A DNA stretch of 64,000 bases from Enterobacter kobei (lineage in GTDB: Bacteria; Pseudomonadota; Gammaproteobacteria; Enterobacterales; Enterobacteriaceae), in NCBI RefSeq assembly GCF_001729765.1, contig NZ_CP017181.1, forward strand, positions 3,596,001-3,660,000, read 5' to 3'. Position numbers and translations under genes: made by a program. This document shows, in pieces, positions 1 to 64,000 of this stretch. The notes beneath the pieces were generated by a model. The model saw nothing but the letters and a program-made list of their open reading frames with translations. It did not search any database and was not told the DNA's origin. The number at the start of each line of letters is the position of its first letter. The stretch's first letter is position 1.

Positions 1-145
1 CATTTTTATCATGACCCTCTTTTAAATCGTATATATCTAAGATGACATCAACCCCATCGCCCAAGAGCCTATCAGCTATTGCTTTAACTCTTTCTTTATG
101 AGCAGGACTACTCCAGCTATATGATATGAAAACCTTTGGTGACAT
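1..145 (-). CDS. TIR/SEFIR-domain protein, N-terminus only (cut by window edge)
   Basis: Reading leftwards from an ATG at 145, 48 residues are visible before the window ends. They start MSPKVFISYSW and continue through an amphipathic helix and a strand ending in VDVILDIYDLKEGHDK. This is the first beta-alpha-beta unit of a TIR/SEFIR fold: the FISYSW strand is box 1 and the D..DL.EG.D loop follows. A ribosome-binding site (AGAAGG) lies about 8 bases before the ATG. In bacteria such domains are often NADase or signalling effectors of anti-phage systems. The location downstream of a P2-type gpA, beside a Panacea-domain gene, fits an anti-phage role. The C-terminal part, which would define the system, is outside the window. 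Confidence 0.7.
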   Translation of the reverse strand, partial: MSPKVFISYSWSSPAHKERVKAIADRLLGDGVDVILDIYDLKEGHDKN

Positions 146-282
146 ATACAACCCTTCTTGAATTTGTTAGATGCTATCTCACAAGTTACTTCTCCTAAAA
201 TTTTTCTGCAAGTTAACATCGTCACAATAATACGTTGCAGCCTACCTACCCCAGCAACAGTTAGAAGCTTCGCTTCATGTCC

Positions 283-489
283 TCAAATATATCTTTCTAA
301 ACTAACAACTCGAAGCCTTTGAAGATGCACCTCCCGCCCGAGTTTTCGGCCTTTAATGCGCGCTCGTAGCCCCGCCACGCCTGCCCACTTTATGTAGCGG
401 TTTTCATGCGCCTGCATGACATAAGCAAAAGCCCGCCATTGCTGGCGGGCCTCATCTAGAACGATCCTCAAACGATCATGCGGATTCAT
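283..489 (-). CDS. Small basic hypothetical protein (68 aa)
   Basis: An open frame of 68 residues rich in Arg and Lys, with no membrane segment and no recognised domain. It is GC-richer than its AT-rich flanks and lies in the same direction as the neighbouring genes, between the TIR/SEFIR gene and the membrane-protein gene. I see no strong ribosome-binding site. It may be a small phage gene or a chance frame; I cannot name a family. Confidence 0.35.
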   Translation of the reverse strand: MNPHDRLRIVLDEARQQWRAFAYVMQAHENRYIKWAGVAGLRARIKGRKLGREVHLQRLRVVSLERYI

Positions 490-508
490 GCACCATAGTC
501 ATGCATGA

Positions 509-1096
509 CTACTCTTTATCTTTATTACTTTTAAATAATCCACTGACCACAAAACCAACCAAACCAACAATGCTAATCGTGCTTGTTCCAAGGAGAGCAA
601 TTATTACTTCACTGGGGGGATTACCGTCATTTTTTGCTACGTAAATGAAGACCACTAATGCAACAAAGCAACACCAGTATTGCATGAAACGGAACGTAGC
701 AGCAGCCATCTGCAAACGTAACCGATTATCGATACGTCGCCCTCTAGCCATAGCATGGTTATTCTTTGTTTTTGCTCGCAACTCGTCATTTTCGCAACTA
801 ATCCGAACAATTTCTTCTTTAGACTTTTGTATAGTCAAGGAATCAACTTGTCTTTGATGCGACAAACTCCAATAGCCTAATGCTTGAAGTTCCTCATGCT
901 CATCATCAGTAGGAGTATCAAAGGCTTGCGCCTCTTTTTGAGCTTTATCATCTCCCACATCATCATCTTCTTCTTGCGGGGAATCTTTAGAAGGCTGTTG
1001 AGGCTCAGTGGCAGTGATAGTTTTAACAAGATCGTCAATATTAGCGCTAATAGCGCCTCTAAGTATGCTTTCGAACAGATCGTTATCAATGGACAT
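509..1096 (-). CDS. Two-helix membrane protein, candidate toxin partner of the Panacea protein
   Basis: A 195-residue protein. The N-terminal half is acidic and low in complexity (residues 30-70), followed by a charged helical stretch (75-125) and two hydrophobic segments near residues 136-154 and 163-187, ending in a Lys-rich tail. That is a cytoplasmic domain anchored by a C-terminal hairpin. It lies directly downstream of the Panacea (DUF4065) gene in the same direction. Panacea proteins are antitoxins for many unrelated toxins, some membrane-acting, so this is a candidate PanT. The ATG at 1096 directly abuts the T-run of a hairpin whose 3' arm contains the only G-rich Shine-Dalgarno-like sequence. 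Function is inferred from position only. Confidence 0.5.
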   Translation of the reverse strand: MSIDNDLFESILRGAISANIDDLVKTITATEPQQPSKDSPQEEDDDVGDDKAQKEAQAFDTPTDDEHEELQALGYWSLSHQRQVDSLTIQKSKEEIVRISCENDELRAKTKNNHAMARGRRIDNRLRLQMAAATFRFMQYWCCFVALVVFIYVAKNDGNPPSEVIIALLGTSTISIVGLVGFVVSGLFKSNKDKE

Positions 1097-1120
1097 AAAA
1101 AACCCCGCTATTGAGCGGGG
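1097..1120 (-). terminator. Hairpin with T-run between the Panacea gene and the membrane-protein gene
   Basis: Arms CCCCGCT (1103-1109) and AGCGGGG (1114-1120) with a 4-base loop; on the minus strand the stem is followed by six T residues (1102-1097). It has the form of an intrinsic terminator, but the next gene's ATG follows the T-run immediately, so it may also act as an attenuator or hide the ribosome-binding site. Confidence 0.75.
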
Positions 1121-1137
1121 TCAATAATAACCTGTAC

Positions 1138-1608
1138 TTACAATCCGTTGCAAACCGGGTCACGCTTTATCAGTTTTAGATAGTAATCTTTGATACTTGC
1201 GTCACTGATTATATTCTCTCTCTTGACCATGGCTTGATACCAAGGTGTACCCGGACGGTGTGTAAACTCAGAGAGAACAACTCCAGAAAGCTTGCCATAA
1301 GTTTCGTAAACCATATCAAGCAAAGAAGCTGTTTTGCTATCTAAGGTTTCTGTTTCAATTGCAGTTGTCGGTGCCTTATCTGCAATCGGTTCAGAACGAT
1401 TGTGACGCAGAGCATAATACACGGACGGTATGACCGGACCATACCTCCACGCACACACGGGTTCTTCAAGCAAAGGCTCATTTAGAAACGCTAAGCTATA
1501 GCCATGAGCTATGTACAGCAGTTTCTGGGCCTGCATGTGAGTGAGGTCAGTCCCCTTTTTCTTTGCTCGCTCAATAAATTCATTAACGATACAAATCGGG
1601 TTATACAT
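1138..1608 (-). CDS. Panacea-domain (DUF4065) protein, likely antitoxin
   Basis: A 156-residue protein with the DUF4065/SocA-like signature: an N-terminal helix leading into MQAQKLLYIAHGYSLAF (about residues 25-41), then EEPVCAWRYGPVIPSVYYAL (48-67), and a C-terminal helix with the HRPGTPW motif. This domain occurs in GepA/SocA-like proteins and defines the Panacea antitoxins of PanAT systems. The start is well supported: TAAGGAGG lies 6 bases before the ATG. The next gene downstream, a two-helix membrane protein, is the natural partner candidate. Location next to phage replication genes agrees with prophage-carried defence or addiction loci. Confidence 0.75.
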   Translation of the reverse strand: MYNPICIVNEFIERAKKKGTDLTHMQAQKLLYIAHGYSLAFLNEPLLEEPVCAWRYGPVIPSVYYALRHNRSEPIADKAPTTAIETETLDSKTASLLDMVYETYGKLSGVVLSEFTHRPGTPWYQAMVKRENIISDASIKDYYLKLIKRDPVCNGL

Positions 1609-2016
1609 AAAACCTCCTTAGATGAGTTACGCCTCTTCGGCGTTACATCTTACGCAGACGATCATGTCGTCTACTTTGAGACTAACCGACCAGTTCAGTA
1701 TCGTCAATGCTAATCAATAGCCATGAATAGCTATGAATTGTAATGAAGATACATGATTGGCGGCGCGCGAATTATAGGTGCGTGATTTCAGCGAATCAAT
1801 ATCAAAAATGTAAACATGCTCACCAAACATCCAAAAAAGAATCCAATCAGCAAAAAACACCATCAAATTATACACCAAATCACTTTAATGGATTTTAATT
1901 CCATTAAAATCAATAAATCAGCACAAAATTCCATCAAAATAAAAATCATAACGCATTACATTGGGTGTTGTTCACCATGCTGGCGCCATAATCAATCTTG
2001 ACGCCAGCAATGTTTA
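1609..2016. other. AT-rich intergenic stretch between the Panacea gene and the DinI-like gene
   Basis: No convincing gene. It holds the promoter region of the Panacea gene (right of 1608) and a perfect 9-base inverted repeat TTTAATGGA / TCCATTAAA (1884-1892, 1900-1908). Near 1979-2006 TGGCG and CGCCA segments may form the end of the DinI-like transcript. Composition is far more AT-rich than the phage genes to the right, marking the border of the accessory locus. Confidence 0.5.
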
Positions 2017-2250
2017 TTAGTGCAACCAGCTATCGTCCTCCCAGACCTGCTGTAAAATCTCCATTACCCGCTTTTTATCTTCGTCCAGTTTTAAGCCGCT
2101 CAGCTCCAGGCCGTTAGCGCTTCCCTTACGTATGCGGATTGCCGTTTTTGGATAGAGAGGGTGCAAATTTCGGTAAAGCTCGGATTCAAGGGCTTCCAGT
2201 GTTGCCTGGCTTATCTTCTGCTCTTTATCGATCATTATTTCAATGCGCAT
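2017..2250 (-). CDS. DinI-like / Tum C-terminal-like protein
   Basis: A 77-residue protein beginning MRIEIMIDKEQ and ending in DDSWLH, with the DinI-family pattern: a beta strand, a long helix (about residues 14-30), and a C-terminal acidic helix carrying EDKKRVMEILQQVWEDDSW. E. coli DinI binds RecA filaments. In phage 186 the related Tum protein inactivates the phage repressor during SOS induction. The first ATG of the frame lies 45 bases upstream, but the family start matches the Met at 2250. The gene is downstream of a LexA-type box and one small gene, so it should be damage-inducible and may be part of a prophage induction switch. Confidence 0.8.
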   Translation of the reverse strand: MRIEIMIDKEQKISQATLEALESELYRNLHPLYPKTAIRIRKGSANGLELSGLKLDEDKKRVMEILQQVWEDDSWLH

Positions 2251-2260
2251 AAAGCCCCCT

Positions 2261-2449
2261 TTAGTTGATAACGTCCATTGCCTGACCGTAATCATGGTTA
2301 CGAATTTTCGCCATCAGCTCGTCCGTCAGTTCCGACACCCACTGGATCGCAAGGCGTTTCTCTTCTTCGCTACACTCACTAGCCGCTACAAGCTTGATAA
2401 AGAAATCAATACGCTGGAGTTTCAACGACTCCAAAAGATAGTCCTGCAT
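2261..2449 (-). CDS. Small phage protein (62 aa), first gene of the SOS-controlled pair
   Basis: A 62-residue helical acidic protein starting MQDYLLESLKLQRIDFF, with a ribosome-binding site (GGAGGG) just upstream of the ATG at 2449. It precedes the DinI-like gene by 10 bases, so the two probably form one transcript. The LexA-type box lies about 80 bases upstream. No domain is recognised; similar small frames are found beside tum/dinI-like genes in P2-like phages. Confidence 0.6.
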   Translation of the reverse strand: MQDYLLESLKLQRIDFFIKLVAASECSEEEKRLAIQWVSELTDELMAKIRNHDYGQAMDVIN

Positions 2450-2526
2450 TTTCCCTCCTATCCTCACTACGGGATAAACCAACCAGCATCCCCAGGAAGA
2501 GATGCTGATGACTGTATGCATATCCA

Positions 2527-2542
2527 CTGTTTATATATACAG
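2527..2542 (-). promoter_or_regulatory. LexA (SOS) box upstream of the DinI-like pair
   Basis: CTGT-TTATATAT-ACAG fits the CTGT-N8-ACAG consensus with the AT alternation typical of strong boxes. It overlaps a TATA-rich -10-like stretch and sits about 78 bases before the 62-aa gene. Phage 186 controls tum from a comparable LexA-repressed promoter. Confidence 0.8.
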
Positions 2543-2608
2543 TATAGGAGGATTTCGGGGTTGTAAAATATTTTTTATCAATCAATCAGATGAGTCTGTT
2601 TGCTGAGG

Positions 2609-3304
2609 TTAATCATTAACTTCACTCAGCGCCGTCATTATTGCCAGCCGCTCGGCATGGGGCAAAGCTGCGAACTTTTCGCGCCAGCGCTTCGCCTTGC
2701 GTTTGATGCGCTCCCTGTCGTTGTAATCCTTACCCGCAAAAGTGTGCGAGTAGGCTCGCCCCTCCGGGTAATTCATCCAGATTTTCTCTGTGCGCACACC
2801 GCCGCGAGTCATGGCCTGAAATTCTTTTTGGCGCCAGCCCGTTAACAGTTCGTCATAAAGCGCTGATGGGTAGCCGGACAAAATCACACTGACATTTTTT
2901 GGCAGGCTTTTAAGGCAGGCCAGCAGCCGCTCATGATCGGCAACGGTATATTCATTGCGATAACGCGCGGCACTGGTGCGCGTTTCATGCAGATAGGGAG
3001 GGTCTGAGTAAACCAGCACACGCCCGGCGGAGGAAAAATTGAAGCCCCTTAAAAACTGCACCGCATCGGCAACATCGATAAAAAGGCTATCGCCCACGGT
3101 ATCAAGGAAATCAGCATTGCCCTGGCAGAACGCCTCAACCGTCAGGGGATCAATATCAATGCCCCAATTGCGGCGGGCCGGTGGTTTACGCAACATAACA
3201 GCGCCACCGCCCAGGTGCGTCTCAATGTAGGTATCATGCGGCGGCATTTCCGCAATAATCTTTTGAAAAACACCGCTTGCGGCCTTGCTTCCCAGATAGG
3301 TCAT
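2609..3304 (-). CDS. Phage DNA adenine methylase (D12-class family)
   Basis: A 231-residue adenine-N6 methyltransferase of the Dam/D12 type. MTYLGSKA at the N-terminus starts the AdoMet-binding part, HLGGGAVML is the glycine-rich motif I, and SDPPYLHETR is the catalytic DPPY motif IV. The reading frame extends 41 codons further upstream, but the Met at 3304 begins the conserved domain. It is read in the same direction as gpA (gap about 150 bases). In P2-like phages such genes probably protect phage DNA from host restriction or modulate regulation. It differs from the second adenine methylase at 6813. Confidence 0.8.
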   Translation of the reverse strand: MTYLGSKAASGVFQKIIAEMPPHDTYIETHLGGGAVMLRKPPARRNWGIDIDPLTVEAFCQGNADFLDTVGDSLFIDVADAVQFLRGFNFSSAGRVLVYSDPPYLHETRTSAARYRNEYTVADHERLLACLKSLPKNVSVILSGYPSALYDELLTGWRQKEFQAMTRGGVRTEKIWMNYPEGRAYSHTFAGKDYNDRERIKRKAKRWREKFAALPHAERLAIMTALSEVND

Positions 3305-3455
3305 TACTGTTTTCCTCAACTCCTGATTTCGTTTTAATTCACCTGCAGCACAGTCGAAAATGACGTTACTCGATGAATGGCCAGCACTGTCATTTCTGAC
3401 GGTGAATGACGGAACGCGGTACCACACCGTCAGACCTGACCATGTTGATCACGGG

Positions 3456-5759
3456 CTATTCACGCGCTGAAAATGCACGCTTCATTCGGTTCAAAAGGTC
3501 ATCCGCCTGCTGTTTAATCTCCACAATCTGGGACGGCAGACGTTGAACACCTGCCGCAGTACGGTTTCGGACAGTAAGGCGGCCTTCTTCAACCGTTAAC
3601 ACCTGATCGCCAAAGGCAACCACCGCGCCAGAAATCAACGAACGGACCATTCCGGCACTGGCATCCACTCCACGCAGAGACAGCAGCTCACTAATTTGCT
3701 TTTCCTGCTCCGTCATAGGGCTGGCTTTTGGCCTCACTTTGACGCGCTTGTTAGTTACCCTTGCCGCGTCGCTCAGCCGCTGCGCTATCACTCGTTTTTC
3801 TTTCCGGGATAAAGAGCAAATATCCGCCCAGCTGGCACAGTCATTAATGACCGTGCCGCCAGGATCGGCGCGTTTTTCAACCTCCCGCGGCTCCCGCGTA
3901 CAGTTATTGACAGAACTCCGAGGGGCGGCGGGGCCGCCTGAAAAATCAAGGTCAAAACCTGAAACGCCGTCGGTCTGACGTTTCGGCACAATTTTGTATT
4001 TGGTAGTGCGCGTATGAATTAGCGATTCCGGCCCACGGATCGGGGAGTAAACGCCGGAAATTTTGGAGACGTCATCCCCGTAAAGGTTGCCGTTTTCGGT
4101 GACTTCATAGCTGAGGCGCACGCGCAGGAGATCACGGGGAACCAGCGGGCCACCCTGAGCACTCACGTACAAACCCCACGAGCTGCTGTCGGCGGCCTGA
4201 CGCACTGGCTCAATTTCGGGGTGCAGGACCAGCTCACGATCACCGAGGCGACGCAATTCACGCCACACAGTTACCGGCGCGCCGCCTATCTGCTGGAACT
4301 GACGGATCGCCCAGCGAGACGCCCAGGCACTTACACGGCGCGCCATCTCTTTCAGAGGCTTGCCGGTTTCATCATCCAGATCGTCATCAAGCTGATAGCC
4401 ATCAATATTTTTTGAAATGTATTTGGCGATATAGCCCGTTGCGCTGCCCTTCTCTTTCTCGATGGGTTTCATTTCGAAGCGGTTTTCAGCGGCGCCAGGC
4501 TCATTTCCATCCTCACGCATGGCGTGCTTACGAAAGATCGCTGTTGCTGGTTCGATATGCTCCGGGCGCATGAAAAGCAAGAGGTGCCAGTGTGGGGTTT
4601 CATCGTGGTGAGGCTCGACAACACGGAAACCAAACACGCGAATACCATTGCGCAGCCAGGCCGCACGCGTGCGCGCCCATACTTTGCAAAGATATTTCTG
4701 CGTTTCACGCGGTGACGCGCCGCTGTATTTGTTGTTCCGGCGCCCGTCGTACTGCATTGAGTGATATCTGGATGGAGCGGTAAGCGTGAAGAATGCCCCG
4801 GCCAGCCCGGCCTCATTCGCTAAATCTTCGAACCCGCGCATACGCGCCATCAGTTCACGGCGTCGGTTGGCTGGGCTGGCAACGCTGCCGGCCACTTTAT
4901 CAATCAGCGATACACGTTCTCCGGTGTCCTCATCTTCCAGCTCCATCGCTTTCAGAAATTCGCGGTTGGCTTTCTTTTGAGCCGTCCACTCCTGCAAACA
5001 TGGATCACTGCAGTACGGTGCAGATTTTTTGTGAACATACCCGGCAGCAACCATCAAATGCTCACGCCAGCGAGCATGCATACGGCGCAGACGATTTAGC
5101 CACCACTGCGGAGACTGTAGGCGGGCCACTGCTTTCAGTGCGTCTTCCGCCTCCAGTTCTTCTTTGCAGTAGGCCGTCCAGCACGGAACCGGCGTTTTGA
5201 GGTGATTGGCAAGAAATCCCATGCGGCCGTAACCTGACAGGGTGGCGAAATGGGGATCGGACGTGCGGGCCACCTGGAAATCAAACTCGCGGTTAAACTC
5301 GCTACCCAACAGATCAGCAAGGTTATGCGCCAGTCGTTTCAGCTCTTTTTTTCCAGCCCAAAGCAGGCGCCAGAATTGTTCACGCAGAGGCAACAAAGCC
5401 GCAGGCATCACCCCCTGCGGCAGATACTGCTCATTGACCTGATCTATACGACTCAGAACGAATCGCTCAAAGGTATTGATAAGCCAGGCATCAGCCGCTT
5501 GCTTGCCTTTACGGTCTACCTGTTCAAGTTTTTGAGCATACATACGGCGGACAAAATGAGGCAGCGAAGCCAGGCGACGACGAACCGCCCGGCTCCGGTC
5601 TGGAGCTTCATCCGTTTCTGCCAGCTCGGCAATCGACAAACGCTTGCGGTTGCCGTCCGGCGTCAGATACATGATCCCCGGCGCCGCATCGGCTTGCTTA
5701 AAACCGCCAATTGCAGGACGCGGGGCATTCCAAGCGTAGGGGAAAACGGTGTCAGACAT
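3456..5759 (-). CDS. P2 gpA-type replication initiation endonuclease
   Basis: A 767-residue rolling-circle initiator of the phage P2 gpA family, which nicks the phage origin and stays bound to the 5' end. The HUH metal-binding motif PHWHLLLF lies at residues 389-396 (His390, His392). The two-tyrosine motif YIAKY follows at 443-447, matching the paired catalytic tyrosines of P2 gpA. The length is normal for the family and no frame break is seen. Its ATG overlaps the end of the cytosine methylase gene by 8 bases, so the two are co-translated. In P2 the origin lies inside the A gene, so this one may still contain it, although no other P2 structural genes are in view. Confidence 0.9.
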   Translation of the reverse strand: MSDTVFPYAWNAPRPAIGGFKQADAAPGIMYLTPDGNRKRLSIAELAETDEAPDRSRAVRRRLASLPHFVRRMYAQKLEQVDRKGKQAADAWLINTFERFVLSRIDQVNEQYLPQGVMPAALLPLREQFWRLLWAGKKELKRLAHNLADLLGSEFNREFDFQVARTSDPHFATLSGYGRMGFLANHLKTPVPCWTAYCKEELEAEDALKAVARLQSPQWWLNRLRRMHARWREHLMVAAGYVHKKSAPYCSDPCLQEWTAQKKANREFLKAMELEDEDTGERVSLIDKVAGSVASPANRRRELMARMRGFEDLANEAGLAGAFFTLTAPSRYHSMQYDGRRNNKYSGASPRETQKYLCKVWARTRAAWLRNGIRVFGFRVVEPHHDETPHWHLLLFMRPEHIEPATAIFRKHAMREDGNEPGAAENRFEMKPIEKEKGSATGYIAKYISKNIDGYQLDDDLDDETGKPLKEMARRVSAWASRWAIRQFQQIGGAPVTVWRELRRLGDRELVLHPEIEPVRQAADSSSWGLYVSAQGGPLVPRDLLRVRLSYEVTENGNLYGDDVSKISGVYSPIRGPESLIHTRTTKYKIVPKRQTDGVSGFDLDFSGGPAAPRSSVNNCTREPREVEKRADPGGTVINDCASWADICSLSRKEKRVIAQRLSDAARVTNKRVKVRPKASPMTEQEKQISELLSLRGVDASAGMVRSLISGAVVAFGDQVLTVEEGRLTVRNRTAAGVQRLPSQIVEIKQQADDLLNRMKRAFSARE

Positions 5760-6816
5760 TCTGACACCCCATCATGTAAGCACGAACAAACGCCGTTGCA
5801 GCCTCAGCGTTTAAGGCATTTCCATATGATCGAATTCGTCCCACTCTTGAGGCAGCCCCATTAACCAGAGGCTTAAGGCCGGGTTTAACTGGCCGCCACT
5901 TACCATCTCTGCACAGGAGCCAGTCAGCAGTTCGCCAGAAGCCGTTAACCGGGCTGGTCCCGCTATCTGCGCCACCACGTCCAATCTGTCGATTGAAAGC
6001 TTCCCATTGCGCACTCTTCCTCCCTGATAACCACCCTTGCAATCTGATGCTGTTGGCGTCGGCCATCCCGCGAGGGTCGCAAAATCCTGGAGATTGGATT
6101 GCCTGCCAGCTGCTTTCCTCGCAATTACCTTGTCGGCATCCTGATAAGCATTTTTCACGTTGCTGGCTGTTGGTGTCGGCCATCCCGCTAAAAGCGCCGC
6201 TGCTTGCCCCAAACTCAGCCCAAAGCCGTTGTTCCCGTTCTTTGCCGCAAGGCGCGCCCTTCTCGACTCCAACATTTCTAAGTTCTTCGGCAAGAATTCG
6301 TTGGCTGCTGGAGTCGGCCACCCAGTAAGCTCTATCTCTGATATTCGGAGCACCGACGCTCGCAGCCGGAAACGCACACGCCCCGAAGGCATAGCCCATG
6401 GCTTCCACATCAGCTTGTACAAGGTCGATCCAGCTGTTCGCGTCAGAGCTTGCAGATTGTTCGCCAAAGACAATGACAGGGCGACACTGCCCGACCAGCC
6501 AATGCATGGCGGGCCATAGATGCCGCTCGTCAGCAAACCCTTTTCCCTGGCCTGCCGCGCTGAAAGGCTGGCATGGGCAGGAGCCTGTCCAGACAGGGCT
6601 TGCATCGGGCCATCCTGCGCGTCGCAGGGCATAGGACCAAACGCCAATCCCTGCAAAGAAGTGGACCTGCGTAAACTCTCTAAGGTCATCGGGTCGTACA
6701 TCTTCAATACTCCTTTCATCAACAATGCCAGGCATAATGCGGCCAGCGGCCATATGCACACGCAGCCGCTCAGCGGCGAACGGATCGAATTCGTTGTAAT
6801 AGGCCCACGCGCTCAC
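5752..6816 (-). CDS. Phage C5-cytosine DNA methyltransferase
   Basis: A 354-residue Dcm-family enzyme. Motif I is VHFFAGIGVWSYALRRAG (about residues 52-69), and the catalytic Pro-Cys lies in GSCPCQPFSAAGQGKG. Motif IV reads FGEQ in place of ENV, which is usual for this phage subgroup. The variable region has three short repeats of the type VAD/GMAD-[ST]NS. The C-terminus VGRIRSYGNALNAEAA is motif X. It overlaps the upstream adenine methylase by 4 bases and gpA by 8, forming a tight early operon. A second long open frame with its own ribosome-binding site lies inside this gene. Confidence 0.88.
   Translation of the reverse strand: MSAWAYYNEFDPFAAERLRVHMAAGRIMPGIVDERSIEDVRPDDLREFTQVHFFAGIGVWSYALRRAGWPDASPVWTGSCPCQPFSAAGQGKGFADERHLWPAMHWLVGQCRPVIVFGEQSASSDANSWIDLVQADVEAMGYAFGACAFPAASVGAPNIRDRAYWVADSSSQRILAEELRNVGVEKGAPCGKEREQRLWAEFGASSGAFSGMADTNSQQREKCLSGCRQGNCEESSWQAIQSPGFCDPRGMADANSIRLQGWLSGRKSAQWEAFNRQIGRGGADSGTSPVNGFWRTADWLLCRDGKWRPVKPGLKPLVNGAASRVGRIRSYGNALNAEAATAFVRAYMMGCQNV
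5811..6701 (-). CDS. Overlapping gene inside the cytosine methylase, GWPTPTA-repeat protein
   Basis: A 296-residue open frame read on the same strand as the methylase but shifted. The ATG at 6701 (MYDPMTLESLRR) is preceded, 8 bases away, by a strong AAAGGAGT ribosome-binding site that also encodes DERS of the methylase. The protein contains three GWPTP-type repeats (TGWPTPAANE, AGWPTPTASN, AGWPTPTASD) that use the same DNA as the VADSSS/GMADTNS/GMADANS repeats of the methylase. It ends with LNPALSLWLMGLPQEW. As I recall, similar frames with SPRQA, GWPTPT and NPA..LWLMGLP motifs recur beside phage methylases. Function is unknown, and protein evidence is needed to call it real. Confidence 0.55.
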   Translation of the reverse strand: MYDPMTLESLRRSTSLQGLAFGPMPCDAQDGPMQALSGQAPAHASLSARQAREKGLLTSGIYGPPCIGWSGSVALSLSLANNLQALTRTAGSTLYKLMWKPWAMPSGRVRFRLRASVLRISEIELTGWPTPAANEFLPKNLEMLESRRARLAAKNGNNGFGLSLGQAAALLAGWPTPTASNVKNAYQDADKVIARKAAGRQSNLQDFATLAGWPTPTASDCKGGYQGGRVRNGKLSIDRLDVVAQIAGPARLTASGELLTGSCAEMVSGGQLNPALSLWLMGLPQEWDEFDHMEMP

Positions 6817-7559
6817 GCCTGCACCTCATACTTCGCGGTGCGGTCATTACCGACTGCCGGATCAAATCCGAACCAGTTAGAAGATTTAGAAGTAGCGATG
6901 ATTTCCACTGCGGACTTACCATCACCGGCCGCAATACCCATATTGCGATTTGCGGTGAGGCGGTGATGGATGAAGTTTCGGTATAGGGAGCGTGTAAGCG
7001 GGGTATCGCTGTTTGAAACAATGACCGAAAAGCCCTCTGATGAGCGGCGCTCAAGAATAGATGCCAGACGATATTGATCGTCCTCTGTAAATCCGGCAGT
7101 GTGGTAATTACTAAAAGTCCCGTCATAAGGAGGGTCGCAATAAATCACATCGCCCGTCTGCAACAAAGCCAACGTTTCTTCGTAGTTAGCGCAAACAAAG
7201 GTGGCACGCTTCGCTTTCTCAGCAAATGCGCGGATTTCACTCTCAGGGAAATACGGCTTTTTATAATTACCGAAAGGGACGTTGAATACACCGCTTAGGT
7301 TGTAGCGGCATAATCCACGATAACAATGGCGGTTTAGATAAAGAAAATAAACGGCACGGTGCAGTCTGTCTAATTGCGGATCGTGGTTAAAAGCTTCACG
7401 CACACGATAATAATTTTCAGCGACAATAAAACTTTCAAAAACCGCCTTAGCAAGATTAATAAAGTTTTCTGTATCTTCTGCAATAGAACGATACAGATTA
7501 ATTAAATCTGGATTGATATCTGCGACAAGATAATGAGGATAGTCTGTTCCCATCATCAC
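6813..7559 (-). pseudogene. Dam-like adenine methylase lacking its N-terminus
   Basis: A 248-residue frame of the Dam family: ADINPDLINLY, the RYNLSGVFNVPFG region and the catalytic VIYCDPPYDGTF are present. The sequence begins MMMGTDYPHYL, which in complete relatives follows a segment of about 40 residues holding the WAGGK and FVGAGSV AdoMet-binding motifs. Those motifs are absent and the bases upstream of 7559 are unrelated, so the 5' end was lost by a rearrangement and activity is unlikely. The 3' end overlaps the cytosine methylase by 4 bases. The junction at about 7560 marks the edge of the phage block. Confidence 0.75.
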
Positions 7560-7631
7560 TGCTGTACACAGACATTAAAGTTGTCTCCTTTAACATGAAA
7601 AAGACTTTAAAGTTGTCTACTTCTTCAGATA

Positions 7632-7660
7632 GACCTACTTAACAGGATACTAAGTAGGTC
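7632..7660. repeat. Perfect inverted repeat beside the broken methylase
   Basis: GACCTACTTA (7632-7641) and TAAGTAGGTC (7651-7660) are perfect 10-base arms around a 9-base loop. Just left of it TTAAAGTTGTCT occurs twice (near 7575 and 7610). No T-run is attached, so it may be a protein-binding site or an old element end rather than a terminator. Confidence 0.55.
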
Positions 7661-7715
7661 ATCTCCTTTCTCGCGTAGCATCTCTCGACGTTCACAGCAG
7701 AGGACACGTTTCAAA

Positions 7716-7883
7716 ATGTCATCCAAAATTTTTTTCCATTATCTGACGTTGGGTGATTTTGATGGTCAGCGAGTAGAGGCTTTAACAATGTGGGTTGCCC
7801 TGAGCAAAGTAAGGGAAGTAGATGTACCAGAAATGTACGCGTTGCCTTGCATGAAGGGGGGCATCTTAAAGCTCATTGATTAA
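7716..7883 (+). CDS. Small hypothetical frame (55 aa) in the phage/metal junction
   Basis: An open frame starting MSSKIFFHYLTLGDF and ending KGGILKLID. It has no clear ribosome-binding site and no recognised domain. It could be the tail of a gene cut when the phage block and the rcn block were joined. Apart from it and the inverted repeat I see nothing in 7560-7976. Confidence 0.25.
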   Translation: MSSKIFFHYLTLGDFDGQRVEALTMWVALSKVREVDVPEMYALPCMKGGILKLID

Positions 7884-7976
7884 ACAAACTCACTATGCCG
7901 CTACAAACAGCCCAAAACCGTCACTTGATAACGTGTTATTTAGATAAATTAATGCTCAGGGCTTTTAGCCAAACTG

Positions 7977-8249
7977 TCACTTGATGTAAGAATCCAGAAC
8001 CTTCAGCACAACGTCCAGGTCTTCTTCTCGTTTCTGTTCTTCACTTTCATGAACAATATGTTCAGTCAAATGTCCTTTAATCACTTCACGCAATAAACCA
8101 TTCACGGCACCACGTATGGCGGCTATTTGTTGCAGTACAGCGGCACATTCGTGAGGTTCATCAAGCATTTTTTTCAGCGCAGCAACCTGCCCCTGGATCT
8201 TGCTTGTACGTGCTTTCAGTTTTTGTTTATCGCGGATGGTATGTGACAT
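7977..8249 (-). CDS. rcnR: Ni/Co-responsive repressor RcnR
   Basis: A 90-residue CsoR/RcnR-family repressor starting [15 protein letters not shown]. It has the conserved first residues Ser-His used in metal binding, then [21 protein letters not shown] with the metal-binding Cys and His residues (Cys in HECAAV, His in GHLTEH). It represses the divergent rcnA and releases DNA on binding Ni(II) or Co(II). The family start at 8249 is chosen over the upstream Met at 8261. Two G-tract operators lie in the rcnR-rcnA gap. Plasmid-borne rcnRA is part of the known surroundings of mcr-9. Confidence 0.92.
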
Positions 8250-8299
8250 GTGGGCTCTCACTCTCCTGGATATTTTATGTAACTATACCAGCGTTATTC

Positions 8300-8333
8300 T
8301 ACTGGGGGGTAGTATATTTTACTGGGGGGAGTA
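8300..8333. promoter_or_regulatory. Two RcnR operators in the rcnR-rcnA gap
   Basis: TACTGGGGGGTAGTA (8300-8314) and TACTGGGGGGAGTA (8320-8333) match the known RcnR site, a G6 tract flanked by TACT and AGTA. Their centres are about two helical turns apart, as in E. coli, between the divergent promoters. Confidence 0.9.
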
Positions 8334-8370
8334 GAATCCGGCCTACACTTAATAACCAAGAATGATTCTC

Positions 8371-9486
8371 ATGAACGAATTTACGACACTTCTTCAGCAA
8401 GGCAACGCATGGTTTTTCATCCCCAGCGCCATTCTGCTTGGCGCGCTTCATGGACTGGAGCCCGGGCACTCCAAAACAATGATGGCAGCATTCATCATTG
8501 CTATAAAAGGCACCGTACGTCAGGCCGTGATGCTGGGTGTCGCGGCAACATTGTCGCACACTGCAGTCGTATGGCTGATTGCTTTTGGAGGGATGTATAT
8601 CAGTAATAAATTTACCGCAGAATCAGCCGAACCCTGGCTACAGATGGTCTCTTCAGTGATCATCCTTGGTACGGCTTTTTGGATGTTCTGGCGAACCTGG
8701 AGCGGTGAGAAAAACTGGCTGGAGGGAATGCAGGAGAATGAACATCATCACCATGACGAAACAAGGTTGATCGATACTGGCCATGGAAAAGTTGAACTGT
8801 CCATTTTTGAAGAAGGACAACTTCCCCACTGGCGGCTACGCACTCTTAGTGGCCAAAGATGGGCTTCTGAAGATATCTCATTAACCACACTTCGGGAAAA
8901 CAGTACGATCTCTCAGACTTTTGAATTTGTTGATCATGGTGATTATCTGGAGTCAACATCTCCCATCCCTGAGCCTCACAGTTTCAACGTACGTCTGTCT
9001 CTGGGACATCGTGGTCATGTCCATGACTATGATGTGGCGTTCGCTGAACACGACCATGACCATGACCACTCTGAGCTTGATGGGCTGGATGTGAATTCGA
9101 AAGAGTATCAGGACGCTCACGAACTGGCTCATGCCAATGACATAAAACGCCGCTTCGACGGGAAAGAAGTAACCAACGGGCAAATCCTGATATTTGGACT
9201 GACAGGAGGGCTTATCCCTTGCCCGGCAGCTATAACTGTATTGTTGATCTGCCTTCAGCTTAAAGCGCTTACGCTGGGTGCCACACTGGTTGTTTGTTTC
9301 AGTATCGGCCTGGCATTGACCCTCGTAACGGTTGGAGTGGGTGCGGCGATCAGCGTTCGTCAGGTCGCCAAACGCTGGAGTGGCTTCAATACCATCGCCA
9401 GAAGAGCCCCCTATATTTCAAGCGCCCTGATTGCTGCTGTTGGGATTTACATGGGTATACATGGCTGGAATGGGCTGGTGCATTAA
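8371..9486 (+). CDS. rcnA: Nickel/cobalt efflux protein RcnA
   Basis: A 371-residue inner-membrane exporter of the NicO family. The N-terminus NEFTTLLQQGNAWFFIP and the motif GALHGLEPGHSKTMM mark RcnA. The second motif, GLTGGLIPCPAAITVLL, is in the C-terminal half. Between them is a long soluble, His/Asp-rich loop (HHHHDE near residue 125, then EHDHDHDHSELD) thought to bind metal. At 371 residues it is longer than the chromosomal E. coli protein because of this loop. It is divergent from rcnR with its operators in the gap. No rcnB follows. Confidence 0.92.
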   Translation: MNEFTTLLQQGNAWFFIPSAILLGALHGLEPGHSKTMMAAFIIAIKGTVRQAVMLGVAATLSHTAVVWLIAFGGMYISNKFTAESAEPWLQMVSSVIILGTAFWMFWRTWSGEKNWLEGMQENEHHHHDETRLIDTGHGKVELSIFEEGQLPHWRLRTLSGQRWASEDISLTTLRENSTISQTFEFVDHGDYLESTSPIPEPHSFNVRLSLGHRGHVHDYDVAFAEHDHDHDHSELDGLDVNSKEYQDAHELAHANDIKRRFDGKEVTNGQILIFGLTGGLIPCPAAITVLLICLQLKALTLGATLVVCFSIGLALTLVTVGVGAAISVRQVAKRWSGFNTIARRAPYISSALIAAVGIYMGIHGWNGLVH

Positions 9487-9666
9487 CACCGGTACTGATG
9501 ACACACACTCTGGGTACTTACAAAGTACATCCTAAGCGCCACCGTTGAGGTTATGAGCAGAAAAACCCGGAATATAAAGCTGCTCTTTCCGGGACTTGTT
9601 GCTGAGGCAGGGATTAAGTAACTGATTAAATCCATTCCCATAAGACTCAATGATAAATGAAAGAAT

Positions 9667-9692
9667 AAAAAAAACGCTCCCGGACGGGAGCG
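9667..9692 (-). terminator. Intrinsic terminator after pcoE
   Basis: CGCTCCC (9675-9681) and GGGAGCG (9686-9692) form the stem; the A-run at 9667-9674 gives the T-run on the minus strand. It lies about 50 bases beyond the pcoE stop codon. Confidence 0.85.
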
Positions 9693-9743
9693 TAAGCCAG
9701 TGACTTCGGCGTTAAATGAGGGTCTAACAAGTGGAGCTGCGGG

Positions 9744-10175
9744 TTAATTCTGGGTGATCTGGCTGCGATGCTTTTCAGCCTGCTGCTGATGAATAACGGA
9801 AGACTGACCATTATTCGCCTTCTCGTGCACAACAGCGGCTTTTTCATGCTCGTTCATTTCTGAAAATGACGTTGCTGATTCGTTGGTGGCCCCTGGTTTG
9901 CCTTTCATCATTTTTTTATGCATCTCCGCCATGTCCTGGTGGGCAGAAGCGTTGCCGTTTTGCATCATTTCATGGGACATTGCAGCCTGATCGTGTCCGC
10001 TCATATCCATCATTGTCATACTGTCTCCCTGAACAGCGCTTTTTTCAGAGGTTGACTGCATCTGATGGGCGGGTGCCTGGGCATTATTTACCTGGTCATG
10101 CATGTTCATTGTCTCTGCAGCCATGGCGGATGAAGCGACAGCCATAATGGCAACAAATGATACAAGGATCTTTTT
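9744..10175 (-). CDS. pcoE: Periplasmic copper-binding protein PcoE
   Basis: A 143-residue protein with a signal peptide (MKKILVSFVAIMAVASSAMA, cleavage near residue 20). The mature part is rich in Met and His (MNMHDQVNNAQAPAHQMQ, MTMMDMSGHDQAAMSHEMM and similar), as in PcoE/SilE copper/silver sponges. It binds Cu(I)/Ag(I) in the periplasm. In the complete pco cluster pcoE is the last gene with its own promoter, and a copper-responsive palindrome lies about 180 bases upstream here. The rest of the pco cluster apart from pcoS is missing. Confidence 0.93.
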   Translation of the reverse strand, partial: KKILVSFVAIMAVASSAMAAETMNMHDQVNNAQAPAHQMQSTSEKSAVQGDSMTMMDMSGHDQAAMSHEMMQNGNASAHQDMAEMHKKMMKGKPGATNESATSFSEMNEHEKAAVVHEKANNGQSSVIHQQQAEKHRSQITQN

Positions 10176-10353
10176 CATGGTTGGGTCTCCGGTGTTTTCA
10201 TACCCAAACAATCAACGGCTTATAACAGAGAAAGCATTTGATCTCAGGGCGGGTTATTCATCACTCCAGGAACCAGGCGATTGCGTTATCACTCTGCTCC
10301 TGATTTATGTATGATTATAAAAAACCGCCTCTGTTTATCGCGTGACTGAATGA

Positions 10354-10367
10354 TGACAATTTTGTCA
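10354..10367 (-). promoter_or_regulatory. CusR/PcoR-type copper box upstream of pcoE
   Basis: TGACAATTTTGTCA is a perfect palindrome and matches the core TGACAA-N2-TTGTCA of the CusR/PcoR copper box. It sits between the pcoS stop and the pcoE start, where the pcoE promoter is expected. Confidence 0.75.
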
Positions 10368-10395
10368 CCTTCCAGGTTTCTCCTGAAGAACGGGA

Positions 10396-11745
10396 TTAAT
10401 CCATTAACAGGCGCACACTGAACACAATTTCCCGCCCCTGCTGTTCTGCTGACAGCTCGCCGCCATGAGCATGAATGATCGACCTTGTAATTGATAATCC
10501 CAGCCCCGCGCCTTCCGTGTTGTGGACCCTTGATGAATCAGCTCGATAGAACCGATCAAACAAACGTTCCAGATTAGCGGGAACCTGGCCGGACATCGTA
10601 TTCGTAATCATCACGTTCACACAGTCACTGTCACGCTCAAGGTGTATCGCTGTACAGGTGTTATCGGGAGAATACTTGATTGCATTGGAAAGCAGGTTAC
10701 TGAAAGCACGTCGCAGCATATCGCTGTCTCCGGCAACAACGCCCTCTCCTTCAACGGTGATTGTCTTTCCTGTTTCGTCTGCCAGAGGCTCGAACAGCTC
10801 ACGTAATTCATTCAGTTCGGCGGCCAGATCCACATCATGTTTATCCAGCTGCAGCAGACCATGCTCTGAACGTGCCAGAAAAAGCATATCACTGGTCATT
10901 CGTGACAACCTTTTCAGTTCTTCCAGGTAAGCGAATAAGATTTCGCGGTAATGCGAAACATCCCTTTCCTTAGCCAGTGCAAACTGCGTCTGCATCATCA
11001 GATTACTGACCGGTGTGCGCAGCTCATGCGCGATGTCAGACGAGAAATCTGACAGTTTCCGGAATGACCCCTCCAGGCGATCGAACATGTTATTGAACTC
11101 CTGCATGGTCTCAGAAATTTCCGGCGGAGCCAAATCGGGATTAAGACGCTGATCCAGGCTGTGTACGGTCATGGAGGAAGCCAGACTGGTCATTTCCCGT
11201 AGCGGTTTCAGACCAATACGTGTGGTCAGCCAGCCCAGAAAAACAGAAATAAAGACCAGACCGATATTGAACCAGAACAGCCAGGTACTGAGCTTATCCA
11301 TAAACAGGGTGTGATACCCAGTATCCGTGGCAACCGTAATGATGACATGTTTGCTTTTACCCTGTTCCGGCGTCACGGCAACCCGCCGCGAGATACTGCG
11401 GTACACGGTGTTATTTTCTTCCGTCTGGATCATATAGTCGAGAATATCACCCGACTTATTAAGCAGGACCGCTGGAACAACAGAATTTTTGGCATAGAGT
11501 TCAACAATTTTTTCATTTTCCATGTTTTTTATAGAAATGAATAAACCATTGTGCCCTACCATCGCATCGTTTATTTTTTCTGATAATGACTTAATATCCG
11601 TTTTGTTCCGGAACGTCTCTGTTTTAAGAAACTCTTCGGTGAGCTGAAGTTTACCTGTCAGAAAATCGCGGTCCTGATTATCGAAATAGCCATTAAGGGT
11701 GCTAATCAGGATAAAACTTGATAACCACCATACCGTAAGCATCAC
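10396..11745 (-). pseudogene. pcoS: Copper sensor kinase PcoS, 5' end lost at IS903
   Basis: 449 residues of PcoS, a membrane histidine kinase for periplasmic copper. The periplasmic domain, second membrane segment (about residues 152-172), HAMP region, H-box SDIAHELRTPVSN and ATP-binding NLLSNAIKYS and GLGLSITR motifs are intact. The native N-terminus is replaced: the frame starts inside the first membrane segment at VMLTVWW, missing roughly the first 18 residues, and IS903 begins 3 bases further on. PcoR is absent. An internal Met start could give a protein, but membrane insertion would be impaired. Confidence 0.85.
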
Positions 11746-11748
11746 CGC

Positions 11749-12805
11749 GGCTTTGTTGAATAAATCGAACTTTTGCTGAGTTGAAGGATCAGATCACGCA
11801 TCTTCCCGACAACGCAGACCGTTCCGTGGCAAAGCAAAAGTTCAAAATCACCAACTGGCCCACCTACAATAAAGCCCTCATCAACCGTGGCTCCATAACT
11901 TTCTGGCTGGATGATGAAGCTATTCAGGCCTGGTATGAGTCGGCAGCGCCTTCTTCACGAGGCAGACCTCAGCGCTATTCTGACCTTGCCATCACGACTG
12001 TGCTGGTCATTAAACGCGTATTCAGGCTGACCCTGCGCGCTGCGCAGGGCTTTATTGATTCCATTTTTTCTCTGATGAACGTTCCGCTACGCTGCCCGGA
12101 TTACAGCTGTGTCAGCAGGCGGGCAAAGTCGGTTAATGTCAGTTTCAAAACGCCCACCCGGGGTGAAATCGCACACCTGGTAATTGATTCCACCGGGCTG
12201 AAGGTCTTCGGTGAAGGCGAGTGGAAAGTCAAAAAGCATGGCCAGGAACGCCGCCGTATCTGGCGTAAGCTGCATCTCGCCGTTGACAGTAAAACACATG
12301 AAATCATCTGCGCTGACCTGTCGCTGAACAACGTTACGGACTCAGAGGCCTTCCCCGGGTTAATCCGGCAAACCCACCGGAAAATCAGGTCAGCCGCCGC
12401 CGATGGCGCTTACGATACCCGGCTATGTCACGATGAACTGCGGCATAAGAAAATCAGCGCGCTTATCCCTCCCCGAAAAGGTGCGGGTTACTGGCCCGGT
12501 GAATATGCAGACCGTAACCGTGCAGTGGCTAATCAGCGAATGACCGGGAGTAATGCGCGGTGGAAATGGACAACAGATTACAACCGTCGCTCGATAGCGG
12601 AAACGGCGATGTACCGGGTAAAACAGCTGTTCGGGGGTTCACTGACGCTGCGTGACTACGATGGTCAGGTTGCGGAGGCTATGGCCCTGGTACGAGCGCT
12701 GAACAAAATGACGAAAGCAGGTATGCCTGAAAGCGTGCGTATTGCCTGAAAACACAACCCGCTACGGGGGAGACTTACCCGAAATCTGATTTATTCAACA
12801 AAGCC
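11749..12805 (+). mobile_element. IS903 (IS5 family)
   Basis: A complete 1057-bp element with perfect 18-base ends GGCTTTGTTGAATAAATC (11749-11766) and its complement (12788-12805). The 9 bases on the two sides (CATCACCGC and TCGTTAAGG) do not match, so this copy was not left by a simple insertion here; pcoS and mcr-9 were joined at it by recombination or deletion. Confidence 0.95.
11826..12749 (+). CDS. IS903 transposase
   Basis: A 307-residue DDE transposase of the IS5 family, IS903 group, starting with GTG at 11826 (AKQKFKITNWPTYNK). The conserved LVIDSTGLKVFGEGEW and AAADGAYDTR segments carry the catalytic Asp residues, and the C-terminal RSIAETAMYRVK segment holds the Glu. The frame is intact. 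It is read toward mcr-9, whose start is 189 bases past its stop codon, so the element's outward transcription could contribute to mcr-9 expression. Confidence 0.9.
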   Translation: MAKQKFKITNWPTYNKALINRGSITFWLDDEAIQAWYESAAPSSRGRPQRYSDLAITTVLVIKRVFRLTLRAAQGFIDSIFSLMNVPLRCPDYSCVSRRAKSVNVSFKTPTRGEIAHLVIDSTGLKVFGEGEWKVKKHGQERRRIWRKLHLAVDSKTHEIICADLSLNNVTDSEAFPGLIRQTHRKIRSAAADGAYDTRLCHDELRHKKISALIPPRKGAGYWPGEYADRNRAVANQRMTGSNARWKWTTDYNRRSIAETAMYRVKQLFGGSLTLRDYDGQVAEAMALVRALNKMTKAGMPESVRIA

Positions 12806-12825
12806 TCGTTAAGGTTAACCTAAGA
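12806..12825 (+). promoter_or_regulatory. Palindrome upstream of mcr-9, possible response-regulator site
   Basis: Directly after the IS903 end, GTTAAGGTTAACCTAAG contains the 10-base palindrome AGGTTAACCT within CTTAGGTTAACCTTAAC. Its TTAAG/CTTAG half-sites resemble PmrA/QseB-type boxes. It lies about 115 bases before the mcr-9 ATG. The role is inferred. Confidence 0.35.
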
Positions 12826-12937
12826 TTTCAGAATGATAATCTCTGCTTTGCAGCGAATAAGGCAATCATAATATTAGATTGAATTGTTGTAATTATCATC
12901 AATGTTTTTACTGGTTTACTATTTTCCGGAGGTGTTA

Positions 12938-14557
12938 ATGCCTGTACTTTTCAGGGTGAAAGTTATTCCGCTGGTTTTACTTCTGGCAATGATCTTTGCG
13001 TTTTTACTTAACTGGCCAATATTGCTGCATTTTTACGAGATTTTGTCGCATTTAGAGCATGTCAAAATTGGTTTTGTCATTTCTATTCCCTTTGTTCTGG
13101 TTGCGGCGCTTAACGTTGTTTTTATGCCTTTCTCAGTTCGTTTTCTGCTGAAACCTTTCTTTGCTTTACTGTTTATCACTGGCTCACTGGTCAGTTATTC
13201 GACACTAAAATATAAAGTAATGTTTGATCAAACGATGATTCAAAACATTATTGAAACTAACCCCCAGGAAGCGCATTCCTATCTTAATGGCTCAATTATT
13301 ATATGGTTCGTCTTTACCGGTATCCTTCCTGCCATCCTCCTTTTTTCAATAAAAATTCAATATCCTGAAAAATGGTATAAAGGCATTGCTTACCGTTTGC
13401 TCTCCGTGCTGGCATCGTTGAGTTTGATTGCAGGTGTTGCCGCACTTTATTATCAGGATTATGCCTCTGTCGGCCGCAATAACTCGACATTGAATAAAGA
13501 GATCATCCCGGCGAACTACGCTTACAGCACTTTCCAGTATGTTAAGGATACGTACTTTACGACTAAAGTGCCTTTCCAGACGCTGGGGAATGATGCTAAA
13601 CGCGTCGTCGCTCACGAAAAACCCACGCTGATGTTCCTGGTGATTGGCGAAACGGCACGCAGCCAGAATTTCTCGATGAACGGTTATTCGCGTGATACCA
13701 ATGCCTTTACCAGCAAATCCGGCGGCGTTATTTCGTTTAAAAATATGCATTCCTGCGGTACCGCTACCGCAATATCCGTTCCGTGCATGTTCTCGAATAT
13801 GAATCGCACCGAGTACGACAGTAAAAAAGCATCTAACAGTGAAAATTTCCTCGACATCGTGCAGAAAACCGGTGTCTCGCTGTTATGGAAAGAGAACGAT
13901 GGCGGTTGTAAAGGCGTATGTAGCCGCATCCCGACTGTCGAAATTAAGCCTAGTGATAACCCGAAACTGTGCGATGGCAAAACGTGCCATGACGAGGTGA
14001 TGCTGGAAAACCTTGATGATGAAATCGCCAAAATGCCAGGTGATAAGCTTGTCGCCTTCCATATCATTGGCAGCCATGGACCGACTTATTACCTGCGTTA
14101 TCCGGCTGAGCATCGCCACTTCATGCCCGAATGTGCACGTAGCGATATCGAAAACTGTACTCAGGAACAATTGGTCAACACCTACGACAACACCCTTCGT
14201 TATACAGACTATGTATTAGCTGAGATGATTGAAAAGCTAAAAAATTACAGCGATCAGTACAACACCGTGCTGCTTTATGTGTCCGATCATGGTGAATCAT
14301 TGGGCGAAAGCGGGCTATATCTGCACGGCACGCCGTACAAACTGGCACCGGATCAGCAGACGCATATTCCGATGCAGGTCTGGATGTCACCGGGCTTTAT
14401 CGCCGGGAAACACATCAACATGTCTTGCCTTGAAAATAATGCGGCGAAAAAATCATATTCCCACGACAACCTGTTCTCATCGATTTTGGGGCTGTGGGAC
14501 GTAAGCACCAGCGTCTATAATCCTGACCGCGATTTGTTCCGCGAATGCCGTGGCTAA
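12938..14557 (+). CDS. mcr-9: MCR-9 lipid A phosphoethanolamine transferase
   Basis: A 539-residue inner-membrane enzyme that transfers phosphoethanolamine from phosphatidylethanolamine to lipid A, lowering polymyxin binding. Five membrane segments fill residues 1-170. The periplasmic sulfatase-like domain follows with VIGETARSQNF (metal-binding Glu238), SCGTATAISVPCMF (nucleophile expected at Thr277, flanked by disulfide Cys273/283), HIIGSHGPTYY and SDHGESLGE. Length and sequence match MCR-9. A ribosome-binding site (GGAGG) lies 6 bases before the chosen ATG. Flanking by IS903, wbuC and qseCB is the described mcr-9 context. The exact allele number cannot be given without a database. Confidence 0.95.
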   Translation: MPVLFRVKVIPLVLLLAMIFAFLLNWPILLHFYEILSHLEHVKIGFVISIPFVLVAALNVVFMPFSVRFLLKPFFALLFITGSLVSYSTLKYKVMFDQTMIQNIIETNPQEAHSYLNGSIIIWFVFTGILPAILLFSIKIQYPEKWYKGIAYRLLSVLASLSLIAGVAALYYQDYASVGRNNSTLNKEIIPANYAYSTFQYVKDTYFTTKVPFQTLGNDAKRVVAHEKPTLMFLVIGETARSQNFSMNGYSRDTNAFTSKSGGVISFKNMHSCGTATAISVPCMFSNMNRTEYDSKKASNSENFLDIVQKTGVSLLWKENDGGCKGVCSRIPTVEIKPSDNPKLCDGKTCHDEVMLENLDDEIAKMPGDKLVAFHIIGSHGPTYYLRYPAEHRHFMPECARSDIENCTQEQLVNTYDNTLRYTDYVLAEMIEKLKNYSDQYNTVLLYVSDHGESLGESGLYLHGTPYKLAPDQQTHIPMQVWMSPGFIAGKHINMSCLENNAAKKSYSHDNLFSSILGLWDVSTSVYNPDRDLFRECRG

Positions 14558-14581
14558 TCGATTGTTAGTATAACAAAAAGC

Positions 14582-14606
14582 CTTACGGCAACCTGGTTGC
14601 CGTAAG
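14582..14606. repeat. Strong hairpin between mcr-9 and wbuC
   Basis: CTTACGGCAACC (14582-14593) and GGTTGCCGTAAG (14595-14606) are perfect 12-base arms with almost no loop. No T-run follows, so termination is uncertain; it may stabilise or process the mRNA. Confidence 0.6.
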
Positions 14607-14633
14607 CTGCAAGAATGCAATAAGGCTTATAAT

Positions 14634-15110
14634 ATGAAACAACTTACTTTCAACGACCTACGCAAGCAAAGCGCACAAGCCGCAAATTCCCCCCGCTTAC
14701 GTGCCCATCATAATTTCCACCCTGAATTGAGCGACCCGGTGCAGCGTCTGGCTATTGCTATGGAACCGGGAACTTATGTTCGCCCTCATCGCCACCCGCA
14801 TACTTTTGAACTGCTGACATCCCTTACCGGTCGCTTTTTGGTATTGAACTTTGATGACCTGGGTAACCTGACCCAGCGCGTCGTGTTAGGTGAGGACTGT
14901 AAAGTGCTGGAGATGGATGCAGGCACCTGGCATACCGTATTGTCACTGGATGAAGGCGGCGTTATTTTTGAGGTAAAACACGGTAGGTACCAGCCTGTTG
15001 CTGATCAAGATGCCGCCCCATGGGCCCCCGCCGAAAACGAGCCGGGAACTGCAGAGCTGATGAAATGGTACACACAGGCGCAAGTAGGTGATGGCGGATA
15101 TCCGCGGTAA
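14634..15110 (+). CDS. wbuC: WbuC-family cupin protein
   Basis: A 158-residue cupin of the WbuC family. The cupin motif EPGTYVRPHRHPHTFELL (about residues 42-60) supplies the metal-binding His residues, and the second part of the barrel includes MDAGTWHTVLSL. Members sit in O-antigen or sugar clusters and their reaction is not settled. It follows mcr-9 by 76 bases in the same direction and is the usual downstream neighbour. It is complete in this window. Confidence 0.85.
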   Translation: MKQLTFNDLRKQSAQAANSPRLRAHHNFHPELSDPVQRLAIAMEPGTYVRPHRHPHTFELLTSLTGRFLVLNFDDLGNLTQRVVLGEDCKVLEMDAGTWHTVLSLDEGGVIFEVKHGRYQPVADQDAAPWAPAENEPGTAELMKWYTQAQVGDGGYPR

Positions 15111-15322
15111 TTAATGCGTTGCACGGAGTGCCATTCTCTCCTTCGCGCCAACTTCAAAGGCTAAGACGCTTCCTCCCAAATCACCTACTCGTAAACCTGT
15201 GGCAAGAGTAGAAAATCATCTTATGCAAATAACAGGCAATATCCTTACCGAGGTCGGGATGCAGGCAAAACACCAGCAGAACGCAAAGTATCTCCAGTAA
15301 GAGTACAATTTTCATCTACATT

Positions 15323-16672
15323 TTATCGCGCAGATTGCAGTGGCAGGACAATGCTGACCAGTACGCCTGAGGTAAACTGGCTGGCAGGGGCTAAAGTAAC
15401 TTTCCCACCCAGCCGCGTGACGCATGCTTTGACTATCGCTAAGCCCAACCCAGAGCCGGGTTGGGTCACGCCTTCAGGGCGATAAAATGCATCGAACACG
15501 CGCATCCTTTCTTCTGCGGCAATACCGGGACCGTTATCTTCAACTTTAATGATCGCTTCGTGCTGCGATACCATCACGCTGAGATCAATTTGTCCGTGTT
15601 CCGGTATATAGCGGATTGCGTTTTCTACCAGATTTTTCACGATAATAGTGAGTGTGTATTTATCGGTGTAAACCAGCTGACTCGCACTGGCAGTTTCCAG
15701 TACGCCAATATCAATACTTTTTTCCAGAGCAAGTGGATGCAGGGATTCAATCACCTCCCTGAATAACTGTGTAATGAGCAGAGGCTGATTATTTCCTTGC
15801 CGCGTATTTTGCTGTTCGCGGGCAAGCAGAAGCAGCTGTTCTAACAAGTTTTTGGTTCGGCTTAACCCTTGTTGCAGGCTGTTCAGCCGGAATTGCGCTT
15901 CGGGCGACATTTCGCTCGCCGACAGCCGCTCCGCCTGTAGCGACAATGCCGTTAGCGGGGTACGTAACTCATGGGCCGCATCGGCGATAAAACGTGACTG
16001 TGTCTGCATGGCATCGTTAACTTTGTGCAACAATTTATTGATACCACCCACAAATGGACGAATTTCATCAGGAATGGCATCTTCAGGGAACGGCGTCAAA
16101 TTGCGTTCATCTCGCTGATGCACCTCATCGGCAAGGAGTGAAACGGGGCGAAAGGCTTTCCGGATCAGATCAGTCGCAACCAGCAACAGTATCGGCAACA
16201 GCAGACTGAGCGGGATCAACGTGCGCAGTGCGCTTTCAAATGAGATTTCGTCGCGTACGTCAAGCTGCTGACCAATGGCGACCAATTGGGTGGGTGAAAG
16301 TCGATGCACCAATACACGATACGATTCTCCGCCGGAAATTACGTTCTGAAAACCTTCATGCATGGGCGTTTCCAGCTGAAAAGTGGGGTCGCGGGCCTGC
16401 AGGGAATTACCGTTTTCCGATATGAATTCCACCACCACTCGGGAATCATTATCACCATCCAGTTGCTTAACAAGAGTCTGCGAGTCAGGGTTGTCATATA
16501 TCACACTGGCGATTTGGGTCAGGGTGCCATCCTGTAGTTCATGGGCTTCGTCGAGTGCAAAATAGAAGGTAAGACCACAGGAAATAACTGCGGTAAATAA
16601 AATGGCGACGCTCAGGGCTACCGAGAGCTGTAGCTTCAGAGAGTTTTTCACTCGCTTTTGGAAACCAGCCAT
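15323..16672 (-). CDS. qseC: Sensor histidine kinase QseC-type
   Basis: A 449-residue membrane kinase: membrane segments near residues 15-35 and 150-170, HAMP region, H-box FIADAAHELRTPLTAL, N-box NLVENAIRYIPEHG and DNGPGIAAEE, and GSGLGLAIVKACV. The family responds to host signals and cross-talks with the PmrAB/lipid A modification network. It overlaps qseB by 25 bases, so the two are translationally linked. Relatives next to mcr-9 have been proposed to control its induction by colistin; that link is from the literature, not visible here. Confidence 0.85.
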   Translation of the reverse strand: MAGFQKRVKNSLKLQLSVALSVAILFTAVISCGLTFYFALDEAHELQDGTLTQIASVIYDNPDSQTLVKQLDGDNDSRVVVEFISENGNSLQARDPTFQLETPMHEGFQNVISGGESYRVLVHRLSPTQLVAIGQQLDVRDEISFESALRTLIPLSLLLPILLLVATDLIRKAFRPVSLLADEVHQRDERNLTPFPEDAIPDEIRPFVGGINKLLHKVNDAMQTQSRFIADAAHELRTPLTALSLQAERLSASEMSPEAQFRLNSLQQGLSRTKNLLEQLLLLAREQQNTRQGNNQPLLITQLFREVIESLHPLALEKSIDIGVLETASASQLVYTDKYTLTIIVKNLVENAIRYIPEHGQIDLSVMVSQHEAIIKVEDNGPGIAAEERMRVFDAFYRPEGVTQPGSGLGLAIVKACVTRLGGKVTLAPASQFTSGVLVSIVLPLQSAR

Positions 16673-17316
16673 CCGACCCCCCTGACATTTTTGATGGCAT
16701 TCCGGCCGAGCTTTTTACGTAGAGCGTGGATGAAATACTCAACAGCGTTACTTTCAATCTCATCCCCCCAGCCATAAATACGGTCTTCAAGATCGCTGCG
16801 AGAGAGAATACCGCCGGGGCGCTGCATGAGTGCTTCCAGAAGAGCATACTCGCGCTTCGAAAGTAAAAAGTTCTCTCCGCTGGCCAACAAACACACTTCG
16901 TGACTGACCGGGTTCAGGCTGAGCACACCGTTACTCAGCAATCGATCACTGTTGCCGTTATGTCGTCGCAAAACAGCGCGTATCCGCGCGAGCAGTTCGC
17001 TGAACTCGAACGGTTTAATTAGGTAATCGTCTGCTCCACTGTCGAGGCCGTGAAGTCTGTCCGTAAGGGCATCCCGCGCGGTGACAATCACCACCGGTAC
17101 GGATGATCCCTGACGGCGAAGTGCGTTCATGACGCTAAAGCCGTCCTGTCCCGGCAGCCCAAGATCCAGGAGCACAATGTCATAATGCTGCGCGAAGCAA
17201 CTGGCCAGCGCATCATTGCCATTTTTCATCCAGTCCACCGCATACGACGCATCGCGTAACGAATTCGCCACCACGTCGCCGATCATCAGATCATCTTCAA
17301 CCAGTAAAATTCTCAT
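16648..17316 (-). CDS. qseB: Response regulator QseB-type
   Basis: A 222-residue OmpR-family regulator: acidic pocket VEDD near residues 7-10, phosphoacceptor Asp in DIVLLDLGLPG (about residue 51), Lys in the DYLIKPFEF segment, and a C-terminal winged helix (about 125-220). It precedes and overlaps qseC. Only about 18 bases separate its ATG from the end of the neighbouring transposon (near 17334), so the native promoter has been replaced and expression must depend on sequence in that transposon end. Confidence 0.87.
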   Translation of the reverse strand: MRILLVEDDLMIGDVVANSLRDASYAVDWMKNGNDALASCFAQHYDIVLLDLGLPGQDGFSVMNALRRQGSSVPVVIVTARDALTDRLHGLDSGADDYLIKPFEFSELLARIRAVLRRHNGNSDRLLSNGVLSLNPVSHEVCLLASGENFLLSKREYALLEALMQRPGGILSRSDLEDRIYGWGDEIESNAVEYFIHALRKKLGRNAIKNVRGVGWLVSKSE

Positions 17317-17333
17317 CGCGTTGATAATCCCTA

Positions 17334-17495
17334 TGTGTAGTGGCTCGCAATCGAAATCCCTCCGACTCGCAATCAGCGCATATTTCGGCTCACATTAACT
17401 GCAAATGAAAAACGCCCCCGACTCACATTAAGTGACAATGGGCTCGCAATCAGCCAGACGGACTCGCAATCCAGTCCGCCGGGCTCACAATAACT
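17334..17495. repeat. Transposon end with seven short repeats at about 21-bp spacing
   Basis: Seven copies of RRCTCRCAWT start at 17342, 17364, 17387, 17420, 17441, 17461 and 17482. The steps are 22, 23, 33, 21, 20 and 21 bases, so most sites face the same side of the helix. The stretch lies between the stop of the ATPase gene (17510) and qseB. It has the look of multiple transposase-binding sites at one end of a Mu/Tn7/Tn5053-like element; the terminal TGTGTAG would be at 17334. Confidence 0.75.
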
Positions 17496-17837
17496 GCAAA
17501 TAGACATCGTCATATCGGTAGGCCGACCGCCAACATTCTGTCGCGTAGCTCGGCTGTGCGGGCAGGGTCTAACTGATTGTTAAATAATGCCCTGATTTCA
17601 GCAGGTTTTGCATCAAACTGCTCCACCATATCTTTCAGCCGGTAACCATGCCGCGTGAGTGTCGGTTCCAGGTCATCCAGTTGACGTGACAGTACGGATT
17701 CAACCAGCGTGGCGGTAATCGGCTTTTCACCTGTCTGGTATCCTGCTTCCATCGCCAGCGTCAGGTGCAACTGGACCTGCAGCGGTGTACGAAGTTTCAT
17801 CGCCAACAGGTCAACTGCTTCGGTCGTCAGAATATCT

Positions 17838-19164
17838 AATGAGATGGTCACTCCCTCCTTCCCAGTACTATGCTGAGGACAGGCTTTCATTCGGAGAACC
17901 ATCATGGAAAACATTGCGCTTATTGGTATCGATCTGGGTAAGAACTCTTTCCATATTCATTGTCAGGATCATCGTGGGAAGGCCGTTTACCGTAAAAAAT
18001 TCACCCGACCAAAGCTAATCGAATTTCTGGCGACATGCCCGGCAACAACCATCGCGATGGAAGCCTGTGGCGGTTCTCACTTTATGGCACGCAAGCTGGC
18101 AGAGTTAGGGCATTTTCCAAAGCTGATATCACCGCAATTTGTCCGCCCATTCGTTAAAAGCAACAAAAATGACTTCGTTGATGCTGAAGCTATCTGTGAA
18201 GCAGCATCACGTCCATCTATGCGTTTCGTGCAGCCCAGAACCGAATCTCAGCAGGCAATGCGAGCTCTGCATCGTGTCCGTGAATCCCTGGTTCAGGATA
18301 AGGTGAAAACAACTAATCAGATGCATGCTTTTCTGCTGGAATTTGGTATCAGCGTTCCGCGAGGTGCTGCCGTTATTAGTCGACTGAGTACCCTTCTTGA
18401 GGACAGTAGTTTGCCTCTTTATCTCAGCCAGTTACTGCTGAAATTACAACAGCATTATCACTATCTTGTTGAGCAGATTAAAGATCTGGAATCTCAGTTG
18501 AAACGAAAGTTGGACGAAGATGAGGTTGGACAGCGCTTGCTGAGTATTCCCTGCGTTGGAACGCTGACTGCCAGTACTATTTCAACTGAGATTGGCGACG
18601 GGAAGCAGTACGCCAGCAGCCGTGACTTTGCGGCGGCAACAGGGCTGGTACCCCGACAGTACAGCACGGGAGGTCGGACGACATTGTTAGGGATTAGCAA
18701 GCGGGGCAACAAAAAGATCCGAACTTTGTTGGTTCAGTGTGCCAGGGTATTCATACAAAAACTGGAACACCAGTCTGGCAAGTTGGCCGACTGGGTCAGG
18801 GAGTTGTTGTGTCGGAAAAGCAACTTTGTCGTCACCTGTGCTCTGGCAAACAAGCTGGCCAGAATAGCCTGGGCACTGACGGCGCGACAGCAAACTTACG
18901 AAGCATAAAGGCAGAAATACACCAGTTTAAACAATCATTCATCTGGTTTTGCGAATACTGATATTGATGATACTAACGGCCCACCGGCCTGTTGAGGAAC
19001 CTGTAAAACGGAAAGGCTCATTGAAGCCGTATATTTTCTGGAGGTTCATCAGGCGCGGAACTCATCGAGGCGCGGGAATAAAATCCCATTCAGACGCCGG
19101 ATAGATTCAAGCAAGCCAACTTGTCGTCAAAATCGGTGTTGCAAAAACGGGAGTGACCATAGAT
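17838..19164 (+). mobile_element. IS5075/IS4321-type element, copy 1 (inside the ATPase gene)
   Basis: 1327 bp, bounded by AATGAG + ATGGTCACTCCC at left and GGGAGTGACCAT + AGAT at right. This IS110-family (IS1111 group) element normally targets the 38-bp ends of Tn21-type transposons. Here it lies in the coding region of an ATPase, next to a TCCG that it shares with the usual target. Confidence 0.9.
17904..18908 (+). CDS. IS5075/IS4321-type transposase, copy 1
   Basis: A 334-residue IS110-family DEDD transposase. The N-terminal DEDD domain starts LIGIDLGKNSFHIH and includes MEACGGSHFMAR and KNDFVDAEAI. The C-terminal transposase-20 domain holds LLSIPCVGTLTASTISTEIG and GLVPRQYSTGGRT with the conserved Ser. 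The protein is identical to copies 2 and 3 in this window and differs at several positions from copy 4. Confidence 0.93.
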   Translation: MENIALIGIDLGKNSFHIHCQDHRGKAVYRKKFTRPKLIEFLATCPATTIAMEACGGSHFMARKLAELGHFPKLISPQFVRPFVKSNKNDFVDAEAICEAASRPSMRFVQPRTESQQAMRALHRVRESLVQDKVKTTNQMHAFLLEFGISVPRGAAVISRLSTLLEDSSLPLYLSQLLLKLQQHYHYLVEQIKDLESQLKRKLDEDEVGQRLLSIPCVGTLTASTISTEIGDGKQYASSRDFAAATGLVPRQYSTGGRTTLLGISKRGNKKIRTLLVQCARVFIQKLEHQSGKLADWVRELLCRKSNFVVTCALANKLARIAWALTARQQTYEA

Positions 19165-19794
19165 TCCGGCTTACCCTTGCCGGTGCTGGTTTTCAGCAAC
19201 CACTGGATATATTCGCGCTGGCTGCCGGTGATCCCGTCCAGCGTAAAAATATCGGTACGATAACCGATTTCCTCCATCGTCGGACGACGCAGGTCATTAC
19301 GCAGTTTAGGGTGACCTGCCAGAACGACAGATAGCCGTCCTCCGCCGTCTTCAACCACTTCCATCAACCGTTTGAGCCCCGTCAGTGTATTACCGTTCAG
19401 GTCATGCGCCTCATCAACAAACAGCGCCACCGGGCGTTTACCTTTTTTGACCAGCTCCTGCAGTTCCCGCTCGCGACGTTCACCCTGCTTGGGGATCTGC
19501 ACCTGCTTATCCTGCGCCAGGTCGTAAAACAGGGCGTTAATCAGCGTGGCGAGCCGGACACTCTGTTTGTCGACCGACAGGGAACGGGCGACAATGATTT
19601 TGTTTTCATCCATCAGTTGCTGCTGCAGGCGTCGCAGAGTGACTGTTTTGCCACTTCCGACCACACCACAGACGGCTATCAGACGCCCTTCGCGTATCGC
19701 CCCTTTAATGTCTTTCATCAACTGCTTATGGTGAGCAGTTTCATAATACCTGGCCTGTTCAATAGACTGCGTCAGCCCATAATGCTCCATCACT

Positions 19795-20702
19795 TCAACC
19801 CGCATGGTCTTCTCCTGGTTGTCTGTTACGAAAATAGTCTCTGATGCGGGCGAGTACTTCATTACGGTTTAGCGTCTCAGCCAGAATACTGTCGATAAAC
19901 GCCCGGTCTTCATCCGGCATTCTGGCCAGCGGAATGGCCAGATCGTCGGCAATAGCCAGTTTTGCCGCAATAACGGTGGGAAAGTGGTATTCAAATTTTC
20001 GGGCATCAAAGGGCTGATGTGGCAATTCATCAATGCGCTGCTGGGTGTCATCACTGACCACGCGGAGATCGCTTCCGGACAACGCGCTGATGGGGATGTT
20101 CAGCTGTCTGGCCAGAGCATGAATACGATCGGCCCGTTCAGCCGCTTTGCCACGCCTGAACGTCCGATAACGGTGTAGTGGCACAGGCCCCGATACCGGA
20201 TAATAAGGCCCCCATGTTTCACCGGTAAACTCCACATACATCTCTTCGTCAAACAACCCCCACAGCAGAATGACGATTTCCCCCGCCATATCCGGTTCAA
20301 CTTCCCATGCGGTGCCGTCTATCGTTACCCGCGCATCAACACCCACCTTGCGGGATTCCGGCTCCCGGGCGAACCGACCGTATTGTTCCCAGCTGCACAT
20401 ATCTCTCACGCCGTCCCGGGGGATATTTGCCAGCCAGTCCTCCAGGCGCGAGTGTTTCTCGCTGCGGTGTTGCTGCGCATTGTAACGACTCAGATAGTTC
20501 CAGAGCCATTCGTTGGCCTGCAGCTCCGTCTCCGGTTTATGGAAATGGTACAGGGTTTCATGTGCCTCTTTAACGGTCCTGAAAGGACGCTCTACTTTAC
20601 CTTTGGACCGTGCCGTTGTCCGGGTGCCATCCTTACCTGCCGGTGTATGCGTCAGCCAGTCAACTTTCAGGGACTGCATCACATTCTGGAATACATGGCT
20701 TT
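19795..20702 (-). pseudogene. DDE transposase of the two-gene transposon, N-terminus removed by IS26
   Basis: About 302 C-terminal residues of a Mu/TniA/IS481-like DDE transposase. The fragment KGKVERPFRTVKEAHE carries the catalytic Glu of the integrase core, followed by a Mu-type C-terminal beta-barrel region (VTIDGTAWEVEPDMAGEIV). The N-terminal helix-turn-helix and the two Asp residues are gone because IS26 begins at 20703. The 3' end overlaps the ATPase start by 11 bases, the usual arrangement of a co-translated transposase-ATPase pair. With both genes damaged this element cannot move itself. Confidence 0.75.
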
Positions 20703-21522
20703 GGCACTGTTGCAAAGTTAGCGATGAGGCAGCCTTTTGTCTTATTCAAAGGCCTTACATTTCAAAAACTCTGCTTACCAGGCGCATTTCGCCCAGGGGA
20801 TCACCATAATAAAATGCTGAGGCCTGGCCTTTGCGTAGTGCACGCATCACCTCAATACCTTTGATGGTGGCGTAAGCCGTCTTCATGGATTTAAATCCCA
20901 GCGTGGCGCCGATTATCCGTTTCAGTTTGCCATGATCGCATTCAATCACGTTGTTCCGGTACTTAATCTGTCGGTGTTCAACGTCAGACGGGCACCGGCC
21001 TTCGCGTTTGAGCAGAGCAAGCGCGCGACCATAGGCGGGCGCTTTATCCGTGTTGATGAATCGCGGGATCTGCCACTTCTTCACGTTGTTGAGGGTTTTA
21101 CCCAGAAACCGGTATGCAGCTTTGCTGTTACGACGGGAGGAGAGATAAAAATCGACAGTGCGGCCCCGGCTGTCGACGGCCCGGTACAGATACGCCCAGC
21201 GGCCATTGACCTTCACGTAGGTTTCATCCATGTGCCACGGGCAAAGATCGGAAGGGTTACGCCAGTACCAGCGCAGCCGTTTTTCCATTTCAGGCGCATA
21301 ACGCTGAACCCAGCGGTAAATCGTGGAGTGATCGACATTCACTCCGCGTTCAGCCAGCATCTCCTGCAGCTCACGGTAACTGATGCCGTATTTGCAGTAC
21401 CAGCGTACGGCCCACAGAATGATGTCACGCTGAAAATGCCGGCCTTTGAATGGGTTCATGTGCAGCTCCATCAGCAAAAGGGGATGATAAGTTTATCACC
21501 ACCGACTATTTGCAACAGTGCC
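20703..21522 (-). mobile_element. IS26, copy 1 (complete)
   Basis: Exactly 820 bp with 14-base ends GGCACTGTTGCAAA (20703-20716) and the complement (21509-21522). The 8-bp flanks (CATGGCTT and CCTTAACG) do not match, so this copy marks a deletion or cointegrate junction between the transposon remnant and the IS110 element. Confidence 0.95.
20755..21459 (-). CDS. tnpA: IS26 transposase
   Basis: A 234-residue IS6-family DDE transposase starting MNPFKGRHFQRDI: helix-turn-helix (about residues 20-60), then the catalytic Asp in HMDETYVKV, Asp in INTDKAPAY and Glu in NVIECDHGK. The residues at the two positions that differ from the second copy are T (GKTLNN) and A (KTAYAT), which is the sequence I associate with standard IS26. 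It can form cointegrates with the second IS26 copy in this window. Confidence 0.95.
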   Translation of the reverse strand: MNPFKGRHFQRDIILWAVRWYCKYGISYRELQEMLAERGVNVDHSTIYRWVQRYAPEMEKRLRWYWRNPSDLCPWHMDETYVKVNGRWAYLYRAVDSRGRTVDFYLSSRRNSKAAYRFLGKTLNNVKKWQIPRFINTDKAPAYGRALALLKREGRCPSDVEHRQIKYRNNVIECDHGKLKRIIGATLGFKSMKTAYATIKGIEVMRALRKGQASAFYYGDPLGEMRLVSRVFEM

Positions 21523-21612
21523 CCTTAACGAATGGAAGGGACTTCCCCTGGATATGCGCCTGATTAACTCTTGTGCAATCATGGGGTAAACATAGCCCCG
21601 GAGGGATTCGTT

Positions 21613-22635
21613 ATGACCATCACGACTGTCGGTATCGATCTTGCTAAAAATGTGTTCGCTGTTCACTGCGTTGACCAACACGGTAAAACTGTTCTGGTTA
21701 AACCCAAAGTATCGCGTGCTGCCCTTCCTGAGCTGATTGCCAGTTTACCTCCCTGTGTTATCGGGATGGAGGCATGCTCCGGGGCTCACTACTGGGCAAG
21801 GTTGTTTCGGCAATATGGTCATGAACCACGGCTGATGGCTGCTAAATTTGTATCTCCTTACCGCATGGCCGGTAAATCAGGCAAAAATGATGCAGCTGAT
21901 GCTCAGGCTATCTGTGAAGCAGTTCGTCGCCCGCATATGCGGTTTGTACCAGTGAAGGATGAGAGCCAGCAGGCGATGCAATGCCTACACCGTATCAGAC
22001 AGGGTTTTATCGAAGAGAAAACAGCAACATATAACCGATTGAGAGGTTTGATATCGGAATTCGGTGTCATCGCCCCACAAAGTACAGATGCCCTGCGTCA
22101 CATGGTTTCTGAGCAGAAGAGTTCTTTGCCACTTCAGGTTCAACAATGTGTTAATGACCTGCTGGAACACATTGATCGTATTGAAGATAATATTACTGAA
22201 TATGACCGGATTTTGTCCCGCATGGCAAAAACAGATCACCGCAGCCAGCGATTGATGGAACTGAAAGGGATTGGTCCCACAACGGCCTGTGCGCTGGTCG
22301 CCAGTATCGGTAATGCACACGATTTTAAAAATGGGCGACAACTGGCAGCCTGGCTGGGACTAACGCCATCGCAGTACAGCAGTGGTGGGAAATCAAAGCT
22401 TGGCAGGATAACTAAAGCTGGCGATTCGTATCTGCGAACGCTACTGGTTCAGGGGGCTCGTTCGGTTCTGATTGGTGCCGAGAAAAGGACTGATTTATTC
22501 AGTCGTTGGGTCTGTTCACTGGTCGATCGCAGAGGATACTGGCGTGCCGTTGTAGCCATCGCCGCCAAAAACGCAAGGCTGTGCTGGGCATCATTGCATT
22601 ACGGTGATGATTTCAGGCTGTACTCAGCCAGCTAA
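21613..22635 (+). CDS. IS110-family transposase (a second type)
   Basis: A 340-residue DEDD transposase beginning MTITTVGIDLAKNVFAVH, with MEACSGAHYWAR, KNDAADAQAICEA and the C-terminal LKGIGPTTACALVASIG and GLTPSQYSSGGKSKLG motifs. It is a different IS110-family branch from the IS5075 copies (roughly half the residues agree). The left side is close to the end of IS26 (21522). The exact element ends are not obvious; the sequences CTTAACGAA near 21524 and 22736 may lie close to them. A ribosome-binding site (GGAGG) precedes the ATG. Confidence 0.88.
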   Translation: MTITTVGIDLAKNVFAVHCVDQHGKTVLVKPKVSRAALPELIASLPPCVIGMEACSGAHYWARLFRQYGHEPRLMAAKFVSPYRMAGKSGKNDAADAQAICEAVRRPHMRFVPVKDESQQAMQCLHRIRQGFIEEKTATYNRLRGLISEFGVIAPQSTDALRHMVSEQKSSLPLQVQQCVNDLLEHIDRIEDNITEYDRILSRMAKTDHRSQRLMELKGIGPTTACALVASIGNAHDFKNGRQLAAWLGLTPSQYSSGGKSKLGRITKAGDSYLRTLLVQGARSVLIGAEKRTDLFSRWVCSLVDRRGYWRAVVAIAAKNARLCWASLHYGDDFRLYSAS

Positions 22636-23191
22636 AGCACGAAACAAAATAACCATCTGACCTGCAATTCGTTGATGATAAAGGGTTATACCCCGTGAGG
22701 CCTATCTGGCTATTGTACAGGATATACGTATCCGCTTAACGAACAAGAACCTCACGCGCGTCTTTCATCAGGGTCCGAATCGATGACGATTCATCATGGC
22801 CGTTTATAGTGCCGCAGTCTCTCCCCTTTATTTTTACTGAAGAGCAGACAGAAACCATAAACACCGGCGTTGACACGCCGGGGAAGCCCTTATAGTACAA
22901 TAATTTTCGAAATCCAACCCATCCCGCCTACAGGAATGACGGATTTTTCGGCGGTTCCGGCGTAGACCCACCACAACTGCTGTATAGCTTGTGGGTAAGT
23001 GATAATGAAGTGCAAACGAGATGGCGCAAATACTCTTTTGGTTTATCTTTTAATTACTTACGTATTAAAAGATAAACCAAAAAATAAAAGACATTACTGT
23101 TATCCCCTTTAAAAAGTGGATAACCGAACAGCATCGGCGCGAGCGCCTCAAAAGTAGCTCCCCACGCTAAAGCGCGGGGCATTCAGAACGG

Positions 23192-23236
23192 AATCCCTCG
23201 ATGGCTAACAGCTCGCCTGTTAGCCATCGAGGGATT
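23192..23236. repeat. Perfect 20-bp inverted repeat with 5-base loop
   Basis: The arms at 23192-23211 (AATCCCTCGATGGCTAACAG) and 23217-23236 are exact complements around CTCGC. No T-run follows, so a replication, recombination or RNA-structure role is as likely as termination. Confidence 0.85.
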
Positions 23237-23604
23237 GGACAAATCCGGCCACGCCGGATACGTCAGCAAATATCGCTGAAGAATTAGCTTACACGCTCGT
23301 AAGCGGCTCTTACGACCCGCTAACGCGGAGATACGCCCCAACTGCGGCTTCGCCTTGTTGTGACCACTCCGACCGCGCACAAAAGCCTCTGAGCCGCTTT
23401 TAGCGGAATATGGCTTTGCAGGGTGAAGGGATGGATAGGCGATCCCTTTCGATCCCTCACTGGTATCGGCGGCTAACCCTCGGTGCTACCTGTCATTTCA
23501 TCCTGCCGCCTTACATGCGCTAACGCGCATAAGTCCCCGTTCCTCAGTGGAACGAAAACTCACGCTAACAGGGTAGTGACCGGGTAGCCACGATAACTGC
23601 CAAC

Positions 23605-23661
23605 AAAATTAGCTTATAGGTTAATTCTACCTTGTCTGAAATTAGCCTATAGGTTAATATT
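23605..23661 (+). promoter_or_regulatory. Tandem operator before the toxin-antitoxin pair
   Basis: The sequence AAATTAGCYTATAGGTTAAT occurs twice, near 23606 and 23639, about three helical turns apart. It overlaps the expected promoter 20 to 75 bases before the toxin gene and is the likely binding site of the XRE antitoxin. Confidence 0.6.
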
Positions 23662-23680
23662 AATAGAAATGGGAGGTCAC

Positions 23681-24010
23681 ATGTTTAGCATTGTTTATCA
23701 CCCGGAAGCCAGGGAAGAAGCCACAGCATTACCCGTAAAAATCAGGGTGAAGTTTGACCGTCTCATCGGCAAACTGGAGTATGACGCCCGATTACTGCGG
23801 GAGCCGGACACGAAGCCCCTGGGCGATGGACTTTTTGAGATCCGCACGATGGGGACGGACATAGCCAGGGGAATCTGGGTATACCACAAAGGCAATACCA
23901 TCATCATGCTCCGTGTTTTCATCAAGAAGTCACAGAAAACGCCAGCGAAAGAAATCGATCTCGCCAAAAAGCGGTTAGCGGAGGTACTTAATGAAACTGG
24001 TAAGCCATAA
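23681..24010 (+). CDS. HigB/RelE-superfamily toxin (phage Gp49-like)
   Basis: A 109-residue basic protein beginning MFSIVYHPEAREEATALP, with LGDGLFEIRTMGTDIARGIWVYHKG and HIIMLRVF-type strands (here IIMLRVFIKKSQKTP), the RelE fold of Gp49/HigB-like mRNA interferases. The C-terminal KKSQKTP segment is typical. The toxin-first order and the 20-base overlap with the following antitoxin gene are as in higBA loci. The Met at 23681 is chosen because GGGAGG lies just upstream. It would cut mRNA on ribosomes when the antitoxin is lost. Confidence 0.85.
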   Translation: MFSIVYHPEAREEATALPVKIRVKFDRLIGKLEYDARLLREPDTKPLGDGLFEIRTMGTDIARGIWVYHKGNTIIMLRVFIKKSQKTPAKEIDLAKKRLAEVLNETGKP

Positions 24011-24272
24011 AGAACTGCATAACGAGTGGATGCAGGACGATGAATATCGCGCTGCATGGCAGGAAGAAGAACGTAAGGAAAAGCTCAGGGAGCTGCTTGC
24101 TGAATGGCGCAAGCATGACAACCTGACAAAAGCGCAGGTTGCTGAACGCATGGGGGTTACACCTCCGGTTATTTCTCGCCTGGAAAACAACATCACCAAA
24201 GCCAGCATCGACACACTGACCCGCTACGCTCACGCCTGCGGCATCAAGAAACCTGTCATTGCCCTGTACTGA
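23991..24272 (+). CDS. XRE-family antitoxin of the HigB-like toxin
   Basis: A 93-residue protein with an N-terminal charged helix (residues 1-35) and a helix-turn-helix LTKAQVAERMGVTPPVISRLEN (about 45-66). It overlaps the toxin gene by 20 bases, so the two are translated together. It should neutralise the toxin and repress the operon through the tandem operator upstream. The pair may stabilise the replicon carrying this region. Confidence 0.87.
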   Translation: MKLVSHKELHNEWMQDDEYRAAWQEEERKEKLRELLAEWRKHDNLTKAQVAERMGVTPPVISRLENNITKASIDTLTRYAHACGIKKPVIALY

Positions 24273-24275
24273 ATA

Positions 24276-24301
24276 GCCAGCCCTCCGGGGCTGGCCTTTT
24301 T
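24276..24301 (+). terminator. Terminator after the toxin-antitoxin pair
   Basis: GCCAGCCC (24276-24283) and GGGCTGGC (24288-24295) with a 4-base loop, followed by a run of T (24297-24301), a few bases past the antitoxin stop codon. Confidence 0.92.
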
Positions 24302-24481
24302 GTTTCGGTCAGTCCCAAAATTTTGTTAAAGCAAGTTTAAAATGTCACCTGTTTCTCCAAAGTTGAAATGTCACTTCTAAGCCAATCTATTTATACATAA
24401 TCTTTACATCTTTCCCCGGTGACAAAGTGCTAATTGGTCTGTAATGTTCAATGTGTGGCAGGCAAGCCGCCGGTGACTTAG

Positions 24482-25930
<1,449 letters not shown>

Positions 25931-25982
25931 ATAGAAAGGTTACATTTCTAAAAATTATAACGCTGACCTGGGGACCGGGAAT

Positions 25983-27212
25983 ATGTATTCATTTATCGCA
26001 CGCCAGCCTATTTTTGACACAAAAATGCAGACCGTCGCTTATGAGCTGCTTTTCAGGGACGGAATGAACAATGCCTTTCCCGATGTTTCACCAGAATACG
26101 CCACGTCCAGAATGATTTCTGACCAGTTTTTATGCATCCCTGTTCCCCGTATAGCCAACAATCACAGTTCTTTTATTAATGTGCCGCACCAGATGATCAT
26201 TAACGGACTGGGCGATACGCTGCCGAATGAAAAAGTGGTCATCGAAATTCTGGAAAATGCAGTCCCGGATGATGCGCTTTTCTGTGCCGTAAAGGATATG
26301 CACGACAGGGGTTACCAGCTTGCGCTCGATGATTTCACGATGGATGATGAATGGGACCGCTTTATGCAGTATATTTCTGTCATCAAATTTGATGTCAGAG
26401 ACAATGACTATGAAGATATCCGGCAATATATCCACAGAAAAAGTCAGCTTCTGCAGGGCATAAAATTCCTTGCTGAAAAAGTGGAAACAAGGGACGAGTT
26501 TGAGCTTTACAGCCGGGCGGGTTTCGCGCTTTTCCAGGGATTTTTCTTCAGTCGCCCGGAAATCCTCAGAAATAAATGCCTTTCCCAGAACCCCCTGCCA
26601 CTCTCCAGGCTGATGATGGAGGTGAACAGGGAAAACCCGGACTTTGCCGCGGTCGAACGTCTGCTTAAAACCGATCTGACGCTGTCATATAAAATCATGC
26701 GCTACGTCAGAAACATGCTGTTTAACTCACATGGCATAATTCAGGCGGACAATCTTACCCTGAAAGAAATGCTGATGTATCTGGGGGGCAATGAACTCCG
26801 GCGGTTTGTTGCGGTGGCCGCCCTTTCAAATATGGGGCGTTCCGGCATCAGTGAACTTTATCATCTGAGCATGGTTCGCGGAAAATTCTGCGAATTAATT
26901 GCCGGAAAAATAAATAATGTTTCATTATCCTATAACGCATTTATATGCGGTCTGTTTTCATTGCTGGATGTCATTCTTGAACTCCCCATGGACGATTTAA
27001 TTAAACAGATTTCAATCCCGCAAAACGTAACTGCCGCGCTTTGTGAACATAAAGGTGAACTTTTTGACATACTGACCCTGTCGTTATGTTATGAGAAACT
27101 TAACTGGGAGGAAACCGCGAAAATATGTAATACCCTCAATATCAGCGAGTTCACTGTTATAGAAACCATGCAGGCCGCAACAAAATGGGCGGACGAGCTC
27201 GCCGTCTGTTAA
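25983..27212 (+). CDS. EAL-HDOD signalling protein
   Basis: A 409-residue protein of the YuxH type: a degenerate N-terminal EAL domain (residues 1-195) and a C-terminal HDOD domain (about 200-400). FIARQPIFDTKMQTVAYELLFRDG is the EAL start with ELL in place of EAL. DDF is kept in LALDDFTMDDEW but several other catalytic residues are not evident, so c-di-GMP hydrolysis is doubtful and a binding or scaffold role is more likely. It lies alone between IS26 and IS1. Such genes occur on resistance plasmids; the role there is unknown. Confidence 0.8.
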   Translation: MYSFIARQPIFDTKMQTVAYELLFRDGMNNAFPDVSPEYATSRMISDQFLCIPVPRIANNHSSFINVPHQMIINGLGDTLPNEKVVIEILENAVPDDALFCAVKDMHDRGYQLALDDFTMDDEWDRFMQYISVIKFDVRDNDYEDIRQYIHRKSQLLQGIKFLAEKVETRDEFELYSRAGFALFQGFFFSRPEILRNKCLSQNPLPLSRLMMEVNRENPDFAAVERLLKTDLTLSYKIMRYVRNMLFNSHGIIQADNLTLKEMLMYLGGNELRRFVAVAALSNMGRSGISELYHLSMVRGKFCELIAGKINNVSLSYNAFICGLFSLLDVILELPMDDLIKQISIPQNVTAALCEHKGELFDILTLSLCYEKLNWEETAKICNTLNISEFTVIETMQAATKWADELAVC

Positions 27213-27336
27213 GGATATTTATCACAAGACAAATCAGTCATACACATCATTTTTTTAATTAAAGAAATACCGGTGAACGCCGTTATATCCGCTTATCCAG
27301 ACACAACGAGACACTATTATCGGTAATGACTCCAAC

Positions 27337-27840
27337 TTATTGATAGTGTTTTATGTTCAGATAATGCCCGATGACTTTGTCATGCAGCTCCACCGATTTT
27401 GAGAACGACAGCGACTTCCGTCCCAGCCGTGCCAGGTGCTGCCTCAGATTCAGGTTATGCCGCTCAATTCGCTGCGTATATCGCTTGCTGATTACGTGCA
27501 GCTTTCCCTTCAGGCGGGATTCATACAGCGGCCAGCCATCCGTCATCCATATCACCACGTCAAAGGGTGACAGCAGGCTCATAAGACGCCCCAGCGTCGC
27601 CATAGTGCGTTCACCGAATACGTGCGCAACAACCGTCTTCCGGAGCCTGTCATACGCGTAAAACAGCCAGCGCTGGCGCGATTTAGCCCCGACGTATCCC
27701 CACTGTTCGTCCATTTCCGCGCAGACGATGACGTCACTGCCCGGCTGTATGCGCGAGGTTACCGACTGCGGCCTGAGTTTTTTAAATGGCGGAAAATCGT
27801 GTTGAGGCCAACGCCCATAATGCGGGCGGTTGCCCGGCAT
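27337..27840 (-). CDS. insB: IS1 InsB (transposase part)
   Basis: A 167-residue InsB frame, which is made as an InsAB' fusion by -1 frameshifting. The DDE-type catalytic region includes [30 protein letters not shown] and the C-terminal [16 protein letters not shown]. It is complete. Because the left inverted repeat is damaged, this copy could make transposase but probably cannot itself be mobilised efficiently. Confidence 0.88.
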
Positions 27841-28034
27841 CCAACGCCATTCATGGCCATATCAATGATTTTCTGGTGCGTACCGGGTTGAGAAGCGGTG
27901 TAAGTGAACTGCAGTTGCCATGTTTTACGGCAGTGAGAGCAGAGATAGCGCTGATGTCCGGCAGTGCTTTTGCCGTTACGCACCACCCCGTCAGTAGCTG
28001 AACAGGAGGGACAGCTGATAGAAACAGAAGCCAC
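27759..28034 (-). CDS. insA: IS1 InsA (DNA-binding regulator)
   Basis: A 91-residue protein with an N-terminal zinc finger ([10 protein letters not shown] ... CSHCRKTWQ) and a C-terminal helix-turn-helix ([21 protein letters not shown]). It binds the IS1 ends and represses transcription. It overlaps insB, the arrangement needed for the frameshifted InsAB' transposase. The 5' promoter of IS1 lies in the left end that is partly deleted here. Confidence 0.88.
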
Positions 28035-28073
28035 TGGAGCACCTCAAAAACACCATCATACACTAGCATCACC

Positions 28074-28112
28074 GACAAAAGGCTGCCTCATCGCTAACTT
28101 TGCAACAGTGCC
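28074..28112 (+). mobile_element. IS26 terminal scrap (39 bp)
   Basis: GACAAAAGGCTGCCTCATCG and the following bases to the 14-base end TTTGCAACAGTGCC (28099-28112) are identical to the right end of IS26. IS1 abuts it on the left, so IS1 activity removed the rest of a third IS26. Confidence 0.92.
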
Positions 28113-28279
28113 CTTATTCGCACCTTCCCTAGCTAAAGCAAAAAAAAGTGCTCAAAAAATTCTGGAGAAAAAATCCGTTTCTGCCGATACTGCCTCTGCG
28201 GGCTGTGCCTATTTCAGGACAATGGACTCTCACCCGTTAAGAGATGGGGAAAATGAACTGGCAGCGCTTCAACAAAGTA
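28113..28279. other. IS5-type end (16 bp) and 3' scrap of an unknown gene
   Basis: 28113-28128 is the terminal 16 bases of the IS5-type element whose other part is at 24482. From 28129 an open frame on the + strand (LAKAKKSAQKILEKKSV..., about 50 residues) runs into the Tn21-type end at 28280. It reads like the tail of a real gene cut by the transposon, but I cannot assign it. Confidence 0.5.
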
Positions 28280-28300
28280 GGGGTCGTCTCAGAAAACGGA

Positions 28301-29627
28301 ATCTATGGTCACTCCCGTTTTTGCAACACCGATTTTGACGACAAGTTGGCTTGCTTGAATCTATCCGGCGTCTGAATGGGATTTTATTCCCGCGCCTCGA
28401 TGAGTTCCGCGCCTGATGAACCTCCAGAAAATATACGGCTTCAATGAGCCTTTCCGTTTTACAGGTTCCTCAACAGGCCGGTGGGCCGTTAGTATCATCA
28501 ATATCAGTATTCGCAAAACCAGATGAATGATTGTTTAAACTGGTGTATTTCTGCCTTTATGCTTCGTAAGTTTGCTGTCGCGCCGTCAGTGCCCAGGCTA
28601 TTCTGGCCAGCTTGTTTGCCAGAGCACAGGTGACGACAAAGTTGCTTTTCCGACACAACAACTCCCTGACCCAGTCGGCCAACTTGCCAGACTGGTGTTC
28701 CAGTTTTTGTATGAATACCCTGGCACACTGAACCAACAAAGTTCGGATCTTTTTGTTGCCCCGCTTGCTAATCCCTAACAATGTCGTCCGACCTCCCGTG
28801 CTGTACTGTCGGGGTACCAGCCCTGTTGCCGCCGCAAAGTCACGGCTGCTGGCGTACTGCTTCCCGTCGCCAATCTCAGTTGAAATAGTACTGGCAGTCA
28901 GCGTTCCAACGCAGGGAATACTCAGCAAGCGCTGTCCAACCTCATCTTCGTCCAACTTTCGTTTCAACTGAGATTCCAGATCTTTAATCTGCTCAACAAG
29001 ATAGTGATAATGCTGTTGTAATTTCAGCAGTAACTGGCTGAGATAAAGAGGCAAACTACTGTCCTCAAGAAGGGTACTCAGTCGACTAATAACGGCAGCA
29101 CCTCGCGGAACGCTGATACCAAATTCCAGCAGAAAAGCATGCATCTGATTAGTTGTTTTCACCTTATCCTGAACCAGGGATTCACGGACACGATGCAGAG
29201 CTCGCATTGCCTGCTGAGATTCGGTTCTGGGCTGCACGAAACGCATAGATGGACGTGATGCTGCTTCACAGATAGCTTCAGCATCAACGAAGTCATTTTT
29301 GTTGCTTTTAACGAATGGGCGGACAAATTGCGGTGATATCAGCTTTGGAAAATGCCCTAACTCTGCCAGCTTGCGTGCCATAAAGTGAGAACCGCCACAG
29401 GCTTCCATCGCGATGGTTGTTGCCGGGCATGTCGCCAGAAATTCGATTAGCTTTGGTCGGGTGAATTTTTTACGGTAAACGGCCTTCCCACGATGATCCT
29501 GACAATGAATATGGAAAGAGTTCTTACCCAGATCGATACCAATAAGCGCAATGTTTTCCATGATGGTTCTCCGAATGAAAGCCTGTCCTCAGCATAGTAC
29601 TGGGAAGGAGGGAGTGACCATCTCATT
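28301..29627 (-). mobile_element. IS5075/IS4321-type element, copy 2 (in a transposon end)
   Basis: 1327 bp inserted after the CGGA of a Tn21-type 38-bp end, the preferred target of this element. Its nucleotide ends are as in copy 1, in the opposite orientation. Confidence 0.93.
28557..29561 (-). CDS. IS5075/IS4321-type transposase, copy 2
   Basis: A 334-residue IS110-family transposase identical in protein sequence to copies 1 and 3, with the DEDD residues (GIDLGKNSF, MEACGGSHF, NDFVDAEAI) and the C-terminal PRQYSTGGRT motif. The start has a GGAG-like site upstream. It is located within the left terminal repeat of the Tn3-family region that carries the redox cassette. Confidence 0.92.
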   Translation of the reverse strand: MENIALIGIDLGKNSFHIHCQDHRGKAVYRKKFTRPKLIEFLATCPATTIAMEACGGSHFMARKLAELGHFPKLISPQFVRPFVKSNKNDFVDAEAICEAASRPSMRFVQPRTESQQAMRALHRVRESLVQDKVKTTNQMHAFLLEFGISVPRGAAVISRLSTLLEDSSLPLYLSQLLLKLQQHYHYLVEQIKDLESQLKRKLDEDEVGQRLLSIPCVGTLTASTISTEIGDGKQYASSRDFAAATGLVPRQYSTGGRTTLLGISKRGNKKIRTLLVQCARVFIQKLEHQSGKLADWVRELLCRKSNFVVTCALANKLARIAWALTARQQTYEA

Positions 29628-29649
29628 AATTATCCCACGCTAAGACTAT

Positions 29650-30000
29650 ATTTTGTACAGCAGTGGAGAAGGATGAGAGACCAGCAGTTCATTAACAGGG
29701 ACTCCTTTTTGCTTAAGCGGCTCAATGGTTCTTTCTATATAAACCGTATTCCAGAGTGTTATCGCCGCCGTATGTAGTGTCAGCGCCGGTGGCGTGGTAA
29801 CGCTGATCCTCCCACCCCCAGATCCCTGATTTCATTCAGCCGGTGCATGAAGGATGCTCGCCCAAGGGCCTCACCCTTATTCAGCCCCGCCTGTATGCAT
29901 CGGCCTAAGCCTTTATCGCAAAATCAGTCCAGCATAAACAGCGTCCGATCTCTGCAGAAAATCGCCCTCTGCGCTACGAGTTTGAACGCATTTACTCTGT
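29650..30000 (-). pseudogene. Degraded C-terminal fragment of a Tn3-family transposase
   Basis: This stretch without an open frame matches, in patches, the complement of the Tn3-family tnpA at 57.85-58.10 kb: ATTCAGCCGGTGCATGAA, GCCTCACCCTTATTCAGCCC and CCAGCATAAACAGCGT are shared or nearly so. The recognisable protein pieces correspond to LWNT.Y, HRLGEIRD and NKGEA. Several stops and small deletions are present. It lies immediately inside the 38-bp end, where the 3' end of tnpA belongs, so it is the remains of that transposon's own transposase. Confidence 0.7.
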
Positions 30001-30753
30001 TTATAGGTAACATTCGCTCCACGATATAATGATATCGGCAACGTATTCAGCATCCTGAGCATGAGTCAGAAGGTGATCCGCCTTACCCAACGAAATGAAA
30101 CTCTTGGGATGCTTTGCTGCTTTGAATATTTTTTCGGCCTGCTCAATTAACACAGTATCATCTTCAGTCGCATGAAAAATAAGCAGAGGCTTGTTCATGG
30201 CGAACACCTTATGAGCGATTTTGTGTTCCTGAATATTGTCCAGCATCTGTTTCTTTAAGGTAAATACCCGCCCGGCCAGCTCAACGGGATAGGCTCCATG
30301 CTGGTTAATGTTTTCAACATCATCCTTAAAAAGACGTTTTACGTGTGTCAGTTCTCCGGGTGATCCTATGGTGACAACGGCCTTTGCCTCAGGAACTTCG
30401 CCGGCAATAGACAGAATGGCCGATCCCCCCAGGCTATGGCCGATGAGCAAAGAAGGCGCTTCGTACTGTCGGCGGAGATAATCTACCGCGCAAAGCAGGT
30501 CCGAAATATTGGATGAGAAGTTGGTGTTGGAAAAATCCCCTTCGCTGTTTCCCAGACCAGTAAAATCAAACCGGAGAACGGCGATAGCATTCTCTGTCAG
30601 TTTCCGCGCAATACGCGCCGCGCCTTTGAGGTCTTTGCCACACGTAAAACAATGAGCTAACAGCGCAAACGCTTTAGGATTTTCAGGAAGTTCAAGCAAT
30701 CCGGCCAGTTCTTCACCAGCCGCATTTTTGAACGTAAATTTTAGTTTTTTCAT
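30001..30753 (-). CDS. Alpha/beta hydrolase of the OsmC-partner type
   Basis: A 250-residue serine hydrolase-fold protein: the oxyanion-hole side reads HCFTCGKDLKGA (about residues 34-45), the nucleophile elbow is GHSLGG (about 104-109), an Asp lies in HATEDDTV and the His in GKADHLLTHA. In many bacteria this domain is fused to an OsmC domain; here OsmC is a separate gene at the other end of the same cassette. It is transcribed divergently from the exporter gene, with one cassette operator in the gap. The substrate is unknown; a thioester or peroxide-related detoxification is plausible. Confidence 0.8.
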   Translation of the reverse strand: MKKLKFTFKNAAGEELAGLLELPENPKAFALLAHCFTCGKDLKGAARIARKLTENAIAVLRFDFTGLGNSEGDFSNTNFSSNISDLLCAVDYLRRQYEAPSLLIGHSLGGSAILSIAGEVPEAKAVVTIGSPGELTHVKRLFKDDVENINQHGAYPVELAGRVFTLKKQMLDNIQEHKIAHKVFAMNKPLLIFHATEDDTVLIEQAEKIFKAAKHPKSFISLGKADHLLTHAQDAEYVADIIISWSECYL

Positions 30754-30946
30754 AGGATATTCCAGGTCTTAAACTGATTTCATATGTTTGATCGCAGGGA
30801 AAAATAATCTTCTGCTCTGCATCTGGCATTACGCGTTTTCCTTCCTCTACTGGGGATGTGAAACAGAATTCATTCCGAATGCCTGTCCTCACCTTCCAGT
30901 TTGAAAGCTGATTATTGCTTCCTGTTCGGTGATCACTTACGCTATG

Positions 30947-30964
30947 CTACCAACTAGATGGTAG
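30947..30964. promoter_or_regulatory. Cassette operator 1 (hydrolase / exporter gap)
   Basis: CTACCAACTAGATGGTAG, a palindrome around CTAG (two central-flank mismatches), 30 bases before the exporter ATG and within the divergent gap to the hydrolase gene. It is the best copy of the motif shared by four promoters in 30.9-38.4 kb. Confidence 0.75.
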
Positions 30965-30993
30965 TTTACAAGAATTTTATGAGGTCTCACTGA

Positions 30994-31863
30994 ATGGCCA
31001 ATTGCGCGCTCATTCTTAAAATATCCCTGGCAATGCTGGCGTTTGCTGCAAACTCTATTCTGTGCCGTCTGGCCCTGCAGGGAGGCCACATTGATCCCCT
31101 TTCATTCAGCAGCCTCAGGCTGGCCAGTGGTGCACTCGTCCTGTCACCTTTCTTGTTTTATCACGCAAAAACTACATTATCGCTGTGGCGTCCGCTGAGC
31201 GGATTTTACCTCATGGTGTACGCAGTGCTCTTCTCTGTCGCCTATATCCATCTCGATACCGGGGCAGGTGCGCTGTTACTTTTTGGTGCCGTACAGTTTG
31301 CGATGGTGATCCACGGATTATTTAAAGGGGAATCACTCTCCGTTATGCGGGCTTGCGGTTTAGTTATTGCTCTGGCAGGAATTGCTGCCCTGCTGTTACC
31401 CGGGGCGAAGGCACCGCCGCTTTACAGTGCACTTATGATGATCGTTGCCGGATTAGCCTGGGCCGCCTATTCCGTCAGGGGGAGGGCGGGCCAGGCGGCC
31501 GGGGCTTCAACGGCGGCAAATTTTGTACTCGCCACGCCGATGGCTCTCGCTCTTTCGTTGCTGTTTATGAAGCAGGGTCACTATGATGCTGCGGGCATTG
31601 CTTTGTCATTGCTGTCCGGTGCCGCCGCCTCAGCCGGTGCATATGTATTGTGGTATACCCTTTTACCCTCTCTCGGCTCTATCACCGCCAGTACCCTTCA
31701 GCTCAGCGTTCCCTGTCTGGCAATGCTAGGGGGTGTGGTATTCCTGGATGAATCACTGACGGTCAGAACGATATTTTCTGCCCTGGCGGTGCTGACTGGC
31801 ATTGTGATGGTGACACGCGAGAAATCCCCCCGTCAGTCGATGACAAAGGCGAGAGAACCTTAA
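30994..31863 (+). CDS. EamA/DMT-family exporter
   Basis: A 289-residue membrane protein with about ten hydrophobic segments arranged as two EamA repeats (residues 1-135 and 145-280), the drug/metabolite transporter family of YdcZ/RhaT/PecM type. Conserved features are the N-terminal FAANSILCRLAL, SLRLASGAL and the second-repeat GAAASAGAYVLWY. It should export a small metabolite from the cytoplasm. The ATG is 30 bases downstream of an operator shared with the redox genes; the aminotransferase gene follows in the same direction. Confidence 0.85.
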   Translation: MANCALILKISLAMLAFAANSILCRLALQGGHIDPLSFSSLRLASGALVLSPFLFYHAKTTLSLWRPLSGFYLMVYAVLFSVAYIHLDTGAGALLLFGAVQFAMVIHGLFKGESLSVMRACGLVIALAGIAALLLPGAKAPPLYSALMMIVAGLAWAAYSVRGRAGQAAGASTAANFVLATPMALALSLLFMKQGHYDAAGIALSLLSGAAASAGAYVLWYTLLPSLGSITASTLQLSVPCLAMLGGVVFLDESLTVRTIFSALAVLTGIVMVTREKSPRQSMTKAREP

Positions 31864-31996
31864 TAACGCAATTAATTCATGCAGTTGTGATGATTCTCTT
31901 ATGTTAATCACACGAGCCAGTTTTCCCGCTCCGGCATCAGACTGACAGTAATACTGAGGTCGACGTTTCTGACTACACCTAAGGCAGGTTTATGAA

Positions 31997-33220
31997 ATGA
32001 AATATGATTTTGATGAGTACGTAAGCAGAGAGAAAACAGACAGTCTCACCGTGGACGGCTGGCGGGAATACCTGTTTTCGGGACAGTCCGAATTTGCAAT
32101 GCGGTATCCGGCAGAAGGGCTAATCAACCTCTGGGTTGCTGACATGGCTTTTGCCACACCAGAGCCGATTCTTCAGGCCATCAGAGACCGTCTGGATAGA
32201 AAAATACTCGGCTACACTAAAATCTACGACGAAGAATACTATGAGATCTTTGGCAGCTGGTGTGAGCGACAATATGGTCACCGTTTCAAAACGGAAGACA
32301 TTGTGCTGTCTCCGGGCATTATTCCCGCGCTGAACCGTCTCGTCCCGCTTCTGACCGACATGGATGACAGTATTCTTATTATGACGCCTTCATATGGCCC
32401 GTTTAAAAAGGCGGGTGAATACAGTCAGCGTCGCGTGGTGTACTCGGCGTTAAAAAAATCAGCAGGCGGCTGGGAACCTGACTGGGAAGACTTTGCACGC
32501 AAAGCCAGTCAGGCCGATTTACGTGTGAAAATTCTTTTCCTGTGTAATCCGCATAACCCGACCGGACGAGTCTGGCGGCCTGATGAACTTAAGCGGATTA
32601 TTGAAATTTGCCTGGCCAATGACATCTGGGTGATATCTGACGAAATTCACTGCGACCTGTCCCGAAGCGGTATCGGTCATACACCGGCCGCCTCTCTTTT
32701 CCCTGATTCTACACGCATTATTACCTGCATGTCCTCGAGTAAAACATTCAATCTGGCCGGGAATTTGTTGGCAAATATCATTATTCCGGATCCCGGTGTC
32801 AGAAGCGAGTGGCGTCTCAGACACGACGAGTTCATCTCTCCACTGAGCCTGGCAGCAAACAAAGCGGCGTGGAGTGAATGTGATGACTGGCTTGTCCATC
32901 TGAGGGAATATATTGACGGCAATTTCCAGTACCTGCACGACTATCTCAAAAGCTATTTACCCGAAACCAGGTTCTCGATCCCCGAAGGGACATATCTGGC
33001 CTGGATAGATATTAGCCGCTACCTGCCCGACACCGCAGGTGAGGATTTATCGCTGTATTTTGCCCGGGAGTCAGGGGTCCTTCTTGAAGGGGGCTTGCTG
33101 TTTGTCGACAATGGGGACGGATATATCCGGTTAAATCTGGCCTGCCCACGGAGTATGCTGACAGCAGGGATGAAAAGAATTTCACAGGTACTGCGGATAC
33201 CGGCTCCTCATCGTGTATAA
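31997..33220 (+). CDS. PatB/MalY-like PLP-dependent C-S lyase/aminotransferase
   Basis: A 407-residue fold-type I PLP enzyme of the MalY/PatB group: substrate-side LWVADMAFATPEPI near residues 47-60, LCNPHNPTGRVW (about 180-191), ISDEIHCDLS (214-223), and the PLP-lysine in SSSKTFNLAGN. Such enzymes split cystathionine or S-conjugated cysteines, releasing thiols. It lies 133 bases after the exporter gene and is probably co-transcribed. With an exporter, thioredoxin and OsmC in the same cassette, breakdown of S-conjugates is a reasonable inference, not shown. Confidence 0.85.
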   Translation: MKYDFDEYVSREKTDSLTVDGWREYLFSGQSEFAMRYPAEGLINLWVADMAFATPEPILQAIRDRLDRKILGYTKIYDEEYYEIFGSWCERQYGHRFKTEDIVLSPGIIPALNRLVPLLTDMDDSILIMTPSYGPFKKAGEYSQRRVVYSALKKSAGGWEPDWEDFARKASQADLRVKILFLCNPHNPTGRVWRPDELKRIIEICLANDIWVISDEIHCDLSRSGIGHTPAASLFPDSTRIITCMSSSKTFNLAGNLLANIIIPDPGVRSEWRLRHDEFISPLSLAANKAAWSECDDWLVHLREYIDGNFQYLHDYLKSYLPETRFSIPEGTYLAWIDISRYLPDTAGEDLSLYFARESGVLLEGGLLFVDNGDGYIRLNLACPRSMLTAGMKRISQVLRIPAPHRV

Positions 33221-33357
33221 CCCCTTTCTCTCTGGCCGTTTTGTCCTGTCAGGATGTCGTCAGAACCCGGCATAACACCCTGTGCCGGGAACACAAAAGG
33301 CACGGATGAACAGGTCGTGAATATTCTTAGTGAAGCCTGCTGATGACATGTCTGGCG

Positions 33358-33387
33358 ACAAAAAAATGCCGCCCTTAAGGGGCGGCT
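33358..33387 (-). terminator. Terminator of the reductase operon
   Basis: The stem GCCGCCC / GGGCGGC (33368-33386) is followed on the minus strand by a T-run (A7 at 33360-33366). It ends the leftward operon Old Yellow Enzyme - FrnE-like - SDR. Confidence 0.85.
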
Positions 33388-33405
33388 TATGCCAGCGTCA
33401 CGGGG

Positions 33406-34179
33406 TTATCGTCTGACCGCCATGATGCCCGCATCGACATCCCAGATAGCGCCCGTCACCCATGAGGTTTTGTCAGACAACAGGAAGAGAATAGTGTTTG
33501 CCACATCTTCGGCAGTTCCGACGCGTCCCAGCGGGTGGAAATCGTTCAGCGACTTCATAGCATCTGCGATATCCGCTTTGTCCATGAAGCCTTCGTATAT
33601 CGGCGTATGAACAATCCCGGGAGACACCGCGTTGACACGAATACCCGCGCTGGCCAGCTCAATCGCCAGATTACGCGTCAGGGCATGCAGACCCGCTTTT
33701 GCCATTGAATAGGCCGAGGCCGGCGAGTCACCCAGTGCAGCCTGAGCACCAATCGAACCGACGTTGACGATAGACCCTTCGAGCTTCGCGGCGAGCATGT
33801 TCTTCACGACATCCTGTGTAATAAAGAACGTGGCTCGGTTCAGCGAAAGATACATGTCATAATCGGCAAAGCTGTGCTCGGTAAATCCTTTGGGCATGAA
33901 GATACCGGCGGCATTCACCATCAGGCTGATATCGCGATGGTGAGCATTAATTTCCTGACGGATAGTTTCCATACCTTCTTCGGTCATCAGGTTCGCCGCG
34001 ATGACCGCAACCGGTCCCAGAGGGCTCAGTTCTTTTTGCACCGCTTCGGCTTTGTCTTTTTTATTCCCGGTCAGCACGACACTGCCGCCCGCTTCCAGTA
34101 CCATGCGTGCCACGGCCAGGCCCATGCCGCTGGTACCGCCGACGACGAGCAGTTTTTTACCTTTGAAAAAAGTGTTCAT
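33406..34179 (-). CDS. Short-chain dehydrogenase/reductase (SDR)
   Basis: A 257-residue classical SDR: cofactor motif VVGGTSGMGLA (about residues 12-22), NAAG (about 90), catalytic Ser near GSIGAQAA and YSMAKAGLH (Tyr-x3-Lys), and PGIVHTPIY. NAD(P)H-dependent reduction of a carbonyl is expected; the substrate is unknown. Last gene of a three-gene leftward operon; a terminator follows its stop codon. Confidence 0.85.
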   Translation of the reverse strand: MNTFFKGKKLLVVGGTSGMGLAVARMVLEAGGSVVLTGNKKDKAEAVQKELSPLGPVAVIAANLMTEEGMETIRQEINAHHRDISLMVNAAGIFMPKGFTEHSFADYDMYLSLNRATFFITQDVVKNMLAAKLEGSIVNVGSIGAQAALGDSPASAYSMAKAGLHALTRNLAIELASAGIRVNAVSPGIVHTPIYEGFMDKADIADAMKSLNDFHPLGRVGTAEDVANTILFLLSDKTSWVTGAIWDVDAGIMAVRR

Positions 34180-34244
34180 TTTCTGACTCCATTACTGGTG
34201 GGTAAGACGTTGCCGGCAGCGTGAAACTGCCGGCGGTTGACGGA

Positions 34245-34946
34245 TTAAATACTGCAGCCATCCGTTCCGCAGGTCTGACCCGCAGTGGCTGAAAATTCGG
34301 TTTGCTGTTCATCCCAGACCTGACGCAGGGCATTCAAAAAGTTATCTGCTGCCTGAGCCCCGCTGATGGCATATTTTTCGTTCATCACAAAAACCGGAAC
34401 GCCGCTGAGGCCAATAGACTGTGCGTGGGCTTCATCGTCGGAAACGGTGGCGCGAAAATCGTCATTTTCCAGGGCGGCTTCAGCGTCAGCTTTCGGCATA
34501 CCGGCTTCTACGGCCATGGCAACGAGCTGCTGACGGTCAAAGAGAGAGCGACCTTCGGTGATACTGCCATGATAAAAACGTTCTTCCACCGTGTCCGCAA
34601 TTCCGGCCTTACGCGCGGCAACCAGCAGGGTGTGTGCATCTTCTGTATCACCAAACATCATGCCGTCGAAGTTGTAGATCAGACCTTCAGATTTACCGGC
34701 GGTGCCCACCTGATTCATCATCAGCTCCGCTGAATGCTGACTGCCCAGCTTTTTAACGATGGCATCCTTAAAAGGCATCGCGGGAGTACCACCGGCCAGA
34801 CGGTAGCTGTGATGGCGGATCACCACCTGGTCGCGAAATTCAAAGCGATTCAGACCCTGTTCAAATCTTTTTTTAGCAATCCAGCACCACGGGCAGACCA
34901 AATCTGACCAGATATCGATGGTAAGGGTGGGTTTCAGCGTTTGCAT
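34245..34946 (-). CDS. DsbA-family (FrnE-like) oxidoreductase
   Basis: A 233-residue cytosolic thioredoxin-fold protein with a helical insert, FrnE/2-hydroxychromene isomerase-like. The CPWC active site is in DLVCPWCWIAKKR (about residues 16-28), the cis-Pro region is LSGVPVFVMNE, and there is no signal peptide. A Cys-rich tail (TCGTDGC) resembles that of FrnE proteins in stress resistance. It lies between the SDR and Old Yellow Enzyme genes in the same direction, so it is likely to act in thiol repair in the same response. Confidence 0.83.
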   Translation of the reverse strand: MQTLKPTLTIDIWSDLVCPWCWIAKKRFEQGLNRFEFRDQVVIRHHSYRLAGGTPAMPFKDAIVKKLGSQHSAELMMNQVGTAGKSEGLIYNFDGMMFGDTEDAHTLLVAARKAGIADTVEERFYHGSITEGRSLFDRQQLVAMAVEAGMPKADAEAALENDDFRATVSDDEAHAQSIGLSGVPVFVMNEKYAISGAQAADNFLNALRQVWDEQQTEFSATAGQTCGTDGCSI

Positions 34947-35011
34947 AATGATTCCTCAAAGACGTTGGGCGGTCGGTTCTCACTTATCAGAGAACCGCGA
35001 CCGTATGGGAT

Positions 35012-36118
35012 TTATTGCGCCTGCCAGACCGGGTAATCGGTATAGCCTTTTTCCGGGGAACCACTGACGCCGTAGTAGGTGGCGCGGTCACTTTCTGCCA
35101 GTGGCCAGCCGTTTTGCATTCTTTCAACCAGATCCGGGTTAGCGATGTAGGGCACACCAAATGCCACCAGATCCAGCTCATCATCTTCCAGAGCCTGCTC
35201 TGCGATATCACGGGTAAAACCGCCGGCAGCGATGATGGTGCCTTTAAACGTGTTGCGAAAACGGCGGCGGAAGCCTTCCGGAAGTGGCGCTTTGGTGTAC
35301 ACCGGCTGATAGTAAAGGTGTACGTAGGCCAGTTCCCGCTGACCGAGCGCGTCGGTGATGGCTGACCAGGTTTGCTCTTCACCTTCATACGGCGCGAGGT
35401 CATAAATGCGGCCGAACGGTGACAGGCGCACGGCAACGTGGCTGTTACCCACGGCTTCCGCCACGGCGTCAATGGTCTCCAGCAGGAAACGCTGACGATT
35501 TTCCACCGAGCCGCCGTATTCGTCGGTGCGGGTGTTCAGTTCGCTACTGAGGAACTGGTCAAAGATGAATCCGTTTGCCGCCATGATTTCCACGCCGTCA
35601 AAGCCGGCTTCCATCGCCAGGCGTGCGGAGTGCACGAAGTCTGCAGTGATGCGTTTAACTTCATGCGTTTCCAGCGCGCGTGGCTGGCTTGGTACAACCG
35701 GGCCCGGTTCTCCGGATTCGGTCAGCGCAAAAACGGTGGTATTGACCGCCTGAACGGTGCCCGCTGAAACCGGCGCTATGTGGCCTGGCTGAAGAGAGAC
35801 GTGAGACATACGGCCGACGTGCCAGAGCTGCGCGAAAATACGGCCACCTTTGGCGTGAACCGCTTGTGTCACTTTACGCCAGCCCTGGACGTGTTCGTCG
35901 TTGTAGATACCAGGGGTATAAAGGTAACCCCGGCCTTCTTCTGAAACCGGCATCCCTTCGGTGATGAGCAGGCCAGCAGAAGCACGCTGTGCATAGTACA
36001 AAGCCACGACCTCATCCGGCACGTCATTCATGGTGCGGGTGCGGGTCATCGGTGCCATGACTACACGGTTTTTTAACGCCAGGCCAGACAGATTGTAGGG
36101 GGTGAAAAGCTTACTCAT
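35012..36118 (-). CDS. Old Yellow Enzyme family flavin reductase (NemA-like)
   Basis: A 368-residue FMN-dependent ene-reductase: LFTPYNLSGLALKNRVVMAPMTRTR at the N-terminus, FAQLWHVGRMSH, the FDGVEIMAANGFIFDQFLS segment and AAGGFTRDIAEQAL near the C-terminus. In this copy the usual H..NGYL reads AANGFIFDQF, with Ala in place of the first His. Such enzymes reduce quinones, maleimides and other activated alkenes, or nitro compounds. First gene of the leftward operon with FrnE-like and SDR genes. The start at 36118 is the family start; an operator lies about 120 bases upstream. Confidence 0.88.
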   Translation of the reverse strand: MSKLFTPYNLSGLALKNRVVMAPMTRTRTMNDVPDEVVALYYAQRASAGLLITEGMPVSEEGRGYLYTPGIYNDEHVQGWRKVTQAVHAKGGRIFAQLWHVGRMSHVSLQPGHIAPVSAGTVQAVNTTVFALTESGEPGPVVPSQPRALETHEVKRITADFVHSARLAMEAGFDGVEIMAANGFIFDQFLSSELNTRTDEYGGSVENRQRFLLETIDAVAEAVGNSHVAVRLSPFGRIYDLAPYEGEEQTWSAITDALGQRELAYVHLYYQPVYTKAPLPEGFRRRFRNTFKGTIIAAGGFTRDIAEQALEDDELDLVAFGVPYIANPDLVERMQNGWPLAESDRATYYGVSGSPEKGYTDYPVWQAQ

Positions 36119-36237
36119 CGTATACCTCACAAAAAACAAAAAGGAGTATCCCGGCAGGGATTTGCACAGCCCGGCAGTATCATCGACTGGACGTCGCGCA
36201 CTGGAGTTGCATAAACATCTGATGGGTGGCAATATAC

Positions 36238-36255
36238 CAACCATCTAGTAGGTAG
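36238..36255. promoter_or_regulatory. Cassette operator 2 (Old Yellow Enzyme / thioredoxin gap)
   Basis: CAACCATCTAGTAGGTAG matches the CTACCAW-CTAG-WTGGTAG motif at most positions. It lies between the divergent reductase operon and the thioredoxin gene and could control both. Confidence 0.7.
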
Positions 36256-36331
36256 GTCAATGGGTGTGTCGTATTTTTTTGTCATAACGCAGCCATTCCT
36301 GAATTGTCACTCATTTTGCGAGGTCATCACC

Positions 36332-36661
36332 ATGCGTACATTAACAGCTTATAACGAAGATAATTTCCGCCAGATAGAGCAGTACAAAGGAATATCGGTG
36401 GTACGTTTCTCTGCACCCTGGTGTCCGCCCTGTCAGGCCAGCGAAGAAATGTTCAGTCAGTTTGCAGACCGGCTCGATAGAGATATTCAGGTGGGGAAAG
36501 TCAATGTAGATCAGGCGCCGGTGCTGACAACCAAATACGAGATCTGGGGGCTGCCGTCTGTGCTGATATTTCATGAAGGGCAATTAGTTAAACGCATACC
36601 GGGTGTGAAACCTGCATCGGTATATGCTCAGGCTATTGCGGACATAAAAAAAGGGCAGTAA
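36332..36661 (+). CDS. Thioredoxin-like protein
   Basis: A 109-residue thioredoxin with active site APWCPPCQAS (about residues 27-36) and the cis-Pro segment WGLPSVLIF. The CPPC centre replaces the usual CGPC, which shifts its redox potential. The Met at 36332 fits the family; GCGAGG precedes it. It is divergent from the Old Yellow Enzyme operon with an operator in the gap. A hairpin with A- and T-runs overlapping the stop codon (about 36649-36670) can end transcription in both directions. Confidence 0.87.
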   Translation: MRTLTAYNEDNFRQIEQYKGISVVRFSAPWCPPCQASEEMFSQFADRLDRDIQVGKVNVDQAPVLTTKYEIWGLPSVLIFHEGQLVKRIPGVKPASVYAQAIADIKKGQ

Positions 36662-36670
36662 TGCCCTTTT
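36649..36670. terminator. Bidirectional terminator between thioredoxin and the AhpD-like gene
   Basis: AAAAGGGCA / TGCCCTTTT around GTAA, flanked by A- and T-runs. It serves the rightward thioredoxin gene and the leftward tetR-ahpD-like operon, which converge here. Confidence 0.85.
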
Positions 36671-36690
36671 AACGTGGAATTTATTAATGC

Positions 36691-37029
36691 TTAACCGCGT
36701 GCCTGACCGACGGCATCCAGAGTGCGGGCTGAATAAATGACCGCCGCGCCAGCGTTGAGGTTAATCGCCACGCCCAGCGCTTCAGCAATTTCAGCGTCGG
36801 TTGCACCGGCTTTCACAGCGGCGTCGGCGTGAAAAGCAATACAGCCGTCGCAGCGGGTTGTGACTGCGCACGCCAGGGCAATGAGTTCACGCACTTTTGC
36901 GCCCAAAAGGTCAGTTTTGTTACCTGCGTTGCCCAGGGCAACCACGCCTTTCATGGTCTCGGGGGTCAGTTTGCCCAACTCGCCTAAACGTTGCATTAAC
37001 TCTGAGCGATAGTTGTTCCAGTCCAGCAT
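36691..37029 (-). CDS. AhpD-like carboxymuconolactone decarboxylase-family protein
   Basis: A 112-residue helical protein with the alkylhydroperoxidase signature: VRELIALACAVTTRCDGCIAFHADAAVKAG holds the CxxC redox pair (Cys near residues 61 and 64) and the following His. Members reduce peroxides or act as redox partners. It starts 4 bases after the stop of the TetR gene, so the two form an operon and it is the regulator's co-expressed enzyme, possibly a sensor-linked scavenger. Confidence 0.85.
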   Translation of the reverse strand: MLDWNNYRSELMQRLGELGKLTPETMKGVVALGNAGNKTDLLGAKVRELIALACAVTTRCDGCIAFHADAAVKAGATDAEIAEALGVAINLNAGAAVIYSARTLDAVGQARG

Positions 37030-37033
37030 AGTG

Positions 37034-37615
37034 TCATTCTCCTGAATGAGGGGTATTAAGAAGCAGTTTTATATACTTAAGGCTGTTGGCGAAGACTTCG
37101 GGTCTGGCCGTTGCATGCGCCACTACGCTTGAGCCTTCACAGACATTAATGATCATCAAAGCAATATCTGATGGTTCGGCATGGGATGAAAACTCACCTG
37201 ACTCCATGCCCGCCCTGACGACTTTTGTGAGCCACTCGATTTGCATATCGAAATAAAGTGATGTCTGTACAGTAATTGCCTGAGGCAGATTGGCGGTCTC
37301 TGCTGACAACGCACAACACAGTGGCAGTAGCGAAGCTTTATGGCTTTGCGCGAAGATATCGATGTAAGCCGCAATTCTTCTCTCCGCGCTTTTCTCAGTC
37401 GCCTCTATCTGCTCAAATACGCGTTGTGTATCAGAGAACGCCTGTATTACCACCTGCTCACCCAGAATATCTTTGGTCGGGAAATGGTGATGAATACTGG
37501 CCTTGGTGATACCCACTATTTTTGATAAATCAGCATAGCTGAATACTGAATACCCTTTTTCGCGCATCAGGTGTTCTGCTTCGCTGAGCAGCCGTTCCCG
37601 TGTCATGGTTGTCAT
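37034..37615 (-). CDS. TetR-family regulator of the redox cassette
   Basis: A 193-residue TetR/AcrR regulator: the helix-turn-helix is YADLSKIVGITKASIHHHFPTK (about residues 23-44). The ligand-binding half contains LLPLCCALSAE, a vicinal Cys pair, which would allow direct sensing of electrophiles or oxidants as in NemR. A copy of the shared palindrome lies 13-30 bases before its ATG, indicating autorepression; the same palindrome is at three other promoters of the cassette. It is co-transcribed with the AhpD-like gene. Confidence 0.88.
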   Translation of the reverse strand: MTTMTRERLLSEAEHLMREKGYSVFSYADLSKIVGITKASIHHHFPTKDILGEQVVIQAFSDTQRVFEQIEATEKSAERRIAAYIDIFAQSHKASLLPLCCALSAETANLPQAITVQTSLYFDMQIEWLTKVVRAGMESGEFSSHAEPSDIALMIINVCEGSSVVAHATARPEVFANSLKYIKLLLNTPHSGE

Positions 37616-37627
37616 AATTACTCCATA

Positions 37628-37645
37628 TAATCTACTAGTTGATAG
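37628..37645. promoter_or_regulatory. Cassette operator 3 (tetR promoter)
   Basis: TAATCTACTAGTTGATAG: the CTAG core and one half-site (TTGATAG) match the motif, the other half is weaker. It is just upstream of the regulator's ATG, a normal site for autorepression. Confidence 0.6.
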
Positions 37646-37756
37646 ATTATATTGTTGCTATTTTTCCGTAGCAAGTTGTATCACTGACTCAGTATCGTGC
37701 AGAGCTGAACGTCACTGCCATCCTGCATTCTGAATGGCAGCATTACATCTCTGACA

Positions 37757-38314
37757 TCACGCCAGGCGTGTAATCATTTCAACCGGATTAGCCAGAGTAT
37801 CGTGGATTGGCGAATTCTTTTGCATTTCGCTGACCAGCGCTTCTAACTCCTCGCGACTGGCGGTCTTGCTCGTAAGGTGAACATCGACGCGAATAGATTT
37901 CGCACCTTTACGCACGTTGCTGTCCAGCCCAAGGAAGCCGTTGAGGTTGATATCGAAATTAAGATCCAGCTCGATACCGTCCAGGTCGATCCCTTTTTCA
38001 GCAGCCATCATGGTAAGGGTGGCGGTATAACAGCCAGCCAGCGCCTGCATGATGTATTCAGTCGGGCTCATGCCGGTATCGGTGCCGAGTAAACCTGCGG
38101 GTTCATCACCGATATTAGAAAATTTCCCCACACGGCTGGTATCGATAACGCCGTTTTGGATTGTGGCGCCGGTCTCTGTGCGAACGGTTAATCCGCCGCT
38201 GGAACGGGCTTTCATCTGGAAAGTCAGGTTACCCAGGCCAGGCTGGCTGCGAACTGCTTCACGGGTATTGTGGATCGCAGCTGCGTCTGCAGAAGGTTTA
38301 ACGGTAGTAGACAT
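37757..38314 (-). CDS. OsmC-family peroxide-reducing protein
   Basis: A 185-residue OsmC/Ohr-superfamily protein. The central helix MQALAGCYTATLTMMAAEKGI contains one conserved Cys, and the second Cys region is less clear. LTVRTETGATIQNG forms the N-terminal sheet. Family members reduce organic hydroperoxides or handle thiol adducts. A separate transcript with its own operator about 50 bases upstream. Related OsmC domains are fused to the type of alpha/beta hydrolase found at the left end of this cassette. Confidence 0.83.
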   Translation of the reverse strand: MSTTVKPSADAAAIHNTREAVRSQPGLGNLTFQMKARSSGGLTVRTETGATIQNGVIDTSRVGKFSNIGDEPAGLLGTDTGMSPTEYIMQALAGCYTATLTMMAAEKGIDLDGIELDLNFDINLNGFLGLDSNVRKGAKSIRVDVHLTSKTASREELEALVSEMQKNSPIHDTLANPVEMITRLA

Positions 38315-38364
38315 AATGGCTCCTGTAATTTCTTGATAAAAGGTATAGCTGGTGTAACCAGCAC

Positions 38365-38382
38365 CAATCATCTAGTTGGTAG
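38365..38382. promoter_or_regulatory. Cassette operator 4 (osmC promoter)
   Basis: CAATCATCTAGTTGGTAG matches the shared palindrome with a perfect right half-site (TTGGTAG). It lies 51-68 bases upstream of the OsmC start. Confidence 0.7.
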
Positions 38383-38498
38383 ATTAGTGTCGCGAACCTC
38401 TTTTGTCTACTCTTTTATAAAAAATAGGGGGAAAAGAACCCAGCAGGCTGTTTTATTTCATAATAACCATTTGATTTTTTTATAATCTTCCCAGCCGC

Positions 38499-39083
38499 TC
38501 ACTCTTGCAGCAATCCAGCCTTTACCCGAAGGATAGTCTGGCGGGTGGTATTAAATTCCCGGGCAATAGCACTGATACTGATGCCAGCATTTAGGCGCTC
38601 TGTCACTGTTTGCTTTTGTTCCTCGCTCAGGATGGGGGGGCGACCGAAGCGTTTTCCAGCCGCTTTTGCCCTCGCAATACCTGAATACGTTCGCTCAAGC
38701 AGCAAATCCCGCTCAAACTCCGCTACAGCAGAAATTACCTGCATAGTCATTTTTCCGGCCGGACTGGTCAAGTCAACGCCTCCGAGTGCGAGACAATGAA
38801 CGCGAATATCTAAAGCCGCCAGTTGCTCTACTGTTTTTCGGATATCCATCGCATTACGACCCAGACGGTCAAGTTTGGTGACAATCAGTACATCCCCATT
38901 TTCCATGCGATCTAGCAACCGGATAAATCCGGGGCGTTCGCTGGCAGCAACCGAGCCACTGATATGCTCCTCAATAAGTCGTTGGGATCTGATGGCAAAA
39001 CCCGCCGCTTCAATTTCACGACGCTGGTTTTCTGTGGTCTGTTCCAGAGTTGAGACCCTGCAGTAGGCAAAAACACGTGACAT
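38499..39083 (-). CDS. tnpR: Tn3-family resolvase (serine recombinase)
   Basis: A 194-residue serine resolvase: catalytic Ser in [12 protein letters not shown] (Ser11), the [29 protein letters not shown] linker, and a C-terminal helix-turn-helix ([20 protein letters not shown]). It resolves cointegrates at the res site between it and the divergent tnpA fragment. The frame is intact. It is of the Tn21-subgroup type and probably belongs to the transposon that brought the redox cassette. Confidence 0.9.
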
Positions 39084-39242
39084 GGGAAACTTTCCGTACG
39101 AAATGGATGTCCGAATTATAACGTGTGTCCGAAATTAATTTCACTAAGTTTCGGACATGTGCTGTAAGTGGTGTACGAAACCGACCGGTTTCGGTCACAG
39201 CGAACAAATAACAGATGAAAACTATACGCGAGGGAGGCATTT
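39084..39242. promoter_or_regulatory. Resolution site between tnpR and tnpA
   Basis: Divergent gap with the inverted repeat TGTCCGAAA ... TTTCGGACA (about 39124-39159) and further GTCCGAA / ACGAAA half-sites, the layout of a Tn3-family res site that also holds both promoters. Confidence 0.65.
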
Positions 39243-39839
39243 ATGCCACGGCGACAGATACTGAGCAGCGAAGAGCAGGAACGCTTACTGGTTATACCAG
39301 ATGATGAAATTATTCTGACCCGAATGTGTTTTCTGAACGAACCGGATATTGCGCTCATTAATAAGCACCGAAGGCCAGCGAATCGCCTGGGCTTTGCTGT
39401 ATTACTCTGTTATCTGCGTGGACCTGGATTTATTCCGGACAAAAGCAGTGCTCCTCACAATGGCGTTGTATCCAGGGTTGCTTCCCGACTGAAACTTCAG
39501 CCTGATTTATGGCCGGAATATGCATCCAGAGAGCAAACCCGCTGGGAACATCTGACCGAACTTTATCGCTACCTGGAACTATCCCCGTTCAGCCGGTCAA
39601 TGCAAAAAGACTGTATCCGTCATCTGCACCCCTATGCCATGCGAACTGACAAAGGATTTATGCTGGCGGAAGAAATGCTCAGCTGGCTACATAACAATAA
39701 TGTTATTTTCCCTTCTGTTGAAGTGATCGAACGGACGCTTGCCGAAGTCGTCACGCTCGCTAACAGATCGGTATTTTCGACACTTACCGCGCAACTGGAA
39801 AAGCAGCATAAATCAGCACTCGACAGCCTGCTCATATCA
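39243..39839 (+). pseudogene. tnpA: Tn3-family transposase, N-terminal fifth only
   Basis: About 199 residues (MPRRQILSSEEQERLLVIPDD ... KSALDSLLIS) of a Tn3-family transposase, the N-terminal DNA-binding region. At 39840 the frame runs into the 38-bp end of the mercury transposon. The missing C-terminal part does not reappear on the right side of that element within the window, so this was not a clean insertion or was followed by deletion. The sequence is a relative of, but not identical to, the full TnpA at 57.7-60.7 kb. Confidence 0.85.
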
Positions 39840-39860
39840 GGGGTCGTCTCAGAAAACGGA

Positions 39861-41187
39861 ATCTATGGTCACTCCCGTTTTTGCAACACCGATTTTGACG
39901 ACAAGTTGGCTTGCTTGAATCTATCCGGCGTCTGAATGGGATTTTATTCCCGCGCCTCGATGAGTTCCGCGCCTGATGAACCTCCAGAAAATATACGGCT
40001 TCAATGAGCCTTTCCGTTTTACAGGTTCCTCAACAGGCCGGTGGGCCGTTAGTATCATCAATATCAGTATTCGCAAAACCAGATGAATGATTGTTTAAAC
40101 TGGTGTATTTCTGCCTTTATGCTTCGTAAGTTTGCTGTCGCGCCGTCAGTGCCCAGGCTATTCTGGCCAGCTTGTTTGCCAGAGCACAGGTGACGACAAA
40201 GTTGCTTTTCCGACACAACAACTCCCTGACCCAGTCGGCCAACTTGCCAGACTGGTGTTCCAGTTTTTGTATGAATACCCTGGCACACTGAACCAACAAA
40301 GTTCGGATCTTTTTGTTGCCCCGCTTGCTAATCCCTAACAATGTCGTCCGACCTCCCGTGCTGTACTGTCGGGGTACCAGCCCTGTTGCCGCCGCAAAGT
40401 CACGGCTGCTGGCGTACTGCTTCCCGTCGCCAATCTCAGTTGAAATAGTACTGGCAGTCAGCGTTCCAACGCAGGGAATACTCAGCAAGCGCTGTCCAAC
40501 CTCATCTTCGTCCAACTTTCGTTTCAACTGAGATTCCAGATCTTTAATCTGCTCAACAAGATAGTGATAATGCTGTTGTAATTTCAGCAGTAACTGGCTG
40601 AGATAAAGAGGCAAACTACTGTCCTCAAGAAGGGTACTCAGTCGACTAATAACGGCAGCACCTCGCGGAACGCTGATACCAAATTCCAGCAGAAAAGCAT
40701 GCATCTGATTAGTTGTTTTCACCTTATCCTGAACCAGGGATTCACGGACACGATGCAGAGCTCGCATTGCCTGCTGAGATTCGGTTCTGGGCTGCACGAA
40801 ACGCATAGATGGACGTGATGCTGCTTCACAGATAGCTTCAGCATCAACGAAGTCATTTTTGTTGCTTTTAACGAATGGGCGGACAAATTGCGGTGATATC
40901 AGCTTTGGAAAATGCCCTAACTCTGCCAGCTTGCGTGCCATAAAGTGAGAACCGCCACAGGCTTCCATCGCGATGGTTGTTGCCGGGCATGTCGCCAGAA
41001 ATTCGATTAGCTTTGGTCGGGTGAATTTTTTACGGTAAACGGCCTTCCCACGATGATCCTGACAATGAATATGGAAAGAGTTCTTACCCAGATCGATACC
41101 AATAAGCGCAATGTTTTCCATGATGGTTCTCCGAATGAAAGCCTGTCCTCAGCATAGTACTGGGAAGGAGGGAGTGACCATCTCATT
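39861..41187 (-). mobile_element. IS5075/IS4321-type element, copy 3 (in the Tn21-type left end)
   Basis: 1327 bp, same ends and orientation as copy 2, inserted at CGGA of the Tn21-type end. Interruption of the end should block Tn21-type transposition of the mercury element. Confidence 0.95.
40117..41121 (-). CDS. IS5075/IS4321-type transposase, copy 3
   Basis: A 334-residue IS110-family transposase identical in protein to copies 1 and 2, with intact DEDD and C-terminal Ser motifs. Identity of three copies at 12-22 kb distances shows recent spread, or gene conversion, within this replicon. Confidence 0.92.
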   Translation of the reverse strand: MENIALIGIDLGKNSFHIHCQDHRGKAVYRKKFTRPKLIEFLATCPATTIAMEACGGSHFMARKLAELGHFPKLISPQFVRPFVKSNKNDFVDAEAICEAASRPSMRFVQPRTESQQAMRALHRVRESLVQDKVKTTNQMHAFLLEFGISVPRGAAVISRLSTLLEDSSLPLYLSQLLLKLQQHYHYLVEQIKDLESQLKRKLDEDEVGQRLLSIPCVGTLTASTISTEIGDGKQYASSRDFAAATGLVPRQYSTGGRTTLLGISKRGNKKIRTLLVQCARVFIQKLEHQSGKLADWVRELLCRKSNFVVTCALANKLARIAWALTARQQTYEA

Positions 41188-41199
41188 AAATAAAGCACG

Positions 41200-41634
41200 C
41201 TAAGGCATAGCCGACCCTGCCAGGCTTGTTCCGCCCTGTAGCGACGCGATCAGCGGGCAGGAAACATTCCCCTTCCGCGCATGGCAGGCGCACACCAGTT
41301 CAGACAGCACGGTTTCCATGCGCGCCAGGTCGGCCATCTTTTCGCGCACGTCCTGAAGCTTGTGCTCGGCCAGGCTGCTGGCTTCCTCGCAGTGGGTGCC
41401 ATCATCGAGCCGCAACAGCTCGGCGATTTCATCCAGGCTGAAGCCCAGCCGCTGGGCCGATTTCACGAATCGCACCCGCGTCACATCCGCCGCGCCATAG
41501 CGGCGAATGCTGCCGTAAGGCTTGTCCGGTTCCGGCAGCAGGCCCTTGCGCTGATAGAACCGGATCGTCTCCACGTTGACCCCGGCCGCCTTGGCAAAAG
41601 CGCCAATGGTCAGGCTCTCCAAATTGTTTTCCAT
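41200..41634 (-). CDS. merR: Mercury-responsive regulator MerR (left operon)
   Basis: A 144-residue MerR: N-terminal winged helix ([26 protein letters not shown]), dimerisation helix, and the three Hg-binding cysteines (Cys in [21 protein letters not shown]). It represses and, with Hg(II), activates the divergent mer genes by untwisting the 19-bp-spaced promoter seen at 41640-41670. The Met at 41634 is the family start. The stop lies inside the last bases of the terminal repeat. Confidence 0.95.
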
Positions 41635-41639
41635 ATCAC

Positions 41640-41670
41640 TTGACTCCGTACATGAGTACGGAAGTAAGGT
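41640..41670 (+). promoter_or_regulatory. mer operator-promoter (left operon)
   Basis: TTGACT (41640-41645) and TAAGGT (41665-41670) are 19 bp apart, with the MerR dyad CCGTAC-ATGA-GTACGG (41646-41661) between them. This over-long spacer is the mark of MerR-activated promoters. Confidence 0.93.
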
Positions 41671-41705
41671 TACGCTATCCAATTCAAATTCGAAAGGACA
41701 AGCGC

Positions 41706-42056
41706 ATGTCTGAACCACAAAACGGGCGCGGCGCGCTCTTCGCTGGCGGACTGGCCGCCATCCTCGCCTCGACCTGCTGCCTCGGGCCGCTGGTCTTGGT
41801 CGCCTTGGGATTCAGCGGGGCATGGATCGGCAACCTGACCGTGCTGGAGCCCTATCGCCCGATTTTCATCGGCGCAGCGTTGGTAGCCTTGTTCTTCGCC
41901 TGGCGGCGCATCTACCGCCCTGCGCAAGCCTGTAGACCGGGTGAGGTCTGCGCGATTCCCCAAGTGCGAGCGACTTACAAGCTCATTTTCTGGGTCGTGG
42001 CCGTGCTGGTTCTGGTCGCGCTCGGATTTCCCTATGTCATGCCATTTTTCTACTGA
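41706..42056 (+). CDS. merT: Mercuric transport protein MerT (left)
   Basis: A 116-residue inner-membrane protein with three hydrophobic segments. The Cys pair in the first segment ([14 protein letters not shown]) and the pair on the cytoplasmic loop ([13 protein letters not shown]) pass Hg(II) inward from MerP to MerA. The family start [12 protein letters not shown] is used. First structural gene after the mer promoter; merP follows 12 bases later. Confidence 0.95.
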
Positions 42057-42068
42057 TCGGAGTTCACC

Positions 42069-42344
42069 ATGAAGAAACTGTTTGCCTCCCTCGCCCTCGC
42101 CGCCGTTGTTGCCCCCGTGTGGGCCGCTACCCAGACCGTCACACTGTCCGTACCGGGCATGACCTGCTCTGCCTGTCCGATTACCGTCAAGAAGGCGATT
42201 TCCAAGGTCGAAGGCGTCAGCAAAGTTGACGTGACCTTCGAGACACGCGAAGCGGTGGTCACCTTCGATGATGCCAAGACCAGCGTGCAGAAGCTGACCA
42301 AGGCAACCGGAGACGCGGGCTATCCCTCCAGCGTCAAGCAGTGA
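42069..42344 (+). CDS. merP: Periplasmic mercury-binding protein MerP (left)
   Basis: A 91-residue secreted protein with a signal peptide (residues 1-19, ending VWA) and an HMA domain with GMTCSACPITVKKA, whose two Cys bind Hg(II) in the periplasm and hand it to MerT. Almost identical to the MerP of the right operon. Confidence 0.95.
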   Translation: MKKLFASLALAAVVAPVWAATQTVTLSVPGMTCSACPITVKKAISKVEGVSKVDVTFETREAVVTFDDAKTSVQKLTKATGDAGYPSSVKQ

Positions 42345-42371
42345 GCCACTGAACCAGAGCCTAGGGCGATC

Positions 42372-42794
42372 ATGGGGATGATCACACGCATTGCCGACAA
42401 GGCTGGCGCGCTCGGCAGCGTTGTTTCAGCGATGGGCTGCGCCGCCTGCTTCCCGGCCCTCGCCAGCTTGGGCGCGGCCATCGGGCTGAGCTTTCTACAG
42501 GAATACGAAGGGTTGTTTATCTCCACGCTGTTACCGCTGTTCGCCGTCGTGGCTTTGCTGGCGAATGCACTGGGCTGGCTGAGTCATCGGCAATGGCACC
42601 GCAGCCTGCTCGGCATGATCGGGCCAGCCATCGTGTTCGCCGGAACCGTCTGGCTGCTTGGCAACTGGTGGACAGCACGCCTCGTATACACCGGCCTAGC
42701 CCTGATGATCGGCGTGTCGATCTGGGACTTGGTTTCGCCGGTAAATCGCCGCTGCGGCCCGGATGGCTGCGAACTCCCCGCGAAACACGACTGA
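42372..42794 (+). CDS. merC: Mercury transporter MerC
   Basis: A 140-residue membrane protein with four hydrophobic segments. The Hg-binding Cys pair lies in SAMGCAACFPALASLG (about residues 19-25), and a second pair is in the C-terminal tail (RRCGPDGCELP). This extra uptake protein is characteristic of the Tn21 operon; the right operon has merF instead. Confidence 0.93.
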   Translation: MGMITRIADKAGALGSVVSAMGCAACFPALASLGAAIGLSFLQEYEGLFISTLLPLFAVVALLANALGWLSHRQWHRSLLGMIGPAIVFAGTVWLLGNWWTARLVYTGLALMIGVSIWDLVSPVNRRCGPDGCELPAKHD

Positions 42795-42833
42795 CTGCGT
42801 GAGCCAGCGGCCAACACAGAAAAGGAACGATGA

Positions 42834-44519
<1,686 letters not shown>

Positions 44520-44536
44520 GAAAAAGGAGGTGTTCG

Positions 44537-44902
44537 ATGAACGCCTACACGGTGTCCCGGCTGGCCCTTAATGCCGGGGTGAGCGTGCACATCGTGCGCG
44601 ACTACCTGCTGCGCGGACTGCTGCGGCCGGTGGCGTGCACCCCTGGCGGCTACGGCCTGTTCGACGATGCGGCCTTGCAACGGCTGTGCTTCGTGCGGGC
44701 TGCTTTCGAAGCGGGTATCGGTCTCGACGCGCTGGCGCGGCTGTGCCGGGCGTTGGATACCGCGGACGGCGACGAAGCGGCCGCGCAGCTTGCCGTGCTG
44801 CGCCAGTTCGTCGAACGTCGGCGCGAAGCATTGGCCGATCTGGAGGTGCAGTTGGCCACCATGCCGACCGAGCTGGTACAGCATGCGGAGAGTCTGCCAT
44901 GA
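44537..44902 (+). CDS. merD: Mer operon co-regulator MerD (left)
   Basis: A 121-residue MerR-like protein ([28 protein letters not shown]) lacking the full Hg-binding Cys set. It displaces MerR from the operator and down-regulates the operon. The ATG at 44537 follows an AGGAGG site. It overlaps merE by 4 bases. Confidence 0.92.
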
Positions 44903-45135
44903 ACAGCCCCGAGCGCTTGCCGACCGAGACACACAAGCCGTTCACCGGCTACCTGTGGGGCGCGTTGGCCGTGCTCACCTGTCCCTGCCATTTGCCGATT
45001 CTCGCTGTGGTGCTCGCGGGGACGACGGCCGGCGCGTTCATCGGGGAGCATTGGGGTATTGCAGCCATCACGCTGACCGGCTTGTTTGTCCTGTCCGTGA
45101 CGCGGCTGTTGCGGGTCTTCAAGGAAAGATCGTGA
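44899..45135 (+). CDS. merE: Small mercury transport protein MerE (left)
   Basis: A 78-residue membrane protein with two hydrophobic segments and the Cys pair in [12 protein letters not shown]. It is involved in uptake of Hg(II) and methylmercury. The gene overlaps merD by 4 bases and urf2 by 4 bases, so it is translationally coupled on both sides. Confidence 0.9.
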
Positions 45136-46121
45136 GCACATCACTGCCCGCCAGATGGACGGCGACCGAATTGGCGCAGGCGGTTGTGCGCGGGCAGTTT
45201 GAGCTGCACTACCAGCCGATTGTCGATTTGCGCAGTGACCAGATTGTCGGTGCGGAAGCCCTGTTGCGCTGGCGTCATCCGCAGCTCGGACTTTTGCCGC
45301 CGGGCCAGTTCCTGCCCGTGGTCGAATCGTCCGGCTTGATGCCTGAAATCGGCGCTTGGGTGCTGGGCACCGCCTGCCGCCAGATGCGCGAATGGCGGAT
45401 GCTGGCATGGCAACCGTTCCGGCTCGCCGTCAATGTTTCGGCGAGCCAGGTAGGACCGGATTTCGACGGGTGGGTAAAGGGCGTGCTGGCTGACGCCGAG
45501 TTGCCTGCCGAGTATCTGGAAATTGAGCTGACCGAATCGGTCGCGTTCGGCAATCCGGCGATCTTCCCAGCCCTGGAAGCCTTGCGACAGATCGGTGTGC
45601 GCTTCGCTGCCGATGACTTCGGGACGGGGTATTCCTGTCTGCAACACCTGAAGTGCTGCCCGATTACTAAGCTCAAGATCGACCAGTCCTTCGTCGCCGG
45701 ACTCGCCGACGACCACCGCGACCGGACCATCGTGCACACCGTGATTCAGCTTGCGCACGGGCTGGGAATGGACGTGGTGGCCGAGGGCGTGGAAACGCCG
45801 ACCAGTCTCGCGCTGTTGCGGCAAGCGGAGTGCGATACGGGGCAAGGCTTCCTGTTCGCCAAGCCAGTGCCGGCGGCGGCATTCGCCGCCTTTGTCAGTC
45901 AATGGAGGGGTGCCACCATGAATGCAAATGATCCGACTGCCACCAGTTGCTGCGTGTGCTGCAAGGAAATCCCGCTCGACGCCGCCTTCACACCGGAAGG
46001 TGCGGAGTACGTCGAGCGCTTCTGCGGGCTGGAGTGTTATCAACGCTTCCAGGCGCGGGCAAGCAACGCGACCGAAACGAGCGCCGAACTGAACGCTTGC
46101 GGTTCGCCGCCGTCAGATTGA
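45132..46121 (+). CDS. Urf2: EAL-domain protein with C-terminal Cys-rich DUF3330
   Basis: A 329-residue protein starting with GTG (overlapping the merE stop). The EAL domain (about residues 10-250) keeps the catalytic set: [45 protein letters not shown] and QGFLFAKP, so c-di-GMP hydrolysis is possible. After residue 265 comes a small Cys-rich unit (SCCVCCKEI ... [10 protein letters not shown]), probably metal-binding. In Tn21 the related urf2 is split by an integron; here it is complete. The Tn5053-type tni end starts 18 bases past its stop codon. Confidence 0.85.
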
Positions 46122-46138
46122 GGCATACCCTAACCTGA

Positions 46139-46163
46139 TGTTATTTTCAGAAGACGACTGCAC
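46139..46163 (+). repeat. Tn402/Tn5053-type terminal repeat (tni side, IRt)
   Basis: TGTTATTTTCAGAAGACGAC+TGCAC matches the 25-bp family end, with T for C at base 4. Further TCAGAAG/CTGCACCA repeats (near 46193-46233) are the TniA-binding sites inside the end. The outer 5 bases are CCTGA, with no match at the other end. Confidence 0.9.
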
Positions 46164-46279
46164 CAGTTGATTGGGCGTAACGGCTATTGTGCAGCCCGCT
46201 CCTGAAAGCCCAATATCAGAAGTCATCTGCACCAGTCTCGACTATGCTCAATACTCGTGTGCACCAAAGCGAGGTGAGT

Positions 46280-47962
46280 ATGGCGACCGACACCCCACGG
46301 ATTCCCGAGCAAGGCGTGGCCACTCTGCCTGATGAGGTATGGGAGCGTGCGCGCCGTCGTGCGGAGATCATTGGCCCGTTGGCGCAGTCGGAGACGGTCG
46401 GGCACGAAGCGGCCGATATGGCGGCTCAGGCGTTGGGCTTGTCTCGGCGACAGGTGTACGTCCTGATCCGGCGTGCCCGGCAAGGCAGCGGCCTCGTGAC
46501 TGACCTGGTGCCCGGCCATTCCGGCGGCGGCAAAGGCAAGGGGCGCTTGCCGGAATCGGTCGAGTGCATCATCCGCGAGCTGCTGCAAAAGCGGTTCCTG
46601 ACCAAGCAGAAGCGCAGCTTGGCAGCGTTTCACCGCGAGGTGGCGCGGGCGTGCAAGGCGCAGAACCTGCGGGTGCCGACGCGCAACACCGTGGCACTGA
46701 GGATCGTCGGCCTCGATCCGCTCAAAACCACGCGCCGCCGGGAAGGGCAAGATGCCGCCCGTGACCTGCAAGGTGCCGGCGGTGTACCGCCTGCCCTGAC
46801 AGTACCGCTGGAGCAGGTGCAAATTGACCACACGGTGATAGACCTGATCGTGGTTGATGAGCGCGACCGGCAACCGATTGGCCGCCCGTACCTGACCATC
46901 GCCATCGACGTGTTCACCCGCTGCGTGCTCGGCATGGTCGTCACGCTGGAAGCCCCGTCAGCCGTCTCAGTCGGCCTGTGCCTAGCGCATGTCGCCTGTG
47001 ACAAGCGTCCCTGGCTGGAAGGGCTGAATGTGGAAATGGACTGGCCGATGAGCGGCAAGCCCAGGCAGCTTTATCTGGACAATGCAGCCGAGTTCAAGAG
47101 TGAAGCGCTACGCCGTGGCTGCGAGCAGCATGGCATCCGGCTAGACTATCGCCCGCTCGGGCAGCCGCACTACGGCGGCATCGTAGAACGGATCATCGGC
47201 ACGGCGATGCAGATGATCCACGACGAACTGCCGGGAACGACCTTCTCCAACCCTGACCAGCGCGGGGAATACGCCTCCGAGAAGATGGCCACCCTGACAC
47301 TGCGCGAGCTGGAGCGCTGGCTCGCCTTGGCGGTCGGCACCTATCACGGCTCTGTGCACAACGGCCTGCTCCAACCGCCGGCCGCGCGCTGGGCCGAAGC
47401 TATCGCGCGGACCGGCGTGCCAACCGTCATCACTCGCGCCACGGCTTTTCTGGTCGATTTTCTGCCCATCATCCGCCGCACGCTGACCCGCACCGGCTTC
47501 GTCATCGACCACATCCACTACTACGCCGATGCGCTCAAGCCGTGGATAGCTCGGCGCGACCGCTCGCCTGCGTTCCTGATCCGGCGAGACCCACGCGACA
47601 TCAGCCGCATATGGGTGCTGGAACCAGAGGGGCAGCACTACCTGGAAATTCCCTACCGTACCTTGTCGCACCCGGCTGTCACCCTCTGGGAACAACGGCA
47701 GGCGCTGATGAAATTGCGGCAGCAAGGGCGCGAACAGGTGGATGAGTCGGCGTTGTTCCGCATGATCGACCAGATGCGCAAAATCGTGACCACCGCGCAG
47801 AAGACCACGCGCAAGGCGCGGCGCGACGCAGATCGACGCCAGCATCTCAAGGCAACGGCACCGCCTGTCAAAGCCACGCCACCACCGGACGCTGACATGG
47901 ATGACCAGCAGGCGGACAACCAGCCGCCCGCCAAACCGTTCGACCAGATTGAGGAGTGGTAG
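46280..47962 (+). CDS. tniA: Transposase TniA
   Basis: A 560-residue DDE transposase of the Tn5053/Tn402 family. An N-terminal helix-turn-helix (LGLSRRQVYVLIRRAR) leads to the integrase core with catalytic Asp in QIDHTVIDLIV, Asp in LYLDNAAEFKS and Glu in GGIVERIIGT. The C-terminal basic tail interacts with TniB. The ATG at 46280 (MATDTPRIPEQG) is the family start. Followed by tniB after 2 bases. Confidence 0.95.
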   Translation: MATDTPRIPEQGVATLPDEVWERARRRAEIIGPLAQSETVGHEAADMAAQALGLSRRQVYVLIRRARQGSGLVTDLVPGHSGGGKGKGRLPESVECIIRELLQKRFLTKQKRSLAAFHREVARACKAQNLRVPTRNTVALRIVGLDPLKTTRRREGQDAARDLQGAGGVPPALTVPLEQVQIDHTVIDLIVVDERDRQPIGRPYLTIAIDVFTRCVLGMVVTLEAPSAVSVGLCLAHVACDKRPWLEGLNVEMDWPMSGKPRQLYLDNAAEFKSEALRRGCEQHGIRLDYRPLGQPHYGGIVERIIGTAMQMIHDELPGTTFSNPDQRGEYASEKMATLTLRELERWLALAVGTYHGSVHNGLLQPPAARWAEAIARTGVPTVITRATAFLVDFLPIIRRTLTRTGFVIDHIHYYADALKPWIARRDRSPAFLIRRDPRDISRIWVLEPEGQHYLEIPYRTLSHPAVTLWEQRQALMKLRQQGREQVDESALFRMIDQMRKIVTTAQKTTRKARRDADRRQHLKATAPPVKATPPPDADMDDQQADNQPPAKPFDQIEEW

Positions 47963-47964
47963 CC

Positions 47965-48873
47965 GTGGAAGAATATCCCATCATCGAGCTGTCCCACCTG
48001 CTGCCGGCGGCGCAGGGATTGGCCCGGCTGCCGGCGGACGAGCGCATCCAACGCCTTCGCGCCGACCGCTGGATCGGCTACCCCCGCGCGGTCGAGGCGC
48101 TGAACCGGCTGGAAACCCTGTATGCGTGGCCAAACAAGCAACGCATGCCCAACCTGCTGCTGGTCGGCCCGACCAACAACGGCAAGTCGATGATCGTCGA
48201 GAAGTTCCGGCGCACGCATCTGGCCAGCGCCGATGCCGACCAGGAGCACATCCCGGTGCTGGTCGTGCAGATGCCGTCCGAGCCGTCTGTGATCCGCTTC
48301 TACGTCGCGCTGCTCGCGGCGATGGGTGCGCCATTGCGACCGCGCCCACGACTGCCGGAAATGGAGCAACTGGCGCTGGCACTGCTGCGCAAGGTCGGCG
48401 TGCGCATTTTGGTGATCGACGAGTTGCACAACGTCCTGGCTGGTAACAGCGTCAACCGCCGGGAATTCCTCAATCTGCTGCGCTTCCTCGGCAACGAACT
48501 GCGCATCCCACTGGTCGGGGTTGGCACGCGCGACGCCTATCTGGCCATCCGCTCGGATGACCAGTTGGAAAACCGCTTCGAGCCGATGATGCTGCCGCTG
48601 TGGGAGGCCAACGACGATTGCTGCTCACTGCTGGCCAGCTTCGCCGCTTCGCTTCCTCTGCGGCGACCCTCGTCGATTGCCACGCTGGACATGGCCCGCT
48701 ACCTGCTCACACGCAGCGAGGGCACCATAGGCGAACTGGCGCACTTGCTGATGGCAGCGGCCATCGTCGCCGTGGAGAGCTGCGAGGAAGCGATCAACCA
48801 TCGCACGCTCAGCATGGCCGATTACACCGGTCCCAGCGAGCGGCGGCGGCAATTCGAGCGGGAACTGATGTGA
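47965..48873 (+). CDS. tniB: Transposition ATPase TniB
   Basis: A 302-residue AAA ATPase (GTG start): Walker A LLVGPTNNGKSM (about residues 62-73) and Walker B ILVIDELHNVLAG. It acts with TniA and TniQ in strand transfer and target choice. Tn5053-family elements are known to prefer res sites of other replicons, which depends on this machinery. It overlaps tniQ by 4 bases (GTGA). Confidence 0.94.
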   Translation: MEEYPIIELSHLLPAAQGLARLPADERIQRLRADRWIGYPRAVEALNRLETLYAWPNKQRMPNLLLVGPTNNGKSMIVEKFRRTHLASADADQEHIPVLVVQMPSEPSVIRFYVALLAAMGAPLRPRPRLPEMEQLALALLRKVGVRILVIDELHNVLAGNSVNRREFLNLLRFLGNELRIPLVGVGTRDAYLAIRSDDQLENRFEPMMLPLWEANDDCCSLLASFAASLPLRRPSSIATLDMARYLLTRSEGTIGELAHLLMAAAIVAVESCEEAINHRTLSMADYTGPSERRRQFERELM

Positions 48874-50087
48874 AGCCAGCGCCACGCTGGCCACTGCATC
48901 CGGCTCCCAGGGAAGGCGAAGCCTTGTCTTCGTGGCTCAACCGCGTGGCCCTTTGCTATCACATGGAGGTGTCCGAGCTGCTGGAGCACGATCTTGGTCA
49001 CGGTCAGGTTGATGACCTGGACACCGCGCCACCACTGGCGCTGCTGGAGATGCTCTCCCTGCGGAGCGGCATCGAGCCGGATCGGCTGCGTTGCATGAGT
49101 TTCGCCGGCTGGGTGCCTTGGCTACTGGACAGTCTTGATGATCAGATTCCAGATGCATTGGAAACCTATGCGTTCCAGCTCTCGGTGCTGCTGCCGAAAC
49201 TCCGCCGTAGGACGCGATCCATCACGAGCTGGCGTGCCTGGCTGCCCAGCCAGCCGATACATCGCGCCTGTCCGCTCTGTCTGAACGACCCGGCAAACCA
49301 AGCCGTACTGCTTGCATGGAAGCTGCCCTTGATGCTGAGCTGCCCGCTGCATGGCTGCTGGCTGGAATCCTATTGGGGCGTGCCTGGGCGGTTTCTCGGC
49401 TGGGAGAACGCCGACACTGCGCCGCGCACCGCCAGCGACCCGATTGCAGTGATGGACCGGCGTACCTGGCAGGCACTGACGACCGGCCATGTGGAGCTGC
49501 CGCGCCGACGCATCCACGCTGGATTGTGGTTTCGGCTGCTACGCACGCTGCTCGATGAGCTGAACACCCCGCTTTCGGCGTGCGGAACCTACGCGGGGTA
49601 TCTCCGCCAAGTCTGGCAAGGCTGCGGGCATCCGCTGCGTGCTGGGCAAAGTCTGTGGCGACCGTATGAAACCCTGAACCCGGCAGTACGGTTGCAGATG
49701 CTGGAGGCAGCGGCAGCGGCAATCAGCTTGATTGAGGTGAGGGATATAAGCCCGCCAGGCGAGCATGCAAAGCTGTTCTGGTCCGAGCCCCAAACCGGGT
49801 TCACCAGTGGTCTGCCGGCGAAAGCGCCGAAGCCCGAACCCGTCAATCACTGGCAACGGGCGGTCCAAGCTATCAGTGAGGCGATCATTGAAGCGCGGCA
49901 CAACCCCGAGACGGCGCGCTCGCTGTTCGCCTTGGCTTCCTATGGTCGGCGCGACCCAGCTTCCCTGGAACAGTTGCGAGCCACCTTTGCAAAGGAAGGC
50001 ATCCCCCCGGAATTTCTGTCACATTACGAGCCTGATGGACCCTTTGCATGTCTTAGACAGAATGACGGGTTAAGTGACAAATTTTGA
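48870..50087 (+). CDS. tniQ: Transposition protein TniQ
   Basis: A 405-residue TniQ/TnsD-family protein starting with GTG (KPAPRWPLHPAPREGEALSSW). The N-terminal TniQ domain contains zinc-binding motifs CPLCLND and CPLHGCWLES (about residues 135-175). It is needed for transposition of Tn5053-like elements. Full length; the stop lies just before the res site. Confidence 0.92.
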   Translation: MKPAPRWPLHPAPREGEALSSWLNRVALCYHMEVSELLEHDLGHGQVDDLDTAPPLALLEMLSLRSGIEPDRLRCMSFAGWVPWLLDSLDDQIPDALETYAFQLSVLLPKLRRRTRSITSWRAWLPSQPIHRACPLCLNDPANQAVLLAWKLPLMLSCPLHGCWLESYWGVPGRFLGWENADTAPRTASDPIAVMDRRTWQALTTGHVELPRRRIHAGLWFRLLRTLLDELNTPLSACGTYAGYLRQVWQGCGHPLRAGQSLWRPYETLNPAVRLQMLEAAAAAISLIEVRDISPPGEHAKLFWSEPQTGFTSGLPAKAPKPEPVNHWQRAVQAISEAIIEARHNPETARSLFALASYGRRDPASLEQLRATFAKEGIPPEFLSHYEPDGPFACLRQNDGLSDKF

Positions 50088-50147
50088 CGGCCAGAATTTT
50101 CCGGCGCACACTGTCACATAATCGAACGTATATGTGACAGGTACGAC
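50088..50147 (+). promoter_or_regulatory. res site for TniR
   Basis: TGTCACATA (50112-50120) and TATGTGACA (50131-50139) form an inverted repeat, with further GTGACA half-sites at 50074 and 50084. This is the recombination site used by TniR and the tniR promoter region. Confidence 0.8.
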
Positions 50148-50762
50148 ATGCTGATAGGCTACATGCGGGTATCGAAGGCGGACGGCTCCCAGGCTACCGA
50201 TTTGCAGCGCGACGCGCTGATTGCCGCCGGGGTCGATCCAGTACATCTTTACGAGGACCAGGCATCCGGCATGCGCGAGGATCGGCCCGGCTTGACGAGC
50301 TGCCTGAAGGCGTTGCGAACTGGCGACACACTGGTCGTGTGGAAACTGGATCGGCTCGGACGCGACCTGCGACATCTCATCAACACCGTGCACGACCTGA
50401 CTGGGCGCGGCATCGGCTTGAAGGTATTAACCGGGCACGGCGCGGCCATCGACACCACGACCGCCGCCGGCAAGCTGGTCTTTGGCATCTTCGCCGCCCT
50501 GGCCGAGTTCGAGCGCGAGTTGATCGCGGAGCGCACGATTGCCGGCCTAGCCTCGGCCCGCGCGCGCGGGCGGAAAGGCGGCCGGCCGTTCAAGATGACC
50601 GCCGCCAAGCTGCGGCTGGCGATGGCGGCAATGGGTCAGCCAGAGACCAAGGTCGGCGACCTGTGCCAGGAACTTGGCGTCACGCGGCAGACCCTGTATC
50701 GGCATGTTTCACCCAAGGGTGAGCTACGTCCAGATGGCGAGAAGCTACTCAGCCGAATTTGA
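50148..50762 (+). CDS. tniR: Serine resolvase TniR
   Basis: A 204-residue serine recombinase: catalytic Ser9 in LIGYMRVSKADGSQ, the EFERELIAERTIAGLASARARGRKGGRPF linker and a C-terminal helix-turn-helix. It resolves TniABQ cointegrates at the adjacent res site. Intact, so the tni module is complete (A, B, Q, R, res, both ends), though it is hybrid in its flanks. Confidence 0.94.
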   Translation: MLIGYMRVSKADGSQATDLQRDALIAAGVDPVHLYEDQASGMREDRPGLTSCLKALRTGDTLVVWKLDRLGRDLRHLINTVHDLTGRGIGLKVLTGHGAAIDTTTAAGKLVFGIFAALAEFERELIAERTIAGLASARARGRKGGRPFKMTAAKLRLAMAAMGQPETKVGDLCQELGVTRQTLYRHVSPKGELRPDGEKLLSRI

Positions 50763-50814
50763 TGCCGGCATGAGGCAACGTAGCGACAGCGTGGTTTGTC
50801 TCAATGGGAAGCGC

Positions 50815-51051
50815 TCATGATCGATCTTTGAAGGCCCGCAGCAGTCGTGTCACAGACAGGACGAACAAACCGGTCAGCGTGAGGGCTGCGATACCCCAGT
50901 ACTCTCCGATGAACGCGCCGGCCGTCGTGCCGGCCAGCACAATGGCGAGAATCGGCAAATGGCAGGGACAGGTGAGCACGGCCAGCGCGCCCCACAGGTA
51001 GCCGGTGATCGGTTTGTGCGTCTCGGACGGCAAGCGCTCGGGGCTGTTCAT
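50815..51051 (-). CDS. merE: MerE (right operon)
   Basis: A 78-residue two-helix membrane protein with [12 protein letters not shown]. It is the last gene of the right mer operon, read toward tniR, and overlaps merD by 4 bases. About 95% like the left MerE (for example ETHKPITG versus ETHKPFTG). No urf2 follows; the sequence passes straight to tniR, as expected for a Tn5053-type joint. Confidence 0.9.
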
Positions 51052-51413
51052 GGCAGACTCTCCGCGTGCTGTGCCGGCTCGGTCGGCATGGTGGCCAACT
51101 GCACCTCCAGATCGGCCAACGCTTCGCGCCGACGCTCGACGAACTGGCGCAGAACGGCAAGCTGCGCGGCCGCTTCATCGCCGTCCGCAGCATCCAGCGC
51201 CCGGCACAGCCGCGCCAGCGCGTCCAGGCCGATGCCCGCCTCGAAGGCCGCCCGCACGAAGCACAGCCGTTGCAAGGCGGCATCATCGAACAGGCCATAG
51301 CCGCCCGGGGTGCACGCCACCGGACGCAGCAATCCGCGCAGCAGGTAGTCGCGCACGATATGCACGCTCACCCCGGCATCAAGGGCCAGCCGGGACACGG
51401 TGTAGGCGCTCAT
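51048..51413 (-). CDS. merD: MerD (right operon)
   Basis: A 121-residue MerD nearly identical to the left copy (for instance LALDAGVSV versus [18 protein letters not shown] versus ALDTADGDE). MerR-like DNA-binding helix and a regulatory tail. The start is preceded by an AGGAGG site in the merA-merD gap. Confidence 0.92.
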
Positions 51414-51429
51414 TGAAAACCTCCTTTTT

Positions 51430-53596
<2,167 letters not shown>

Positions 53597-53611
53597 GGTG
53601 AACTCCTGTGA

Positions 53612-53962
53612 TCAATAGAAAAATGGCACGACGTAGGGAAATCCGAGCGCGACCAAAACCAGCACGGCCACGCCCCAGAAAATGAGCTTGTAAGTAGCTC
53701 GCACTTGGGGAATCGCGCAAACCTCACCCGGTTTGCAGGCGGCTGACGGCCGGTAGATGCGCCGCCAGGCGAAGAACAACGCCACCAGCGCCACGCCGAT
53801 AAAGATGGGGCGATAGGGTTCCAACACCGTCAAGTTGCCGATCCAAGCGCCGCTGAACCCCAAGGCGATCAGAACCAGCGGCCCGAGGCAGCAAGCCGAG
53901 GCGAGGATGGCGGCCAGCCCGCCAGTGAAGAGCGCGCCGCGCCCGTTTTGAGGTTCAGACAT
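53612..53962 (-). CDS. merT: MerT (right operon)
   Basis: A 116-residue mercuric transport protein with three membrane segments and the two Cys pairs ([12 protein letters not shown] and [12 protein letters not shown]). Family start [15 protein letters not shown]. First structural gene from the right mer promoter. Confidence 0.94.
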   Translation of the reverse strand: MSEPQNGRGALFTGGLAAILASACCLGPLVLIALGFSGAWIGNLTVLEPYRPIFIGVALVALFFAWRRIYRPSAACKPGEVCAIPQVRATYKLIFWGVAVLVLVALGFPYVVPFFY

Positions 53963-53997
53963 ACGTTTGTCCTTTCGAATCTGAATTGGATAGCTTA

Positions 53998-54028
53998 AGC
54001 TTACTTCCGTAGTTATGTACGGAGTCAA
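53998..54028 (-). promoter_or_regulatory. mer operator-promoter (right operon)
   Basis: On the minus strand TTGACT (54028-54023) and TAAGCT (54003-53998) are 19 bp apart, with the MerR dyad CCGTAC-ATAA-CTACGG between them. One dyad arm differs from the left operon (CTACGG for GTACGG). Confidence 0.92.
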
Positions 54029-54033
54029 GCGAT

Positions 54034-54468
54034 ATGGAAAACAATTTGGAGAACCTGACCATTGGCGTTTTCGCCAGGACGGCCGGGGTCAATGTGGAGA
54101 CCATCCGGTTCTATCAGCGCAAGGGCTTGCTCCCGGAACCGGACAAGCCTTACGGCAGCATTCGCCGCTATGGCGAGACGGATGTAACGCGGGTGCGCTT
54201 CGTGAAATCAGCCCAGCGGTTGGGTTTCAGCCTGGATGAGATCGCCGAGCTGCTGCGGCTGGAGGATGGCACCCATTGCGAGGAAGCCAGCAGCCTGGCC
54301 GAGCACAAGCTCAAGGACGTGCGCGAGAGGATGGCTGACCTGGCGCGCATGGAGGCCGTGCTGTCTGATTTGGTGTGCGCCTGCCATGCGCGGAAGGGGA
54401 ACGTTTCCTGCCCGCTGATTGCGTCACTGCAAGGGAAGAAAGAACCGCGCAGTGCGGACGCGGTGTAG
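54034..54468 (+). CDS. merR: MerR (right operon)
   Basis: A 144-residue Hg(II)-responsive regulator with the three Cys of the metal site ([19 protein letters not shown]). Close to the left MerR but with a different C-terminal tail ([11 protein letters not shown] versus [11 protein letters not shown]). Divergent from merT; the terminal repeat follows 16 bases after its stop codon. Confidence 0.95.
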
Positions 54469-54501
54469 CCCGAGGGAACTACGCCTTAGCGTGCTTTATT
54501 T

Positions 54502-55828
54502 AATGAGATGGTCACTCCCTCCTTCCCGGTACTATGCTGAGGACAGGCTTTCATTCGGAGAACTATCATGGAAAACATTGCGCTCATTGGTATCGATCTG
54601 GGTAAAAACTCTTTCCATATTCATTGCCAGGATCGTCGCGGGAAGGCTGTTTACCGTAAAAAATTTACCCGGCCAAAGTTGATCGAATTTTTGGCGACAT
54701 GCCCCGCTACAACCATCGCAATGGAAGCCTGTGGCGGTTCTCACTTTATGGCACGCAAGTTGGAAGAGTTGGGGCATTCCCCAAAGCTGATATCACCACA
54801 ATTTGTCCGCCCGTTCGTTAAAAGCAATAAAAACGACTTTGTCGACGCCGAAGCTATTTGTGAAGCTGCATCGCGTCCGTCTATGCGTTTTGTGCAGCCC
54901 AGAACGGAATCTCAGCAGGCAATGCGGGCTCTGCATCGTGTCCGTGAATCCCTGGTTCAGGATAAGGTAAAAACAACCAATCAAATGCATGCTTTTCTGC
55001 TGGAATTTGGCATTAGCGTTCCCCGAGGAGCTGCCGTTATTAGCCGACTGAGTACCATTCTTGAGGACAATAGTTTGCCTCTTTACCTCAGCCAGTTATT
55101 GCTGAAATTACAACAGCATTATCACTATCTTGTTGAGCAGATTAAAGATTTGGAATCCCAGTTGAAACGAAAGTTGGACGAAGATGAGGTTGGACAGCGC
55201 TTGCTGAGCATTCCCTGCGTCGGAACACTGACAGCGAGTACTATTTCAACTGAGATTGGCGACGGGAAGCAGTACGCCAGCAGCCGTGACTTTGCGGCGG
55301 CAACAGGGCTTGTACCTCGGCAGTACAGCACGGGAGGTAGGACGACATTGCTGGGAATTAGTAAGCGAGGTAATAAAAAGATCCGAACTTTGTTGGTTCA
55401 ATGTGCCAGGGTATTCATACAAAAACTGGAACACCAGTCTGGAAAATTGGCCGATTGGGTCAGGGATTTACTGTGCCGGAAAAGCAACTTTGTCGTCACT
55501 TGTGCTCTGGCAAACAAGCTGGCCAGAATAGCCTGGGCCCTAACGGCACGACAGCAAACTTATGTAGCATAACGGCAGAAATACACCGGTTTAAAGAATT
55601 ACTGATCTGGTTTTGCGAATACTGATATTGATGATACTAACGGCCCACCGGCCTGTTGAGGAACCTGTAAAACGGAAAGGCTCATTGAAGCCGTATATTT
55701 TCTGGAGGTTCATCAGGCGCGGAACTCATCAAGGCGCGGGAATAAAATCCCATTCAGACGCCGGATAGATTCAAGCAAGCCAACTTGTCGTCAAAATCGG
55801 TGTTGCAAAAACGGGAGTGACCATAGAT
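54502..55828 (+). mobile_element. IS5075/IS4321-type element, copy 4 (diverged)
   Basis: 1327 bp at the same target position as copies 2 and 3, in the opposite orientation. Its sequence differs from copies 1-3 at many third-codon positions, so it came from a separate lineage. Confidence 0.94.
54568..55572 (+). CDS. IS5075/IS4321-type transposase, copy 4
   Basis: A 334-residue IS110-family transposase with all motifs intact. It differs from the other three copies at about eight residues, for example RRGKA for HRGKA, EELGHS for AELGHF, TILEDN for TLLEDS, RDLL for RELL and YVA for YEA. Confidence 0.92.
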   Translation: MENIALIGIDLGKNSFHIHCQDRRGKAVYRKKFTRPKLIEFLATCPATTIAMEACGGSHFMARKLEELGHSPKLISPQFVRPFVKSNKNDFVDAEAICEAASRPSMRFVQPRTESQQAMRALHRVRESLVQDKVKTTNQMHAFLLEFGISVPRGAAVISRLSTILEDNSLPLYLSQLLLKLQQHYHYLVEQIKDLESQLKRKLDEDEVGQRLLSIPCVGTLTASTISTEIGDGKQYASSRDFAAATGLVPRQYSTGGRTTLLGISKRGNKKIRTLLVQCARVFIQKLEHQSGKLADWVRDLLCRKSNFVVTCALANKLARIAWALTARQQTYVA

Positions 55829-55888
55829 TCCGTTTTCTGAGGCGACTCCAACGTCAGAAAAGACCGTGCGGTCGACTTTTGATATTTC

Positions 55889-55913
55889 GTGCTGTCGCCT
55901 TCTGAAAGTGACA
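55889..55913 (-). repeat. Tn402/Tn5053-type terminal repeat (mer side, IRi)
   Basis: On the minus strand TGTCACTTTCAGAAGGCGAC+AGCAC matches the family's 25-bp end with three changes. It closes the tni-mer unit that begins at 46139. The outer 5 bases, CCCGG, do not match CCTGA at the other end. Confidence 0.85.
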
Positions 55914-55965
55914 CCCGGAGCACCGATCATCCAGAACAGCGCAATGTGCTGATGGAAGGAGAGCT

Positions 55966-56292
55966 TCATTTGCTCATCCACTTGCGCAGCAGGCGCTTTT
56001 TCAGGGAGGCGCGTTCTTGCGGGTTGCGTCCCTTGTGATTGGCGATGCGATCCGCCGTGGCGGCCTGGCGCTTGACGGGCCAGTAGGAGCGGCCATCCTT
56101 GCCCATCGACCAGACGCTGCTGGCCTGGTTTTCCAGCAGGGGCAGATGGGCGCTCAGGGCTTCGGGCGACGCGCTGGTCAGCGCCGTGCGCTCACGGGTG
56201 CGCCAGCGCTGATGCCAGAGCTTCTTGTCCTCGCGCTCGCTGCCGCAGGTCGTGTGCCCGACGATGGGTGTTTTGCGGCGGCTGCGGCTCAT
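55966..56292 (-). CDS. Basic hypothetical protein (108 aa)
   Basis: A 108-residue, very Arg/Lys-rich protein (MSRSRRKTPIVGHTTCGSERED ... RKWMSK) with a single Trp-rich stretch (KLWHQRWRTRE). No domain is recognised. It has GC-rich codon use like the Tn21/Tn5053 parts and unlike the enterobacterial cassette genes. I have the impression that such frames occur on transposons of environmental bacteria, but I cannot name the family. Confidence 0.5.
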   Translation of the reverse strand: MSRSRRKTPIVGHTTCGSEREDKKLWHQRWRTRERTALTSASPEALSAHLPLLENQASSVWSMGKDGRSYWPVKRQAATADRIANHKGRNPQERASLKKRLLRKWMSK

Positions 56293-56546
56293 AACGTAGT
56301 GGTCTCCAAGAACATTCAGGACTGATCCCAGGCGTCGATGGTCAAGACCTGATCGGCAGGACAGGCGGCTACGCGGTCGGGAACTGGATGGTGTTCAGTC
56401 TCATGCCGACCCCATTCGATTGATCGCGTCGCTTGCGGCACGCTGCGACGCAAGGAGGTTTGCGACCTGGTTTAGCAGCCGTGTCCGCTGCATGTCTGTT
56501 ACCTATCTCCCCGACCGCTCATTGGACCAACTCCAGAGATTGGGCT

Positions 56547-56903
56547 CTATCGCTCAGCCAATACGAAACCGGCATTGGCTGATGCCACAACCGAGACGAA
56601 CACAAATGGCTCGGTACCTGTATTTCGCGCCCCGTGCACTTGGCCCGGTCTTGCCACGGCTATCTCACCTTCCCTGAGGGCACGAACAATCCCATTGCCC
56701 TGAAAGTAATCAGCCATTCCCGACAAAACAGTCCACGTGTCTTGGCCGTGAGGATGAATGTGAGCCGCAATTTCCTGCCCGGGATGGACATGCCAAACCA
56801 CGATAATTGAGTCTCGGGTTTCAAGCACAACGGAACGAATAGGCTCGCCTTCGGACGGCTGAACATACTCGGCTACAGAAAATATTCTCGATTCAACAGT
56901 CAT
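56547..56903 (-). CDS. Small cupin-domain protein
   Basis: A single-domain cupin of about 118 residues (MTVESRIFSVAEYVQPSEGE). Cupin motif 1 is HVHPGQEIAAHIHPHGQDTW, with two or three metal-binding His, and motif 2 is ARPGQVHGARNTG. Function cannot be told from the fold: cupins include isomerases, dioxygenases and simple binding proteins. It lies alone between transposon fragments. The alternative Met 6 codons upstream has a GGAG site about 10 bases away and may be the true start. Confidence 0.75.
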   Translation of the reverse strand: MTVESRIFSVAEYVQPSEGEPIRSVVLETRDSIIVVWHVHPGQEIAAHIHPHGQDTWTVLSGMADYFQGNGIVRALREGEIAVARPGQVHGARNTGTEPFVFVSVVASANAGFVLAER

Positions 56904-57210
56904 CGGAGATTCCTCTTTCACAGTGCCCCCAGACAGGCTGGATATGAGTTCTAACTCGAATTTGAACGGGAGGCTGGTCGTGCGGTCGTGCAGTTGCCGA
57001 TGAGCGTGTCGGCTGCTGCCTCCTTGCCCACCAGCGAACCAGACGGTCGCATGCGCATCCTTTCTTATCGAAACTCGTTGAGATGATATGCAATCAAGAA
57101 TAGAATTTCAAGAACTATTTTCGAGAATCGCAATGCCTTGATTCCCGTGCCGCGCCGGTTGCCTTGGCGGGCTTGTCACAAACCTACGTTTTCAAGAAGA
57201 AGGAAACCGC

Positions 57211-57648
57211 ATGCCCCGCCGTTCGATCCTCTCCGCCGCCGAGCGCGAAAGCCTGCTGGCGTTGCCGGACACCAAGGATGAGTTGATCCGTCACTACACG
57301 TTCAGCGAAAGCGACCTCTCCATCATCCGGCAGCGGCGCGGCCCGGCCAATCGGCTGGGCTTCGCGGTGCAGCTCTGCTACCTGCGCTTTCCCGGCGTCA
57401 TCCTTGGCGCTGATGAGCCACCGTTCCCGCCATTGCTGAGACTGGTCGCCAACCAGCTCAAGGTCGGCATCGAAAGCTGGGACGAGTACGGGCAGCGTGA
57501 GCAGACCCGACGCGAGCACCTGGTCGAGCTGCAAACGGTGTTCGGCTTCCAGCCGTTCACGATTGGCCACTACCGGCAGGCTGTCCAGTTGCTGACCGAG
57601 CTGGCCATGCAAACCGACAAGGGCATCGTGCTGGCCAGAGCCTTGATC
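57211..57648 (+). pseudogene. tnpA: Tn3-family transposase, N-terminal part only
   Basis: 146 residues (MPRRSILSAAERESLLALPDTKDELIRHYTF ...) of a Tn3-family TnpA of the Tn21/Tn501 side, with GC-rich codons. It is cut at 57649 by the GGGG end of the next transposon, which must have inserted into it. The C-terminal part is not in the window. A different gene from the N-terminal piece at 39243. Confidence 0.85.
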
Positions 57649-57686
57649 GGGGTCAGTTTGGATATAGAAAATTATTGTACGTTAAG
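57649..57686 (+). repeat. 38-bp terminal repeat of the second Tn3-family transposon
   Basis: GGGGTCAGTTTGGATATAGA and the following bases to GTTAAG form a typical Tn3-family end; the stop codon of tnpA (57672) lies inside it. No matching partner is found in the remaining window, so the other end is probably to the right of 64000. Confidence 0.8.
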
Positions 57687-60659
57687 GTTGTTTTTTGACC
57701 TTTCTACTTTAGCGGGCCTCAGCCGACGAAACCTACCGGAAGCCGGTATCCGGTTGCTTTTCCAGATGTAATCGCCTGTCAGATTGATATGCTCCCAGCC
57801 TAGTGGAGACAAATGCGACAGCAGTTGTTCGTTGATCTTTAGTCCCTTACGCTTCAGGGCATCGATCGCCCTTTCCATATACATAGTATTCCACAGCGAG
57901 ATCGCAGCCGTCAGCAGCGTCAGTCCACTGGCGCGATAGCTCTGATTTTCCGGCTTCCTGTCCCTGATTTCTCCCAGCCGGTGCATAAATACCGCCCGCG
58001 CCAGTGCGTTACGTGCCTCACCCTTATTCAGCCCCGCCTGTACCCGCCGACGCAGTGCAGGATCGCGGAACCAGTCGAGCATAAACAGCGTTCGCTCAAT
58101 GCGGCCAATTTCTCTCAGTGCTTTGGCAAGTCCGTTTTGCTTGGGGTAGCTGGCTAGCTTTTTCAGCATCAGGGATGCTGTCACGGTTCCCTGCTTTATC
58201 GAGGTCGCCAGACGCAGCACTTCACGCCAGTGAATTTCGATCTCTTTCAGATTCAGGCTGGTAATTGATATCAGTGACTGAAGCGCCGGGTACTGGTCCG
58301 CTTTCCCTTTGATAAACAGCTTCTTGTCGTGGAGATCCCTGATTCGCGGACAGAACGCAAATCCCAGCAGATGCATCAGGGCAAAGACATGATCGGTGAA
58401 ACCAGCTGTATCGGTGTAATGCTCCCTGATTTCCAGGTCGCTTTCGTGGTACAGCAGACCATCGAGAACATGGGTTGAATCCCTGACCCGACTGATTATG
58501 CAGGTGTAAAACGGGCTGTATTGATCCGAAATATGGGTATAAAACTGACGTCCGGGCTCCTGCCCGTATTTCGGGTTAACCTGCCCTGCGTAGCGGCCTG
58601 AGCTGCCTGTTCTGAAATTCTGTCCATCTGATGATGACGTTGTCCCGTCGCCCCAGAATGCTGCCAGTGGTCTTTTTCCCTGCGCATTTACCAGTTCTGC
58701 AAGAGCGGCTGAATAGGTTTCATTGCGGATGTACCATGCCTGAATATCTTCGAGTGATGATTTGGTGCTACCGGGGCAGGCTTCTGCCATTTTGGTCAGG
58801 CCAAGGTTGATACCATCCGCAAGGATGGTGGTGAGGAGCAGGCGGGTATCGGGACGGGTAATGTCATTTTTTATATGCGAAAAATGACGGGTAAACGTCG
58901 TCCAGCTGTTTACCTCGTCGAGAATTTCCGTGATTTTAGGGCGCGGTAGCATGCTGTAAACCAGTTCTGCCAGCGGTGAAACCTGCGCCGGAACGCTGTT
59001 GTCCAGCGGAGAGACTTTTACGCCCCTGTCGGAAATCTCCACATCGGGCAGTTCACCAAGGGCAGCCATGGCATTGACCTCTTCAAGTCTGGACTGAAGC
59101 AGGGTCATGCGGTTGGTAATGTACTCATGAAAATCAGCAGATACGGGCAATGGCAGCGCCGGTGTGAGTTTGTCAAAGTCCTTTTCGGGAATGAGGTAAT
59201 CATCAAAATTTTTGTAGCGGCGTGAACCTTTAACCCAGATGTCCCCGGAGCGCAACGCCCCCTTAAGCTCGCTGAGAGCACAAAATTCATAGTACTGCCG
59301 GTCAATACCTGCGGGTGTAATTACCACCTTGCGCCAGCTTTCGGGGACAAACTCCAGCGGCGCTGTCGCCGGAACTTTACGTGACTGTTTCCGGTACATA
59401 TCCTTGATCACAACCAGCGCATTAGCCAGAGGTTGCGCTGCCGGGGTTGCGACTAACTGTAAAGCGGACAACATGCGCGGGGCATATTTCCGTAATGTGC
59501 TGTATTTCTCAGTAATAATATGCAGTGGGTCAAAATTATTTTTTCTGGCGAGATGACGTGTTTCCTCCAGACTGGCGACAAATTCAGGCCACGGGAGTAT
59601 GTTTTCTATTGCGAGCCATGGATCGCCACCGGAATCGCGGGCATCAGACAGCGCCTGGCCGACATCGATGTACTGCCTCAGTTTTGACTGGATCAGCTTT
59701 CCTGTCTGCTGAAGGCGCTCAGCCTGTGTTCTTTTGGCTTTGCTGAAAAGGCTGCTCAGCATTCGTTCATGCAACTCAATCACTTCGTCTGTCAGTATGG
59801 CTCTGGCTTCTTCCAGCACACACACCAGGATCGCATGACGCCGGGCTGCTGAAAATCGGGTCAAATCCCGGCTGCTCATCTTTCGGCCTTCACGCGCCAG
59901 TTTCAGCAACCGGTTCTGGTGAATGGTACGTTCTATGCCTTCCGGTAATGCCAGCGATTCAATGCTGCTGAGCCGATCAAGATGTTGCAGCACGTTCTTA
60001 CCATTGATTTTACCCGGCGGTTGCAGAAGCCATGTCAGCCTGGAAGACTGATTATCCGATGACTCAAGTAAACGATCCAGCGCATCCCTGTGAGCCTGAG
60101 TTAACGGGGCATTCAGGGTCTGAAATACGATTTTATCGCCGCCTGCCATGGCCTCCGCACAGGTACGCTCCACGACATCAATCGCGGGGATTATCACGTT
60201 GTTCTTCCGGAGCCAGACCAGCAGCTCTTCGGCCAGAAGAATACCTTTATCGGTGCGCGTCGCCATCGGCAGCAGGTGTGTAATACAGTCCTGCTGTATT
60301 TTGCCGGTAAACGCTTTTACGCCAAGATAGCGGTACAGTTCAGTTAAATGTTCGCGTCGCGTGGTTTCCCTGCCGGAAAGGTAAGCAGGCCAGAGATCCC
60401 CGGTAAGTTTTAGCCTGCCGGCGATATGCTTCAGCAGCGCATCAGAGGGTGGGATTTTTTTATCCGGGGCAAAGCCGACATTTTTCAGATAGCAAAGAAG
60501 GACGGCAAAACCAAAACGGCTGGCAGGTTTACGGTGGGCACTGATAAGTGCAAGATCATGTTCACTGAAATACGCCATCCGGGTCAGCGTTAACTCATCT
60601 TCCGGTAATGCCAGTAATGATTCTCTTTCCGACAGAGAAAGAATCTGCCTCCTTGCCAT
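57672..60659 (-). CDS. tnpA: Tn3-family transposase TnpA (full length)
   Basis: A 995-residue DDE transposase. N-terminal DNA-binding region MARRQILSLSERESLLALPED; the catalytic core contains LLTTILADGINLGL (Asp), GDGTTSSSDGQNF (Asp) and the C-terminal NKGEARNALARA (Glu). Length is normal for Tn3-family TnpA. The Met at 60659 is preceded by GAGGG. The gene runs up to the terminal repeat and its stop lies inside it. TnpR is encoded divergently across a res site. Confidence 0.93.
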   Translation of the reverse strand: MARRQILSLSERESLLALPEDELTLTRMAYFSEHDLALISAHRKPASRFGFAVLLCYLKNVGFAPDKKIPPSDALLKHIAGRLKLTGDLWPAYLSGRETTRREHLTELYRYLGVKAFTGKIQQDCITHLLPMATRTDKGILLAEELLVWLRKNNVIIPAIDVVERTCAEAMAGGDKIVFQTLNAPLTQAHRDALDRLLESSDNQSSRLTWLLQPPGKINGKNVLQHLDRLSSIESLALPEGIERTIHQNRLLKLAREGRKMSSRDLTRFSAARRHAILVCVLEEARAILTDEVIELHERMLSSLFSKAKRTQAERLQQTGKLIQSKLRQYIDVGQALSDARDSGGDPWLAIENILPWPEFVASLEETRHLARKNNFDPLHIITEKYSTLRKYAPRMLSALQLVATPAAQPLANALVVIKDMYRKQSRKVPATAPLEFVPESWRKVVITPAGIDRQYYEFCALSELKGALRSGDIWVKGSRRYKNFDDYLIPEKDFDKLTPALPLPVSADFHEYITNRMTLLQSRLEEVNAMAALGELPDVEISDRGVKVSPLDNSVPAQVSPLAELVYSMLPRPKITEILDEVNSWTTFTRHFSHIKNDITRPDTRLLLTTILADGINLGLTKMAEACPGSTKSSLEDIQAWYIRNETYSAALAELVNAQGKRPLAAFWGDGTTSSSDGQNFRTGSSGRYAGQVNPKYGQEPGRQFYTHISDQYSPFYTCIISRVRDSTHVLDGLLYHESDLEIREHYTDTAGFTDHVFALMHLLGFAFCPRIRDLHDKKLFIKGKADQYPALQSLISITSLNLKEIEIHWREVLRLATSIKQGTVTASLMLKKLASYPKQNGLAKALREIGRIERTLFMLDWFRDPALRRRVQAGLNKGEARNALARAVFMHRLGEIRDRKPENQSYRASGLTLLTAAISLWNTMYMERAIDALKRKGLKINEQLLSHLSPLGWEHINLTGDYIWKSNRIPASGRFRRLRPAKVERSKNNLNVQ

Positions 60660-60699
60660 ATAGTTTCCCTCGTAAATTATTTGATGCGGTATTTTTAAC

Positions 60700-60815
60700 A
60701 AAAATGGTTATCGCATAAGGGTACACCCTGACGCCATAACCAAAACGTGACGGCACACGATAAATGACATAACCTATATGCGATAGAATAAATGCAATAA
60801 CCTAAATGCGATAAC
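60700..60815. promoter_or_regulatory. res site of the second Tn3-family transposon
   Basis: The tnpA-tnpR gap contains TTATCGCAT near 60708 and two ATGCGATA copies (about 60779 and 60806), with ATAACCTATATGCGATA and ATAACCTAAATGCGATA as direct repeats. This is the arrangement of resolvase-binding subsites. Confidence 0.7.
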
Positions 60816-60826
60816 ACGGTGAAAAA

Positions 60827-61468
60827 ATGTTCATCAGAGCTTATTTAAGGGCATCGACGGAAGATCAGTTCGCCGATCGGGCAAAAGAGATGCTGGAGCA
60901 GTTTGTTCAGGAACGGGGACATAAAATAGCCAGTTACTACCGGGAAAACATCAGCGGTACAAAACTTGACCGCCCTGAGCTGGGACGCTTACTGATGGAC
61001 AGCCATCGCAATGATATTTTACTGGTCGAGCAGATAGACCGCCTGACCCGTCTGAGCAACAGTGACTGGATGACGCTGAAAAAGCAGATAGAACAACACG
61101 AGCTGCGGATTGTCAGCCTGGATGTGCCCACCTCATGGCAGGCGCTGTCAGATAAAGACCCCTCGCAGGCTGACCCAATCACCCGCGCCGTGATAACCGC
61201 CATCAATAATATGCTCATCGACCTGATGGCCGCGATGTCGCATAAGGACTGGCTGAGCCGCCGCCAGCGCCAGAAGCAGGGAATTGAACGGGCACATACA
61301 CTGGGGAAATACCGGGGTAAACAGGCCGATCAGGAGCGACATCAGAAAGTCCTGTACTACCGGCAGGTAAAGAAACTGAGTATCCAGGAAACGGCTGATG
61401 CTACGGGCTACAGTGCGTCACAGGTTTGCCGGATACAAGCGCTTCATAAAAATAATACATCTTCCTGA
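60827..61468 (+). CDS. tnpR: Tn3-family resolvase (second transposon)
   Basis: A 213-residue serine recombinase: catalytic Ser10 in FIRAYLRASTEDQF, a core domain with VEQIDRLTRLSNSDW, and a C-terminal helix-turn-helix (LSIQETADATGYSASQVCRI). It differs strongly from the 194-aa resolvase at 38.5 kb and belongs to another resolvase branch. Intact; the SDR genes follow after 304 bases. Confidence 0.88.
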   Translation: MFIRAYLRASTEDQFADRAKEMLEQFVQERGHKIASYYRENISGTKLDRPELGRLLMDSHRNDILLVEQIDRLTRLSNSDWMTLKKQIEQHELRIVSLDVPTSWQALSDKDPSQADPITRAVITAINNMLIDLMAAMSHKDWLSRRQRQKQGIERAHTLGKYRGKQADQERHQKVLYYRQVKKLSIQETADATGYSASQVCRIQALHKNNTSS

Positions 61469-61772
61469 AAAGCTGAAATAACAGTGTTGATTTGCAGTCA
61501 TGGCGTAATAGTTAGCGCTCTGTGACTAGCAGCCTGACGCATCATCTATGTAAGTAAAGTCCACTGTGTGCCAGGTGCGGACATTACTGTACACAGTAAG
61601 CAGGCTTATGTGTCTGAAATGAACCCGCAGCCCGATAGTCATTTTCTCTCCTTCCCACTACCCGAACCGAAATACGAAATGACCTAAATAACTACCATAT
61701 TCGTCATTTACGACATCCCTTTCTCACTTATGATTCTCTCATCGAATCAATGGTGATCGAAAGGAGTCTGCA
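61469..61772. other. Gap between tnpR and the SDR genes
   Basis: No gene seen. It contains AAATGAC (61677-61683) and GTCATTT (61703-61709), an inverted repeat 60-100 bases before the first SDR start that may be a regulator's operator, and the GGAG ribosome-binding site before 61773. Confidence 0.45.
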
Positions 61773-62588
61773 ATGAGTCTCGCAACACAAACAGGTAAAG
61801 GCACTGCCGTCATCACTGGTGCATCCACCGGCATCGGTGCTGTTTACGCCAGTCGACTGGCGCGCATGGGATACGACCTGATCATTATCGCCCGTAATCA
61901 TAACCGCCTGAATCAGATGGCCAGCCACATTACTGCGGACACCGCCCGCAGTGTGGAAGTGCTGGCAGCCGATCTGGGTGATGCCCAACAGCTGGCAGCA
62001 GTGGAGAAGAAACTGCGCTCCGATGCCAGCATTACCCTGTTGGTGAACAATGCCGGAGTCGGTACACATACGCCTTTGTTGTCTAGCGACGTCGATCAAA
62101 TGCAGGCGATGATTAATCTTAATGTCGTCGCCCTGACCCGTCTGACTTACAGCGTGGTTCCTGGTTTTGTCGCGCGAGGTGTGGGTGCCATCACCAATAT
62201 TTCATCGATTGTCAGCCTTGCGCCGGAACTGCTTAACGGCGTGTACGGCGGCACAAAGGCCTTTGTTCTGGCCTTCAGTCAGTCACTCCATCATGAACTC
62301 TCTGAAAAGGGCATTCACATTCAGGCCGTGCTGCCGGGAGCGACAGCAACACCGTTCTGGGACAACGGCGGTTTACCCCTTGAACAACTCGATAAGTCAA
62401 TAGTCATGAGTGCTTACGACCTGGTGGATGCGGCGCTGGCGGGTTTTCTTAGCGGGGAACTTGTCACCATCCCCTCACTGCATAACGACGCTTACTGGCA
62501 AGCCATGGAGCGGAATCGGCAGGCCATGATCCCGCACCTCTCAAGTAATGTACCCGCCAGCCGTTATCGCACCGGACTGACTCACTAA
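61773..62588 (+). CDS. Short-chain dehydrogenase (SDR), first of a pair
   Basis: A 271-residue SDR: cofactor motif ITGASTGIGAVYA (about residues 13-25), NNAGVG, Ser in ISSIVSLAP and catalytic YGGTKAFVL (Tyr-x3-Lys), then LPGATATPFW. It reduces or oxidises an unknown small substrate with NAD(P)H. First gene of an operon SDR-SDR-MFS; a possible operator lies upstream. The neighbour is the resolvase of a Tn3-family element, so it is probably a passenger gene. Confidence 0.85.
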   Translation: MSLATQTGKGTAVITGASTGIGAVYASRLARMGYDLIIIARNHNRLNQMASHITADTARSVEVLAADLGDAQQLAAVEKKLRSDASITLLVNNAGVGTHTPLLSSDVDQMQAMINLNVVALTRLTYSVVPGFVARGVGAITNISSIVSLAPELLNGVYGGTKAFVLAFSQSLHHELSEKGIHIQAVLPGATATPFWDNGGLPLEQLDKSIVMSAYDLVDAALAGFLSGELVTIPSLHNDAYWQAMERNRQAMIPHLSSNVPASRYRTGLTH

Positions 62589-62616
62589 CATTGTATTTGC
62601 CAACAGGAATAACCCT

Positions 62617-63378
62617 ATGAAACTGACAGGAAACACGATTTTTATCACTGGCGGCACGTCAGGTATTGGCCGCGCAATGGCAGAAAAATTTCATCAACTG
62701 GGTAATCAGGTGATCATTTCAGGCCGTCGTAAGGCTCTTCTGGACACGGTCACGGCGGCCAACCCGGGGATGGATTCCGTGGTACTGGATGTCACCGATG
62801 CGTCCAGCATTAAATCGGCGGCGAAAGAGGTGCTCTCCCGCTATCCGGCACTGAATGTGGTAATCAATAACGCTGGCATTATGCCCTTCGATAACGCTGC
62901 TGCCGAACTGGATGACGATATGGCCACCACCTTACTGAATACCAACCTGTTGGGAACTGTTCGGGTCAGTTCAGCTTTTGTTGAGCAATTGAAACAACAA
63001 CCGGATGCAGTATTGATCAACAACAGTTCGATTCTGGCTTTTTTACCCCTGGTGACGAATGCACTCTACTCAGCCACTAAAGCCGCGATTCATTCTTACA
63101 CCCTGTCGCAGCGTTTTCTACTGCGCGATGCCGGCGTGAAGGTCATTGAAATTTCACCCCCCTGGGTCGATACCGATTTGATCTACAAAAGCGGTGATTC
63201 ACGTGCGATGCCATTAGCCGATTTTATCCAGCAGACCTTTGAAAAACTGGCGACAGATTCCATTGAAGCGATTGTCGACAGTGTGCTGCCAGCCCGTGCG
63301 AATCAGGGTGCTAATGAACACGAGATGGTGAACGCGTTTAATCAGTCAATGGTAGATAACCCAATACCGGTTGCCTGA
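62617..63378 (+). CDS. Short-chain dehydrogenase (SDR), second of a pair
   Basis: A 253-residue SDR related to DltE-type oxidoreductases: FITGGTSGIGRAMA (about 9-22), NNAGIMPFD, NNSSILAFLP, YSATKAAIHSY (Tyr-x3-Lys) and SPPWVDTDL. It begins 28 bases after the first SDR and is in the same operon. Only modest similarity to that neighbour, so not a recent duplication. Confidence 0.85.
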   Translation: MKLTGNTIFITGGTSGIGRAMAEKFHQLGNQVIISGRRKALLDTVTAANPGMDSVVLDVTDASSIKSAAKEVLSRYPALNVVINNAGIMPFDNAAAELDDDMATTLLNTNLLGTVRVSSAFVEQLKQQPDAVLINNSSILAFLPLVTNALYSATKAAIHSYTLSQRFLLRDAGVKVIEISPPWVDTDLIYKSGDSRAMPLADFIQQTFEKLATDSIEAIVDSVLPARANQGANEHEMVNAFNQSMVDNPIPVA

Positions 63379-63420
63379 CCTGCTCTGGGGCAGGCAACTG
63401 CCCCTTCTCTGGAGTTTATG

Positions 63421-64000
63421 ATGCAAAATCACCTGTCAGCATTTCAAAAGCGTGCATTATGGGCGCTTAGCCTGGCCTATTTTATTCAGGCGACTGGTTC
63501 GCTTTCCGTGGCGGGTAGTCTGGTCCCCATTTCCCAGGAATGGGGCATCAGCGACGCTCAAAGTGCCCGCCTGCTCTCCATTTTCGGTCTGACGTTTGCA
63601 CTGGGCGCGCCGCTGGCGCAGGTTATGTTCGGCAAGTTCATGCGCAGAGCACAGGTGCTGGCAGGCATGCTGGTATTTGGGCTGGGAGCCCTGATTTTTG
63701 CCATCGCGCCGGACTACAAAGTACTGGTGGCTTCGCGGATTGTAATGGGTCTGGGTGCCTCCCTGATCGGGCCGGTACTGATTGCGCTCGGTGCAGAGTT
63801 AGTCGCCCCTGAGGAGCGTGGCAGTGCTATTGCCATGATCCTGCTGGGTGTATCTATGGCCAGTATGGTCGGTATTCCGCTGGCGGCATGGCTGGCCACT
63901 GTCTGGGGTGCGCGTATGCTATTCACGCTTATCGCGCTGGTGAGTGTTCTCACTGCAGGTGCCGTTTTTTTGCTGGTACCGGACGTCGTCAAAGGTGTTG
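63421..64000 (+). CDS. MFS transporter, N-terminal part (runs off the window)
   Basis: From the ATG at 63421, 193 residues are visible: MQNHLSAFQKRALWALSLAYFIQATG, then six hydrophobic segments with the MFS motif-A-like loop GKFMRRAQVLAGM between segments 2 and 3 and RIVMGLGASLIGPV in segment 4. The arrangement is that of 12-helix drug or sugar efflux proteins (AraJ/YdhP/Bcr-like DHA group). It follows the two SDR genes after 42 bases with a GGAG site, so the operon probably reduces and exports one compound. The C-terminal half is outside the window. Confidence 0.85.
   Translation, partial: MQNHLSAFQKRALWALSLAYFIQATGSLSVAGSLVPISQEWGISDAQSARLLSIFGLTFALGAPLAQVMFGKFMRRAQVLAGMLVFGLGALIFAIAPDYKVLVASRIVMGLGASLIGPVLIALGAELVAPEERGSAIAMILLGVSMASMVGIPLAAWLATVWGARMLFTLIALVSVLTAGAVFLLVPDVVKGV

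Follow-up and report, generated by a model that had tools for sequence, protein, structure and literature searches.

The ten-gene cassette in the window (the whole 64,000-nucleotide stretch of DNA that was analysed) is a mobile copy of an already known gene set, and not the uncharacterised electrophile-detoxification regulon for which a first-pass annotation had taken it: the system is the alt cluster and its regulator is AltR. This gene set is thought to provide survival against garlic and onion sulfur chemicals, and a 2020 paper in Current Biology is reportedly on thiosulfinate tolerance. In our main reading, which we hold with a probability of roughly 0.88, the segment is the alt (allicin/thiosulfinate tolerance) cluster on a Tn3-family transposon, silenced by AltR through four composite operators and released by thiosulfinates. 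The sequences, their conservation, the genome-wide uniqueness of the operators and the structure of the transposon were observed directly. The assignment gives a probable purpose to a cassette that is annotated piecemeal across hundreds of plasmid records.

Gene content of the cassette

Gene order and identities were as first annotated, with all ten reading frames open, and comparison with related loci showed all ten genes to be intact. The leftmost gene encodes an alpha/beta hydrolase (30001..30753, minus strand, 250 aa; Pfam Hydrolase_4, 6e-15) with 89.6% identity to the hydrolase of a second Klebsiella alt lineage (L011). It is followed by a DMT/EamA-family exporter (30994..31863, plus strand, 289 aa; Pfam EamA, 6e-21; 57.8% identity to the Pantoea alt DMT) and a PatB/MalY-type C-S lyase (31997..33220, plus strand, 407 aa; 60.8% to Pantoea PatB), which matched TIGR04350 at 4e-99 and 332 bits, slightly below the cut-off of 340. 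Three minus-strand genes encode an SDR-family oxidoreductase (33406..34179, 257 aa; Pfam adh_short_C2, 2e-51; 87.2% to Pantoea), a DsbA/FrnE-like oxidoreductase (34245..34946, 233 aa; Pfam DSBA, 1.4e-39; 67.8%) and an Old Yellow Enzyme (OYE)/alkene reductase (35012..36118, 368 aa; Pfam Oxidored_FMN, 9e-80; 80.4%). A thioredoxin-like protein (36332..36661, plus strand, 109 aa; Pfam Thioredoxin, 2e-18; 77.1%) precedes an AhpD-like carboxymuconolactone decarboxylase (CMD) family protein (36691..37029, minus strand, 112 aa; Pfam CMD, 8e-18; 87.5%). The TetR-family repressor AltR (37034..37615, minus strand, 193 aa, with Cys100, Cys101 and Cys159) is 66.1% identical to Pantoea agglomerans AltR, and an OsmC-family protein (37757..38314, minus strand, 185 aa; Pfam OsmC, 3e-20; 73% to Pantoea) completes the set.

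Nine of these genes were 58-88% identical to those of the onion-associated P. agglomerans cluster, and the SDR, DsbA-like, OYE, Trx, AhpD/CMD, TetR, DMT, PatB and OsmC members of the alt gene set were all present. Neither gor nor the 528-bp gene adjoining altR in Pantoea was among the cassette's ten genes, a point against the assignment. Passages of PMC12306174 count gor twice and altR 41 times among mined representative alt-like clusters, and because of those two counts gor was not taken as defining.

Operators and their reach

Each of four promoter gaps in the cassette contains one of a set of related operators. The 18-bp palindrome originally proposed as their common sequence was found, at up to three mismatches, at 30947 (none), 36238 (two) and 38365 (two), with a chance expectation of 0.05 matches per dinucleotide-shuffled window. 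The remaining site, at 37628, lay beyond three mismatches; it carries CTACTAGTTGATAG and is itself a strong inverted repeat, with a different axis. The 18-bp palindrome corresponds to the inner axis of an operator that is longer and composite.

Passages of PMC13178969 give a 22-bp AltR consensus, joint for the altR box and IR2, of YWAYCWAC-N6-GTWGRTWR. When the window was scanned with it, one mismatch was found at each of four putative operators. Operator 1 occupies the hydrolase/DMT gap (30947..30968, plus strand) and is kept in related loci. Operator 2, in the OYE/thioredoxin gap (36234..36255, minus strand), lies between the -35 (36260) and -10 (36231) elements of the predicted OYE promoter; operator 3, the altR box of the altR promoter (37628..37649, plus strand), overlaps a predicted promoter at 37674-37646; and operator 4 is in the osmC promoter (38365..38386, plus strand). 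The altR promoter and other alt genes carry related repeats. Twenty shuffles yielded no site with one mismatch or fewer, and a mean of 0.9 sites with two. An apparent fifth operator at 32121 was rejected: it is coding sequence inside patB, has two mismatches to the published consensus and six to the oriented one, and is of a kind expected 0.9 times per shuffled window.

The genome-wide motif scan recommended in the first-pass annotation (4,927,478 bases) placed the extended consensus, at up to two mismatches, only at the four operators, one of which was counted in two overlapping registers; the motif was thus not equally common elsewhere, the outcome that had been named as damaging to the proposal. 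Three more matches appeared at three mismatches: operators 1 and 4, each in a shifted register, and a single site elsewhere. With the reversed control pattern there were eight matches at up to three mismatches, equal to the true pattern, so a site at three mismatches carries no meaning. The core CTAGWWGRTAG occurred five times in the genome, always within the four operators, and its reversed control 17 times.

Distances from operator to start codon were 12 bp for tetR, 25 bp for DMT, 50 bp for osmC, 76 bp for trx, 115 bp for OYE and 193 bp for the hydrolase, and control of the hydrolase is doubtful because of that last distance. Beyond the overlap of predicted promoters with operators 2 and 3, the strict pattern TTGACC-operator-TATAKT was present at the OYE promoter in 14 of 16 scanned sources. 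PatB, SDR, DsbA/FrnE and AhpD/CMD lack an operator of their own, and a regulator of all ten genes would reach them only through operons in which they lie downstream.

All 20 sources used contained operators of this type, even a Burkholderia cluster with an AltR of just 39.6% identity. Two near-duplicates of the window with a second module (L006, L007) were scanned and then excluded from the operator statistics; the near-duplicates L008, L014, L015, L016 and L027 were retained and thinned by sequence. Conservation is claimed down to an AltR identity of about 40%, with the 13 loci L029-L041 (TetR at most 38% identical), the Pseudomonas clusters, L050 and L051 outside the scan. A TetR of 29.6% identity on many Klebsiella plasmids was set aside; in the one record examined (L013, an E. 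coli plasmid) it lies outside any alt cluster.

Operator symmetry and the number of AltR dimers

The published N6 spacer is constrained: of 30 non-redundant sites, drawn from 20 sources, 21 read TAGWWG. The operator showed three axes of symmetry at 2-bp intervals, scoring 0.441 (axis 6.5), 0.674 (axis 8.5) and 0.593 (axis 10.5), with the remaining axes at 0.09-0.28. Axes 6.5 and 8.5 exceeded all 2000 null trials, the null maximum for axis 6.5 being 0.356. Spacer-dependent pairs about the inner axis were complementary at 0.700 in the 30 sites, which were collected irrespective of spacer (null mean 0.312, maximum 0.447; 2000 trials, strand choice allowed). A spacer-filtered version gave 0.762 (null mean 0.251), a value that its spacer-dependent filter biases toward a composite operator; the claim is based on the unfiltered 0.700. 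This filter removed 8 of 91 match groups, those with more than three mismatches to the oriented consensus (window 32121, L008 12173, L014 15472, L016 15474, L018 15726, L019 733 and 10012, and L020 4507).

Three axes 2 bp apart are expected if two AltR dimers occupy overlapping sites, and the axes found fit overlapping dimer sites of the CprB/QacR type. Each operator would then hold two dimers on overlapping 22-bp pseudo-palindromes with centres 4 bp apart, and judging from symmetry alone we consider two dimers per operator probable. Among the 26 filtered sites, the halves of the main register agreed with 98% and 89% of consensus positions. In the register shifted by 4 bp the right half agreed at 95% and the left at 75%; a shift in the opposite direction gave 63% and 51%, with a background of 37%.

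The same symmetry could instead come from indirect readout by one dimer. A single AltR dimer might read a 22-bp inverted repeat whose flexible centre has a preferred sequence, and that preference would then account for the extra axes; this is a serious possibility with the odds somewhat against it. In P. ananatis the altR box is perfectly symmetrical about a single axis, and mutation of one half-site abolished repression (passages of PMC13178969); in addition, the window's four operators fit the second register less well (three, two, four and three mismatches, versus one each in the first). Against a single dimer, the right half of the shifted register is as good as the main register, axis 8.5 is stronger than axis 10.5, and axis 6.5 stands above every null trial.

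With two dimers per operator, the published altR box and IR2 look like versions of one operator type, which offers a testable answer to the 2026 question of whether AltR itself reads IR2. That the IR2-like sites in the hydrolase/DMT and OYE/Trx gaps belong to another regulator, with AltR binding the altR box only, seems to us scarcely credible. Passages of PMC13178969 do state that indirect control through another factor could not be excluded in P. ananatis, but no second regulator is found among the cassette's ten genes, and the IR2-like sites have the same type of centre as the altR boxes.

The signal sensed by AltR

The cysteines of the window AltR are at positions 100, 101 and 159, identical to those of Pantoea AltR. 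As described in passages of PMC13178969, Cys100 of P. ananatis AltR is the essential thiosulfinate sensor, and Cys101 and Cys159 tune sensing. A sensing cysteine was foreseen in the first-pass annotation, but the sensor is Cys100 and not the Cys-Cys pair it had suggested. Its broader picture of a self-contained regulon, with one operator type and a TetR protein bearing a sensing cysteine, was supported by comparison.

Repression, induction and tolerance would carry over to the window cassette by analogy with the P. ananatis work. Bound to the four composite operators, AltR would silence the hydrolase, DMT-PatB, OYE-DsbA-SDR, Trx, AltR-AhpD and OsmC. When Allium (or Brassica) tissue is crushed, its thiosulfinates would enter the cell and modify Cys100, and the modified AltR would leave the DNA, allowing thiol-repair enzymes and the exporter to be produced.

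The inducer profile bears on whether the cassette might be a NemR-like general electrophile or bleach regulon, whose AltR clade senses N-ethylmaleimide (NEM), quinones, hypochlorite or diamide and not thiosulfinates. In favour of this, the OYE shows relatedness to N-ethylmaleimide reductase, the solved structures of proteins similar in sequence to AltR include NemR (4yze, E=1e-9), and the gene is labelled NemR in some public records. However, the OYE scored 360.4 bits against the NemA model, below its cut-off of 403. According to passages of PMC13178969, allicin and dimethyl thiosulfinate relieve repression by the three-cysteine AltR of P. ananatis, and NEM, diamide and H2O2 do not; hypochlorite and quinones are absent from the compounds these passages name as tested. 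A related Pseudomonas core gave no detectable gain in resistance to H2O2, CHPO or NEM (passages of PMC7119367). On the inducer profile and the OYE score we rejected a NemR-like regulon as very unlikely. Since P. ananatis AltR responds to neither, NEM and diamide, both originally proposed as inducers, are expected to fail.

Transposon structure and hosts

The Tn3-family remnants beside the cassette are real; related loci show that they are not unrelated flanks but the two ends of one transposon with the cassette as passenger. End-to-end copies were found in Vibrio furnissii and Tatumella at two different sites, bounded by inverted repeats of 38 bp and target duplications of 5 bp. The copies in L014 (12,635 bp) and L016 (12,655 bp) have terminal repeats matching at 37 of 38 positions, and both have target duplications. 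The tnpA and tnpR reading frames were checked in L014; L016 has long open frames in the same places. Comparison thus supported the suspected mobility.

The copy in the window is not intact. Its left repeat is interrupted by an element of the IS4321/IS5075 type, with an IS110-type transposase (28557..29561, minus strand, 334 aa) positioned as the annotated IS4321 in L006. What is left of the terminal inverted repeat on its inner side (29628..29644) has the same sequence in the L014 end repeat and differs by one base in L016. On the right, a serine resolvase, TnpR (38499..39083, minus strand, 194 aa; Pfam Resolvase, 8e-38), has a 194-aa counterpart at the equivalent position in L014, and is followed by the N-terminal part of TnpA, the Tn3-family transposase (39243..39844, plus strand; Pfam DUF4158, 7e-45), in a reading frame that continues to 39935. 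TnpA is truncated near 39844, where alignments to longer copies end (L014 TnpA has 994 aa); most of tnpA and the right end are missing. The repeat at 39843 is presumably of Tn21 type.

The target duplications show that a thiosulfinate-tolerance cluster has been mobilised in transposon form, with relevance to onion disease and to allicin-type antimicrobials against enteric bacteria. Among the open-licence papers listed for the transposon or for the cassette on clinical plasmids were the Pantoea papers and PMC12306174, and none of those listed described the transposon.

AltR of at least 95% identity was present in 489 of 72,556 plasmid records, and near-identical copies of the cassette occur on plasmids from bacteria of the gut and of hospitals. 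Carriers among the matches listed were Klebsiella, Enterobacter, Escherichia, Leclercia, Serratia and Providencia, many from patients. The window cassette lies near mcr-9 and mer genes. For many of these listed hosts, which are clinical Enterobacteriaceae, an Allium habitat is not obvious, and this counts against the allicin reading.

Enteric hosts might keep the cluster for other reactive sulfur stress, as in the gut or biocide-rich settings, or as a hitch-hiker with metal and drug resistance. The plasmid records, with many entries from patients, and the neighbouring mcr-9 and mer genes speak for this explanation, which we nevertheless judge unlikely: the ten genes are intact and the operators conserved, and hitch-hiking alone would not maintain them. 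Returning to thiosulfinate tolerance, we give an even chance to the combined proposal that a pair of AltR dimers acts on one composite operator, altR box and IR2 being the same, and that a Tn3-family transposon makes the regulon mobile in human-associated Enterobacteriaceae and Vibrio, where it shares plasmids with metal and drug resistance.

Comparison with known systems

E. coli NemR/NemA likewise places a cysteine-sensing TetR protein over an OYE gene, but its inducers differ (passages of PMC13178969). CprB and QacR, both TetR repressors, bind as dimers of dimers, CprB with two dimers on opposite sides of a 22-bp element, and such operators are non-palindromic in several instances (passages of PMC4150764); AltR is likened to them by operator sequence.

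The allicin-resistance genomic islands of Pseudomonas fluorescens PfAR-1 have osmC, sdr, tetR, dsbA, trx, ahpD and oye in common with the window, as found in resistance-conferring clones, and the legend of the synteny figure also names dmt and a cystathionine beta-lyase; kefF, kefC and 4-oxalocrotonate tautomerase are missing from the window's ten genes (passages of PMC7119367). Alt-like clusters of Klebsiella, including K. pneumoniae, and other enterobacteria have already been reported in PMC12306174, whose main text has no words beginning Tn3 or transpos and whose passages do not take the operator as a subject.

The closest counterpart is the alt/OVR-A cluster of Pantoea. The window differs in gene order, adds the alpha/beta hydrolase and lacks gor and the altR neighbour; Tn3-family ends flank the window cassette, unlike the examined P. 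agglomerans plasmid copy. The P. ananatis list comprises fabG/SDR, DsbA-like, nemA/OYE, thioredoxin, CMD, TetR, EamA, patB and osmC (passages of PMC5817063). The two systems share these nine gene families, AltR cysteines 100, 101 and 159, the operator consensus and an operator at the altR promoter (passages of PMC13178969 and PMC5817063).

Operator sites and promoters

The ten genes of the cassette at about 30001-38314 (hydrolase, DMT exporter, PatB, SDR, DsbA/FrnE, Old Yellow Enzyme (OYE), thioredoxin (Trx), AhpD/CMD, TetR (AltR) and OsmC) and their four palindromes were present at the positions reported by the first-pass annotation. The 18-mer proposed there as the shared operator, CTACCAW-CTAG-WTGGTAG, matched three of the sites, with 0, 2 and 2 mismatches; the site at 37628 did not fit it. 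When the AltR operator consensus of Pantoea ananatis, YWAYCWAC-N6-GTWGRTWR (PMC13178969), was used instead, the sites at 30947 (hydrolase/DMT), 36234 (OYE/Trx), 37628 (altR) and 38365 (osmC) each showed exactly one mismatch over the 16 specified positions. When the window was dinucleotide-shuffled 20 times, no site with one mismatch or fewer arose, and sites with two arose at 0.9 per shuffle.

In a scan of the organism's own genome (4,927,478 bases, two contigs), the extended consensus with up to two mismatches returned the four operators only. Three further matches had three mismatches: two are operators 1 and 4 again, read in a shifted register, and the third lies elsewhere. We give these no weight because the reversed pattern likewise yielded 8 matches at three mismatches or fewer in the same genome.

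Fifteen sigma-70-like matches were found in the segment versus 8.0 expected. The three best (10/12) lie at altR (37674-37646), at OYE (36260-36231) and at 38457-38486; the predicted altR and OYE promoters overlap operators, whereas the third match does not. At OYE the operator falls between the two predicted promoter boxes, and this arrangement, TTGACC-operator-TATAKT, was found in strict form in 14 of the 16 sources scanned. Of four loci searched with a looser pattern, L016 (Tatumella) and L027 had it and L012 and L019 did not.

The AltR consensus was also matched, with 1-2 mismatches, in two near-duplicates of the window, L006 (27323-27348 and 28463-28488) and the Raoultella plasmid L007 (1561 and 2701). 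These sites belong to a module adjoining the cassette that encodes a DUF1471/BhsA-like protein, another TetR, DUF417, MsrB and MsrA. This TetR is 27.7% identical to AltR. Because a stretch of their DNA-binding domains is nearly identical (KASIHYHF vs KASIHHHF), the two regulons could plausibly be under cross-control.

Operator architecture across loci

The published consensus, with N6 unconstrained, was used to search the window and 21 loci for operators. The statistics rest on 20 sources, comprising the window and 19 loci, and cover 91 match groups and 30 non-redundant sites, or 83 groups and 26 sites after removal of those with more than three mismatches to the oriented, spacer-aware consensus. 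Near-identical copies came from Escherichia, Vibrio, Kluyvera and Tatumella, more distant ones from Buttiauxella, Pectobacterium, Proteus, Erwinia, Pantoea, Raoultella, Klebsiella, Rahnella, Enterobacter and Serratia, and the most distant from a Burkholderia cluster (AltR 39.6% identical).

The published "N6" spacer is itself conserved, reading TAGWWG in 21 of the 30 unfiltered sites. The unfiltered set showed three symmetry axes 2 bp apart, with complementary fractions of 0.674 (axis 8.5, the CTAG axis of the 18-mer), 0.593 (axis 10.5, that of the published altR box and IR2 repeats) and 0.441 (axis 6.5); the remaining axes gave 0.09-0.28. With random spacers and the strand re-chosen, 2000 trials gave a mean of 0.400 and a maximum of 0.519 at axis 8.5, and 0.263 and 0.356 at axis 6.5, while spacer-dependent pairs alone were 0.700 complementary versus a null mean of 0.312 and maximum of 0.447 (2000 trials); as the sites share descent, these nulls overstate the count of independent observations.

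The Pantoea loci L010, L021 and L022 contain the exact altR box and exact IR2 of PMC13178969, both of which belong to this single operator family, and direct binding of AltR to IR2 would be the simplest explanation. Two dimers bound to one site with a 4-bp offset would produce the three-axis pattern. Such paired binding is described for CprB, a gamma-butyrolactone-type TetR regulator, two dimers of which occupy opposite faces of a 22-bp element, and for QacR, on a longer element (PMC4150764). The best NCBIfam match of AltR is the ScbR model, of the gamma-butyrolactone type, at a score far below cut-off. Against two dimers, the second register of the window's operators has 3, 2, 4 and 3 mismatches versus one in the first. 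The present analysis adds the unified operator and a testable two-dimer model.

Mobility and distribution

Copies of the cassette in Vibrio furnissii (L014) and a Tatumella species (L016) form part of a 12.6-kb unit bounded by 38-bp terminal inverted repeats (37/38 identical). In L014 the unit encodes a 994-aa TnpA and a 194-aa TnpR, and L016 has open frames at the corresponding positions. Both units are flanked by 5-bp target duplications whose sequence differs between the two loci, evidence that the alt cluster moves as a transposon. This evidence is a further addition of the present analysis. Klebsiella alt-like clusters have been reported (PMC12306174). Words beginning Tn3 or transpos are absent from the main text of that paper, and no description of the transposon appeared among the papers listed by our literature searches.

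In the window's copy an IS4321/IS5075-type element sits within the left terminal repeat. On the right the copy breaks off at 39844, at the start of another repeat, presumably of Tn21 type, with mercury-resistance genes beyond. The patB gene of L014 is broken into two ORFs (14396-15617). A second element (12375-17473) sits between DMT and PatB in L007, with a recombinase, an IS481-type transposase, an ExeA-like ATPase and a TetR/DUF1471/DM13 module; PatB is annotated shorter there.

The mercury-resistance material right of the transposon includes merA and merR (42834-44519 and 54034-54468). About 15 kb from the cassette, beside sensor kinases and a nickel/cobalt exporter, is an MCR-9 family phosphoethanolamine--lipid A transferase gene (12938-14557; 1316 bits, cut-off 1240), in a stretch that matches plasmid records with mcr-9.1 although the contig is chromosome-sized. 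Near the left edge of the window, a Phage_GPA (phage replication gene A) homologue and methylase genes at 3456-5759 suggest a prophage adjoining this plasmid-like block.

Of 72,556 plasmid records, 489 carried an AltR at 95% identity or more. Segment 29950-39900 was at least 80% covered in 89 of 5,426 E. coli genomes and in at least 325 plasmid records among the 5,000 best-scoring. Among 394 genomes of the order, one had an AltR match at E ≤1e-20, namely that of the window, and when one genome per species was scanned, 15 loci reached at least 59% identity. From these counts the alt cluster is an accessory trait. A second alt lineage, on the Klebsiella plasmid L011 (11260-24558), has an AltR about 60% identical and a different gene order, with Tn3 genes not annotated in the 24.6-kb stretch shown; the 60-80% identity band held 51 plasmid records, including Pantoea ones.

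Relationship to known alt clusters

The first-pass annotation rightly took the cassette for one regulon, and it belongs to a system described only recently, the allicin/thiosulfinate tolerance (alt) clusters. Pantoea OVR-A comprises SDR/FabG, DsbA-like, NemA/OYE, thioredoxin, carboxymuconolactone decarboxylase, TetR, EamA transporter, PatB and OsmC families; the same nine occur in the window, whereas gor and a 528-bp gene of OVR-A are missing from it (PMC5817063). Protein identities to the cluster of the onion isolate P. agglomerans T88c (L010) were 87% for SDR, 88% for AhpD/CMD, 80% for OYE, 77% for Trx, 73% for OsmC, 68% for DsbA, 66% for TetR, 61% for PatB and 58% for DMT. The hydrolase has its counterpart (90% identity) in L011.

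The window's TetR has just three cysteines, at 100, 101 and 159, positions also occupied by cysteine in P. ananatis AltR, whose release by allicin and dimethyl thiosulfinate needs Cys100 (PMC13178969). The role first proposed, general electrophile defence, fits poorly with what is reported of these relatives: NEM, diamide, H2O2 and two disulfides did not induce P. ananatis AltR (PMC13178969), and the related core of Pseudomonas PfAR-1 conferred allicin resistance with none detectable to H2O2, CHPO or NEM (PMC7119367). For the window's own copy we infer repression, induction and tolerance. Taking together gene families, identities, AltR cysteines, the P. ananatis inducers and the resistance range of PfAR-1, thiosulfinate tolerance appears the best reading of the cassette's function.
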